From an uncultured Alphaproteobacteria bacterium (GTDB lineage Bacteria > Pseudomonadota > Alphaproteobacteria > HIMB59 > GCA-002718135): a stretch of DNA of 44,923 nucleotides. Shown here piece after piece: positions 1 to 44,923 of the stretch; the stretch's first letter is position 1; each line of letters starts with the position of its first letter. The notes under the pieces were generated by a model. It saw only the letters and a program-made list of their open reading frames with translations, had not been told where the DNA came from and did not search any database. The stretch is from positions 1 to 44,923 of the forward strand of contig CACOAX010000006.1 in assembly GCA_902625365.1 (NCBI GenBank), read 5' to 3'. The position numbers and the translations under genes were made by a program.

Positions 1-399
1 TTTAATACAAAAATATCAACTAATGAAAGTGTAAGAATATTTCCATTATCAAATTGGACAGAAGTTGATGTGTGGCAATATATATATCAAGAAAATATTC
101 CCATTGTTCCATTATATTTTGCAGCAAAAAGACCTGTAATAAATAGAGATGATATGTTGATAATGGTAGATGATAATAGATTAGAAATAAAAGAAGACGA
201 GAAGATAGAAGAAAAATTAATTAGATTTAGAACTCTTGGTTGCTATCCCCTAACTGGAGCAGTAGAATCTAAAGCATCAAGTATTGAAGAAATAATTATT
301 GAACTACTAGAATCAAAGCATTCTGAGAGACAAGGAAGACTGATAGATTCAGATCAAATAGGATCAATGGAAATAAAAAAACAAGATGGTTATTTCTAA
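1..399 (+). CDS. cysD: Sulfate adenylyltransferase subunit 2 (CysD), 3' part
   Basis: This is the C-terminal part of CysD, the small ATP-pyrophosphatase subunit that makes APS from sulfate and ATP together with the CysN GTPase. The reading frame is open from the first base of the window, so the N-terminus lies outside it. The first visible residues ([15 protein letters not shown]) and the later stretch around [15 protein letters not shown] are characteristic of the CysD family, as is the C-terminal SERQGRLID. The stop codon overlaps the start of the cysN-cysC fusion by one base (TAATG), so the two are translationally coupled. The ATG at base 70 is internal and should not be taken as the start. 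Identification is firm; only the truncation limits it. Confidence 0.95.
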
Positions 400-2270
400 T
401 GGATTTAAAAAAATTTTTTATTAATCAAAATTCCAAAAAGCAACTTAAAATCTTAACTTGTGGTTCCGTAGATGATGGTAAATCAACTTTAATTGGAAGA
501 CTTCTATTTGATTCTAAAAGTATTTACAGTGATCAGATTTCACAGACCAAATTTGAAAGTGAGAAATATGGTACTCAAGGTAAAGAAATAGATCTCGCAT
601 TACTAATAGATGGTTTACAAGCTGAAAGAGAACAAGGTATAACAATCGATGTAGCTTATAGATATTTTGAAACTGAAAAATGTAAGTTTATAATTGCAGA
701 TACACCGGGTCATCAAGAATATACAAGAAATATGGCTACTGGTGCATCTAATTCAGACATTGGTATTGTTCTAATTGATGCAACTAAGGGCATATTAGAT
801 CAAACTAGGCGACATACTTTCATTCTATCACTGTTAGGAGTAAGTCACATTGTAATAGCTGTAAACAAAATGGACCTTTTGAATTATGATAAAATAAATT
901 TTGATAATATTGTTCATTCATTTGAAAAACTATCTAAAAATTTTAATTTTTTATCTAAAAAATATATTCCAATGTCAGCACTTATTGGTGATAATGTTTT
1001 TTCAAAATCAAAAGAAATGCCTTGGTATGCTGATGAAACATTAATTAGTACATTGGAAAGTTTTGATATTGATAAATCTTCTATAGATGAAGAATTTTCT
1101 ATGCCTATTCAATGGGTTAACCGATCAAGTTCAGATTTTAGAGGATATAGTGGAACAATCTCTTCAGGAAAAATTAATATTAACGATGAAATCACAGTAG
1201 TATCATCAGGAGAGAAAGCGAAGGTTGGTAAAATATTAACTCCAGATGGAAATGCAGAATTTTCATTTGAAAATCAAGCAGTAACTATCTCCCTAGATAA
1301 AGAGATAGACATTTCTAGAGGGGATATAATTACTACTGATTTAAATAAAATTAATATAGCAGATCAATTTTCAGCACATTTAATATGGATGCATAAAGAT
1401 AACATGTTGCCTGAAAGAAATTATATATTCAGATTTACTAATTCATATATAAACGGCAAAATTACAAATCTTGAATACAAAATAAATATTAACTCTTATG
1501 AAAAAATTGCAGCAAAGTCTCTAGAGTTAAATGATATTGCATATTGTAAAATTGCATTGAGTAAGCCAACTTTTTTTAAATCTTATATTAAGAATAATCA
1601 GCTTGGAAGTTTTGTAATAATTGATCAATTTAATAATCTAACAGTCGGAGCTGGAATGATTGATTTTGAGCTAAGAAGATCAAGTAACATTTCATGGCAT
1701 GATATGACAATAGATAAGAAGAAAAGATCAACATTGAACTCTCAAAAACCCTGTGCTTTATGGTTCACAGGACTTTCTGGCTCAGGTAAATCAACTATCG
1801 CAAATATTTTAGAACAAAAATTACATCAACTTAATAAAAGAACATACTTATTAGATGGGGATAATATTAGGCATGGATTAAATAAAGACTTAGGATTTAC
1901 TGATGCTGACAGAGTAGAAAATATTCGAAGAGTCGCTGAAGTATCAAAATTAATGACTGACGCAGGATTAATAACATTAATTTCTTTCATATCACCTTTT
2001 AAATCTGAGAGAAGAATGGCAAGAGATTTATTTGAGACTAATGAATTTATAGAAATTTTTGTTGATACGCCTATAGAAGAATGTGAAAAAAGAGATCCTA
2101 AAGGATTATATAAAAAAGCAAGATCAGGAAAACTAAAAAATTTTACAGGAATAGACTCTGATTACGAAATACCTTTAACACCAGAAATAAAATTAAAAAC
2201 AGTTTCAAAAAACCCTGAAGAATTAGCTGATGAAATTTTAAATTATATGAAAAAAAATAATATTATTTAA
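399..2270 (+). CDS. cysNC: Bifunctional sulfate adenylyltransferase subunit 1 / adenylylsulfate kinase (CysN-CysC)
   Basis: This 623-residue fusion joins the CysN GTPase, which drives APS synthesis by CysD, to APS kinase, which makes PAPS. The GTPase half shows G1 GSVDDGKS at residues 22-29, G3 DTPGH at 101-105 and NKMD at 156-159, followed by elongation-factor-like beta-barrel domains to about residue 430. APS kinase begins near residue 447, with the P-loop GLSGSGKS at about 458-465 and the family segment [11 protein letters not shown] after it. It is coupled to cysD by a one-base overlap. The 3' end overlaps the convergent dehydrogenase gene by four bases, sharing the stop (TTAA). No sulfite or PAPS reductase is in the window, so the products could serve assimilation or sulfation. 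Confidence 0.95.
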
Positions 2271-3589
2271 TTTTTAATTTTTGCAGCAGGTTTGCCATAC
2301 TCTACATTTAAACCACCATATCTTCTCACTCTAACATTACATTGTTCTGCGTGACCAATAAATCCTTCAAGGTGTGAAAGTCTAGATCCATATTCTCCAA
2401 TAAGTGTAGCTGCTTCATCGGTTGTAATTTTTTGATAAGTGTGGGTTTTAATAAACTTACCAACCCACAAACCACCAGTGTATCTTCCAGCTTTTTTAGT
2501 TGGAAGAGTATGGTTGGTGCCTATGACTTTATCGCCATTAGCAACATTAGTTCTAGCACCCAAAAATAGAGCTCCATAAGATGTCATATTTTCTAAAAAC
2601 CAATCATCTTTTTTTGTCATAACTTGAACATGTTCTGAAGCTATTTCATTTGCTTTAGATAACATCTCCTCATAGGTATCACATAAAATTATTTCTCCAT
2701 AATCTCTCCAGCTTGTACTTGCTGTTTCTTTAGTAGGTAAAATTTCTAAAATTCTATCAATTTCTTTAAATGTTTCTTCTGCAAGTTTACTTGAGTTTGT
2801 TATCATCACAGCAGGAGAATTATATCCATGTTCTGCTTGTCCTAATAAGTCTGTTGCACATATTTCACCGTCAACAGTTTCATCTGCAATAACCATCGTT
2901 TCAGTAGGGCCAGCAAATAAATCGATACCAACTTTGCCATACAATTGTCTTTTTGCTTCAGCAACAAATGCATTACCAGGTCCAACAAGCATATCGACAG
3001 GTTTAATTGTTTCTGTACCAATAGCCATAGCACCAACTCCTTGCATTCCACCCAAAACATAAATTTCGTGAGCACCACCCATTTTCATTGCTGTAACGAC
3101 AGCTGGATTTGGCTTACCTTTAAAAGGTGGGGTAGTAGCAACAATTCTTGGAACCCCAGCAACAGAAGCAGTAACAACTGACATATGAGCAGAAGCTACC
3201 ATTGGGAATTTTCCGGCAGGCACATAACATCCTACTGCTTGTACTGGTATATTTTTATGACCAAGAATCACACCTGGATGCGTTTCTACTTTTAATTCAC
3301 TTAAAGTTTTAAGTTGTGCTTCCGCAAATGATCGCACTTGTTTTTGAGCAAATTTAATGTCTTCTTTGTCATCATCAGATACTTCACTCATTAATTGATT
3401 TATTTGATCTTCACTTAATTGAAAACTATCTGGAGAATAGTTATCAAATTTTTGAGATAACTCTCTAATATGTTTATCTCCTTCTGACTCAATTTTACTT
3501 AATGTTTCCTCAACAATTTTTTTTACTTTATCATTATCTTCAATTCTTTGTTTTTCATCTAAACCTTTTTTTAAATATTCAATTGCCAT
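2267..3589 (-). CDS. Histidinol-dehydrogenase-family protein, HpsN/catabolic type
   Basis: This 440-residue NAD-dependent, zinc-dependent alcohol dehydrogenase has the histidinol dehydrogenase fold. All expected site residues can be placed: zinc ligands Q251 and H254 (in GQAEHG), D353 and H413, and catalytic E319-H320 and H360 (in GTNHTLPT). It is therefore probably active. It does not sit with any other his gene. It lies 2 bases downstream of a two-domain SnoaL-like gene in the same operon, which argues for a catabolic paralogue. One known catabolic branch is HpsN, which oxidises dihydroxypropanesulfonate to sulfolactate. The sulfopyruvate decarboxylase genes at 31764-32830 would fit that, but the substrate cannot be read from sequence. 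Biosynthetic HisD is the less likely alternative. Confidence 0.8.
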
Positions 3590-3591
3590 AA

Positions 3592-4689
3592 TTATTTTCT
3601 ATGAATTAATTTAAAGATATCAATGCCTATTTGATTTAATATGTGTGCTATGTCGATTGGTACCCAATTTTCTCTAATTAGCCCTTCATGATGCAAATAA
3701 AAATCCATGACTCTCATTGTTATTTTTTTTTGAGTAGGTTCAAACCCTAGCCAATCGCTTGATCCATGAACACATTGAATACTATGCCAACCGCCAGTCA
3801 TAGAATAATTTCCATCTCCAATTTCAATATAATGACCGATTTTCCAATAATCTCTGTCCTTGAATGTAAGTCTAAATGGGAGTTGGTGATGATCAACAAA
3901 ACCATCTAAACCTCTAGCTGTACCTATACCACTTGGCCCATACCACATCATTTTTGGGTGCCAATAATCTTGTTGAGGATGATTAATTAATTTTTCTCTT
4001 ATTTGATCTTTTGTAAGACCTGGCTCAGTCTCAGGTTTAATATTTAAACTTCTTTGCATGGTTAAATCTTGATTCAAAGACTGAAGAGACAGTTCCTTAT
4101 CTAAATTTTGATTATTTTCTCCATCACCTGTGATTGGACTAGGCCACATCCCTTCTACCCCAAGAGATTTATTTATAGGCCAATGTCCCGCTTGACGAAT
4201 AAAATCTACAGTATCTATCAATGTGTAAGATTTTATTATTTTATTGTTTGTAATTTGATGTGCCTCGCATGTTCTAAGATATATTGTTTTGTTAGTCGGC
4301 TTTACGCCCAACCACTCATTTTTGAAAGTTCCAGTTAAATGACTAATGAATGAAACAAAAACTTTATCTCTAAATGCACCACCAATTACTAGATTATTTC
4401 TTCTTTCAAGATCGGGGAATGCCTTCTTTAAAGGTATCAAATATTTATTTTTTATTTCTTCAATTCCTTTAATTTCATTAATTGGATGAAAGCCATTAAA
4501 CTCAGCATCTAAGTGATATAAATTTTCAAGATTTTTATCTAAATCATCTAAAGAGCACTCGGCAATTTTTTTTAATAAATTTTTGAAATATATTTTGTTT
4601 TCAATATTTATTTTTGGATCAAGATCTAAATGAATTATATTTGAGTTATCTTTTTCACCTGTATCAAAGTTTTGTATTTTATTTGCCAT
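3592..4689 (-). CDS. Two-domain SnoaL/NTF2-like protein (ester-cyclase type), copy A
   Basis: This 365-residue protein has no signal peptide and appears to be built of two SnoaL-like alpha+beta barrel domains, at about residues 30-175 and 225-360. The second domain carries the motif MMWYGPSGIG at 247-256, which recurs in the proteins encoded at 7889-8893 and 10137-10556. SnoaL-like folds include polyketide cyclases, epoxide hydrolases, isomerases and dehydratases, so the reaction is unknown. The gene is first in a two-gene operon with the HisD-family dehydrogenase, 2 bases apart, so the two probably act on the same compound. It resembles the 7889-8893 protein in length and domain order and looks like its paralogue. 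The fold call is from pattern recognition only. Confidence 0.75.
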   Translation of the reverse strand: MANKIQNFDTGEKDNSNIIHLDLDPKINIENKIYFKNLLKKIAECSLDDLDKNLENLYHLDAEFNGFHPINEIKGIEEIKNKYLIPLKKAFPDLERRNNLVIGGAFRDKVFVSFISHLTGTFKNEWLGVKPTNKTIYLRTCEAHQITNNKIIKSYTLIDTVDFIRQAGHWPINKSLGVEGMWPSPITGDGENNQNLDKELSLQSLNQDLTMQRSLNIKPETEPGLTKDQIREKLINHPQQDYWHPKMMWYGPSGIGTARGLDGFVDHHQLPFRLTFKDRDYWKIGHYIEIGDGNYSMTGGWHSIQCVHGSSDWLGFEPTQKKITMRVMDFYLHHEGLIRENWVPIDIAHILNQIGIDIFKLIHRK

Positions 4690-4736
4690 AATAATTTAAT
4701 AACACTATTGTTAAATAGTAATTGATTTATTCATTA

Positions 4737-4755
4737 TTTTGAATAATATTCAAAA
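4737..4755. promoter_or_regulatory. Perfect inverted repeat in a divergent promoter region (candidate operator)
   Basis: The 19-base sequence TTTTGAATAATATTCAAAA is a perfect inverted repeat with 9-base arms around one central A. It lies between the divergent dehydrogenase/SnoaL operon and the cupin/SnoaL/MetE operon. A weak promoter for the rightward operon can be drawn as TTGATT at 4722-4727, 16 bases, then TAATAT at 4744-4749, which would put the palindrome over the -10 element. Such placement suits a repressor. The nearest regulator gene is the LacI-type gene at 10586-11587. Simple AT-rich symmetry by chance is possible. Confidence 0.4.
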
Positions 4756-4780
4756 AAAATGAATAAAAGATCATTACAAT

Positions 4781-5752
4781 ATGTCAATTAATATTACATC
4801 TAGATTAGCTAAATTCGATGAACTTATTCCTAGTAATATACCATTTGTTGAGGGAAAACTAAAAGGTCATCAAGATAGGAAAAATTATTCAGTTATAGGA
4901 CCAGGTGTAAGTGAAGATGCTAAACAAAATGTTAAAATAGCTGAAGAACATGGCTTTAATATTGGTGCTGTAAGTGCTGCGCCGATGAATGGCTCTGGAT
5001 TACATAGTCACACAACAGCAGAAGTTTTTATAATTCACTCAGGTGCTTGGCGTTTTTATTGGGGTGTTGATGGCACAGAAGGAGAAGTAATACTAAAAAA
5101 AGGTGACATCGCTTCTTTTCCCACAAACATGTTCAGAGGTTTTCAAAATGTAAGTGATGAAGAAGCTTTAATGTTTGTTGTGTTAGGTGAAAATGATCCA
5201 GGTGTTATTACTTGGACACCTAAACTTTTAAAAGATGCAAAAGAATCTGGCATGGTATTAATGAATGATAATTCTTTAATTGATACAGAGAAACAGAAAA
5301 TAACAGATGAGACTAAGGTTATTCAACCGCTTAAAGATAATGAATTAGAGAGTTTTGACCACTACTCTTCAGAAGACATAGAAAAATTCGTGATTCGATT
5401 TAATGATAAAGATCAACACTTTGTTGATGATGATCACTATCAGTCTAATAAAATTATTAACTATATTGATCAATTTCAAATTCACGACAAATTGTTTAGT
5501 CCAAAAATACCGCATACGACAGGATTTAGCCTTTCTCTTCTTAATGGAAAAAGTGCCCATATACATGAATACAAACTGGATAAATCAGAGGTTTATCATT
5601 GTTTATCTGGTGAATGGGAAATAGATTGTGATGGAGACAAAGTAGTGATTAAAGAAAAGGATACCTTTTCAGTACCAAAAAATTCACTACGTTCAATCAG
5701 GCAGATAAGTGATCATGATGGCAATTTATTTATAATACGACAAACTAATTAA
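4781..5752 (+). CDS. Double-cupin protein
   Basis: This 323-residue cytoplasmic protein has two cupin barrels. The first has the metal-binding motif GSGLHSHTTAEVF with H75, H77 and E81. The second cupin motif, GDIASFPTNMFRGFQN (108-123), has Arg119 where the fourth metal ligand, a His, is usual. The second barrel, from about residue 245, has H260 and H262 in AHIHEY, and E270 further on. Double cupins include dioxygenases, sugar or sugar-acid isomerases and storage-type proteins, and the substrate is not readable. The gene opens an operon with a two-domain SnoaL-like protein (11 bases downstream) and a MetE-core protein, and probably belongs to the same pathway as the divergent dehydrogenase operon. 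Confidence 0.8.
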   Translation: MSINITSRLAKFDELIPSNIPFVEGKLKGHQDRKNYSVIGPGVSEDAKQNVKIAEEHGFNIGAVSAAPMNGSGLHSHTTAEVFIIHSGAWRFYWGVDGTEGEVILKKGDIASFPTNMFRGFQNVSDEEALMFVVLGENDPGVITWTPKLLKDAKESGMVLMNDNSLIDTEKQKITDETKVIQPLKDNELESFDHYSSEDIEKFVIRFNDKDQHFVDDDHYQSNKIINYIDQFQIHDKLFSPKIPHTTGFSLSLLNGKSAHIHEYKLDKSEVYHCLSGEWEIDCDGDKVVIKEKDTFSVPKNSLRSIRQISDHDGNLFIIRQTN

Positions 5753-5763
5753 ATATTAATTAT

Positions 5764-6756
5764 ATGAAAGGATTTGATACTCAATTCAAAGATTTTCCCG
5801 ATTATATTTTAAAGATCACATATCAAATTTGGGAAAACAATGATGTTGAAGCAATCAGAGATTATTATGCTGATACTCCAAATGTAAGCCTCCCCACACC
5901 TACAAGATCTCCATCGGGAGTAATTTATGGTGCAGACCCAGTAATTGAAAGTACCTATGCTAGTAAAAAACTATTTCCCGACAGAACACTTTTAGGTGAA
6001 GATGTAATTTGGACAGGAAATGATGATGAGGGATATTTTTCATCACATCGCATTTTATCAACCTCTACTCATTCTGTTGATGGGATGTATGGGAAAGCAA
6101 CAGGAAAAAAACTCTATTATCGAACCATTGCTGATTGTGCATGTATGAATAATCAAGTTTATGATGAGTGGCTTGTGAGAGACCAAGGAGCAATTGTGAG
6201 ACAAATTGGAATTGATCCGAAGAAATTTGCAAGTAATCTTATTAAAGATGAAGGTGGTCCTGAAAAAGCTAGTAAACCATTTGATGAAAATACACCTGTT
6301 AAATCTATTTATAAATCTCCCATATTAGATTCTGGCAACATTGGAGAATTATATGCAAATATCTTAACTTCTATTATGAATATTAATTTAGAGAAAACAA
6401 TAAATGATAGTTATGACAGAGCTATACAGCAATACCAGCCAGGGGGAAAAACTCACCATGGTAGATATGAGGTAATAAAATTTTGGAAACAATTAAGAGA
6501 TGCTTTTCCTAACGCATTGTTCTCAGTCGAGCACATTGCTTTTACTGAAGAAAAATATGAACCAAAAAAAGCTTCAGTTCGTTGGTCTATGGTAGGTAAA
6601 CATGAAGGTGATGGTCTTTTTGGAAAAGCTTCTAATTCGAAAATTTATATAATGGGTATTAATCATGTTGAATTTGGAGAAAGAGGTATTAAAAATGAAT
6701 GGGTTCTCTATGATGAAACTATGATCTGGAAACAGATTTTATTAAAAACAGGTTAA
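5764..6756 (+). CDS. Two-domain SnoaL/NTF2-like protein, copy B
   Basis: This 330-residue protein without a signal peptide shows two SnoaL-like domains, roughly residues 1-160 and 190-328. Its opening (MKGFDTQFKDFPDYIL, then TYQIWE) is clearly matched by residues 51 onward of the 9001-10140 product (MKGFEDQYKNIIDYIV, TYQIWE), so the two are paralogues. They form a second subfamily, distinct from the pair at 3592-4689 and 7889-8893. The gene sits between the double cupin (11 bases upstream) and the MetE-core gene (4 bases downstream), so it is in an operon with both. The reaction is unknown. Known members of the fold catalyse cyclisation, isomerisation, hydration or dehydration without cofactors. 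Confidence 0.75.
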   Translation: MKGFDTQFKDFPDYILKITYQIWENNDVEAIRDYYADTPNVSLPTPTRSPSGVIYGADPVIESTYASKKLFPDRTLLGEDVIWTGNDDEGYFSSHRILSTSTHSVDGMYGKATGKKLYYRTIADCACMNNQVYDEWLVRDQGAIVRQIGIDPKKFASNLIKDEGGPEKASKPFDENTPVKSIYKSPILDSGNIGELYANILTSIMNINLEKTINDSYDRAIQQYQPGGKTHHGRYEVIKFWKQLRDAFPNALFSVEHIAFTEEKYEPKKASVRWSMVGKHEGDGLFGKASNSKIYIMGINHVEFGERGIKNEWVLYDETMIWKQILLKTG

Positions 6757-6760
6757 TTTA

Positions 6761-7888
6761 ATGTCTAATATTTTGACAACACATGTTGGAAGCCTTCCTA
6801 GATCAAAAGAACTTTCAGAATTTTTATTTGCAAAAGATAAAGGAGAGAAATTCAGTCAAAGTAGTTTTGATGAAGTGTTAAAAAAAAATGTCGAAAGTGT
6901 TGTTAAAAGACAACTTGATGTAGGAATTGATTTTGTCAGTGATGGGGAGATGAGTAAAATTAGTTATGCTACTTACATTAAAGATAGAATAGATGGTTTC
7001 TCAGGTGAAAGTGATAGAAGAGCACCTGCTGATCTAGATGATTTTCCAGAATACAAAGAAAAGATTGCTAAAAGTGGTGGCACGCCAACTTATACTCGAC
7101 CATGTTGTACAAACGAATTAGCAGTAAAAGATGAATTATCTCTTCTAAAAGACATAAATAATTTTAAAAATTCACTTAATAAATTAAATCATCAACATGC
7201 ATTTATGAATTCAGCTTCACCTGGTGTAATAAATGTTTTTATGCCAAATAAATTTTATAGTAGCGAAGATGAATATTTGGATAAATTATCTAATATTATG
7301 GCTAAAGAATACGAGGCTATAACAAAATCAAATATCCAAGTTCAGTTAGATTGCCCAGACCTTGCTTTAGCAAGACACATGAATTTTAAAAATTTATCAG
7401 AGGATGAATTTATCAAACGTGCAGAACTACAAATTGAATGTTTAAACTCAGCATTATCTAATGTTGATATTGAACAAACTAGAATGCACATATGTTGGGG
7501 AAATTATGAAGGGCCCCACACACACGATATTGCTCTAGAGAAAATATTACCTATAATTTTGAAATCAAAGATAAAATACTTTCTTATTGAATCTTCAAAT
7601 CCTAGGCACGCTCATGAATGGAAAGTTTTTCAAGATATAAAGTTACCAAAAGATAAAGTCCTAGTACCTGGAGTAATCGACTCAACCTCTAACTTTGTTG
7701 AACACCCAGAAGTTGTTGCAGATAGATTAATTCAGTTTTCTACAGTAATTCCAAAAGATCAATTAATGGCAGGGACAGATTGTGGTTTTAGTACTTTTGC
7801 TGGTTTTGGTAAAATCGATGAAAAAATTTGCTATGAAAAGCTTCATGCATTAGTTGAAGGTACTAAACTTGCCTCGAAAGTAATCTAG
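6761..7888 (+). CDS. Cobalamin-independent methionine synthase C-terminal-domain (MetE-core) protein
   Basis: This 375-residue protein corresponds to the C-terminal catalytic barrel of MetE, without the N-terminal half that makes full MetE about 750 residues. It begins with the family signature TTHVGSLPR. The zinc site is complete: H243-x-C245 (in MHICWG), E277 (in LIESSN) and C341 (in TDCGF). Such core proteins transfer methyl groups between thiols and methyl donors, and some act in catabolic demethylation. It ends the cupin-SnoaL operon, 4 bases after the SnoaL gene, and abuts the stop of the convergent SnoaL gene with no bases between. The methyl donor and acceptor are unknown. A second, divergent MetE-core gene lies at 20753-21802. 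Confidence 0.85.
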   Translation: MSNILTTHVGSLPRSKELSEFLFAKDKGEKFSQSSFDEVLKKNVESVVKRQLDVGIDFVSDGEMSKISYATYIKDRIDGFSGESDRRAPADLDDFPEYKEKIAKSGGTPTYTRPCCTNELAVKDELSLLKDINNFKNSLNKLNHQHAFMNSASPGVINVFMPNKFYSSEDEYLDKLSNIMAKEYEAITKSNIQVQLDCPDLALARHMNFKNLSEDEFIKRAELQIECLNSALSNVDIEQTRMHICWGNYEGPHTHDIALEKILPIILKSKIKYFLIESSNPRHAHEWKVFQDIKLPKDKVLVPGVIDSTSNFVEHPEVVADRLIQFSTVIPKDQLMAGTDCGFSTFAGFGKIDEKICYEKLHALVEGTKLASKVI

Positions 7889-8893
7889 TTACTGATTTAA
7901 AAATTTTGCTCTTTCTAAAAGATCCACTCCTAATTTTTTTAAAAAATGTAAATGATCAATAAAGATCCAATTTTCAGCCAATTTATCTCCGTCTCTTCGA
8001 TATAAATCTACAACTCTCATTTCTGATTCAATATCACTAGCATTTGTTAAGCCTAAATATTCTCCTTTAGGTTTCATAATTAAATTTGGCCAACCAAACC
8101 AACCACCTAGATCATCTTCAGAACTACTAAGTATGTGTCCATTGAAACGAACAAACTCTAAACCATCTTGAAATGGTTTTGTGTGACCTTTCTGATAACC
8201 ATCAATTGTGTATGAAGCACCTATACCTCCTGGTCCCCACCAAATCATATCATTATGCCAATCTAATTCTAATTCTTCTTTATAAGATTGCATTTTGGAT
8301 CCTTTAACAAGTCGATCGCGCATTCTATGAATTAAATCTAATGTTTTTTGACTTTCAGTTTGATTAGAAACATCAAATTTTAATCCTTTATGATTCATTG
8401 GTCCAGGCGTTACACAAACGAGACCTGTAGATTCAGGAATTATAGAAAGACCTAGTTGTTGCATTAAGTTCATTACATCTAAAAAAATAGCTCCTTCAGT
8501 AATTTTGTTATTTTCCACTTTGTAAAATTCTGCAAATCTCAATAAAATTGATTTATTATTTGGTTTAAGGCCTACAAACGGTTTATGGAAAACACCCATG
8601 AAATGACCCATACTTGAGATCCATTTCCCTTTATTTGTATCAAGTGAATTTATCCCAGCATAAAATATATCTAATCGACGTTGTATAGGTGAAAATGAAT
8701 TTTTAATTGGTTTCCAAAGATTATTAGCAACAAGATCTATATTGCCTAGTTCGTTGAAGGGATGGGTACATTTCATATTAAAATCTTCTGATGCGTATTT
8801 GGATACAACTTCTGATAATGAATCAATGTTGCAACTATCTATTTCATTGAAATAATCTAATACTAATTTTTTTTCTGCTTGGAGATCGGTCAT
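7889..8893 (-). CDS. Two-domain SnoaL/NTF2-like protein, copy C
   Basis: This 334-residue protein has two SnoaL-like domains, about residues 5-150 and 190-325. The second carries MIWWGPGGIG at 216-225, the counterpart of MMWYGPSGIG in the 3592-4689 product, and both proteins have the shared pattern of a Gly-Leu-Lys/Gly-Val-Lys-Pro-x-Asn-Lys stretch in the first domain. They are therefore likely paralogues. The gene is transcribed alone on the reverse strand, between the MetE-core gene (abutting, convergent) and a divergent two-gene SnoaL operon beginning at 9001. The function is unknown. Confidence 0.72.
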   Translation of the reverse strand: MTDLQAEKKLVLDYFNEIDSCNIDSLSEVVSKYASEDFNMKCTHPFNELGNIDLVANNLWKPIKNSFSPIQRRLDIFYAGINSLDTNKGKWISSMGHFMGVFHKPFVGLKPNNKSILLRFAEFYKVENNKITEGAIFLDVMNLMQQLGLSIIPESTGLVCVTPGPMNHKGLKFDVSNQTESQKTLDLIHRMRDRLVKGSKMQSYKEELELDWHNDMIWWGPGGIGASYTIDGYQKGHTKPFQDGLEFVRFNGHILSSSEDDLGGWFGWPNLIMKPKGEYLGLTNASDIESEMRVVDLYRRDGDKLAENWIFIDHLHFLKKLGVDLLERAKFLNQ

Positions 8894-9000
8894 TTCATTT
8901 TGATTATATTAATAAACTAAAAAAGACAATATGCATTTTTTTGAATAAAATTTCATTGCTTTGAAATATTTTTAAATGTATCTCATTATAAATACAAATT

Positions 9001-10140
9001 ATGAAATTTAATAAAATTACAGACAAAAGACCAGAAGCTCTTCAAGATCATCATATGCCTAAGAGTTATGATATTTCATTAAAAGCATACGGAGGTGGAG
9101 GAACAGCTAAATCATTAAATCCAAAACCAAAAAAACTTAAACATCAGTCAATGAAAGGGTTTGAGGATCAATACAAAAATATAATAGATTACATTGTAAG
9201 GATTACTTACCAAATATGGGAAGAAAAAAATATTGGGTATATTTATGACACCTATAGTAAAGATTGCAGAGTTTGGGATGAATTTGGTTTACAATCTGGA
9301 TCTGAAAAAATAGTTGCTGATACTGTACACACAAACAACGCCTTTCCAGATATTCGATTATTTGCAGATGAAGTTATTTGGGCAGGGGATGAAAATGCAA
9401 GTTATCATACTTCGCATAGAACAATTATTACTGGAACAAATACAGGATTTAGTAAATTTTCTAAACCAACTGGTAAAAAAGTAAGATTATTTTGTATCGC
9501 GAATTGTGTAGCAAAAAATAATGAAATTTATTACGAAAATGTTGTTTATGATACAGCAGGCTTGATTAAACAACTCGGATTAGATTTAAATCAAGTTGCT
9601 AAACAGCTTGTCAATGAGGGAATTGCAGGACCCTATGCTCCTCATTTTAGAAATTCTAAGCCAACAAGAAATATTACTAAATTAAAACCAATTAGTTTTG
9701 ATATTCCAGATAAAATTAAAAATGTGAGAGAGTTCGTTCATGCAGTTTATGATACAATTTGGAATAGACGAAACTTTTCTGCAATAAATAAAGCATACTC
9801 TAGTAATGTAGAATTTGAGGGTTCAACTGGTCGTAAATTTAAAGGAGTTTTGCAATTAAGAAAATTTATAATATCACTTTTAGCTTCATTTCCTGATCTT
9901 GCACTAAGTATTGAAGATTTATACTGGATGGGAAATACAAAAGATGGTTACTTAGTATCAGTTCGTTGGGGTGCAGTAGGAACTCATAAAGGTAATGGCT
10001 CATATGGGCAACCAACTAATAGAGAAGTTTTTTTGTGGGGAATCACTCAATGGGAAATTAAAAATAATAAAATTATTAAAGAGTGGACTGGTTTTAATGA
10101 ACTTGCAGTTCTAATGCAAATTTTAGGAGATAAAAAATGA
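9001..10140 (+). CDS. Two-domain SnoaL/NTF2-like protein with N-terminal extension, copy D
   Basis: This 379-residue protein is a paralogue of the 5764-6756 product. The similarity starts at Met51 (base 9151) and covers two SnoaL-like domains. The first 50 residues are basic and low in structure, with a GGGGT run. Two starts are possible: ATG at 9001, used here because the frame is open and the intergenic distance from the divergent gene is then about 107 bases, or ATG at 9151, which matches the paralogue exactly. Neither has a strong ribosome binding site. The gene overlaps the next SnoaL gene by four bases (ATGA), so the two products are co-translated. The reaction is unknown. Confidence 0.72.
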   Translation: MKFNKITDKRPEALQDHHMPKSYDISLKAYGGGGTAKSLNPKPKKLKHQSMKGFEDQYKNIIDYIVRITYQIWEEKNIGYIYDTYSKDCRVWDEFGLQSGSEKIVADTVHTNNAFPDIRLFADEVIWAGDENASYHTSHRTIITGTNTGFSKFSKPTGKKVRLFCIANCVAKNNEIYYENVVYDTAGLIKQLGLDLNQVAKQLVNEGIAGPYAPHFRNSKPTRNITKLKPISFDIPDKIKNVREFVHAVYDTIWNRRNFSAINKAYSSNVEFEGSTGRKFKGVLQLRKFIISLLASFPDLALSIEDLYWMGNTKDGYLVSVRWGAVGTHKGNGSYGQPTNREVFLWGITQWEIKNNKIIKEWTGFNELAVLMQILGDKK

Positions 10141-10556
10141 CTTTAGATGAAAGTAAAAAATTATTAGCTGATATGTATGATGCACTTAATGCTCAAGATC
10201 TTGAAGCTCAACATAAATATTGGCATGATAATATGGTTTGGCATGGCCCTCCAGGTTTTGGTGATATACATGGTATAGAAAATTTTAAATATAAAGTTCT
10301 AAAACCTTTTTATGAAGCATTTCCAGATTATCATGTAAAAAATGATATTGTTGTTGCTGAAGGTGAGTGGATTAGTGCAACAGGATTTTTAACAGGCACA
10401 CATAGTGGAGCATATCTTGGAGTAGAGCCAACAGGCAAATCTATAAAAATGCAATTCTCAGACTTTTGGACAATTAAAGAAGGAAAATTTTTAGACAACT
10501 ACGTAATGGTCGATAACCATGGTGTTTTTGAACAAATGGGATTGAAATTTAAGTAA
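10137..10556 (+). CDS. Single-domain SnoaL-like protein (ester-cyclase type)
   Basis: This 139-residue protein is a complete single SnoaL-like domain. MVWHGPPGFG at residues 33-42 matches the motif found in the second domains of the 3592-4689 and 7889-8893 products, so it corresponds to a free-standing version of their C-terminal half. The later segment YLGVEPTGKSIKMQFSDFW is typical of SnoaL-type ester cyclases. Its start overlaps the stop of the preceding two-domain gene by four bases. It ends about 30 bases before the convergent LacI-type regulator. The catalysed reaction is not known, and a non-catalytic role cannot be excluded. Confidence 0.8.
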   Translation: MTLDESKKLLADMYDALNAQDLEAQHKYWHDNMVWHGPPGFGDIHGIENFKYKVLKPFYEAFPDYHVKNDIVVAEGEWISATGFLTGTHSGAYLGVEPTGKSIKMQFSDFWTIKEGKFLDNYVMVDNHGVFEQMGLKFK

Positions 10557-10585
10557 AATATTTTTTTTAAACTTAAATTAATTAA

Positions 10586-11587
10586 TTACCTTGTAGTCCT
10601 TCTCTTTACAAGTCTACCTTTAACAATATGATTTATAGATTCATAGTCAGGATCTTGAATAAATTCATCAATTAATTGTGTAACGAGTTTTGACATTTGT
10701 CTTATAGGCTGCCTAACTGTTGTAAGATCATATGATTTCCAGTTTGACATAGAAATATCATCATAACCAATTAGTTCTAAGTTTTTTGGTATTTTTAAAT
10801 TAGTATTTTTTTTAATATAATCTAAACTTCCAAATGCCATCGTGTCGTCAGCACAAAATATGGCGCTGATTTTTTTATTTTTTAAAATTTTTTCAGCTGC
10901 TTGATATCCTCCTTCATACGTAAAAAAACCTTTTTCCGTAATGAGTTTTATTTTCTTTAAACTTTTTAAATATTGTTTAAATCCTCTTGATCTTTCATCA
11001 CTGACAAACGAACCTTTGGGACCTTCAATTAATCCAATTGATTGATGATTATTTTTTACAAAGTATTCAGCTACCATTTGACCGCCATTTTGATGATCAC
11101 ATGCAACTGAGCTTAAGGTTGGAATATCCCACGATCTATTGTAAGCAATAAATTGAATTCTTTTTGCATTACAACTTTCTACAAAACTATCAGTTGGTTT
11201 TGTTGCTGAAACAATAGCTATCAGTTTTTCTTTTAGATATGGCTGGATTAATTTTTCATCTAACTCCTCTCCATCATCAGTTGTAATTAACAGAATTCTA
11301 AAACCACCCAATCTAAGAGCTTCATGTAATTCTATTAAAACTTCAGGATAATATCTGCTTGTTACATACGGTAATATGACAGCAACTAAACCACTGTCTT
11401 CATTTGATACTGAGCCATTTGAAATATTAGGCGCTTTATACTTTAATTTTTTAGCAGCTTCTAAAACTCTTAATTTTGTTCTACTTGAAATACTAGCACC
11501 TTTAGTAAAACACCTTGAAACTGCTGATTGAGATACTCCAGCTAGCTTTGCTACGTCTTGTGATGTCGCAGTCTTATTAGAATTCAT
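10586..11587 (-). CDS. LacI-family transcriptional regulator
   Basis: This 333-residue regulator has an N-terminal LacI-type helix-turn-helix at about residues 8-28 (SQDVAKLAGVSQSAVSRCF), followed by the hinge region and a periplasmic-binding-protein-like sensor domain. The domain carries the usual signatures, including AIFCADDTMAFG and IGYDD. LacI regulators usually repress sugar uptake and catabolism genes and are released by a sugar or sugar phosphate. It is transcribed divergently from the sugar ABC operon at 11719, across a 131-base gap with several palindromes, so that operon is its most likely target. Control of the SnoaL cluster on its other side is possible. Confidence 0.92.
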   Translation of the reverse strand: MNSNKTATSQDVAKLAGVSQSAVSRCFTKGASISSRTKLRVLEAAKKLKYKAPNISNGSVSNEDSGLVAVILPYVTSRYYPEVLIELHEALRLGGFRILLITTDDGEELDEKLIQPYLKEKLIAIVSATKPTDSFVESCNAKRIQFIAYNRSWDIPTLSSVACDHQNGGQMVAEYFVKNNHQSIGLIEGPKGSFVSDERSRGFKQYLKSLKKIKLITEKGFFTYEGGYQAAEKILKNKKISAIFCADDTMAFGSLDYIKKNTNLKIPKNLELIGYDDISMSNWKSYDLTTVRQPIRQMSKLVTQLIDEFIQDPDYESINHIVKGRLVKRRTTR

Positions 11588-11618
11588 GGTTTTATCCCCT
11601 ATTTCAATTATGCAAGTT

Positions 11619-11695
11619 ATTGAATATCAATTCATATTATTGCAATATTTTATAATACTAATATAAAGCAATTATAGATAAATGTGAATTTCACA
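11619..11695. promoter_or_regulatory. Promoter/operator region of the sugar ABC operon
   Basis: Three short palindromes lie in the gap between the LacI-type gene and the sugar-binding protein. They are ATTGAATATCAAT at 11619-11631, TATTGCAATA at 11638-11647 and TGTGAATTTCACA at 11683-11695 (arms TGTGAA/TTCACA). A promoter reading rightward fits TTGCAA at 11640-11645, 16 bases, then TATAAA at 11662-11667. The last palindrome would then sit just after the transcription start, a usual position for a LacI-type repressor. A good ribosome binding site (AAGGGGA, near 11708) precedes the ATG at 11719. The assignment of these sites to the regulator is an inference. Confidence 0.45.
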
Positions 11696-11718
11696 CTTTA
11701 ATTAATAAGGGGAAATAT

Positions 11719-12954
11719 ATGAAAAAACTATTAATAGCTTTATTATTCTCTTTTGTTAGCACAAGTGCGTTTGCTGATGGGCACTCACCTTGTGGAGTAA
11801 CAGATGGATCGATAAAGATTCTAGCAAACGAATTTACGACATACAGAATTTTCATGGATGAAGTAAAAAGTTGTGCAGGAGATGGAGCAGATTTTTCTGT
11901 AACTCACTCCGTTGATCATAATAAATTACAAGTAGCAGCTTTATCAGCTAACCCAGCTGAGTTCTCAGCTAAACTTGTAACTAACGGTTCAATTACAACT
12001 CTGATGAATGATAACTTAATTCGTCCACTTGATGATTTAGTTGCTAAATACGGAAGTGCATTACAAGACAATCAGAAAATCGTGATTGATGGTAAGATAT
12101 ATGCAATAGCTTTTATGGCTAATGCACAACATCTTTGGTACAGAGAAAGCATTCTTAATGATTTAGGGATAGCTGTTCCTTCAACTTATGAAGAAGTAAT
12201 TGCAGCTGCAGAGAAAATTAAGGCTTCTGGTAAAATGGCTAATCCATATGCTGGAGCATTCAAATCTGGCTGGAACCTTGGTCAAGAGTTTGTAAATATG
12301 TACTTAGGTCATGGCGGTGATTTCTTTAAAGCTGGAACAGCTGAAGTAAGTGTCAATAATGACAAAGGTGTAGCTGCTCTTAATATGCTAAAAAGACTAA
12401 CAGAAGTTAGTAACCCAGATTTCTTAACTCAAGATACAAATGCAGTTAAAGAAGAATGGGAGTCAGGCAACGTAGCACTAATGCATGTTTGGAATTCTGG
12501 TGCAGCATCATTATTAGATGATGAAGGTGATCAAATGATCAAAGCAGATACAAGACTAGCAAATTCTCCAACAGTTGGTGGCGGAAGTAAACCTGCTACA
12601 ACTCTTTGGTGGGATGGATTTGGTATTGCAACAAATACATCTGATGCAAATGCAGAAGCATCATTTAGAGCTCTTCTAGGTGCAGCAACTTCAACAGAAA
12701 TGGCAAATGCTAATCCAAATGCAACAATTTGGTTAATTGATGGCTATACTCCAGGAGATACTGCTGGACCAGTTGTTGACGCTGCTAATAGAGGTGCAAC
12801 ACCTTACCCAAGCTTACCTTACATGGCTTTATTACACGGTGCTTTAAGTACGGAACTTGTAGAATTTCTTCAAGGTAATGAGTCTGCTGAAAAAGCTTTG
12901 GCTGATGTAGAAGCTGCTTACGTAGCAAAAGCTACTGAGCAAGGTTTTCTATAA
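11719..12954 (+). CDS. Sugar ABC transporter substrate-binding protein (family 1)
   Basis: This 411-residue periplasmic protein has a clear signal peptide (KKLLIALLFSFVSTSAFA, cleavage after about residue 19). It shows the features of family-1 solute-binding proteins of carbohydrate (CUT1) importers, such as LWYRESILNDLGIAVPSTYEE and WWDGFGIATNTSD. It captures a sugar and hands it to the membrane permeases encoded downstream. It has a strong Shine-Dalgarno sequence, unlike most genes in the window, and is followed by a terminator before the permeases, which fits high expression of the binding protein. The sugar is unknown. The adjacent LacI-type regulator and downstream SDR dehydrogenase support a carbohydrate. 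Confidence 0.92.
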   Translation: MKKLLIALLFSFVSTSAFADGHSPCGVTDGSIKILANEFTTYRIFMDEVKSCAGDGADFSVTHSVDHNKLQVAALSANPAEFSAKLVTNGSITTLMNDNLIRPLDDLVAKYGSALQDNQKIVIDGKIYAIAFMANAQHLWYRESILNDLGIAVPSTYEEVIAAAEKIKASGKMANPYAGAFKSGWNLGQEFVNMYLGHGGDFFKAGTAEVSVNNDKGVAALNMLKRLTEVSNPDFLTQDTNAVKEEWESGNVALMHVWNSGAASLLDDEGDQMIKADTRLANSPTVGGGSKPATTLWWDGFGIATNTSDANAEASFRALLGAATSTEMANANPNATIWLIDGYTPGDTAGPVVDAANRGATPYPSLPYMALLHGALSTELVEFLQGNESAEKALADVEAAYVAKATEQGFL

Positions 12955-12975
12955 ACCTATTAATTAAATATGATA

Positions 12976-13009
12976 AAGTGGAACATAATTATGTTCCACT
13001 TTTTTTTTA
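12976..13009 (+). terminator. Rho-independent terminator inside the sugar ABC operon
   Basis: A perfect 28-base inverted repeat (arms 12976-12989 and 12990-13003, with the innermost AT-rich bases forming the loop) is followed directly by a run of T to 13009. It lies 21 bases after the binding-protein stop and 11 bases before the first permease start. It would end most transcripts after the binding protein and let a fraction through to the permeases. Confidence 0.9.
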
Positions 13010-13020
13010 ACAAGAATTAA

Positions 13021-14049
13021 ATGCCTCATAAAACATTTTTTTGGTTTTTCTTTCCAAGTGGTTTAGCCATGTTACTGTTTATAGGTCTCCCAATTATCTC
13101 AAGCTTTTTTCAATCACTACACATTGAACCCGAGCAGATTTTAATGGAAGTAGAAAAATGTGATCCATTTGGATGTAAAACAGAAACTAAAGTAGATATT
13201 GAGGCTACTACAAAACTACAAGAGGAACAGCCTCTTGGAAGATTTAATGGTTTAGGAACATACGGTGATAGAAATCATTTGGCCTTTGAAGAAATTAAAG
13301 AAGCTTGGGGAAATTCTTCCTCAATGTCTGAGTTTATAGATATCTTGCTGAATTTGCCATTTTATAAAGCACTTTTATTTACTCTTACATTTTGTTTTGC
13401 TGTTACACCTCCTGTTGTTGTTTTAGGATTTATAGTTGCCTTAAGTATTAATACTCTTACAAAAAGTTTGAAGGGCCCAACAATTTTTGGTGTTATTCTT
13501 CCAATGATAGTTACACCCTTAATTGGTTCACTCGTTTTATTCTGGATGATAGACGCAAAAGGTATTTTAGGAGCAACAATTCAATATTTATTTGATGATC
13601 CTAATTTATCATTAAAATCATCAAGTCAATTAACATGGATAACTTTAATTATTTATGGAATTTGGCATAATACACCTTTTGCTTTTGTTGTATTTTATGC
13701 TGCTTTACAAACTGTACCTCAAGATCCTATTGAAGCGGCAATCATTGATGGAGCCTCACGTTATGAAAGAGTAAGACATATAGTTATTCCACATCTTTAT
13801 CCAGTTGCAACATTTATTATATTAATTTGTCTTATGGATAATTTTAGAGTTCTTGAACCTATAATAGGTTTTGCTGCTGAAGGAGTTGCTCAATCACTTT
13901 CCTGGATGATTTACAATGATTTAAGAAGTGAAAACAAAATGTTATTTGGATCAGCTGGTGCTACATCCATGTTAACCATTATCGGTGTAGCCTTCTTGTT
14001 GACACCAGTTCTAATTAGAACTTGGAAAGAGTTTAGAACAGAAAGATAA
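13021..14049 (+). CDS. Sugar ABC transporter permease, MalF/UgpA type
   Basis: This 342-residue inner-membrane permease belongs to the CUT1 class. A first membrane helix lies near residues 7-29, followed by a long hydrophilic stretch to about residue 110, probably periplasmic, then further helices. The cytoplasmic coupling motif is PQDPIEAAIIDGASRYERVR followed by IVIPHLYP, the EAA loop that docks the ATPase. It is separated from the binding-protein gene by a terminator and is followed one base later by the second permease. No matching ATPase gene of the MalK/UgpC type is in the window, so the complex must use an ATPase encoded elsewhere. Confidence 0.9.
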   Translation: MPHKTFFWFFFPSGLAMLLFIGLPIISSFFQSLHIEPEQILMEVEKCDPFGCKTETKVDIEATTKLQEEQPLGRFNGLGTYGDRNHLAFEEIKEAWGNSSSMSEFIDILLNLPFYKALLFTLTFCFAVTPPVVVLGFIVALSINTLTKSLKGPTIFGVILPMIVTPLIGSLVLFWMIDAKGILGATIQYLFDDPNLSLKSSSQLTWITLIIYGIWHNTPFAFVVFYAALQTVPQDPIEAAIIDGASRYERVRHIVIPHLYPVATFIILICLMDNFRVLEPIIGFAAEGVAQSLSWMIYNDLRSENKMLFGSAGATSMLTIIGVAFLLTPVLIRTWKEFRTER

Positions 14050-14050
14050 T

Positions 14051-14932
14051 ATGGAATCAAAAATTAATAGATATTCAAGACAACTAATTTTAATAAATAG
14101 TTTATTTATAATACTTTGGTTAGTAGTGTCTGTGTTTCCTTTTATATGGACATTTTGGGGATCTTTTAAAGTAAAAGCCGATTTCTTTTCAAGAGCTGAC
14201 TGGATGTTTGCTGTAACTGGTGTAAATACTCTCATTGAAACAGGAGATACTTCAACTGTAAAAGCATATGTAGAGTCCTGGACAGAGGGTGAATTCTGGA
14301 AAGCTACATTAAATACAATTATTATTACCGTATCTGTCGTAACTATTTCTTTATTCCTTGGAACTCTAGGTGCTTATGCATTGTCTAGATCAACTTATAA
14401 ATATACTTTTTGGATTTTAATAGCTGCTTTAATATTTAGAGCAATGCCTCATATCACATTAGTGTCTGGTTACTTATTTCCTTTCTTTCAATTGAATGTG
14501 TGGGGGATACTGCCAACTACAATAATAGTTTTAGTAGCAATCAATCAACCTTTTACCTTATGGTTGCTTTATTCATTTTTTAAAACCGTGCCTAAAGAGC
14601 TTGATGAAAGTGCATTAATTGATGGTTGTAGTTATTTTCAAGCGTTTCGTTATGTTATAATGCCAGTTATGTGGCCAGGTGTTATTACTGCAGGATTATT
14701 TAGTATGATGTTAGCCTACAATGATTTCACAGTTACATCTCTACTTTTAAACCAACAAAATTACACAATGGTACCTAAAATTAATGCTTATTTGGGTACA
14801 ATCGAACATAGTGGAAATTATATGTGGGCAGTCTCAAGTGTTGTATCAGCAACTGCACCATTGTTTATGATAATCATGTTTTTCCAAAGACAATTAATAA
14901 GTGGTTTAACTGCCGGAGCAGTAAAAGGTTAA
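14051..14932 (+). CDS. Sugar ABC transporter permease, MalG/UgpE type
   Basis: This 293-residue inner-membrane permease is the second CUT1 subunit. It has about six membrane helices, the first near residues 13-35. Its EAA loop is VPKELDESALIDGCSYFQAF followed by RYVIMPVMWPG. It starts one base after the stop of the first permease, so it is in the same operon and probably translationally coupled. It would pair with the 13021-14049 product to form the channel for the sugar delivered by the 11719-12954 binding protein. Confidence 0.92.
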   Translation: MESKINRYSRQLILINSLFIILWLVVSVFPFIWTFWGSFKVKADFFSRADWMFAVTGVNTLIETGDTSTVKAYVESWTEGEFWKATLNTIIITVSVVTISLFLGTLGAYALSRSTYKYTFWILIAALIFRAMPHITLVSGYLFPFFQLNVWGILPTTIIVLVAINQPFTLWLLYSFFKTVPKELDESALIDGCSYFQAFRYVIMPVMWPGVITAGLFSMMLAYNDFTVTSLLLNQQNYTMVPKINAYLGTIEHSGNYMWAVSSVVSATAPLFMIIMFFQRQLISGLTAGAVKG

Positions 14933-14954
14933 TAGTAAATAAACTACTTATCAT

Positions 14955-15614
14955 ATGAAATATAAGGCACTACTATTTGGATCTATCGGGACACTTATTG
15001 AATCTTCTAATATTCAACGTAATTCATTTAATGAAGCTTTTAAAGAAGCAGGACTTGATTGGTATTGGGATGAGCAAGATTATAAGATTTTGTTAAAAAA
15101 ATCTGGTGGCACAAAAAGGGTAGAAGATTTTGCTGAAAAAAATAATGTTAATGTAAATGCTTCACAAATTAGAAATAGAAAAACAGAACTTTTTAGCTCA
15201 TTCATTATTCAGAATAAACAAAAATTAAGAAAGAGTGTTGATGAAATAATTAAGTATACAAAAGATAACAATATTAAACTTGCTTTCTCAACTTCTACAA
15301 CTTTAAATAATGTCGATGCAGTATTTGAAAGTCTTTCTAATCAAATTTCTAAAGAAGATTTTGACTTTATTGGCAATAAATCGTTTGTTAAAAATGAAAA
15401 ACCCCACCCAGAAATATACAAAGTCACATTAGATAAACTAAATTTACATCCAGAAGATTGTCTTGCAATAGAAGACACTGAAGAAAGTAGTAACTCTGCA
15501 GTAAATGCTGGAATTAAGTGTGTAGGGTTTCCAGGAGATTATCACCTAGAAGATAATTTTCAGATGTGTATCAAAAAAATGAATTTATTAGATCAATCTA
15601 TCTTTTCATTGTAA
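14955..15614 (+). CDS. HAD-superfamily protein with degenerate motif I (CbbY/phosphoglucomutase-like)
   Basis: This 219-residue protein has the Rossmann-type core of HAD subfamily-I hydrolases. Motif II (AFSTSTT), the motif III lysine (KNEKPHPEIY) and motif IV (AIEDTEES) are all present. In motif I the usual DxDGT reads GSIGTL: Gly9 replaces the nucleophilic aspartate and Ile11 replaces the acid/base aspartate. The ordinary phosphatase or phosphomutase mechanism therefore should not work. I believe related marine alphaproteobacterial proteins share this FGSIGTL start, which would make it a family trait rather than a mutation; I cannot check that here. It lies 22 bases after the permease, in the sugar operon. 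Confidence 0.8.
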   Translation: MKYKALLFGSIGTLIESSNIQRNSFNEAFKEAGLDWYWDEQDYKILLKKSGGTKRVEDFAEKNNVNVNASQIRNRKTELFSSFIIQNKQKLRKSVDEIIKYTKDNNIKLAFSTSTTLNNVDAVFESLSNQISKEDFDFIGNKSFVKNEKPHPEIYKVTLDKLNLHPEDCLAIEDTEESSNSAVNAGIKCVGFPGDYHLEDNFQMCIKKMNLLDQSIFSL

Positions 15615-15627
15615 ATAATCAGATAAA

Positions 15628-16395
15628 ATGTTTCTAAAAAATTTTAATGTAAAAAATAAGACTGCTCTTGTTACTGGATCAGGCAAAGGGATCGGTAAAG
15701 CATGTGCCATAGCATTAGCAGAAGCAGGTGCAAATGTAATTATTCTTAGTCGTACAAAAAAAGATCTTTTAATTGTTCAAAATAAAATTAAAAAACTAAA
15801 AAAGAAATGTAGTTATTATGTGTGCGATGTAACTAATTTTGAAGAAATAAAAAAAATATTTTCTGAAATAAATAAATTAGATATTTTAGTAAATAATGCT
15901 GGCACAAACAGACCTGAATATTTTACCAAAATTAAAAGAAAAGATATGAGTGAAGTGGTTGATCTTAATATTAAAGCATCATTCGATATTGCTCAATTAG
16001 CTACAAAAGTTATGCTTAAATCAAAAAATAGAAAAAAAATCGGTGGATCAATTATAAATATCTCTTCTCAGTTAGGTAAAGTAGGAGCTCCTCTTAGAAG
16101 CGTTTATAATATGACAAAGTTTGGTATCGAAGGTCTAACTAAAGGGATGGCTATTGATTTGGCGAAACATAACATTAGAGTTAATTCTGTTTGTCCTACA
16201 TTTGTTGAAACACCAATGGTCAAAAAATTTTTTAAAGATAAAAGTTTTAAAAATTCTGTTATTAAAAACATACCTTTGGGCAAAGTAGCAACAGAAAGTG
16301 ATATCGCTAGTGCTGTAGTATATCTTGCTTCAGATGCTGCATCAATGATGACCGGCTCTTCACTAATAATTGATGGAGGATGGACAGCTAAATAA
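15628..16395 (+). CDS. SDR-family NAD(P)-dependent oxidoreductase
   Basis: This 255-residue classical short-chain dehydrogenase has the cofactor motif TGSGKGIG at residues 16-23, NNAG at 89-92, the catalytic Ser in NISSQLG, and Tyr160/Lys164 in YNMTK. The C-terminal MMTGSSLIIDGGW is also typical. Members with this form oxidise or reduce sugar acids, aldoses and related alcohols (for example gluconate 5-dehydrogenase-like enzymes). The substrate is not determined by the sequence. It lies 13 bases after the HAD gene and appears to end the sugar ABC operon, so it probably acts on the imported sugar or its acid. Confidence 0.9.
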   Translation: MFLKNFNVKNKTALVTGSGKGIGKACAIALAEAGANVIILSRTKKDLLIVQNKIKKLKKKCSYYVCDVTNFEEIKKIFSEINKLDILVNNAGTNRPEYFTKIKRKDMSEVVDLNIKASFDIAQLATKVMLKSKNRKKIGGSIINISSQLGKVGAPLRSVYNMTKFGIEGLTKGMAIDLAKHNIRVNSVCPTFVETPMVKKFFKDKSFKNSVIKNIPLGKVATESDIASAVVYLASDAASMMTGSSLIIDGGWTAK

Positions 16396-16402
16396 TCAAA
16401 AA

Positions 16403-17260
16403 TTAATTTTCTTTATTAATAAAATAAGTTGCTACAATTACAATAATACCACCAATAAAAGTAATTAAAGTTGGTATTTCATAAAAAATCATAAATGTTA
16501 ACAACACTCCAAATACAGGAAATAGAGCGTAAAATGGAAATACTCTATTTACAGGATACATCCTATATAAATAGAACATCGACATGTGTGCAGCAATTGA
16601 AACAAAGATACCTGAATGAAAAATTAATAACCATGACTGAAAACTAATATTTTTTATTTCTTTTATTGTTTGTCCTTCAAATATTGATGATGAAATAATT
16701 AATAACATAAATCCTACTAATCCCATTACTGCATTTGTGAGAGTGACTTCTAAATCTTTTAGGTATCTGGAAAATACCTGCGCACTAGCATAAAAGAATG
16801 CCATTAAAGTTATTAAGATTAATGCAAAAATTTCATTTCTTATTAAAGGATCAAAGCCTAACAAAATAATTCCAAAAAAAGAAATAAATATAAGCACCCA
16901 TTTTTTAATACTTACTTTCTCTTTTAAAAAAAATGAACTTAATAATATTGCAAATGGTACAGCTAGTTGAGACCCAATGATTATTGGAGAAACTATATTT
17001 GCTTCATTTAAAGATAATGTCATAAAAACATTTGCTAAAAAACCCATAGAAATTGAAAAAAAGAGAAGTGGTAACCAGTATTTTTTTTCAGGAATTCTAA
17101 ATCTCCAAAAGGGTAAAAGGCATATGAAAACTACTAACATTCTTAAACTTCCCATTAATAATGGGGGTACATTTTCATTAAAAATAACTTTCTGAACAGG
17201 GTAGGCACTTCCAAATAAAAAAGTAATTATTAAAATTAAAAAGTAATGTCTTAAAAGCAT
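16403..17260 (-). CDS. EamA/DMT-family transporter
   Basis: This 285-residue membrane protein has about ten hydrophobic helices arranged as two EamA-type repeats. The first begins LILIITFLFGSAYPVQKV, and the second spans about residues 145-282. DMT transporters move amino acids, nucleotide sugars or other small metabolites, often outward. The specificity is not readable. It lies 23 bases downstream of the phosphotransacetylase-family gene on the same strand, so the two are probably co-transcribed. It ends 7 bases from the convergent SDR gene. Confidence 0.85.
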   Translation of the reverse strand: MLLRHYFLILIITFLFGSAYPVQKVIFNENVPPLLMGSLRMLVVFICLLPFWRFRIPEKKYWLPLLFFSISMGFLANVFMTLSLNEANIVSPIIIGSQLAVPFAILLSSFFLKEKVSIKKWVLIFISFFGIILLGFDPLIRNEIFALILITLMAFFYASAQVFSRYLKDLEVTLTNAVMGLVGFMLLIISSSIFEGQTIKEIKNISFQSWLLIFHSGIFVSIAAHMSMFYLYRMYPVNRVFPFYALFPVFGVLLTFMIFYEIPTLITFIGGIIVIVATYFINKEN

Positions 17261-17283
17261 TCGAGCTAAAATTTATTTACTGG

Positions 17284-18183
17284 TTAGTTATTTGCAGCAA
17301 CTACAGCTGCCATAATTGATGCAAGTTTAGAATTTTTACTATCTGCTCTACTTGGAACCACAACTGGTACTTTACCACCAATTACTATTCCTGCCGCACA
17401 AGCATTCATAAAATAAACCATTATTTTGGACAAAGAATTTCCAGTTTCTAAATTAGGTACTAATAATATATCAGTATCACCAGCAACATCATTATTGATT
17501 CCTTTTATTTTAGCTGCTTCCTCAGAGACAGCATTATCAAAAGCAAGCGGTCCATGAATAAAAGCATTAATTTTTTCTTCTAGCGCAAGTTCCATAACTT
17601 TTTTGGCATCAACTGAACTTGGCATACTATCAATTGGATCTTCTGTACCTGATAAAATTGCAACTTTTGGTTTGTTAATGTTTAATTTATTACAAAACTG
17701 AACAGCATTTTTAAGAATTTGTAATTTTATATCAACTCTTGGTAAAACATTTAAAGCGCCATCAGTGATAAAAAGGGGTTTTTTAAGCTGCGGTGTAGTC
17801 ATATGCCAAATATGACTTAATCGTCTACCATCAAGTAAATTAAATTCTTTTTTTAAATAAGAACGCATTAAAATATCAGTATGAAGGTTCCCTTTAATTA
17901 TGATTTTACTTTTATTTTCATTAGACATTTGACAAGCAATTGAAGCACTATCCTCTTCATCTTTAGCCTCTACAATATTAAAACTCGAAATATCCAAATT
18001 TAAATTTTTCGCTGTCTCAAAAATTAAACTTTTATTTCCAATTAAAGTTGGATCGATAAGGTTCATATTTTTACCTTCAATTACAGCTGATAATATGCTT
18101 TCTTGATTGGGGCACACAACAGCTACGGATATATTTGGAGTCTCTAAAGCTTTACTTTTAAGATCTTCTGGTAATATGCTCAT
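17284..18183 (-). CDS. Phosphate acetyl/butyryltransferase-family protein
   Basis: This 299-residue protein has the phosphotransacetylase/phosphotransbutyrylase fold. Conserved regions include FITDGALNVLP, VAILSGTEDPIDSMPSS and the segment DILLVPNLETGNSLSK. The family exchanges CoA and phosphate on acetyl or butyryl groups. Its length matches the phosphotransbutyrylase branch rather than long Pta. It diverges from the aminotransferase/alanine-dehydrogenase pair. In sulfonate degraders a Pta converts acetyl phosphate made by Xsc to acetyl-CoA, but no Xsc gene is in this window, so that role is only a possibility. Another acyl-phosphate pathway is equally open. Confidence 0.82.
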   Translation of the reverse strand: MSILPEDLKSKALETPNISVAVVCPNQESILSAVIEGKNMNLIDPTLIGNKSLIFETAKNLNLDISSFNIVEAKDEEDSASIACQMSNENKSKIIIKGNLHTDILMRSYLKKEFNLLDGRRLSHIWHMTTPQLKKPLFITDGALNVLPRVDIKLQILKNAVQFCNKLNINKPKVAILSGTEDPIDSMPSSVDAKKVMELALEEKINAFIHGPLAFDNAVSEEAAKIKGINNDVAGDTDILLVPNLETGNSLSKIMVYFMNACAAGIVIGGKVPVVVPSRADSKNSKLASIMAAVVAANN

Positions 18184-18225
18184 ATTTGGTGTTCTCTGTA
18201 TACCACTGCTACAATTTTTCCTATG

Positions 18226-18251
18226 ATATTTCTTTATTGTGTAAGAAATAT
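18226..18251. promoter_or_regulatory. Inverted repeat in a divergent promoter region (candidate operator)
   Basis: Arms ATATTTCTT (18226-18234) and AAGAAATAT (18243-18251) form a perfect 9-base inverted repeat with an 8-base spacer. It sits in the 117-base gap between the phosphotransacetylase-family gene and the aminotransferase gene. This is where a shared regulator would bind, but no regulator gene is adjacent. The aminotransferase has a fair ribosome binding site (AAGGA, near 18293). A chance AT-rich repeat is possible. Confidence 0.35.
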
Positions 18252-18300
18252 TCTTTGATTTATCGATAATTTCATATACTCAATCTCTAATAAGGAAAAA

Positions 18301-19641
18301 ATGGATTTAGAAAAAAGAACAGAAATACCTAATTCGTTAGAAGAACATTGGATGCCATTCACATCTAATAGAGACTACAAAAATAGTCCAAGATTAATGG
18401 TTAAAGCTGAAGGTGTTTATTATACTGATCATTATGGAGACAAATTAATTGATGCAAGCTCTGGATTATTTTGTAGTCCAGCAGGTCATTCAAGACCTGA
18501 AATAAGAGAAGCTGTATCAAATCAATTAGAACAATTAGATTATGTTCAGCCGTTTCAACAAGGTTTTGGCGGCTCATTCGATTTAGCAAGAAAAGTTTCT
18601 AAACATACACCAGAAGATTTAAATAAAATCTTTTTTACAATTTGTGGTTCTTCTGCTGTTGAAACAGCAATTAAAACTGCAATAGCATATTTTAAAGCAA
18701 AGGGTGAGGGTCATCGATCACATATTGTAGGAAGAGAAAGAGGTTATCATGGAATGAACATTGGAGGTATTTCTGTTGGAGGTATGATTGCAAATAGAAA
18801 AACTTTCTCGAATATTCTTATGCCAAATGTTCATCATCTAAGACACACACATTTACCTGAAAACTTATTTGTAAAAGGTGAGCCAGAAACAGGAGCAGAC
18901 CTTGCAGATGATTTAGAGAGAATTGCAGGTAACATTGGTGCAGAAAATATTGCTGCATGTATTGTTGAGCCTGTAGCAGGTTCGACAGGAACTTTAGTTC
19001 CACCAAAAGGTTATCTAAAAAGACTTAGAGAAATATGTGATAAACATGGAATACTTTTAATTTTTGATGAAGTAATTACTGGTTGGGGAAGAATGGGAGC
19101 GCCATTTGGAGCACAAGCATTTGGAGTATGTCCTGATATCATGACAATGGCCAAAGCTATTACTAATGGTGTTGTACCCTTAGGAGCAGTTGCTTCACGA
19201 GATCATATCTATGATACTATAGTTGAAGCATCACCTACAGGCGCTATTGAATTTTTTCATGGATATACTTATTCAGCTATTCCCGTTTCCATGGCAGCAG
19301 GATTAGCTATGCAAGATATTATTGAGAAAGAAGATTTATTTAATAGAGCTAAAGATATGTCTCCATACTTTTTAGATGGCTTATTTTCTTTAAAAGATTT
19401 GGACATCATTACTGACATAAGAGGATATGGAATGATGGGAGGAATAGATATTAAAATGGATGAGCGTTTAGGGAAAGCTGGATATGCTTGTTTTAAAAAA
19501 TTATTTGAAGCAGGATTAAGCTTAAAAGCAACTGGCGATTGTTTAATTGTTGCGCCACCATTTATTTGTGAAAAAAAACATATTGATGAGATAATTGAAA
19601 AGCTAAGAACTGGTATCTCAAATTATATGCATGATAGATAA
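18301..19641 (+). CDS. Omega-amino acid:pyruvate aminotransferase (class III, PLP)
   Basis: This 446-residue class-III aminotransferase has the PLP lysine at Lys285 (MTMAKAITNG) and the preceding cofactor segment LLIFDEVITGWGR. The start (LEEHWMPFTSNRDYK) and the sequence IVEPVAGSTGTLVPPKGYL closely resemble the beta-alanine/omega-amino acid:pyruvate branch (BauA type). It would move an amino group from an omega-amine such as beta-alanine, taurine or a polyamine product to pyruvate, giving alanine. Its stop shares one base with the start of alanine dehydrogenase (TAATG). That enzyme would regenerate pyruvate and release ammonium, so the pair is a deamination module. The donor amine is undetermined. 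Confidence 0.88.
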   Translation: MDLEKRTEIPNSLEEHWMPFTSNRDYKNSPRLMVKAEGVYYTDHYGDKLIDASSGLFCSPAGHSRPEIREAVSNQLEQLDYVQPFQQGFGGSFDLARKVSKHTPEDLNKIFFTICGSSAVETAIKTAIAYFKAKGEGHRSHIVGRERGYHGMNIGGISVGGMIANRKTFSNILMPNVHHLRHTHLPENLFVKGEPETGADLADDLERIAGNIGAENIAACIVEPVAGSTGTLVPPKGYLKRLREICDKHGILLIFDEVITGWGRMGAPFGAQAFGVCPDIMTMAKAITNGVVPLGAVASRDHIYDTIVEASPTGAIEFFHGYTYSAIPVSMAAGLAMQDIIEKEDLFNRAKDMSPYFLDGLFSLKDLDIITDIRGYGMMGGIDIKMDERLGKAGYACFKKLFEAGLSLKATGDCLIVAPPFICEKKHIDEIIEKLRTGISNYMHDR

Positions 19642-20756
19642 TGAAAATAGGTGTTCCATCTGAGATTAAGGCTCAAGAGTCTAGAGTAGGGCTTACACCA
19701 CAAAGTGTTAAAGAATTAATTAAAGATAAGCATACAGTCTTAATACAAAAAGATGCTGGTGTTGGTGCTGGCTTTTCTAATAGTGATTATGAATTATCAG
19801 GTGCAAAAATTGTAAATTCAGCTGAGGATATTTTCAATGATTCTGAAATGATTGTAAAAGTAAAAGAACCTCTAATGAATGAAGTAGCAATGATAAGAGA
19901 AAACCAAATTTTATTTACTTATTTACATCTTTCAGCAGCTCCAGAATTGACAAAGGGCTTAATTGATTCAAATTCAATTTGTATAGCTTATGAAACAGTA
20001 AGTGATCATAACAATAAACTACCCCTACTTGCTCCTATGAGTGCTGTTGCAGGCAGAATGTCAATACAAGCAGGTGCGTATTCACTTGAAAAACATAAAG
20101 GTGGAAGTGGTTTGCTATTAGGTGGCGCACCTGGAGTTTCACCTGGAAATGTATTAATTTTAGGTGGAGGTGTTGTAGGTGAAAATGCAGCAATAATTGC
20201 TACTGGTATGCAAGCAAAAGTTTTCATAGTTGATAAGTCAGAAAAAAGATTAGAAGAATTACAAGAAAAATTTGGAGATAAAATAGAACCACTGCACAGT
20301 GATAAAATAAATCTAAAAGATTATATTTCTGAATGCGATTTACTAATTGGTGGCGTACTTGTTCCAGGCTCTAATGCTCCAAAGATTATAACTAAGGACA
20401 TGATCAAAGAGATGAAAAGTGGATCTGTGATTGTTGACGTTGCTATTGATCAAGGTGGTTGTGTTGAAACAAGTAAACCAACAACTCATGCAAACCCTAC
20501 ATATGTTGTTGATGGTATTGTTCATTATTGTGTTGCAAATATGCCAGGTGGAGTTCCTAGAACTTCCACACTTGCTTTAAATGCAGTCACTTTACCATTT
20601 ATTCAAAAACTAGCCTCTAACGGTTTTAAAGATGCGTTAAAAAATGATAGAAATTTTATGAATGGTTTAAATATTTTCAAAGGTGCCGTTACATATAAAG
20701 CTATTGCCGATGATTTAAATTATGATTATGCTAATCCAGAAACTTTAGTAAATTAG
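19641..20756 (+). CDS. ald: Alanine dehydrogenase
   Basis: This 371-residue NAD-dependent enzyme interconverts alanine and pyruvate plus ammonium. It has the family start GVPSEIKAQESRVGLTP with the substrate-binding Arg, the lysine of VKVKEP (near residue 75), the histidine of YLHLSAAP (near 96), the nucleotide-binding GGGVVGENAA, and the aspartate of AIDQGG. Length is normal for Ald. It overlaps the aminotransferase gene by one base and is clearly coupled to it, so the likely direction here is oxidative deamination of alanine. Its stop overlaps the convergent MetE-core gene by four bases (TTAG). Confidence 0.95.
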   Translation: MKIGVPSEIKAQESRVGLTPQSVKELIKDKHTVLIQKDAGVGAGFSNSDYELSGAKIVNSAEDIFNDSEMIVKVKEPLMNEVAMIRENQILFTYLHLSAAPELTKGLIDSNSICIAYETVSDHNNKLPLLAPMSAVAGRMSIQAGAYSLEKHKGGSGLLLGGAPGVSPGNVLILGGGVVGENAAIIATGMQAKVFIVDKSEKRLEELQEKFGDKIEPLHSDKINLKDYISECDLLIGGVLVPGSNAPKIITKDMIKEMKSGSVIVDVAIDQGGCVETSKPTTHANPTYVVDGIVHYCVANMPGGVPRTSTLALNAVTLPFIQKLASNGFKDALKNDRNFMNGLNIFKGAVTYKAIADDLNYDYANPETLVN

Positions 20757-21802
20757 AAATTATTAGAAGCTTCTACCATTATCTTTAATTTTATTTTTGC
20801 CAAATCTCGAGGTAAGTGACCAAGACCACAATCAGGAGCAACAATTAATTGTTCCTTATCAATAAACTTTAATGCATCATTTATTCTAGTGACTATTTCA
20901 TCTTTAGTCTCAATTTGAGAGCTTGCAATTTTTATTAAACCAAAAATAACTTTTGTTTGATTAAAATCTTTTAAAAAATCTAAATCATTGTATCGATGAG
21001 CATCTTCAATAGAAACTGTATCTATAATTGACTGATCTAAAGCTTTACTAATTTTGCTATAAGAATCTAAAGGCGCTTTTGGATAGTTTACTGCATTTAA
21101 TTTGTCAGGATAGCCACAACAAATATGAGTAATTTTTTCAATACTTTGATTATTTATATCCTTAAAACATCTCTCTAAATTTTTGATTCCAAATTTCAGA
21201 GCATTTTCAGGTTTTCTCGCAAACAACGGTTCATCGACTTGAATATATTTACATCCTGCATCAACTAATCTTTTAATTTCTACATTAATGGCATCAGCTA
21301 AGTCTTCACCCATGTGTTCATCTGATTCATAATATGTATTCGCTATGGTATCTGTTATAGTCATTGGTCCAGGAATAGTAATTTTCAAATCCTTATTGGT
21401 TAAACTCTGATTTTTTTTCCACTCTTCAACTAAAAAAGATTCTTTTGCTTTAACTTTTGAAGTGATTGTTGGTAACCAGCATTTATAATTACCTGTTCTA
21501 GCAACTTTTTCTGAGAGATTTGTAAAATCAATTCCTTCTAAATATCTACAATGATAGTGAATATAGTTTTCTCTTCTAACTTCACCATCGGTAAGGATAT
21601 CAATACCGCATTCTTCCTGATCACTAATTATTTCTTTAGTAGCTTTATTAAATAACTCTTCAACATTATCGCCCATCTTTTTTATTTCATCTTCATAAAA
21701 TTTTGTTGGGTATTCAGTATCTGTACCACCAGAAGCATTAAACCAATCAGTTATTTTTAGGTAGCTTGGTTTTGGATAGGCGCCTATAACAGTCGTTAAC
21801 AT
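20753..21802 (-). CDS. MetE-core (cobalamin-independent methionine synthase C-terminal-like) protein, second copy
   Basis: This 349-residue protein is again only the C-terminal barrel of MetE. It starts with TTVIGAYPKPSY. The zinc site is complete: H226-x-C228 (HICCG), E266 (VSIEDAH) and C325 (APDCGLG). It is only distantly similar to the 6761-7888 copy, so this is an old pair rather than a recent duplication. It lies 7 bases downstream of the phosphonate-monoester-hydrolase-like gene and is almost certainly in one operon with it. That suggests a catabolic methyl transfer or a thiol-linked step on the hydrolysis product, rather than methionine synthesis. The true substrate is unknown. Confidence 0.85.
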   Translation of the reverse strand: MLTTVIGAYPKPSYLKITDWFNASGGTDTEYPTKFYEDEIKKMGDNVEELFNKATKEIISDQEECGIDILTDGEVRRENYIHYHCRYLEGIDFTNLSEKVARTGNYKCWLPTITSKVKAKESFLVEEWKKNQSLTNKDLKITIPGPMTITDTIANTYYESDEHMGEDLADAINVEIKRLVDAGCKYIQVDEPLFARKPENALKFGIKNLERCFKDINNQSIEKITHICCGYPDKLNAVNYPKAPLDSYSKISKALDQSIIDTVSIEDAHRYNDLDFLKDFNQTKVIFGLIKIASSQIETKDEIVTRINDALKFIDKEQLIVAPDCGLGHLPRDLAKIKLKIMVEASNNF

Positions 21803-21809
21803 ATCTTTA

Positions 21810-23345
21810 TTATTCCATTTTTCTGCTAAATGGTCCAGAATTTGTATTTACGCCTGAACTAGAAAGTTTTGTATTTGATAATTGTCGCTCCTGATGAATC
21901 ATGCGGTGACTTAATAATTTTGATACTAGTTCATGTTTTATATCTTGAAATTCTCTTATATTTGAAAGATCATTTATTTCCTTAGGATCCTTTTCTAAAT
22001 CAAATAATAAACTTGGTAATGAGGGAAAATGAACATATTTCCATTTATTATCTCTAATGACTGATAGATTACATTGTTCGGGTGCTAATCTTTTATCTTT
22101 AACAAATGAAGTACTTTCTCTAAAATCATAATCAAAAACAACATATTCTTTATTAGGTGATTTTTCGTATTTATAATTAATATTGTTCATCAGTGATTGA
22201 CCATTCCAATCAATGGGGATTTCACCACCAAGCCATTCTAAAATTGTAGGAGCAACATCTACCGATTCTGTTAAATGGTTAATTTCTTTTGGATTGTTTT
22301 GAGGCACATATATAAACAATGGAATTCTATAAGAAGAATCCCACCAACCTAATTTCCCCCATAAATTATTTTCATTTAACATCTCTCCATGATCACTAGT
22401 AAATATTATCATTGTATTCTCTTCTTGACCTGATTCTTTAAGAGCATTCAAAATTTTACCAATATTAAAATCAACTTCTGCGCACATAGCAAAATAGACA
22501 CTCATAATATTTTTGATATCTTGATCTTTTAAAAGATCATAATTAATTTCAGAGAAATTTTCTTTTAATAAAAATTTTTTACATAACTCTTCAAGTAGAG
22601 GGTGTTTTTTTGATAATTCTTTAAGTGAAATATCATTTTTAGAAAAATTAATATTATCTGGATTAAATTTACTGAACCATGGATCAGCTACATGAAAGGG
22701 CGGGTGTGGTTTTAAAAAAGATACATGCATAAAAAATGGATCTTTGACTTTTTTTAAATCGTTAACAACTTTGTCTGCTAAAAATGCAGTGTCTGAAAAT
22801 TCAGTTGGAATATAATATGGTTCATAAATATATGCTTGATCATCTTTAGGCTTTCTTCCTTTGTACAAATCTTCTGCTTTATTAATCTTAAAACCATTTT
22901 GATTAAGATGGTTAGCCCAAGCTTCAGGTTTTCCTCCAGGTAAAATACAACCATCATCAAATCCTTCCATTGGTGATTCATAAGTAAAATTTTTTTTATC
23001 TTTTGGATCCAAATATCTTGGATCCCATGAGGTGTCTGTGTATCCATAAAGACTTGGATTATAATTTAGTTTACGAACCTCTTTAGCGATATTTGTAAAT
23101 CTTTTATCAAGAGGCGCTCCATTAAAAACTGATCGATGAATAAATGGATACAAACCGGTTAGCATAGTTGTTCTTGATGGACCACAAGGTACTATTCCAG
23201 CAAAATGTGATTTAAAAACAACACTTTTTTTAGCAAGCTTGTCTAAGTTTGGTGTAAGAGCATGTGGATGATTTAGAAAACTAAAGCAATCAAAACGCCA
23301 TTGATCTGCGCATATAAAAAGTACGGATTTTTTAGATTTTTGCAT
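21810..23345 (-). CDS. Phosphonate monoester hydrolase / sulfatase-family enzyme
   Basis: This 511-residue member of the alkaline-phosphatase superfamily hydrolyses phosphate, phosphonate or sulfate esters. The formylglycine-type motif CGPSR begins at Cys54, so activity would need oxidation of that cysteine. Metal-site segments are the N-terminal ICADQWRFD and the later FTSDHGEML. The spacing and the C-terminal region (SVIRDNKWKYVHF, LFDLEKDPKEINDL) resemble phosphonate monoester hydrolases (PMH) more than arylsulfatases. No signal peptide is seen, so it is probably cytoplasmic and acts on an imported ester. No formylglycine-generating enzyme is in the window. It is first in an operon with the MetE-core gene. 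Confidence 0.88.
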   Translation of the reverse strand: MQKSKKSVLFICADQWRFDCFSFLNHPHALTPNLDKLAKKSVVFKSHFAGIVPCGPSRTTMLTGLYPFIHRSVFNGAPLDKRFTNIAKEVRKLNYNPSLYGYTDTSWDPRYLDPKDKKNFTYESPMEGFDDGCILPGGKPEAWANHLNQNGFKINKAEDLYKGRKPKDDQAYIYEPYYIPTEFSDTAFLADKVVNDLKKVKDPFFMHVSFLKPHPPFHVADPWFSKFNPDNINFSKNDISLKELSKKHPLLEELCKKFLLKENFSEINYDLLKDQDIKNIMSVYFAMCAEVDFNIGKILNALKESGQEENTMIIFTSDHGEMLNENNLWGKLGWWDSSYRIPLFIYVPQNNPKEINHLTESVDVAPTILEWLGGEIPIDWNGQSLMNNINYKYEKSPNKEYVVFDYDFRESTSFVKDKRLAPEQCNLSVIRDNKWKYVHFPSLPSLLFDLEKDPKEINDLSNIREFQDIKHELVSKLLSHRMIHQERQLSNTKLSSSGVNTNSGPFSRKME

Positions 23346-23425
23346 AATTACAACTGATTATTAATGTAATTAATCAATAAGAAATACACAATTTTTTTAA
23401 AAAAAATACAACAAAATTGTCAATA

Positions 23426-23448
23426 AATTTTGATAAAAAATCAAAATT
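23426..23448. promoter_or_regulatory. Inverted and direct repeats upstream of the family-5 transporter operon
   Basis: AATTTTGAT (23426-23434) and ATCAAAATT (23440-23448) form a perfect 9-base inverted repeat separated by five A. The nonamer CAAAATTGT occurs at 23412-23420 and again at 23442-23450, a direct repeat 30 bases apart. They lie in the 150-base gap between the divergent hydrolase operon and the transporter operon. They are candidates for a regulator site. No convincing -35/-10 pair was found, and AT richness makes chance repeats common. Confidence 0.35.
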
Positions 23449-23495
23449 GTTTACACGTAATACATACGATAAATTTATCTTATAGGAGAAAACAT

Positions 23496-25550
23496 ATGTT
23501 TAAAAAAATATTTTTAGCAATTGTATTTTCTATAGCTTCGTTTTCATGGGCTAACATAGCTGTTGCTGATGGTCATTGCCAGGGCATAACTATGAGTGAT
23601 ATGAAAGGTGTATCTGCTGGAGCTTATCCGCAGGTCTACGAACTAGCTGAATTTGAAAAAGCAGCAAATTGCACAATGCAGTTTTCAGAAAATCCAAATA
23701 TTGCTCTTATAAACGCAACTATAGTGGGTAACTCAGGCTTACCTAATGTAAATGATAGACTTCCTGAAGAACCATTAGTTGTTGTACCTTACGATTCAAT
23801 TGGTACATACGGAGGCACTTTCAGAATGTTATCTAATGCGACTGAAGCTGGAACTTCTGATTTGTTATCAACACGACATGTCAACTTTGTTAGGTATGCT
23901 GATGATTTAACAAATATAGTTCCTAATGTTGCAAAAGCATGGAAGTGGAACGATGATTTTACTCAATTAACTTTTCATTTAAGAAAAGGACACAAATGGT
24001 CAGATGGAGCTCCATTTACATCTGCTGATGTTAAGTTTTGGTATGATAATCTAATGATGGATTCCAATATAAGAGAGAAACCATATGATTATCTATTAGT
24101 TGGTGGTGAAAGAATGACTGTTGATACACCTGATGATCAAACAGTTGTTTTCAATCTACCATCTCCTAAACCAGGACTTCTTGCACACTTTGCTACAAGC
24201 TATTGTCAAGGTTTTGCACCTAAGCATCATTTAGGTCAATTCCATCCTGACGTAAATTCCAGTGCAGATAGCCTAGCTCAAGCTGCAGGTTTTGAAAACG
24301 GTTATGCAGTACTAGCTGCTTATTATGGAAATTCATGTTGGACAGATACGCCATCACCTTTGTTAGCGAGTCCTAATGAAGTGGCTAATCTTCCATCTGC
24401 TGTTTATCCATCTTTAGAATCTTTTGTAACTATTGAAGATACAACTGAAGGTAGAGTATATGCTGCAAACCCATATTTCCATATGGTTGACACAGCAGGA
24501 AATCAATTACCTTACATTGATTATCAGAATGAAAGATACATTAATGAAAATGAGATTAGACTTCTTAAAATTGTAAATGGTGAAGTTGAGTATAAAGCTC
24601 AATCATTATCATTAGAAGGTGTTCCACAATTAATGGATGGATCTGAAGCTGGCGATTATACAGTTGATATTAAGCCAGGAATTTCATTTACAAATCTTGC
24701 ATTTAATTTGACTCATGAAGATATGGCTAAAAGAGATCTTTTTGGTAATCTTAAATTTAGACAAGCTATGTCATCTGCGATTAATAGAGATGAAATTAAT
24801 GATGTAATCTATTATGGAATGGGTCAGCCTCAACAATATGTAGCTTTTGCACCAGTAACTAGTTTTGCTGAAAAATGGACAGATCATTATACCGCTTATG
24901 ATCCTGATGCAGCAAAAGCTATGCTAGATGAAATTGGTTTTGTTGATAAAGATGGTGATGGATTTAGAGATCTGTCAAACGGTGATCAACTTGTAATCAA
25001 TTTTGATTTTGCTACACAAGGTGTTGGAGGAGGTGAGGTTGAACTTATTTCAAATGCTTGGAATGCTGTTGGAGTAAAAACTGTATTTAAGGAAGTTACT
25101 CCTGATGAAATGAGATCAGCACAATCATCAAACCAGCTTGATGTTTCAGCTTGGAATGTAAGTATGCCACTTCCATTAATTCTTGGAATGAACGAACAAT
25201 TTGTTCCTCCGTTTGGTGATTATTTCAATCTAAGAACGGGGATGCTATGGGCTGAATATATAGATAGTGATGGAGCTAATGGAGTTGAGCCTCCAGCATG
25301 GGCTTATGAAATGATTGATGATATCAATACATTCCAATCACTAACAGCAGGTACACCAGAGTCTGATGAAGTTGGTGGAAGGTTAGTTGCAAACTTAACT
25401 GGAAATCTAGTTTTCATTGGTACTGTAGCTGGGCCATATCCAATAGTTCATAGGAATGCATTAAAGAACTTTACACAGTTTAAGACTGCATCTTATGAGT
25501 ACTATAGAACTTACCCATATTTAGCACAACAGTGGTTCATATCTGAGTAA
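23496..25550 (+). CDS. ABC transporter substrate-binding protein, family 5 (peptide/oligosaccharide type)
   Basis: This large 684-residue periplasmic binding protein starts at ATG 23496. That start is chosen because TAGGAGA stands 8 bases before it and a signal peptide (MFKKIFLAIVFSIASFSWAN, ending near ANIAVADG) begins there; an upstream in-frame start at 23430 would bury the signal. Family-5 signatures include LTFHLRKGHKWSDGAPFTSA and FRQAMSSAINRDEI. The length is well above the usual 500-550 of DppA/OppA and fits the long group that includes oligosaccharide binders such as rhizobial AgpA. It heads an operon with permeases, ATPases and an aldose epimerase, and is followed by a terminator. 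The ligand is unproven. Confidence 0.9.
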   Translation: MFKKIFLAIVFSIASFSWANIAVADGHCQGITMSDMKGVSAGAYPQVYELAEFEKAANCTMQFSENPNIALINATIVGNSGLPNVNDRLPEEPLVVVPYDSIGTYGGTFRMLSNATEAGTSDLLSTRHVNFVRYADDLTNIVPNVAKAWKWNDDFTQLTFHLRKGHKWSDGAPFTSADVKFWYDNLMMDSNIREKPYDYLLVGGERMTVDTPDDQTVVFNLPSPKPGLLAHFATSYCQGFAPKHHLGQFHPDVNSSADSLAQAAGFENGYAVLAAYYGNSCWTDTPSPLLASPNEVANLPSAVYPSLESFVTIEDTTEGRVYAANPYFHMVDTAGNQLPYIDYQNERYINENEIRLLKIVNGEVEYKAQSLSLEGVPQLMDGSEAGDYTVDIKPGISFTNLAFNLTHEDMAKRDLFGNLKFRQAMSSAINRDEINDVIYYGMGQPQQYVAFAPVTSFAEKWTDHYTAYDPDAAKAMLDEIGFVDKDGDGFRDLSNGDQLVINFDFATQGVGGGEVELISNAWNAVGVKTVFKEVTPDEMRSAQSSNQLDVSAWNVSMPLPLILGMNEQFVPPFGDYFNLRTGMLWAEYIDSDGANGVEPPAWAYEMIDDINTFQSLTAGTPESDEVGGRLVANLTGNLVFIGTVAGPYPIVHRNALKNFTQFKTASYEYYRTYPYLAQQWFISE

Positions 25551-25568
25551 GGGATAAAAACATAAATT

Positions 25569-25602
25569 AAAGCGGCAATATCTAATTGCCGCTTTTCTTT
25601 TT
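25569..25602 (+). terminator. Rho-independent terminator after the family-5 binding protein
   Basis: An 11-base stem, AAAGCGGCAAT (25569-25579) pairing with ATTGCCGCTTT (25585-25595), has a five-base loop and a T-rich tail. It lies 18 bases after the binding-protein stop and 27 bases before the first permease. As in the sugar operon, it would make the binding protein more abundant than the membrane parts. Confidence 0.88.
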
Positions 25603-25629
25603 ATAATATTTCTAATATCAATAACTTGA

Positions 25630-26643
25630 ATGATTAACTTTATTCAATTTACTTTTACAAGAGCATTTTTAGCTTTCATAACACTTCTCTTAGTTTGTTT
25701 TATCGTATTTTCTTTAATGGAATTAGTTCCAGGAACATGTGCTGAAAGATATCTTGCATTTAAAAATACTCAAGGATCATCAATTACTGTTGAAGATATT
25801 AGAGCAGAAGAAAAAAGATTAGGTTTAGATAAACCATTTTTATATCGTTATGGAAAATGGGTATCAAATATTATTTTTAAAGGTGATTTTGGAGATAGCT
25901 GTATTCTAAGAATGAATATTAATGAATTGCTTAGCGGTAGATTTTTATTATCGCTAGCAATAGCAATTACAGCTCTTTTATTTTCTTATATCATAGCTAT
26001 ACCAGTTGGAATAATTTCAGCCACGACAAGATATAAATCAATAGACACAACTTTAAAATTTATAAGCTATCTTGGTATAGCATTACCAAATTTTCTAGTT
26101 GCACTATGTATTATGCTTTTTATGACAGTATACTTTGGTGACACGATGACAGGATTATTTTCAAAAGATTATGAAACCGCACCTTGGTCATATAATAAAT
26201 TTATGGATTTTCTAAGTCGTGCTTGGCTTCCAATTTTTGTCTTGGGATGGAACGCAACAGCTTTTGCTTTACAAACTGTTAGAGCATTAATGCTAGACGA
26301 AAATGATAAATTATACGTTATGGCCGCTAAAGCGAGAGGAATAACAGGTATGAGTTTATTATGGCGTTATCCAGCCAAACATTCTCTTGGACCTGTAATT
26401 AATTCCATTGGTTTTGATTTAAATAGAATTTTTAGTGCCTTACCAATAGTTGCACTGATATTAATTTTAACTGAAGCTGGCGCATTATTAATTGAAGCTC
26501 TAGCTAGATCTAATGATCAGCAACTTGCCGGTGCAATAATTTTCCTTTTAACGGCAACAATAGTATTCGTTAATTTTGTAACTGATGTTATTCTAGCAAT
26601 TATAGATCCAAGAATTAGAAAAGGGGTAATGGGTGGAGGTTAG
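25630..26643 (+). CDS. ABC transporter permease, DppB/OppB type
   Basis: This 337-residue inner-membrane permease of the peptide/nickel/oligosaccharide class has about six helices, the first at residues 7-29. The EAA-type loop is seen in LYVMAAKARGITGMSLLWRY followed by PAKHSLGPVI. It follows the binding-protein terminator by 27 bases. The next permease begins with GTG inside its last codons, an 11-base overlap, so both are one translational unit. It would form the channel with the 26633-27793 product. Confidence 0.92.
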   Translation: MINFIQFTFTRAFLAFITLLLVCFIVFSLMELVPGTCAERYLAFKNTQGSSITVEDIRAEEKRLGLDKPFLYRYGKWVSNIIFKGDFGDSCILRMNINELLSGRFLLSLAIAITALLFSYIIAIPVGIISATTRYKSIDTTLKFISYLGIALPNFLVALCIMLFMTVYFGDTMTGLFSKDYETAPWSYNKFMDFLSRAWLPIFVLGWNATAFALQTVRALMLDENDKLYVMAAKARGITGMSLLWRYPAKHSLGPVINSIGFDLNRIFSALPIVALILILTEAGALLIEALARSNDQQLAGAIIFLLTATIVFVNFVTDVILAIIDPRIRKGVMGGG

Positions 26644-27793
26644 TAATAAGAAAAAAGAGGCTTATTATACTGCAACACAAATGCAGCTTGTAAGGACAAG
26701 ATTTTTTGGAAACAGATCTGCAATGATAGCTGGTTCAATACTTTTATTCATGATTATCTGTAGTCTATTTGCTGATTTTCTTTCGCCATATGACCCGACA
26801 ATTGCTGGACGTGATAAAGAATATGAAAATGGTGCTCCACAAATACCAATGTTTTGGGATGAAAATGGTTTTTCAGCAAGACCCTTTCTTCATACTTTAA
26901 CAAAATATAGGGGTGCTGATACAAACTTCAGATGGGTTTATAAACTTGACACTGAAAAAAGAAGATATGTGTATTTTTTTGTTAAAGGTTGGGAATATAA
27001 AGTATTTGATTTTAATATAAATTTACCAGGAAAAATTCTTGATTTCAAAATACCAGGATTCACATTTAACACACATTTATTTGGAGTTGATAAAGGTGGC
27101 ATCCATTTATTTGGCACTGATAAAGCTGGAAAAGATTTATTCAGCCGAACACTAAATGCAATTTATATTTCTTTAGCAGTTGGAACTTTAGGTGTCATTA
27201 TTTCATTTGTGTTATCATTAATAATTGGAGGAATATCTGGTTATTATGGAGGTTGGGTAGATAGCTTGTTGCAAATGTTTACTGATGCAATACGAACAGT
27301 TCCACCAATTCCGTTGTTTATGTGTTTAGCTGCTTTCGCACCATTAGAATGGAGCTCAGAATTAAGATTTTTTTTCATATCGTGTTTATTAGGTTTAATT
27401 TCATGGCCAACACTAGCAAGAAGAGTAAGAACTCATTTACTAAGTGAAAGAAGTCAAGAATATATTCTAGCAGCTAAATTATGTGGCGCATCATCAACAC
27501 ATATAATTGTTCGACATCTTTTACCAAGCTTTACAAGTTATATCATTGTAGATCTCGTAATAAGTTTTCCGTATATGTTACTTTCAGAAACAGCCTTGAG
27601 TTTTATAGGTTTAGGATTAAGGGAACCAGTTAACTCTTTAGGTGTTCTGCTCCAAAATGCAACAAAGGCAGATGTACTTCTAAATTATCAATGGTATTTT
27701 ATACCAGTATTTTTCCTTGTAGTTCTAATATTAACATTTGTTTATGTTGGTGACGGTCTAAGAGATGCAGCTGATCCTCATAAGGTGAAGTAA
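26633..27793 (+). CDS. ABC transporter permease, DppC/OppC type with periplasmic insertion
   Basis: This 386-residue permease starts at GTG 26633, 11 bases inside the previous gene and about 6 bases after AAGGGG. A first helix near residues 30-52 is followed by a long insert to about residue 165, including FFVKGWEYKVF and HLFGTDKAGKDLFSR, which makes it about 90 residues longer than OppC. The EAA loop is EYILAAKLCGASSTHIIVRH followed by LLPSF. As I recall, similar inserts occur in family-5 transporters for oligosaccharides. The next gene starts immediately after its stop. Confidence 0.9.
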   Translation: MEVSNKKKEAYYTATQMQLVRTRFFGNRSAMIAGSILLFMIICSLFADFLSPYDPTIAGRDKEYENGAPQIPMFWDENGFSARPFLHTLTKYRGADTNFRWVYKLDTEKRRYVYFFVKGWEYKVFDFNINLPGKILDFKIPGFTFNTHLFGVDKGGIHLFGTDKAGKDLFSRTLNAIYISLAVGTLGVIISFVLSLIIGGISGYYGGWVDSLLQMFTDAIRTVPPIPLFMCLAAFAPLEWSSELRFFFISCLLGLISWPTLARRVRTHLLSERSQEYILAAKLCGASSTHIIVRHLLPSFTSYIIVDLVISFPYMLLSETALSFIGLGLREPVNSLGVLLQNATKADVLLNYQWYFIPVFFLVVLILTFVYVGDGLRDAADPHKVK

Positions 27794-28774
27794 ATGTCAA
27801 ACCTACTAGAAGTTAAAAATTTAGATGTTAAGTTTGATACTGATGAGGGAAGAATTACAGCCGTAGAAAATATATCTTTTACTTTACAGCAAGGTAAAGT
27901 TTTAGGAATTGTTGGTGAATCAGGTTCAGGAAAATCAGTAACTGCAAAATCTATTATGCAACTTAATCCTGGTAATACTTTTTATAATAATAATGCGGAA
28001 ATAATATTAGATAATGAGAATACTCTCAATTTTGTTAGTAAAGAGGATCTGCGTAAAATAAGAGGCGGTAAAGTTTCAATGATATTTCAAGAGCCTATGG
28101 CAAGTTTTGCTCCAGCTATAAAAATAGGTAAACAAATGATAGAACAATTATTAATACACCGAGATATTAATAAAGAAGATGCAAAGAAAATATCTATAAA
28201 TATGTTAAATAGAGTGGGTATTGCAGATGCTGAAAAAAGATTTAATCAATATGCATTTGAGTTATCAGGAGGTATGCGTCAACGAGCAATGATAGCAATG
28301 GCATTATCTACTATGCCTAAATTACTTCTTGCAGATGAGCCTACTACAGCTTTAGATGTTACAATACAGGCTCAAGTCATAGATTTAATAAAAGATATAA
28401 TAAGAGAATATCAAATGGGTGTAATTTTTATTACTCATGATTTAGGTGTTATAGCTCAAGTTGCAGATGAAGTTGCCGTTATGTATTTAGGAAGAATAGT
28501 AGAAAAAGGTCCAGTTAATGAGATATTAAAAAATCCAAAACATCCTTACACAAAAGGTTTACTTGAAGCTTTACCTGATATTAATAACTTAGATGCTCCA
28601 CTTAAACCTATCCCAGGTAATATTCCTAGTCCATTAGATAGACCAACTGCTTGTGTTTTTAGAACAAGGTGTCCAAACCCATGTGATGATTGTCGGGAAG
28701 GTAAAACTGAAATGGGTTTAATCGAAGTTGAACCAGGACACTGGGTTGATCAATGTTGTATTAATTGTGGTTAG
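27794..28774 (+). CDS. ABC transporter ATP-binding protein, DppD/OppD type
   Basis: This 326-residue ATPase has Walker A GESGSGKS, the signature ELSGGMRQRAMIA, Walker B LLLADEPTTALD and the H-loop ITHDLG. It follows the permease stop with no spacing. The last 40 residues (from Cys287) are rich in cysteine. They replace the usual OppD tail, and 34 of 40 residues are identical to the tail of the neighbouring ATPase, far more than the rest of the two proteins. The tail carries CVFRTRCPNPCDDC and ends HWVDQCCINCG. In this family such tails may bind an iron-sulfur cluster. Confidence 0.93.
   Translation: MSNLLEVKNLDVKFDTDEGRITAVENISFTLQQGKVLGIVGESGSGKSVTAKSIMQLNPGNTFYNNNAEIILDNENTLNFVSKEDLRKIRGGKVSMIFQEPMASFAPAIKIGKQMIEQLLIHRDINKEDAKKISINMLNRVGIADAEKRFNQYAFELSGGMRQRAMIAMALSTMPKLLLADEPTTALDVTIQAQVIDLIKDIIREYQMGVIFITHDLGVIAQVADEVAVMYLGRIVEKGPVNEILKNPKHPYTKGLLEALPDINNLDAPLKPIPGNIPSPLDRPTACVFRTRCPNPCDDCREGKTEMGLIEVEPGHWVDQCCINCG
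28652..28774 (+). repeat. Cysteine-rich C-terminal tail shared by the two ABC ATPase genes, first copy
   Basis: The last 40 codons plus stop of the DppD-type gene. The second copy is at 29647-29769 at the end of the DppF-type gene. By eye, 34 of 40 residues agree, and the DNA also stays close, including identical runs. The bodies of the two ATPases are much less alike. Confidence 0.75.
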
Positions 28775-28776
28775 TT

Positions 28777-29769
28777 ATGAGTGAGAATTTAATATCAGTA
28801 AATAATGTTTCAGTAAATTTTGATTATCAAGAGAACTTTATTTCTAAAAAACAAAAAATACATGCTGTAAACAATATTAATATAAAAATTAAAAAAGGAT
28901 CATTTTTTGGACTAGTAGGCGAATCAGGATCTGGTAAAACAACTTTAGGTAGAGCGATACTTGGAGCTAATAAAATTAGTTCAGGAAATGTTATTTTTCA
29001 TGATGATGAAAGAGATTATGATTTAACAAATATAAATAAACAAGATTTAAAAGAATATAGAAAGAAAGCGCAATTAATCTTCCAGGATCCTTATGCAGCT
29101 TTAAGTCCAAGGATGACAGTAAGAGATATTATTGCTGAACCTTTAGAAGTTATGAGAATAACAAATTCTAGGCAAGAAACTGATGATAGGGTTAGAGATA
29201 TAGCATCAAAATGCAGATTAAATCTAGAGCATTTAAGAAGGTTTCCCCATGCTTTTTCTGGGGGTCAAAGACAACGTATTTCAATAGCAAGAGCTTTAGT
29301 AAGTAACCCTAAATTTATTGTAGCAGATGAAAGTGTTGCTGCTTTAGATGTATCCATACAGGCAGATATATTAAATCTTTTAAAACAACTTCAAAATGAA
29401 CTTAATCTTACTTATTTATTTATAAGTCATGACTTAAGTGTCGTTGCACACGTCTGTGATATTGTTGCCGTAATGTATTTAGGGCATATAGTTGAAATGG
29501 CCCCATCAAGAAAATTATTTCAAAACCCTAAACACTCATACACAAAAGCATTACTTTCATCTATTCCTTCAATAGATCCAGAAAATAAATCAAAAGCGAT
29601 AGAACTAAAAGGTGAGATACCAAGTGCACTAAATCCTCCTTCAGGTTGTGTATTTAGAACAAGATGTCCTAATCCATGTGATAATTGCAGGAATGGTGAA
29701 ACTGAAATGGGTTTAATAGAGGTTGAGCCAGAACATTGGGTCGATCAATGTTGTGCAAATTGCAGTTGA
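28777..29769 (+). CDS. ABC transporter ATP-binding protein, DppF/OppF type
   Basis: This 330-residue ATPase has Walker A GESGSGKT, the signature AFSGGQRQRISIA, Walker B FIVADESVAALD and the H-loop ISHDLS. The start is set at ATG 28777, two bases after the upstream stop. A TTG at 28765 would add four residues but lies inside the previous gene. The C-terminal 40 residues, from Cys291, nearly copy those of the 27794-28774 product. Walker B reads DES rather than DEP, which is common in OppF. With its partner it powers the family-5 importer. Confidence 0.93.
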   Translation: MSENLISVNNVSVNFDYQENFISKKQKIHAVNNINIKIKKGSFFGLVGESGSGKTTLGRAILGANKISSGNVIFHDDERDYDLTNINKQDLKEYRKKAQLIFQDPYAALSPRMTVRDIIAEPLEVMRITNSRQETDDRVRDIASKCRLNLEHLRRFPHAFSGGQRQRISIARALVSNPKFIVADESVAALDVSIQADILNLLKQLQNELNLTYLFISHDLSVVAHVCDIVAVMYLGHIVEMAPSRKLFQNPKHSYTKALLSSIPSIDPENKSKAIELKGEIPSALNPPSGCVFRTRCPNPCDNCRNGETEMGLIEVEPEHWVDQCCANCS

Positions 29770-30665
29770 AGAACAATTTATTAATTGCAGTAATTCTATC
29801 TCTTTCAGGTCTTTTTTTATTAGATTGTATGGGCATTGCGATAAAGTTTTTGCGAAATGACTATCCAGCAGCTCAACTTTCTGTTTTTCGAAATTTATTT
29901 GGGATGATCCCATGTGTTATTGCTTTATATTTTTCACAAGATTGGCACCGAAACGGCAGACAAATAAAAATTAAACAGTGGAAGCTAGGATTATTTCGTG
30001 GAGTTTTTGTAGCCTTGGCTCAATTGTGTCTGTACACTTCTTATGCTTACCTCCCATTTGCTTTAGTTGCTACCATGGAATACACAGGACCTATGATGGT
30101 TACTCTTCTTGCTATTCCTATATTAAGTGAAAAATTTGGTTGGTACAAAATGAGTGCAGTAATTTCTGGTTTTGCAGGTATTGTTTTAATTATGCAACCT
30201 TGGTCATCAGATTTTAATTATATGTTATTACTTCCAATACTTGCTGCTTTAGGATATTCGTTAGCAAGGGTAACTTCTTTAAGTTTTGAGGATCATGTTC
30301 CTTCACCACTTATTAATTTATACGGCCAAACAGGAACAATCATAGTAGCATGTATATTAGTGTTGTTTTTTGGTATGTGGGAAAATTTTAATAGTACAAA
30401 TGATTTCTTAGTAGTTTGTGTTATGGGAATTGCAGGAGGATCTGGAACTTTATTATTAATCTACGGTGCTAGAAAAGCAGAGCTTAGTAAAATTATGCCA
30501 TTTGATTACATTGAAATATTTTTTGCACTTATTTTAGGTTGGATATTTTTTGCAGAATGGCCAGTGGACCAACTCTTCCCAGGGGCTTTTTTCATAGTTT
30601 TAGGTGGATTAATCATTTACCTTCAACAAAGAAAAAATAATTTTCAAAGATTAAGAAAAACATAA
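29766..30665 (+). CDS. EamA/DMT-family transporter in the family-5 transporter operon
   Basis: This membrane protein of about 299 residues has ten predicted helices and two EamA repeats. The start is uncertain. TTG at 29766 overlaps the previous stop by four bases (TTGA) and gives a compact N-terminus (KNNLLIAVILSLSG). ATG at 29748 would add six residues and lies inside the ATPase gene. It ends with a one-base overlap with the aldose epimerase gene (TAATG). Its substrate is unknown, but its place between an importer and a sugar enzyme suggests export or exchange of a metabolite of the imported compound. Confidence 0.85.
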   Translation: MKNNLLIAVILSLSGLFLLDCMGIAIKFLRNDYPAAQLSVFRNLFGMIPCVIALYFSQDWHRNGRQIKIKQWKLGLFRGVFVALAQLCLYTSYAYLPFALVATMEYTGPMMVTLLAIPILSEKFGWYKMSAVISGFAGIVLIMQPWSSDFNYMLLLPILAALGYSLARVTSLSFEDHVPSPLINLYGQTGTIIVACILVLFFGMWENFNSTNDFLVVCVMGIAGGSGTLLLIYGARKAELSKIMPFDYIEIFFALILGWIFFAEWPVDQLFPGAFFIVLGGLIIYLQQRKNNFQRLRKT

Positions 30666-31717
30666 TGGAATACAAAATTAACAAACTTCAAAATGATAAA
30701 GGTTTAGATATTGATATAGTCAATATTATTAATTCAAATAATTACAGTTTTAGTTTTTATACATATGGTGGCTATATAAGTGAAGTATGTATTCCAACTT
30801 ATCCCAATGACTCTGAAACAGAAGATGTATTATTGGGTTATGGTAATTTAGATGATTGCCTGGAAGCGCATGAATATTTCAATTCAATTATTGGAAGAGT
30901 TTGTAATAGAATAGGGAAAAGTAAATTTACTCTTAATGGAGAAGAATATAATTTATATTCTAATACTGAGCCTGATCATCTTCATGGTGGAAAGATAGGT
31001 TTTAATAAAAAGATTTGGAAAATAGCTGATATTAAAAAAACAAGTGAAAGTATAAAAGTAGAGATCACTTATTACTCTAAACATTTAGAAGAAAATTATC
31101 CAGGCAACTTAAATTGTAAAACTATTTACGAGCTTAATAACAATAACGAAATTTTAATTTCATTTAATGCTACTACAGATCAAGATACTATTGTTAATAT
31201 GACTAATCATAATTATTGGAATTTTCATGGTCATAAAGATAATTACAAAAATATTACTGACCATGTTGTCAGAATATCATCAAATCAAATTTGTGAAACT
31301 GATGAGGGATCAATTCCTACTGGAAAGCTATTAGATGTAGTTGATACAAAATATGACCTTAATAACTCATTTGAAATAAATAATTCTTTTTTAGAAAGTG
31401 GAGGTATCGATCACAATTATGTTCTTAAAGATCATTCTATTGATAAATCTATAGCTTCCATCTACAGTAATATTACTGGTATGGGAGTTGAATACTCGAC
31501 TGATCAACCTGGAATACAATTTTATACTGGGAATATGATGAAAGACTCATACGATGGCAAACATACTCGTAATTATGGCTTACAATATGGAATGTGTTTA
31601 GAGACGCAAATGTTTCCTGATGCTATTAATCAACCAAATTTTCCATCAACTATATTAAAAGTAGGTGAAACATATAATTCAAATACAAAAATAAAATTAA
31701 GAAATGATTTCAAATAA
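30665..31717 (+). CDS. galM: Aldose 1-epimerase (mutarotase)
   Basis: This 350-residue enzyme interconverts the alpha and beta anomers of aldoses. It shows the family motifs IIGRVCNRIG, DHLHGGKIGFNK with a conserved histidine, the catalytic-region TNHNYWNFHG, and LETQMFPDAINQP with the catalytic glutamate. It shares one base with the preceding transporter and so belongs to the family-5 ABC operon. This is the best evidence that the operon handles a sugar or sugar derivative. The exact aldose, including sulfosugars that have their own mutarotases, cannot be told from sequence. Confidence 0.93.
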   Translation: MEYKINKLQNDKGLDIDIVNIINSNNYSFSFYTYGGYISEVCIPTYPNDSETEDVLLGYGNLDDCLEAHEYFNSIIGRVCNRIGKSKFTLNGEEYNLYSNTEPDHLHGGKIGFNKKIWKIADIKKTSESIKVEITYYSKHLEENYPGNLNCKTIYELNNNNEILISFNATTDQDTIVNMTNHNYWNFHGHKDNYKNITDHVVRISSNQICETDEGSIPTGKLLDVVDTKYDLNNSFEINNSFLESGGIDHNYVLKDHSIDKSIASIYSNITGMGVEYSTDQPGIQFYTGNMMKDSYDGKHTRNYGLQYGMCLETQMFPDAINQPNFPSTILKVGETYNSNTKIKLRNDFK

Positions 31718-31763
31718 ATTAATTTATTGTTTTATAATTTGATATCTATAGACATCTGCATAA

Positions 31764-32264
31764 ATGAAGATTAGTAAAAAAATCATTGATAATTTAAAAT
31801 TAGGTGGAGTAGATTTTTACTTAAGTGTTCCTTGTAAGTTATTAGCTAATATGATTGATATTCTTGAAAATGATAATGATGTTTATTATTCCGCTGTACC
31901 AAGAGAAGAAGAAGGTATGGGTATTTGTGCTGGAGCTTATTTAGGAAATAAATTCCCGTGTATAATGATGCAAAATACAGGAATAGGAAATTCAGTGAAT
32001 GCAATTGTTTCTTTATTACAATTATATCAAATGCCTGTTGTTTTCCTAATTAGTTATAGAGGTACACCAGGTGAGCTAGTAGGAGCTCAAGGTGGAATGG
32101 CCAAAATAACTGAAGATATCTTAAAAACGTTGAGAATACCTATGTTGCATTGTTCTTCAGAAAATGATCTTGAGAAAATTTCAACATTTAGCAAACATGC
32201 AAAAGTTGTGGAGTCACCAGTTGCTATATTATGTGATTTCAATTTAATGAAAGATGATACATGA
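31764..32264 (+). CDS. comD: Sulfopyruvate/phosphonopyruvate decarboxylase, alpha (Pyr-domain) subunit
   Basis: This 166-residue protein is the N-terminal, pyrimidine-binding half of a thiamine-diphosphate decarboxylase. The cofactor-activating glutamate lies in PREEEGMGICAGAYLG (about 48-50). The segments YLSVPCKLLANMI, MQNTGIGNSVNAIVSL and ISYRGTPGELVGAQGG are typical of the sulfopyruvate decarboxylase ComD / phosphonopyruvate decarboxylase group. Its stop overlaps the beta subunit by four bases (ATGA). The complex would decarboxylate sulfopyruvate to sulfoacetaldehyde or phosphonopyruvate to phosphonoacetaldehyde. No phosphoenolpyruvate mutase is adjacent, which favours sulfopyruvate. The gene lies 46 bases after the epimerase and may be in its operon. 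Confidence 0.85.
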   Translation: MKISKKIIDNLKLGGVDFYLSVPCKLLANMIDILENDNDVYYSAVPREEEGMGICAGAYLGNKFPCIMMQNTGIGNSVNAIVSLLQLYQMPVVFLISYRGTPGELVGAQGGMAKITEDILKTLRIPMLHCSSENDLEKISTFSKHAKVVESPVAILCDFNLMKDDT

Positions 32265-32830
32265 ACCGTTTTGATTTGTTAAATAAGATACAAAATATTC
32301 TTAAAGATAACTTAGTTATATGCAATATAGGCCTTCCATCTCAAGAGTTGTATCAAATTAACGATCAACCAAACTTTTTTTACATGTTAGGCAGTATGGG
32401 CTTGTCTTCTTCTATTGGCTTAGGTTTGTCATTATCTCAAAATAAAGATGTTATTAGTATAGATGGTGATGGATCTATTTTAATGAATATGAATACACTG
32501 GCAACAATTGGTAATAGAGCACCATCAAACTATACTTTATTAATTATAGATAATGGTTCATATGGATCAACAGGAGATCAAAGGACTTTTACTGATGAAA
32601 ATACTTCTTTAAAAGATGTTGCAATAGGAGCTGGTTGTAAAAATGTAGTTGAATGCTCTGGAGATGAAACAGCAAATGAAATATCAAAAGCTATTGATGA
32701 TAAAGATAATTCTTATGTAATTATTTCAAAAATTAATTCTGGTAATGTAAAAATTGATCCAATTCCTCTCAATCCTATAACCATACGTGACAGATTTAGA
32801 AAGTATATTGGTATAGTTAAATACCTCTAA
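32261..32830 (+). CDS. comE: Sulfopyruvate/phosphonopyruvate decarboxylase, beta (PP-domain) subunit
   Basis: This 189-residue protein is the diphosphate-binding half. The thiamine-diphosphate motif begins GDGS at residues 69-72 and closes with DN at 97-98, a spacing normal for the GDG-X(about 25)-N motif. The segment NGSYGSTGDQRT follows, as in ComE and phosphonopyruvate decarboxylases. The two subunits are separate here, as in the archaeal and some bacterial sulfopyruvate decarboxylases, while phosphonopyruvate decarboxylase is usually one chain. Stoichiometric assembly with the 31764-32264 product is expected from the four-base overlap. Confidence 0.87.
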   Translation: MNRFDLLNKIQNILKDNLVICNIGLPSQELYQINDQPNFFYMLGSMGLSSSIGLGLSLSQNKDVISIDGDGSILMNMNTLATIGNRAPSNYTLLIIDNGSYGSTGDQRTFTDENTSLKDVAIGAGCKNVVECSGDETANEISKAIDDKDNSYVIISKINSGNVKIDPIPLNPITIRDRFRKYIGIVKYL

Positions 32831-32883
32831 TTAAATATTTATAATCAATTGTGCAGGTTCAATATTATTAAAAAATTTATTAT

Positions 32884-34068
32884 TTAAATAACAGATTTTA
32901 TTATACCGCGTAATTCAGACAGTCCCATTAACCTACCAATTGCTGTATAACCTGGATTAAAATTTTTTTTGCTTTGGTCATCTAATAATGAGTGTCCATG
33001 ATCTGGCCTCATTGGAATTTCAATTTTTTTTATCTTACTTCTTCTTTTTTCTTCTTTTAAAATCATTTTAATTAGTCTAACAAAATCGATATCTCCTTTT
33101 AAGTGATTTGACTCATAGAAGCTTTTCCTATCTTTTTCTTTTTTTATATTTCTAAGATGAATAAAGTTTACTCTTTTTTTAAATTTACTAAAAATTTTAT
33201 AAACATCATTACTAAAGTTTGATGCTAGTGATCCAGCACAAAATGTCATACCATTACAAGAAGAGTTGTATGAATCTAAAATATATTTGTAATCCTCTAA
33301 AGTAGACACAATTCTTGGTACACCAAAAAGTGGAATAGGCGGATCATCTGGATGTATACCCATTTTTACCTTATTTTCTTCCGCTACGGGCATTATTTCT
33401 TTTATAAATTCTCTTAAATTTTGTTTTAAATCTTTATTAGTTACTTTTTTATAAGCGTTAAGCATTTTTTTAAATTCGTTTATCGAATATTTAGTTTCTG
33501 AAGCTGGTAAACCTCCCATGACTGCTAATTTTAAGTTTTTGATATCATTTGTATTCATTGATTTAAAAAATTTCTCAGCATTTTTTATTTGTTTGAATGT
33601 GTATCTTTTTTCTAAATCTTTTAATTTAAGAATATACATTTCAAAAATAATTATTTGCAGATAGTTAAATTTCAGGGCTAAACCATCTGTTGGTAATTTA
33701 AAATCTAATTGTGTTCTTGTCCAATCTACTATGGGCATAAAATTATAGCAAATAGTGTAAATATTATTTGAAGCAATATTTGCTATTGTATCTTTGTAAT
33801 TACTTATTAATTTTTTGAAGTTTTTAGTTCTTAATTTTATATTATTATGTACGGGAATGCTTTCAACGACATTCCATTTTAAATTTATATTATAAGAATT
33901 ATTATTTTTGTTTATGTAATCTATTCTTTTTTTGACATCTTTTTTACTCCATTTTTCACCATATGGAATTTGATGAAGTGACGTTACAACATATTCTGCG
34001 TTTGCTTGTCTTATATCAGTTAATTTAACAGGATCGTTCGGGCCATACCATCTAAATGAATTTTGCAT
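32884..34068 (-). CDS. uxuA: Mannonate dehydratase
   Basis: This 394-residue enzyme dehydrates D-mannonate to 2-keto-3-deoxygluconate in hexuronate catabolism. It shows the start FRWYGPNDPV, the motif MGIHPDDPPIPLFGVPRI, CAGSLAS and the C-terminal IPMRPDHGHSLLDD, all typical of UxuA. Length is normal. No other hexuronate gene (uronate isomerase, fructuronate reductase) is adjacent, although an SDR dehydrogenase of possible sugar-acid type lies at 15628-16395. It diverges from the aldo/keto reductase gene across 89 AT-rich bases. Lysine-rich composition reflects the low GC content. Confidence 0.93.
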   Translation of the reverse strand: MQNSFRWYGPNDPVKLTDIRQANAEYVVTSLHQIPYGEKWSKKDVKKRIDYINKNNNSYNINLKWNVVESIPVHNNIKLRTKNFKKLISNYKDTIANIASNNIYTICYNFMPIVDWTRTQLDFKLPTDGLALKFNYLQIIIFEMYILKLKDLEKRYTFKQIKNAEKFFKSMNTNDIKNLKLAVMGGLPASETKYSINEFKKMLNAYKKVTNKDLKQNLREFIKEIMPVAEENKVKMGIHPDDPPIPLFGVPRIVSTLEDYKYILDSYNSSCNGMTFCAGSLASNFSNDVYKIFSKFKKRVNFIHLRNIKKEKDRKSFYESNHLKGDIDFVRLIKMILKEEKRRSKIKKIEIPMRPDHGHSLLDDQSKKNFNPGYTAIGRLMGLSELRGIIKSVI

Positions 34069-34157
34069 ATAATATTTATAACTAATAAACTTATAAATTA
34101 AAAATAATTTCTATATTTGTTGATTTATTTAATTAATTTTAATAATTTTAATATTAT

Positions 34158-35162
34158 ATGGAAAAAAGAAACTTAGGTAAAACAGATATCAAACTTACAT
34201 CAATTGGATTTGGTGGAGCTCCTTTAGGGAATTTATTTGAAGAATTAAATGAAACTGATTGTTTTAATATTGTTAAAAGTTGTTTTGAAAATAATATTAA
34301 TCTCTATGACACATCTCCTTTATATGGATATGGTTTAAGTGAACACAGAATTGGTAATTTTATAAAAAACATTGATCCTAAAAGCTATTATCTCTCAACC
34401 AAGGTTGGCAGATATCTAACCCCAGAAAGAAATTATTATAAGGATGGAAAGTTTAAAGGCCACATAAATTTTATTCCAAACTTTGATTATTCTTATGATG
34501 GAGTTATGAAATCATTTGATCAATCGATACACAGATTAGCAGTACCAAAAATCGATATTTGTTTGATTCATGATGTAGATAGATACACTTTTGGTAATGA
34601 AGTAGATCATTATTTTAAAATAGCAATGAATGGCGCATATAAAGCATTAAATGATCTTAAAGAACAAAAAGTTATTAGAGCTATTGGAGTAGGATTAAAT
34701 GATGCTGATATTTGTACAAGATTTGCAAATGAAGGTGATTTTGATTGTATGCTACTTGCAGGAAGATATACACTTCTAGATCAAACTGCACTCGATGAAT
34801 TTTTTCCAATTGCAAAAAAAAATAATATTGGAATAATTTTAGGTGGTGTTTTCAATTCAGGAATTTTAGCAAAAGGTATTGGTGATCAAATAACCTATAG
34901 GTATGATAAAATACCAATCGATATAAAAGAAAAATATCTAAGTATATCTAAAATTTGTTCACAATACGATGTTCCTGTATCTGCTGCAGCACTCCAATTT
35001 TCGTACTCTAATAAATTAATATCATCTATGATTTTAGGTATTGATAGAGTTGAACAAATTCAACAGAACTTTGAAAATTTAAACTATCCTATACCAAAAG
35101 AATTATGGGATCATTTAATAAAAGAAAAACTTCTAGATGAGAGAAGTATGATTAATGTCTAG
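34158..35162 (+). CDS. Aldo/keto reductase, L-fucose / D-threo-aldose dehydrogenase type
   Basis: This 334-residue cytoplasmic oxidoreductase has the AKR catalytic tetrad: Asp51, Tyr56, Lys82 and His138. The start (RNLGKTDIKLTSIGFGG) and the region DTSPLYGYGLSEHRIG are of the L-fucose dehydrogenase / D-threo-aldose 1-dehydrogenase / pyridoxal 4-dehydrogenase group, which oxidise an aldose to a lactone with NAD(P). It diverges from mannonate dehydratase and probably belongs to the same sugar-acid catabolism. The specific sugar is not determined. Confidence 0.88.
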   Translation: MEKRNLGKTDIKLTSIGFGGAPLGNLFEELNETDCFNIVKSCFENNINLYDTSPLYGYGLSEHRIGNFIKNIDPKSYYLSTKVGRYLTPERNYYKDGKFKGHINFIPNFDYSYDGVMKSFDQSIHRLAVPKIDICLIHDVDRYTFGNEVDHYFKIAMNGAYKALNDLKEQKVIRAIGVGLNDADICTRFANEGDFDCMLLAGRYTLLDQTALDEFFPIAKKNNIGIILGGVFNSGILAKGIGDQITYRYDKIPIDIKEKYLSISKICSQYDVPVSAAALQFSYSNKLISSMILGIDRVEQIQQNFENLNYPIPKELWDHLIKEKLLDERSMINV

Positions 35163-35180
35163 CTAATAAATATTTTCAAA

Positions 35181-36119
35181 TTAATTTACCTTAGTCATTG
35201 TACAAAGTATTTCAAATGCAATTGTTGCAGCAACCAAGGACGTCATATTGTTAATATCAAAAGGTGGCGATACTTCTACAACATCGCCACCAACAAAATT
35301 TAATTTATTTAGAGCTCTAATAATTGTTTGTGCTTCTCTAACATTAAATCCTCCAACTTCTGGTGTTCCAGTACCTGGTGCAAAAGTGGGATCTATCCCA
35401 TCTATATCAAATGTAAAATAAGTATCTGTGTTGCCTAAAACGTTAAAGATTTTTTCAATACATTTATTAAATCCCATTTCATAATATTCGTCTATAGTAA
35501 TAATAGTTACTCCTTGTTCTTTAGCCCATGCTAAGTCATTTGGATCATATAATGCACCTCTAATTCCTAATATTACATATTTTTTCGGATCAATAAGATT
35601 TTCTTCAATTGCTCTTCTAAAAGGCGTTCCATGAGTATATTTAAATCCTCCAAAATAAGTGTCCCAAGTATCAGAATGAGAATCAAACTGAAATAAACCT
35701 ATTGGTTTTTCTTTTGCAATACCTCTAAGGATTGGTAGGCTAATTAAATGATCACCTCCAATTGATAATGGTATCGTTTTTGAATTATAAATATTTGAGA
35801 AAAATTTTTCTATTTTATCTAAACTATCATTTAAGTCTGCTGGATTTACCGGACAATCACCAATATCTGCAACATTAAAATTATCATAGGGGCTCTGAAG
35901 TGAAACAGGGTGATAAAGCCTTACAAGTGATGATGCATTTCTAATTTCTCTTGGCCCATGTCTAGCTCCAGGTCTATTAGTAGTTCCTCCATCCCATGGT
36001 ACACCTGCAATACAGTAGTCTAATTTATTTAAATCTTTCACAACAGGTAAACGAAAAAAAGTAGCAACATCAGCAAAGCGTGGAGTTTCCATACTAGATA
36101 GAGGTTTAATTTGAGTCAT
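35181..36119 (-). CDS. Agmatinase-family ureohydrolase
   Basis: This 312-residue binuclear metal hydrolase belongs to the arginase/agmatinase family. Metal ligands are seen at His124 (IGGDH), Asp146, His148, Asp150 (FDSHSDTWD) and Asp238, Asp240 (TFDIDGIDP). The segment APGTGTPEVGG is typical of the agmatinase branch rather than arginase. It would release urea from agmatine, guanidinobutyrate or another guanidino compound; the branch is known to hold several specificities. No polyamine pathway gene is adjacent, although the omega-amino acid aminotransferase at 18301-19641 could accept a downstream product. Confidence 0.9.
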   Translation of the reverse strand: MTQIKPLSSMETPRFADVATFFRLPVVKDLNKLDYCIAGVPWDGGTTNRPGARHGPREIRNASSLVRLYHPVSLQSPYDNFNVADIGDCPVNPADLNDSLDKIEKFFSNIYNSKTIPLSIGGDHLISLPILRGIAKEKPIGLFQFDSHSDTWDTYFGGFKYTHGTPFRRAIEENLIDPKKYVILGIRGALYDPNDLAWAKEQGVTIITIDEYYEMGFNKCIEKIFNVLGNTDTYFTFDIDGIDPTFAPGTGTPEVGGFNVREAQTIIRALNKLNFVGGDVVEVSPPFDINNMTSLVAATIAFEILCTMTKVN

Positions 36120-36167
36120 AAAAGTATCTTATGATATATAGAGTTGGATTATACAAGACAAATAAGT

Positions 36168-36710
36168 ATGGATTATAGTAAATTTCCTAAACCACAAAAT
36201 GATGGTAAGGCTGATCATCTTTTAAATAAGTTTTTGCCAGATATTTCTCTTAAAAATCAACAGGGAAATCTATTAAAAATAAAAAGATCTGACACTTTTC
36301 GTTTAATTTTATATTTTTATCCTATGACAGGTAATCCAAATGAAAGTTTACCTAAAAATTGGAATCAAACCCCAGGAGCCATTGGGTGTACTGCGCAGAC
36401 CTGTAGTTTTAGAGATAACTATGAAGAATTAATCAAAATAAATGCGCTTCCTATAGGAATATCGACTCAAACAATAGATTACATTAAGGAAATGACAGAT
36501 AGATTAGTAATTCCTTATGATGTTTTAAGTGATTCAGAAAATATTTTGCTCAATTTACTAAAAATGCCACATTTTAAAATTGAAAACAAAATTTATTTTA
36601 AAAGATTAACTCTTATTGTGGAAAAAAATATTGTTAAAAAAGTATTCTACCCTATTTTTCCTCCTAACAAACATATAAATGAAGTTCTACAATGGCTAAA
36701 AGCAAACTAA
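36168..36710 (+). CDS. Peroxiredoxin, PrxQ/BCP-like
   Basis: This 180-residue thiol peroxidase has the thioredoxin fold of the AhpC/TSA family. The peroxidatic Cys74 and probable resolving Cys79 (GCTAQTCSFRD) have the five-residue spacing of atypical two-Cys PrxQ enzymes. ATG 36168 is chosen as the start; the open frame reaches a TTG at 36144, giving eight more residues with no support. The loop before the active site (about residues 53-73) is longer than in E. coli BCP. Its last 19 bases overlap the next gene. It would reduce peroxides in the cytoplasm. Confidence 0.87.
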   Translation: MDYSKFPKPQNDGKADHLLNKFLPDISLKNQQGNLLKIKRSDTFRLILYFYPMTGNPNESLPKNWNQTPGAIGCTAQTCSFRDNYEELIKINALPIGISTQTIDYIKEMTDRLVIPYDVLSDSENILLNLLKMPHFKIENKIYFKRLTLIVEKNIVKKVFYPIFPPNKHINEVLQWLKAN

Positions 36711-37027
36711 CTATTTTTTTATTTTCTGTATTTTTGTGTTTTTCTAACCTATCATTAGCTAATCCAAATATAGATCAATGGTTAGAGTCAGAGAAATCTT
36801 ATAAAGATCTTATTAATGAAGGATTTGAAGTAAAGAGCTACGCTATTAGTGACATAGAGGTTGTTAATGATTTAACAATAATCCTATTTGTTACAGTTCT
36901 ACAAAAAGATAATGAATTATATGAGTGTCAGGAATATCAAACTATAGATAAAAATGTTGAAACTTTAGATATGAACTTAATATGTAAAGAATTAGTTCAA
37001 CCTTATGAAAGAGGTATAGGAACTTAG
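36692..37027 (+). CDS. Small secreted protein of unknown function
   Basis: This 111-residue protein has a clear signal peptide (LTIFLFSVFLCFSNLSLA, cleaved near residue 23), so it is periplasmic. The mature part of about 88 residues is acidic and contains two cysteines (in YECQEY and LICKEL) that could form a disulfide. No family is recognised. The start lies 19 bases inside the peroxiredoxin gene in another frame. Its stop overlaps the convergent Nudix gene by four bases (TTAG). Confidence 0.75.
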   Translation: MAKSKLTIFLFSVFLCFSNLSLANPNIDQWLESEKSYKDLINEGFEVKSYAISDIEVVNDLTIILFVTVLQKDNELYECQEYQTIDKNVETLDMNLICKELVQPYERGIGT

Positions 37028-37605
37028 GTTCGTTCAATGTTTAAAAAAAACCATTGTAATGCTATTAATGTAAGCCCATTTAAAATTTCTTTTTTATTCA
37101 TCTTTATTTTTACCTCATCAAAACTATAACTTTTAACTAATATATCCTCATTTTCATTATCTAGACCTCTTATAATTTCTTTATCTGGAGCAATTACCTC
37201 ACCTAAAAAAAGATTATAAAAAGATTCGGATGATCCTGGGGCAGGAAAGTAACCTTGTATAGATGTAAGATTGCTTACTTCACATCCAGTTTCTTCCAAG
37301 CATTCTCTCTTTGCGGTATCTTCTGGGGTTTCACCAGGGTCAATTATTCCAGCAACTATTTCATCTAGATAATTTTGATTATCTTTAGAAATAGTCCCCG
37401 GTCTGAACTGTTGAATTAAAACAATTTTTTTATTTACAGGGTCATATGGTAAGACTGCGGATACTTGTGCGCCACCAAATAACTCCCTTTTTATTTCATT
37501 ACTCCAATCTCCATCATATTTTTTGTATTTAAGAGTAACTTCATTCATTTTAAAGAAACCGTCGTGAATATTCTTTCTATCTAAAATTTTAAATTTTGCG
37601 CTCAT
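37024..37605 (-). CDS. Nudix hydrolase, ADP-ribose pyrophosphatase type
   Basis: This 193-residue enzyme carries a complete Nudix box, from GIIDPGETPEDTAK into RECLEETG, near the middle of the protein. The start (KYDGDWSNEIKRELF) and the segment VLPYDPVNKKIVLIQQFRPG are typical of ADP-ribose/ADP-sugar pyrophosphatases (NudF type), which hydrolyse nucleoside diphosphate sugars. It is short-spaced from the divergent msrA region and overlaps the small secreted gene at its 3' end. Specificity among ADP-sugars is not certain. Confidence 0.9.
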   Translation of the reverse strand: MSAKFKILDRKNIHDGFFKMNEVTLKYKKYDGDWSNEIKRELFGGAQVSAVLPYDPVNKKIVLIQQFRPGTISKDNQNYLDEIVAGIIDPGETPEDTAKRECLEETGCEVSNLTSIQGYFPAPGSSESFYNLFLGEVIAPDKEIIRGLDNENEDILVKSYSFDEVKIKMNKKEILNGLTLIALQWFFLNIERT

Positions 37606-37646
37606 AAAAATTGATATATTTTATATTACATATATATTTAGTAAGT

Positions 37647-38108
37647 ATGGAAAAAGCATTATTTGGTGCAGGTTGTTTCTGGGGTGTGGAAGAAACATTT
37701 TGTAAAACCCCAGGTGTAATAAATACCTTAGTTGGTTATTCTGGAGGCGATACTATTAACCCTTCTTATGAGAGTGTTTGCCAAGGAAATACAAATCATA
37801 CTGAGGTTGTTTTAGTTGAATTTGATAATTCTAAAATATCTTATGAAGATCTTTTGATGGTTTTCTGGAAGTGTCATGATCCTACTACTTTAAATAGACA
37901 AGGCCCCGATATTGGAACGCAATATAGATCAGCGATTTATTATTATAACGAAGATCAAAAAAATAAGTCTATTCACTCTAAAAATGAATATGCTAAAAGT
38001 GCAGGATTAAATATTGTTACTGAAATATCAGAAGCTAAGGAATTCTATAAAGCTGAAGAATATCATCAAAAATATATCCAAAAAACAGGTTTACACTGCG
38101 CTATATAG
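37647..38108 (+). CDS. msrA: Peptide methionine sulfoxide reductase MsrA
   Basis: This 153-residue repair enzyme reduces methionine S-sulfoxide in proteins. The catalytic Cys10 lies in the signature GCFWG. Other family regions are VGYSGG, HTEVV, GPDIGTQYRS and the C-terminal EEYHQKY. ATG 37647 is taken as the start because homologues begin just before GAGCFWG; a TTG at 37611 would add 12 hydrophobic residues not expected. A Cys near the C-terminus (LHCAI) could resolve the disulfide. It is a housekeeping oxidative-stress gene, near the peroxiredoxin. Confidence 0.94.
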   Translation: MEKALFGAGCFWGVEETFCKTPGVINTLVGYSGGDTINPSYESVCQGNTNHTEVVLVEFDNSKISYEDLLMVFWKCHDPTTLNRQGPDIGTQYRSAIYYYNEDQKNKSIHSKNEYAKSAGLNIVTEISEAKEFYKAEEYHQKYIQKTGLHCAI

Positions 38109-38128
38109 ATTAATACTTTTGGGAACTA

Positions 38129-38311
38129 ATGTCTGTCGATTTCTATTATGCATTTTTAACAGGTTGGGTAATACTTTTATTATTTTGGAGTACTATTGTT
38201 TTCTTTATATATTTGAGAAAGCCTCCTAAATCCAAATTAACTAAAAGTTTTGTAATCAAATCCTATCTGTTTTTTTTGGGACTATTGTTCATAATTTTAT
38301 TTTTTCGATAA
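38129..38311 (+). CDS. Small two-helix membrane protein
   Basis: This 60-residue frame encodes two hydrophobic segments, at about residues 7-28 and 44-58, separated by a basic loop (RKPPKSKLTK). It starts 20 bases after msrA, with weak GGGA before the ATG, so it may be co-transcribed. No family is recognised. Short membrane ORFs arise easily in AT-rich DNA, but the positive-inside loop and neat position after msrA favour a real gene. Confidence 0.5.
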   Translation: MSVDFYYAFLTGWVILLLFWSTIVFFIYLRKPPKSKLTKSFVIKSYLFFLGLLFIILFFR

Positions 38312-38465
38312 ACCGATTCGTTTTTTTTATAAATTATGTATCAACATATAGTAGGTCAAAAAGATTATGATACTAACATATTGATAATTAACAACTTTTT
38401 TATATTTAATGTTGAATACTGGTTTTTTCATAAATATAAACTACCTCGAAATTAATAAAATTATT

Positions 38466-38690
38466 ATGTCTATATTAAAAAACTATTTTAAACAAAACAG
38501 TGTAATGCACAGTTTTTCAAGTTGCCAATGGCCAATTGGAGATCCACAAGAGAAAGATTTTCATTTTTGTGAAGCCAATACCGTTGCGGGGAAGCCTTAT
38601 TGTCAGAGTCACTGTGATGTTGCTTATATTGACGAAAAAGAGCTTAAAAAAGAAAAAGAAGCTCAAAAAAATCGTCGCATTGCCGCTTAA
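38466..38690 (+). CDS. GcrA C-terminal-domain-like protein (stand-alone)
   Basis: This 74-residue protein matches the C-terminal, sigma-factor-contacting region of the alphaproteobacterial cell-cycle regulator GcrA. The motif CQWPIGDP (residues 20-27), then Cys35, then GKPYC (42-46) and His49 reproduces the usual pattern CRWPIGDP...FC...G.PYC..H. GcrA is normally about 170 residues with an N-terminal DNA-binding domain that reads methylated GANTC sites. That domain is absent here, and the upstream bases do not encode it in any frame. ATG 38466 is chosen over an in-frame ATG at 38409, which would add 19 unrelated residues. It could modulate RNA polymerase without its own DNA contact. Confidence 0.75.
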   Translation: MSILKNYFKQNSVMHSFSSCQWPIGDPQEKDFHFCEANTVAGKPYCQSHCDVAYIDEKELKKEKEAQKNRRIAA

Positions 38691-38740
38691 GTCAATCTCT
38701 ACAAATTATTTTCTCATCAAATGTTAATAATTTAGAGTTA

Positions 38741-38768
38741 TTGACATAAGAGATGTTTTTCTTAAAAT
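38741..38768 (+). promoter_or_regulatory. Sigma-70-type promoter, probably giving a leaderless mRNA
   Basis: A perfect -35 hexamer TTGACA (38741-38746), a 16-base spacer and TAAAAT (38763-38768) stand just before the ATG at 38778. A start site about seven bases after the -10 would leave only two or three bases of leader. No Shine-Dalgarno sequence is present in that stretch. Confidence 0.6.
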
Positions 38769-38777
38769 AATAAAAAC

Positions 38778-39962
38778 ATGTTATTCAGTGTACTGAAAAA
38801 ACTTAACTTTGATGGAACATTAGAAATCATAGATTCTAATGACAAGATTTATAAATTTGGAAATTCAAATCCACACGTTTGTATAAGATTAAAAAATAAA
38901 TCTATTGAAAGAAAACTATTCTTAAACCCCAATCTTCATATAGGTGAAGCATATATGAATGAAGAGTTAGTTGTTGAAAAAGGCACAATAGAAGACTTTC
39001 TTAATTTGATAACTAATTGTTACGATGACTTTATTTCTAACAATAAGTTTTATAAATTTTATGAATATTTATCTTCAATTTTTATGCCATTTCAGCAAAT
39101 TAATCAGCTTGTAAATTCAAAAAAAAATGTAGCACATCACTACGATATAAATGAGGATTTATATAAATTATTTCTTGATCAGGATATGCAATATTCTTGC
39201 GCATATTTTCACAATCCTAATATGAGTTTGGATCAAGCGCAGAAAGATAAAAAACAACATATAATTAAAAAACTTCAAATTACAGAAAACATGGATGTTC
39301 TTGATATTGGGTGTGGTTGGGGAGGAATGGCAATTGAAATAGCTAAATCTACTGGCGCTAAAGTCAAAGGAATTACACTTTCAGAAAATCAATTCAAAAC
39401 AGCATCTGAACGTGCACAAAAAGAAGGCTTAAGTGATAAAGTTACTTTTGTTTTACAAGATTACAGAAATGAAACAGAAAAATATGATCGTATAGTATCT
39501 GTTGGAATGTTTGAACATGTTGGAGTTAAATATTTTAAAACATACCTTAGTAAAGCTAATGAAATTTTAAAAGAAAACGGAGTTTTTCTTTTACATACAA
39601 TTGGTCAAAGAGGTAAACCAACTGCCACGAGTCCTTGGATACGAAAATATATTTTTCCAGGAGGCTATATTCCATCACTATCAGAAGTTATGAAAGAAAC
39701 ACAAAAACTTAATATAAATGTCACTGATGTTGAAATATTAAGACTACATTATGCCCATACTCTTACACGTTGGTATCAGAATGTTATGGAAAATAAAGAT
39801 AAAATAATAAAGATGTTCGATCAACGTTTTTTTAGAATGTGGGAGTTTTATCTTTTGGCAAGTAAATATTCTTTTGTAAATATGGGTAATATAGTTTTTC
39901 AAATACAAATAGCAAAGAATATTAACAATTTACCTCTTACGAGAAATTATATCTACAACTAA
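38778..39962 (+). CDS. Cyclopropane-fatty-acyl-phospholipid synthase-family methyltransferase
   Basis: This 394-residue SAM-dependent methyltransferase is of the CFA synthase family. The SAM-binding motif VLDIGCGWGG (Asp176 onward) is followed by VSVGMFEHVG and the C-terminal LHYAHTLTRWYQNV and RMWEFYLLASKYSF, which are typical. The N-terminal 110 residues form the usual small lipid-interacting domain, with the segment NPNLHIGEAYMNEE. It would add a methylene to unsaturated acyl chains of membrane lipids; related members perform other lipid methylations. It has its own likely promoter at 38741-38768. Confidence 0.92.
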   Translation: MLFSVLKKLNFDGTLEIIDSNDKIYKFGNSNPHVCIRLKNKSIERKLFLNPNLHIGEAYMNEELVVEKGTIEDFLNLITNCYDDFISNNKFYKFYEYLSSIFMPFQQINQLVNSKKNVAHHYDINEDLYKLFLDQDMQYSCAYFHNPNMSLDQAQKDKKQHIIKKLQITENMDVLDIGCGWGGMAIEIAKSTGAKVKGITLSENQFKTASERAQKEGLSDKVTFVLQDYRNETEKYDRIVSVGMFEHVGVKYFKTYLSKANEILKENGVFLLHTIGQRGKPTATSPWIRKYIFPGGYIPSLSEVMKETQKLNINVTDVEILRLHYAHTLTRWYQNVMENKDKIIKMFDQRFFRMWEFYLLASKYSFVNMGNIVFQIQIAKNINNLPLTRNYIYN

Positions 39963-40012
39963 GCACTTTATATTTATTGAATTTCAAACACAGGTGATAT
40001 AATCTTTTATTT

Positions 40013-41038
40013 ATGGCACAATCACTTAACAATTACATTATTAGAGCATCGATATTTTTAGTAGCTACTTTTGTTATCGTCGTTTTATTATACCCAGTTC
40101 TACAAAATGCTTTTTTATCAAATATCTTTATCAATATTATAATTTTATTAACTTTATTAATTGGAATTGCATTTAATTTTTTTCATCTCATTAACTTAAA
40201 TTATAAATATATATCTTATTCTAACTTCAATATTACTAATTCTATAGAAGCATTTTCAACTTTAAGAGGGCAGGACAAAAATATTTCTCTTGAATTAAAA
40301 AATCTTAATGGAAAATTTGTTTTTAAAAGTTCATCAATAAATAGATTGATAGAAAATTCAGATATGACTTTGATAAGCATAAGAGAAACTTCTCGTTACT
40401 TAGTTGGATTGCTAGTCTTTTTAGGACTCCTTGGAACCTTCTGGGGTCTTCTTAAAACTATTGGATCTGTAGGTAATGTTATTAGTGGTTTAGGTATAGA
40501 TGATACAAATGTTGCAGGTTTTTTCAATTCTCTTAAAGATGGTTTAAATGCTCCACTAGAAGGAATGAGTATTGCATTTAGTAGTTCACTGTTGGGTTTA
40601 GCTGGATCTTTAATATTAGGATTACTAGATCTAAACCTTGGTCAAGCGCAAAATAACTTTAGTCAATATTTTGAGAAAATATTGAATTCTAATTCATCAC
40701 CAGATTTTTCTAAAGTTGAAGATAAACCAACTGGTGAAGCAATTCAAAAAATTTATGATAACTTAGAAAATCTTTTAAATGCTTTCAAAAAATCATCTGA
40801 AAATCAAACTAAAATTTCAAAAAATTTAGATAAATTCAACGAAATACTTAATAAAATAAATTCAAATTCATCTAATCTTGATAAGCAATTATCAAACTTT
40901 CTATCTTCGCAATTAAACACTCAGTCTTCACTTATGAACCTAACAGATGCTCTGAGCAAAAATGGAATATTAGAAGCAAAAAAAGTTAAAGAATATTTTC
41001 ATAATATTGAAAAAGAACTAAAGAAAATTAAAAAATAA
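40013..41038 (+). CDS. MotA/TolQ/ExbB-like proton-channel protein
   Basis: This 341-residue inner-membrane protein has hydrophobic segments at about 10-32, 36-58, 125-150 and 183-207. The third contains VGLLVFLGLLGTFWGLLKTI, the conserved channel motif of MotA/ExbB-type proteins, and the fourth region begins APLEGMSIAFSSSLLGLAGS. The C-terminal 120 residues are hydrophilic and likely coiled coil. It lies 2 bases before the OmpA-like partner, so the two form a proton-driven stator-like complex. No flagellar genes are seen, which argues for an envelope rather than motility role. Confidence 0.85.
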   Translation: MAQSLNNYIIRASIFLVATFVIVVLLYPVLQNAFLSNIFINIIILLTLLIGIAFNFFHLINLNYKYISYSNFNITNSIEAFSTLRGQDKNISLELKNLNGKFVFKSSSINRLIENSDMTLISIRETSRYLVGLLVFLGLLGTFWGLLKTIGSVGNVISGLGIDDTNVAGFFNSLKDGLNAPLEGMSIAFSSSLLGLAGSLILGLLDLNLGQAQNNFSQYFEKILNSNSSPDFSKVEDKPTGEAIQKIYDNLENLLNAFKKSSENQTKISKNLDKFNEILNKINSNSSNLDKQLSNFLSSQLNTQSSLMNLTDALSKNGILEAKKVKEYFHNIEKELKKIKK

Positions 41039-41040
41039 TA

Positions 41041-42807
41041 ATGTCTACTAGGTCTTTAAGAAATAGACTTGCTGATACAACAAATATTTGGCCCGGATTT
41101 GTAGATGTTTTAGCTACTTTACTAATTGTAATTATCTTTGTGTTAATGGTTTTTACAGTTTCACAAATTTACCTAAGTGATGCTATTTCTGGTAGAGATA
41201 AAGCTTTACAAGATTTAAGAACACAAATTAATGAGTTATCAAAAATATTAGTTATTGAAACAAAAAATAAAGAAGAGGCTCTTTCAACTCTTTCAGAAAC
41301 TGAGAAACAACTTGAAGATACCCAACTTAATTTACTAAGTGAACAAACACTGAGTGAACAATTACAAACAGATGTTGCAAAAAAAAGATCAGAAATATTT
41401 GTTCAGGAGCAAAATATTATCGCTTTATCAGAACAAATTAGCAGTCTTCTAAAAGAGTTAAGAATTGTTGCAAATGCATTAGAGACTTATGAAGGACAAG
41501 AAATTACTTTACTTGAAACCGAAGGTTTAGGAGAAAGAATAAATAAAGCACTAGCATCAAGAATTGATCAGCTCAAAATACTAAATCAAGAATTAGATAA
41601 TGCTAATTTTAAACTAATAGAAAGTGAAAAATCTCTTAAAGCTTCAATTGCAGAACTAAATGAAAAGAATAATAATTTAATGGCTATCAATGAAAGTTTG
41701 GGCTTAGAGGGTGGAGGAATTGAAGATCAATTATTGGCTATAAAAAACAAAAATGAAGAACTACTAAGTTTAAACAAGGAGTTAGAGAAAACAAATATTG
41801 AATTATCTTTAAGAGATGAAGAATTACAAGCTCAGATATCTCAATATCAAGCACTGATGGATGATCTCTTAGAAATTAATGATAGTCTGGGTTTAAAAGA
41901 TGCATCACTTAATGAACAACTTGATGCGATTAGGTTCAAGAATGAAGAGTTAGCGAGATTAAATAAAGACTTGATAATGAAAGATAATACTATTTTTGAT
42001 CTTCGTGGAAAAATATCTGAATTAAATAACGTACTTTCTTTGTCTGAAGAAAAACAAAAACAGCAACTTGAAAAACTTGAGCTTCTCCAAAATCAAATTG
42101 CTTCATTAGAAGAAGAGAATCAAATACAAAAAGAAACATCTCTTGAAGAAATTGAAAAAATGGAAATACAGGCTTCAAAAACTTTAAAACAAGTAGAAAT
42201 TCTTTCAAATCAAATTGATACACTGCAAAAAGAAATAGCATTACTTAATAGCGCTCTAGAGGCTAGTGAAAGTCAGGCTTTAATTAAAGATTTAGAAATA
42301 GAAGTACTCGGTGAAAAATTAAATAAGGCTCTTACTTCTAAAGTATTTGAACTTCAAAAATATAGGTCAGAGTTTTTTGGAAAATTACAATCTATATTAG
42401 GTGATAGAAAAGATATCAAAATTGTAGGAGATAGATTTATTTTTGAATCAGAGCTTCTTTTTGATTCTGCTTCAGCAGATTTACAAATATCTGGAAAAGA
42501 AAAGTTAAGTGAAATTGGCCTCACTTTAAAAGAGACTACTAATGATATTCCTTCAGAAATTGACTGGATTATAATGGTAGAAGGGCACACTGACAAAAGA
42601 CCTATACAGACAATAAGATATCCATCTAACTGGGAATTATCTTCAGCGAGAGCTAATACAGTTTTAAAACTTCTTCTTGATCTTGGTTTTCCACCAAATA
42701 GACTAGCGTCGGCAGGCTATGGAGAGTTTTACCCTATAAGTGATGGAGAGACTGAGAGTGATCTGCAGCAAAATAGAAGAATTGAATTAAAACTTACTTC
42801 TCGCTAA
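41041..42807 (+). CDS. MotB/OmpA-like peptidoglycan-binding partner with long coiled coil
   Basis: This 588-residue protein has a single membrane helix at about 22-45, with Asp22 in WPGFVDVLATLL in the position of the proton-carrying aspartate of MotB/ExbD. About 400 residues of periplasmic coiled coil follow, then an OmpA-like peptidoglycan-binding domain from about residue 460 (VEGHTDKRPIQ, LSSARANTV, SAGYGEF, NRRIELKL). The coil contains a 63-residue duplication and flanking LGE(R/K)(I/L)NKAL repeats. As I recall, alphaproteobacterial homologues are usually 300-350 residues, so the coil looks expanded. It pairs with the 40013-41038 channel protein. Confidence 0.87.
   Translation: MSTRSLRNRLADTTNIWPGFVDVLATLLIVIIFVLMVFTVSQIYLSDAISGRDKALQDLRTQINELSKILVIETKNKEEALSTLSETEKQLEDTQLNLLSEQTLSEQLQTDVAKKRSEIFVQEQNIIALSEQISSLLKELRIVANALETYEGQEITLLETEGLGERINKALASRIDQLKILNQELDNANFKLIESEKSLKASIAELNEKNNNLMAINESLGLEGGGIEDQLLAIKNKNEELLSLNKELEKTNIELSLRDEELQAQISQYQALMDDLLEINDSLGLKDASLNEQLDAIRFKNEELARLNKDLIMKDNTIFDLRGKISELNNVLSLSEEKQKQQLEKLELLQNQIASLEEENQIQKETSLEEIEKMEIQASKTLKQVEILSNQIDTLQKEIALLNSALEASESQALIKDLEIEVLGEKLNKALTSKVFELQKYRSEFFGKLQSILGDRKDIKIVGDRFIFESELLFDSASADLQISGKEKLSEIGLTLKETTNDIPSEIDWIIMVEGHTDKRPIQTIRYPSNWELSSARANTVLKLLLDLGFPPNRLASAGYGEFYPISDGETESDLQQNRRIELKLTSR
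41668..41979 (+). repeat. 63-codon tandem duplication inside the coiled coil
   Basis: The two copies start near 41668 and 41857, exactly 189 bases apart. In the best-aligned 38 residues (such as INESLGLEGG against INDSLGLKDA, and AIKNKNEELLSLNKEL against AIRFKNEELARLNKDL) about half are identical. The length is a whole number of codons and keeps the reading frame. Confidence 0.8.
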
Positions 42808-42842
42808 TCTGCCTTAAATTTAACATAAACTGATCATAAAAA

Positions 42843-43352
42843 ATGAATATGAGATTTTTAACTTTTTTTGTCTTAAGTTTATTATGTTCGTATTCTTTAT
42901 TTGCTGCGTGTAGTGATCAACCAGCAAATGAAGTAGATTGGACTAATTGTAATTTTGTAGAAAACCTTGATTTATCTGGTACTGGCCTGGCAAATGCTCA
43001 AATGTCAGGAGTTAATTTATCTCTATCTAATTTTGAAAAATCTCAGCTTAATAACTCTAATCTATCTATAGGCAATTTTATATTCTCAAATTTCAGTAAT
43101 TCGAATTTATACGCTTCTAATTTGCAAGGTGCAAATTGCAATAATGCTAATTTTGACAACGCAAATCTTGCAAAAGTAAATCTCGAAGGATCCAATCTTT
43201 TTGGAGCTACTTTTAAAGGTGCAAACTTATATGAGGCCAATCTACTTGGCGCTAATATTTCAGGTGCAATTTTTGATGAAGCAAATTTGTCAAATGCTAT
43301 TTGGATAGATGGAAAAAAATGCGCTCTTGGATCTATAGGCATTTGCCAATAA
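42843..43352 (+). CDS. Secreted pentapeptide-repeat protein
   Basis: This 169-residue protein has a signal peptide (RFLTFFVLSLLCSYSLFA, cleaved near residue 21) and then about 20 pentapeptide repeats of the A(N/D)Lxx type (residues about 45-155), which should fold as a right-handed beta-helix. Cysteines near both ends of the mature part could form disulfides. It starts at ATG 42843, though ATG 42849 is possible. It follows the OmpA-like gene by 35 bases. Pentapeptide-repeat proteins have varied or unknown roles, and this periplasmic one cannot be assigned. Confidence 0.85.
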   Translation: MNMRFLTFFVLSLLCSYSLFAACSDQPANEVDWTNCNFVENLDLSGTGLANAQMSGVNLSLSNFEKSQLNNSNLSIGNFIFSNFSNSNLYASNLQGANCNNANFDNANLAKVNLEGSNLFGATFKGANLYEANLLGANISGAIFDEANLSNAIWIDGKKCALGSIGICQ

Positions 43353-43480
43353 TTTTACTATTCTTTTTTGTTATAAGTTGCAAAATGTCAACTGTTTCTG
43401 AAATGCAAAGAAATGAAGACAATAAAGTTAATTTTAAGATTTTAGGAACTAAAGAAGCAGCCATTAAAGTAAATAATTAA
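43343..43480 (+). CDS. Candidate small lipoprotein
   Basis: A 45-codon frame starting at TTG 43343 encodes PIILLFFFVISC followed by KMSTVSEMQRNED. This looks like a lipoprotein signal with lipobox VISC and a hydrophilic tail of about 33 residues. It overlaps the end of the pentapeptide-repeat gene by 10 bases, as coupled genes do. AGG at 43337-43339 is close to the start. Caution: the start codon is not ATG, the tail is short and no family is recognised. Confidence 0.4.
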   Translation: MPIILLFFFVISCKMSTVSEMQRNEDNKVNFKILGTKEAAIKVNN

Positions 43481-43526
43481 AATACTAATTTACTTTTATT
43501 AAATTTAATGGTTTGACCTTTAAACA

Positions 43527-44429
43527 ATGAGTCAAAATTCTTATCTATATGCTTTTTGTGTAGTTTTTCTTGCTGGAATATTTTGGAGTTTTGGAGCATT
43601 AACGGTTAGATACATGGTTGATGGTCATCAATATGTTTTTCAATATTTATTTTATAGAGGTTTAACAATATCAATTATACTTCTGATTTATTTATTTTTT
43701 CGAGAAGGTTTTGCATTTTATAAAAATTTTCTCAAAATAGGAATATCATCTATATTTGGAGGATTATTCTTAGCAACAGCTTTTACAGGATTTATCTTTT
43801 CTATTACAATGACAACTGCTGCTGTTACATTATTTATGTTAGCAGCAATGCCTTTTATTGCAGCTATAGTGGGTTATTTTGTTCTTGGTGAGATACTTAA
43901 GAGATCAACATTAATTGCAATGGTTGTTGCATTTATAGGTGTTTGTGTAATGATTATAAATGATAGTATTTCAGGAACAGCTTTAGGAGCAATTATAGGA
44001 TTTATTTCTGCAACTGGTTTTGCTCTATATACTGTAACAATAAGATGGAAACCTGAAACTCCCAAGTTTACAACAGTTGTTTTAGCTGGATTATTTTGCG
44101 CAATATTTGCTTTTTTTGTATTAGGATTTTCTTTCGAACCTTTTATTATAATGCCTGAAATAAATAATTATTTAAGCATACTTCATGGATTAATAGTTGC
44201 TACTGGTTTGATACTTTATAGTCTTGGTGCAAAATATTTACCTTCAGCTGAGCTTGCACTTTTATCTTTAATGGAAGTTGTTGGAGGAGTTCTGTGGGTT
44301 TGGCTTCCAATTTTTGGAATTAATGAAGTACCAAGTACAACTGTAATAATTGGGGGTTTTATAATAACTCTAGCTGTAGTTTATTATGGTTTTGCTGCAA
44401 GGCAGATTGATATCAATATTAAAACTTAG
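43527..44429 (+). CDS. EamA/DMT-family transporter
   Basis: This 300-residue membrane protein has about ten helices in two EamA repeats. The first starts [20 protein letters not shown] and the second near [20 protein letters not shown]. It has the common C-terminal pattern [20 protein letters not shown]. The substrate is unknown, and metabolite export is typical. It is one of three such transporters in the window; they are not close copies. Its stop overlaps hemA by four bases (TTAG). Confidence 0.9.
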
Positions 44430-44923
44430 ATATTTACTGTAACTTTATTAATATTTTTCCTTGGTAAATTATTTTTAGACCAAACAATATCGAGAGCCTT
44501 AATCATTTTTTCAATATGCTCTTTTCTATGTTTCGGGGTAACAGTTATTCTTAGTCTTTCTAAACCTTTTGGTACAGTTGGATAAAAAATTGGTTGTGCA
44601 TAAATACCATGATCATCAATTAAATCTTTAGATACTTTTTTGCATAAAAAAGGATCATTAATTAATACTGCTACAATATGAGAATTTGTATCCAAATAAG
44701 GGATTGCTAAGGAATCTAAATTTTCCCTTATTAAAGCAGCATTTTCTTTTATTCTTATTCTTAATTGTTCAGCAAGAGAAACAATATCTATTGCTTTAGC
44801 TGCTCCTGCAGCTATCGACGGGCAGATTGAAGTTGTAAAAATAAAACCTGGCGCAAAACTCCTAATGTAGTCAATTATTTCTGAACTAGCTGCAATATAG
44901 CCTCCCATTTGACCATATGCTTT
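44426..44923 (-). CDS. hemA: 5-aminolevulinate synthase (HemA), 3' part
   Basis: The last 166 codons of the PLP enzyme that condenses glycine and succinyl-CoA to 5-aminolevulinate, the first step of haem synthesis by the Shemin pathway. The frame is open to the last base of the window, where [13 protein letters not shown] matches the family segment holding the PLP lysine; that lysine is the very first visible codon. Further family regions are [41 protein letters not shown] and [12 protein letters not shown]. This route is characteristic of alphaproteobacteria. The 5' end lies outside the window. Confidence 0.95.

Follow-up and report, generated by a model that had tools for sequence, protein, structure and literature searches.

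A clade of CbbY-like HAD proteins lacking both motif-I aspartates, linked to a marine alphaproteobacterial gene cluster

The 44,923-nucleotide stretch of DNA analysed here (the window) corresponds to contig C6 of a genome that is only 55% complete at 1.03 Mb; it encodes, at 14955–15614 on the forward strand, a 219-amino-acid HAD protein that begins MKYKALLFGSIGT and is read from an intact open reading frame with an ATG start. The protein exceeds the Pfam cut-offs for HAD_2 (71.1 bits) and Hydrolase (61.9 bits), and these matches together with an AlphaFold2 model place it in the HAD superfamily as a core domain with a C1 cap. Motif I, DxDGT in catalytic HAD phosphohydrolases, reads GSIGT (G9-S10-I11-G12-T13; 14979–14993, forward strand), and a gap-free alignment sets this segment against DVDGT of wild-type R. 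sphaeroides CbbY. A preliminary description of this DNA had placed G9 and I11 at the nucleophile and acid/base sites, which the reading frame and the CbbY alignment confirm, and had held that the other motifs are kept, as indeed they are: motif II is represented by T113 (15291–15293, forward strand; T or S in 67/67 GxIG tree rows), motif III by K149-P150 (15399–15404, forward strand) and motif IV by E173-D174 (15471–15476, forward strand). The protein, a putative CbbY-like pseudophosphatase that we refer to by its GxIG motif, thus has the S/T, lysine and acidic residues of a catalytic HAD phosphohydrolase and lacks the DxD nucleophile and acid/base pair. A PF00702 search for a second, catalytic copy in this 55%-complete genome found two domains over the cut-off, the GSIGT protein and a DFDG-type protein on contig C17.

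The HAD gene starts 22 bases past ABC permease 2 (14051–14932, forward strand; 64% identical to a relative annotated as a carbohydrate ABC transporter permease) and ends 13 bases ahead of an SDR oxidoreductase gene (15628–16395, forward strand), a spacing that makes co-transcription of the three genes very likely. Upstream lie ABC permease 1 (13021–14049, forward strand; 57% identical to a Ruegeria conchae relative annotated as a sugar ABC transporter permease), an ABC solute-binding protein of generic carbohydrate type (SBP_bac_1; 11719–12954, forward strand) and, divergent from the importer genes, a LacI-type regulator (10586–11587, reverse strand); the stretch from the LacI gene to the SDR gene contains no ATPase gene. 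Beside the importer, window positions 2267–10556 hold five SnoaL-like genes (10137–10556, 9001–10140, with two matched stretches, and 5764–6756 on the forward strand; 7889–8893 and 3592–4689 on the reverse strand), a MetE-like (Meth_synt_2) gene (6761–7888, forward strand), a double cupin gene with two matched stretches that serves below as co-occurrence marker (4781–5752, forward strand) and a HisD-family dehydrogenase gene (2267–3589, reverse strand). The HisD-family enzyme is nearer to sulfopropanediol 3-dehydrogenase (HpsN; 401 bits) than to the best histidinol dehydrogenase (260 bits), and because it is HpsN-like the importer may carry something other than a sugar. The genes scanned in this cluster include none recognised as coding for a phosphorylating enzyme. 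Next to the cluster, positions 17284–23345 carry genes for a phosphotransacetylase-like protein, an omega-aminotransferase (passing the AptA model), an alanine dehydrogenase, a second MetE-like protein and a PehA/sulfatase-like protein. The HIMB59/AEGEAN-169 group is reported to possess sugar transporters in addition to those found in SAR11 (PMC10308909).

To place the altered motif among relatives, we collected 172 distinct homologues by similarity, without selection for the motif, from the protein's own order, the orders of genomes G163, G272 and G311 (the last being Rhodobacterales) and a class sample. Glycine occupies the nucleophile position in 133 of them and DxDG is present in 39; 126 of the 133 read GxIG and the remainder GxVG, GxLG, GxMG, GxIS, GxLS or GxLA. 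The G-x-I-G motif, rarely with V, L or M for I, occurs in four alphaproteobacterial orders, certain Rhodobacterales members read GSLS, GSLA or GGMG, and T13 is variable (T, V, S or A). The preliminary description had asked whether close homologues keep an intact DxD. They do not: GSIGT is present in every one of the 35 distinct own-order proteins that the similarity search yielded, and the intact-DxD proteins that were read form a separate clade at no more than 35% identity to the window protein, a value within overlapping ranges since identity to it falls as low as 22% in certain GxIG members. Within the own order, 43 genomes have a match among 60 relatives and the window's own genome, every match listed has an open frame, and the gene is absent from genome G037 (99% complete, one contig). 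Across 74 distinct own-order proteins, pattern-scan loci included, residues 9–12 are fixed and are encoded by all four glycine codons, all four TCN serine codons and all three isoleucine codons.

Searching 84,980 species with GSIG[TV][LI][IAV]E[TS]S as the pattern returned 384 stretches, 377 of which encode a relative; GSIG is part of the pattern, and the motif in the 80 of these loci that were listed is therefore not independent evidence. The 30 loci of a phylum sample in which the motif was read divide into 6 GxIG and 24 DxD. Scanning viral contigs with the motif pattern gave 66 matches with no relative among them, and a phage origin was rejected. One Rhodobacterales genome (L246) has adjacent HAD-like stretches at 9689 (GSIGS) and 10348 (GSLSA, very divergent), and a contig titled Euryarchaeota archaeon (L108), probably a mislabelled metagenome bin, carries a GxIG HAD 88% identical to that of the window with the same neighbours.

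Changes in the motif were counted on trees built without residues 8–13, 18 and 21. A first tree of 123 rows needed two D/G changes because two long rows, the GSLSA row L246_10348 and the outgroup L002, group together; once three long rows (L002_1498, L246_10348 and L142_4327) were removed, the 120-row tree needed one, a single branch with SH-aLRT 97 separating the GxIG rows from the DxD rows, both trees being 'quick' builds without bootstrap. The same branch of the 120-row tree (SH-aLRT 97) places the window protein outside the DxD CbbY-like clade. Among 29 own-order proteins, 318 of 406 pairs fell within the dS range kept (0.1–1.5) and gave a median dN/dS of 0.115 (range 0.04–0.80). The clade thus combines inherited loss of catalytic residues with purifying selection, the combination expected of a pseudoenzyme, and the sequences indicate that loss of both motif-I aspartates is an old inherited trait of the whole protein family.

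Structure and sequence both identify CbbY, the xylulose-1,5-bisphosphate (XuBP) phosphatase of R. sphaeroides (4UAR/4UAT/4UAU) and A. thaliana (4UAV), as the nearest known family. An AlphaFold2 model built from 23 own-order sequences (mean pLDDT 92.9, pTM 0.88) has as its top solved fold matches the R. sphaeroides CbbY structures 4uar, 4uau and 4uat (Z 28.7–28.8, rmsd 2.2–2.3, 218 residues), followed by Arabidopsis CbbY (Z 25.0) and other HAD-IA proteins (Z at most 24); Foldseek is concordant, and the best sequence match to CbbY has an E value of 7.5e-35. Unlike CbbY, the GxIG protein has both motif-I aspartates, E18 and H21 replaced and belongs to a separate clade. Among the part of the window genes scanned as neighbours there is no Rubisco or Calvin-cycle gene. 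Beta-phosphoglucomutase and the HAD-IA sugar phosphatases of TIGR02009 share the HAD core with C1 cap, and TIGR02009 is the best NCBIfam model, at 79.3 bits far under its cut-off of 153.35 bits; the fold match to the beta-phosphoglucomutase group is weaker than that to CbbY (Z about 22), and the window protein lacks its DxD. CbbY is described as specific for XuBP (PMC10212915). Two of the matched structures, 4uat and 4uau, are of a CbbY D10N mutant with xylulose-1,5-bisphosphate bound, reading DVN in the alignment, where the mutated site is the second (acid/base) aspartate and is equivalent to I11 of the window protein. As this mutant was solved with substrate, loss of the acid/base aspartate need not stop binding; the precedent reaches that aspartate only, and not the glycine at the nucleophile site.

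We next compared 67 GxIG rows with 53 canonical DxD rows of the reduced tree set. G9 is present in 67/67 and I11 in 63/67 GxIG rows, set against aspartate at both sites in 53/53 canonical rows, and in all six positions are fixed differently between the clades (D9G, D11I, E18S, H21Q, Y80F and S194G). Outside motif I the CbbY signature is intact, with 28 positions common to both clades at 85% or more, among them E16, R22, T115 and the residues also shared with CbbY itself (N26, W36, W38, Y43, G51-G52, R55, K76, R92, K149-P150 and E173-D174). R55, K76, R92, T115, K149, P150, E173 and D174 stand at 90–100% in the GxIG clade, E54, K148 and G178 are fixed in the DxD clade and drift in the GxIG clade, and 7/67 GxIG rows deviate at K149 or D174 (5 and 3 rows per site). 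Residue 10 is most often serine (S in 149/169, A in 15/169, G in 5/169). The six-position switch and the 28 shared positions together indicate that the acid/base side of the pocket has been re-set as a unit while cap, motif-III and motif-IV residues are mostly kept. An earlier suggestion that phosphatase chemistry is lost fits this pattern, because both motif-I aspartates, with E18 and H21, are replaced across the clade; non-catalysis itself is what the residues would predict.

The surroundings of the gene differ between groups. In the own genus-level group (L060–L126) the SDR gene directly follows the HAD gene in 67/67 related loci and an importer gene lies upstream in 66/67. The solute-binding protein of these loci is 39–100% identical to that of the window beside a constant HAD–SDR pair, which suggests exchange of importer cassettes (transporter alleles) next to a stable pair. 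In the sister group (L127–L139) the SDR gene is absent from 13/13 loci and a permease gene lies directly upstream of the HAD gene in 7/13. In the order of G272 the HAD gene occurs with an ABC importer in 8/18 loci, in most of which SnoaL-like, cupin and MetE-like genes come next. In the Rhodobacterales 16 of 34 GxIG loci are beside carB, 10 of these 16 being also near aspS, and the importer/SnoaL/cupin/MetE-like cluster adjoins the HAD gene only at L260 (1/34). The term 'sugar-import operon' in the preliminary description therefore holds, as an importer operon, for the window and the 66 and 8 loci just given and for only 1/34 loci in the Rhodobacterales, and a sugar is no more than a candidate for the substrate. 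In Rhodobacterales loci such as L211, L213, L216, L218, L221 and L223, carB and aspS flank the GxIG gene, a housekeeping setting distant from any sugar importer.

The gene set at window positions 2267–16395 matches the importer/SnoaL/cupin/MetE-like cluster of other orders, and we examined whether cluster and HAD gene occur in the same genomes, taking matches at E ≤ 1e-30 as GxIG presence and the cupin as cluster marker. The cupin is present overall in 117/244 Rhodobacterales genomes and in 69/136 genomes of the order of G272. By GxIG status, it occurs in 39/39 GxIG-bearing Rhodobacterales genomes versus 78/205 without a GxIG match, in 1/13 Rhodobacterales genomes with a DxD protein as their match, and in the order of G272 in 44/48 GxIG genomes versus 25/88 without. 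The corresponding p-values (6.8e-15 and 2.4e-13) count genomes and ignore kinship, and overstate the association because the genomes are related; counted by genus, 54 of 100 genera have the cupin, and these include all 17 GxIG genera (p about 7e-6). A shared marine lifestyle could contribute to the co-occurrence. Another cluster gene lies within 1.5 kb in 28/30 cupin loci read, the exceptions being L338 and L341. The association seems, from these gene counts, to run one way: the HAD would need the cluster, and the cluster, present without the HAD in 78 Rhodobacterales genomes, would not need the HAD. Among the 48 GxIG genomes of the order of G272, 4 are without the cupin, and these include G749, which is 99% complete. 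Parts of the cluster also occur on one Ensifer and one Vibrio plasmid. Ruegeria conchae and Octadecabacter arcticus carry the cluster on plasmids, where the 25 kb examined contains no annotated HAD, and the Roseobacter litoralis member on plasmid pROLI81 is annotated 'HAD-IA family hydrolase' though it lacks the nucleophile. Full-text literature searches for a SnoaL/cupin/MetE-like/HpsN-like/ABC cluster yielded no description of it.

Together these observations suggest, at about even confidence, that the GxIG clade consists of CbbY-like HADs that lost the motif-I aspartates once and may be kept as non-hydrolysing, ligand-binding pseudophosphatases serving the cluster. A CbbY-type phosphatase would have lost hydrolysis once and retained its ligand-gripping residues; the resulting protein, presumably unable to transfer phosphate, would bind a phosphorylated metabolite resembling the CbbY substrate between cap and core and leave it uncut. 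As a metabolite sensor or chaperone it might then act on a cluster partner, whether the adjacent SDR, a SnoaL-like enzyme or the regulator, with cap closure as the signal passed on. The sensor or chaperone role, already proposed in the preliminary description for a sugar phosphate, is one that we infer from the retained R55, K76, R92, T115, K149, E173 and D174. A more specific version, which we hold tentatively and at clearly less than an even chance, is that the clade is a dedicated metabolite sensor or chaperone derived once from a CbbY-type sugar-bisphosphate phosphatase for an undescribed marine alphaproteobacterial catabolic cluster (SnoaL-like proteins, double cupin, MetE-like protein, HpsN-like dehydrogenase, SDR, LacI regulator and CUT1-type ABC importer), even when encoded far away from it. 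Against a ligand-binding pseudophosphatase stand the loss of K149 or D174 in 7/67 rows, the deviant GSLS, GSLA and GGMG motifs of certain Rhodobacterales members and the position of 33/34 Rhodobacterales GxIG loci away from the importer. The 78 genomes that have the cluster and not the HAD, and the failure to recognise a phosphorylating enzyme among the scanned cluster genes, also count against it. The nucleophile aspartate of HADs also holds the metal, and G9 may therefore weaken binding of a phosphate–Mg ligand.

An unlikely alternative, though the best placed of those we weighed, is that the HAD fold serves as a structural partner only, a protein–protein module (for example with the SDR) that binds no small ligand and whose conserved residues are inherited folding constraints. 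The invariant HAD–SDR adjacency in L060–L126 beside a varying solute-binding protein speaks for it, as does the loss in the GxIG clade of the canonical fixed positions E54, K148 and G178; yet without a ligand the cap, motif-III and motif-IV residues R55, K76, R92, K149, E173 and D174 would be expected to drift rather than stay at 90–100%, and all 13 sister-group loci lack the SDR. Slightly less likely again is new chemistry without an aspartyl-phosphate, such as isomerisation or elimination on a phosphorylated or hydroxylated substrate through E16, S18, Q21, K149, E173 or D174. S18 (90%) and Q21 (93%) are as strongly fixed in the GxIG clade as E18 and H21 in the canonical clade, so the active site looks re-set rather than decayed, and the HAD gene is co-directional with catabolic genes; however, T13 varies freely, and we know of no HAD without a motif-I aspartate that acts as a catalyst. 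A phosphatase that uses S10 as substitute nucleophile is improbable: serine is the commonest residue at its site, but alanine or glycine takes its place in 20/169 proteins, including whole Roseobacter-type groups, a distribution that excludes a serine nucleophile as the mechanism of the clade as a whole. A decaying pseudogene or sequencing error, for which only the departure of motif I from its textbook form speaks, has a negligible chance and is ruled out by the open frames of the own-order matches listed, GSIGT in 35/35, the dN/dS of 0.115, the single origin and the synonymous codon variation.

Loss of catalysis with retention of the fold for binding or regulation has parallels in Tim50 and the phosphatase domains of class II trehalose-phosphate synthases, which are catalytically dead HADs of unrelated subfamilies and in other contexts. 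Among the listings returned by full-text literature searches on catalytically dead HADs, none describes the GxIG clade. The GxIG proteins thus form a conserved clade without motif-I aspartates beside CbbY, with local error excluded as its explanation. Annotation calls HAD proteins hydrolases on the strength of their fold, even where, as with a member of this clade, the nucleophile is missing. For a ligand-binding pseudophosphatase, the one inherited loss, the re-set active site and the link to a gene cluster would together make the GxIG proteins a clean case of a phosphatase turned into a binding protein, and the clade points to a widespread marine catabolic cluster.
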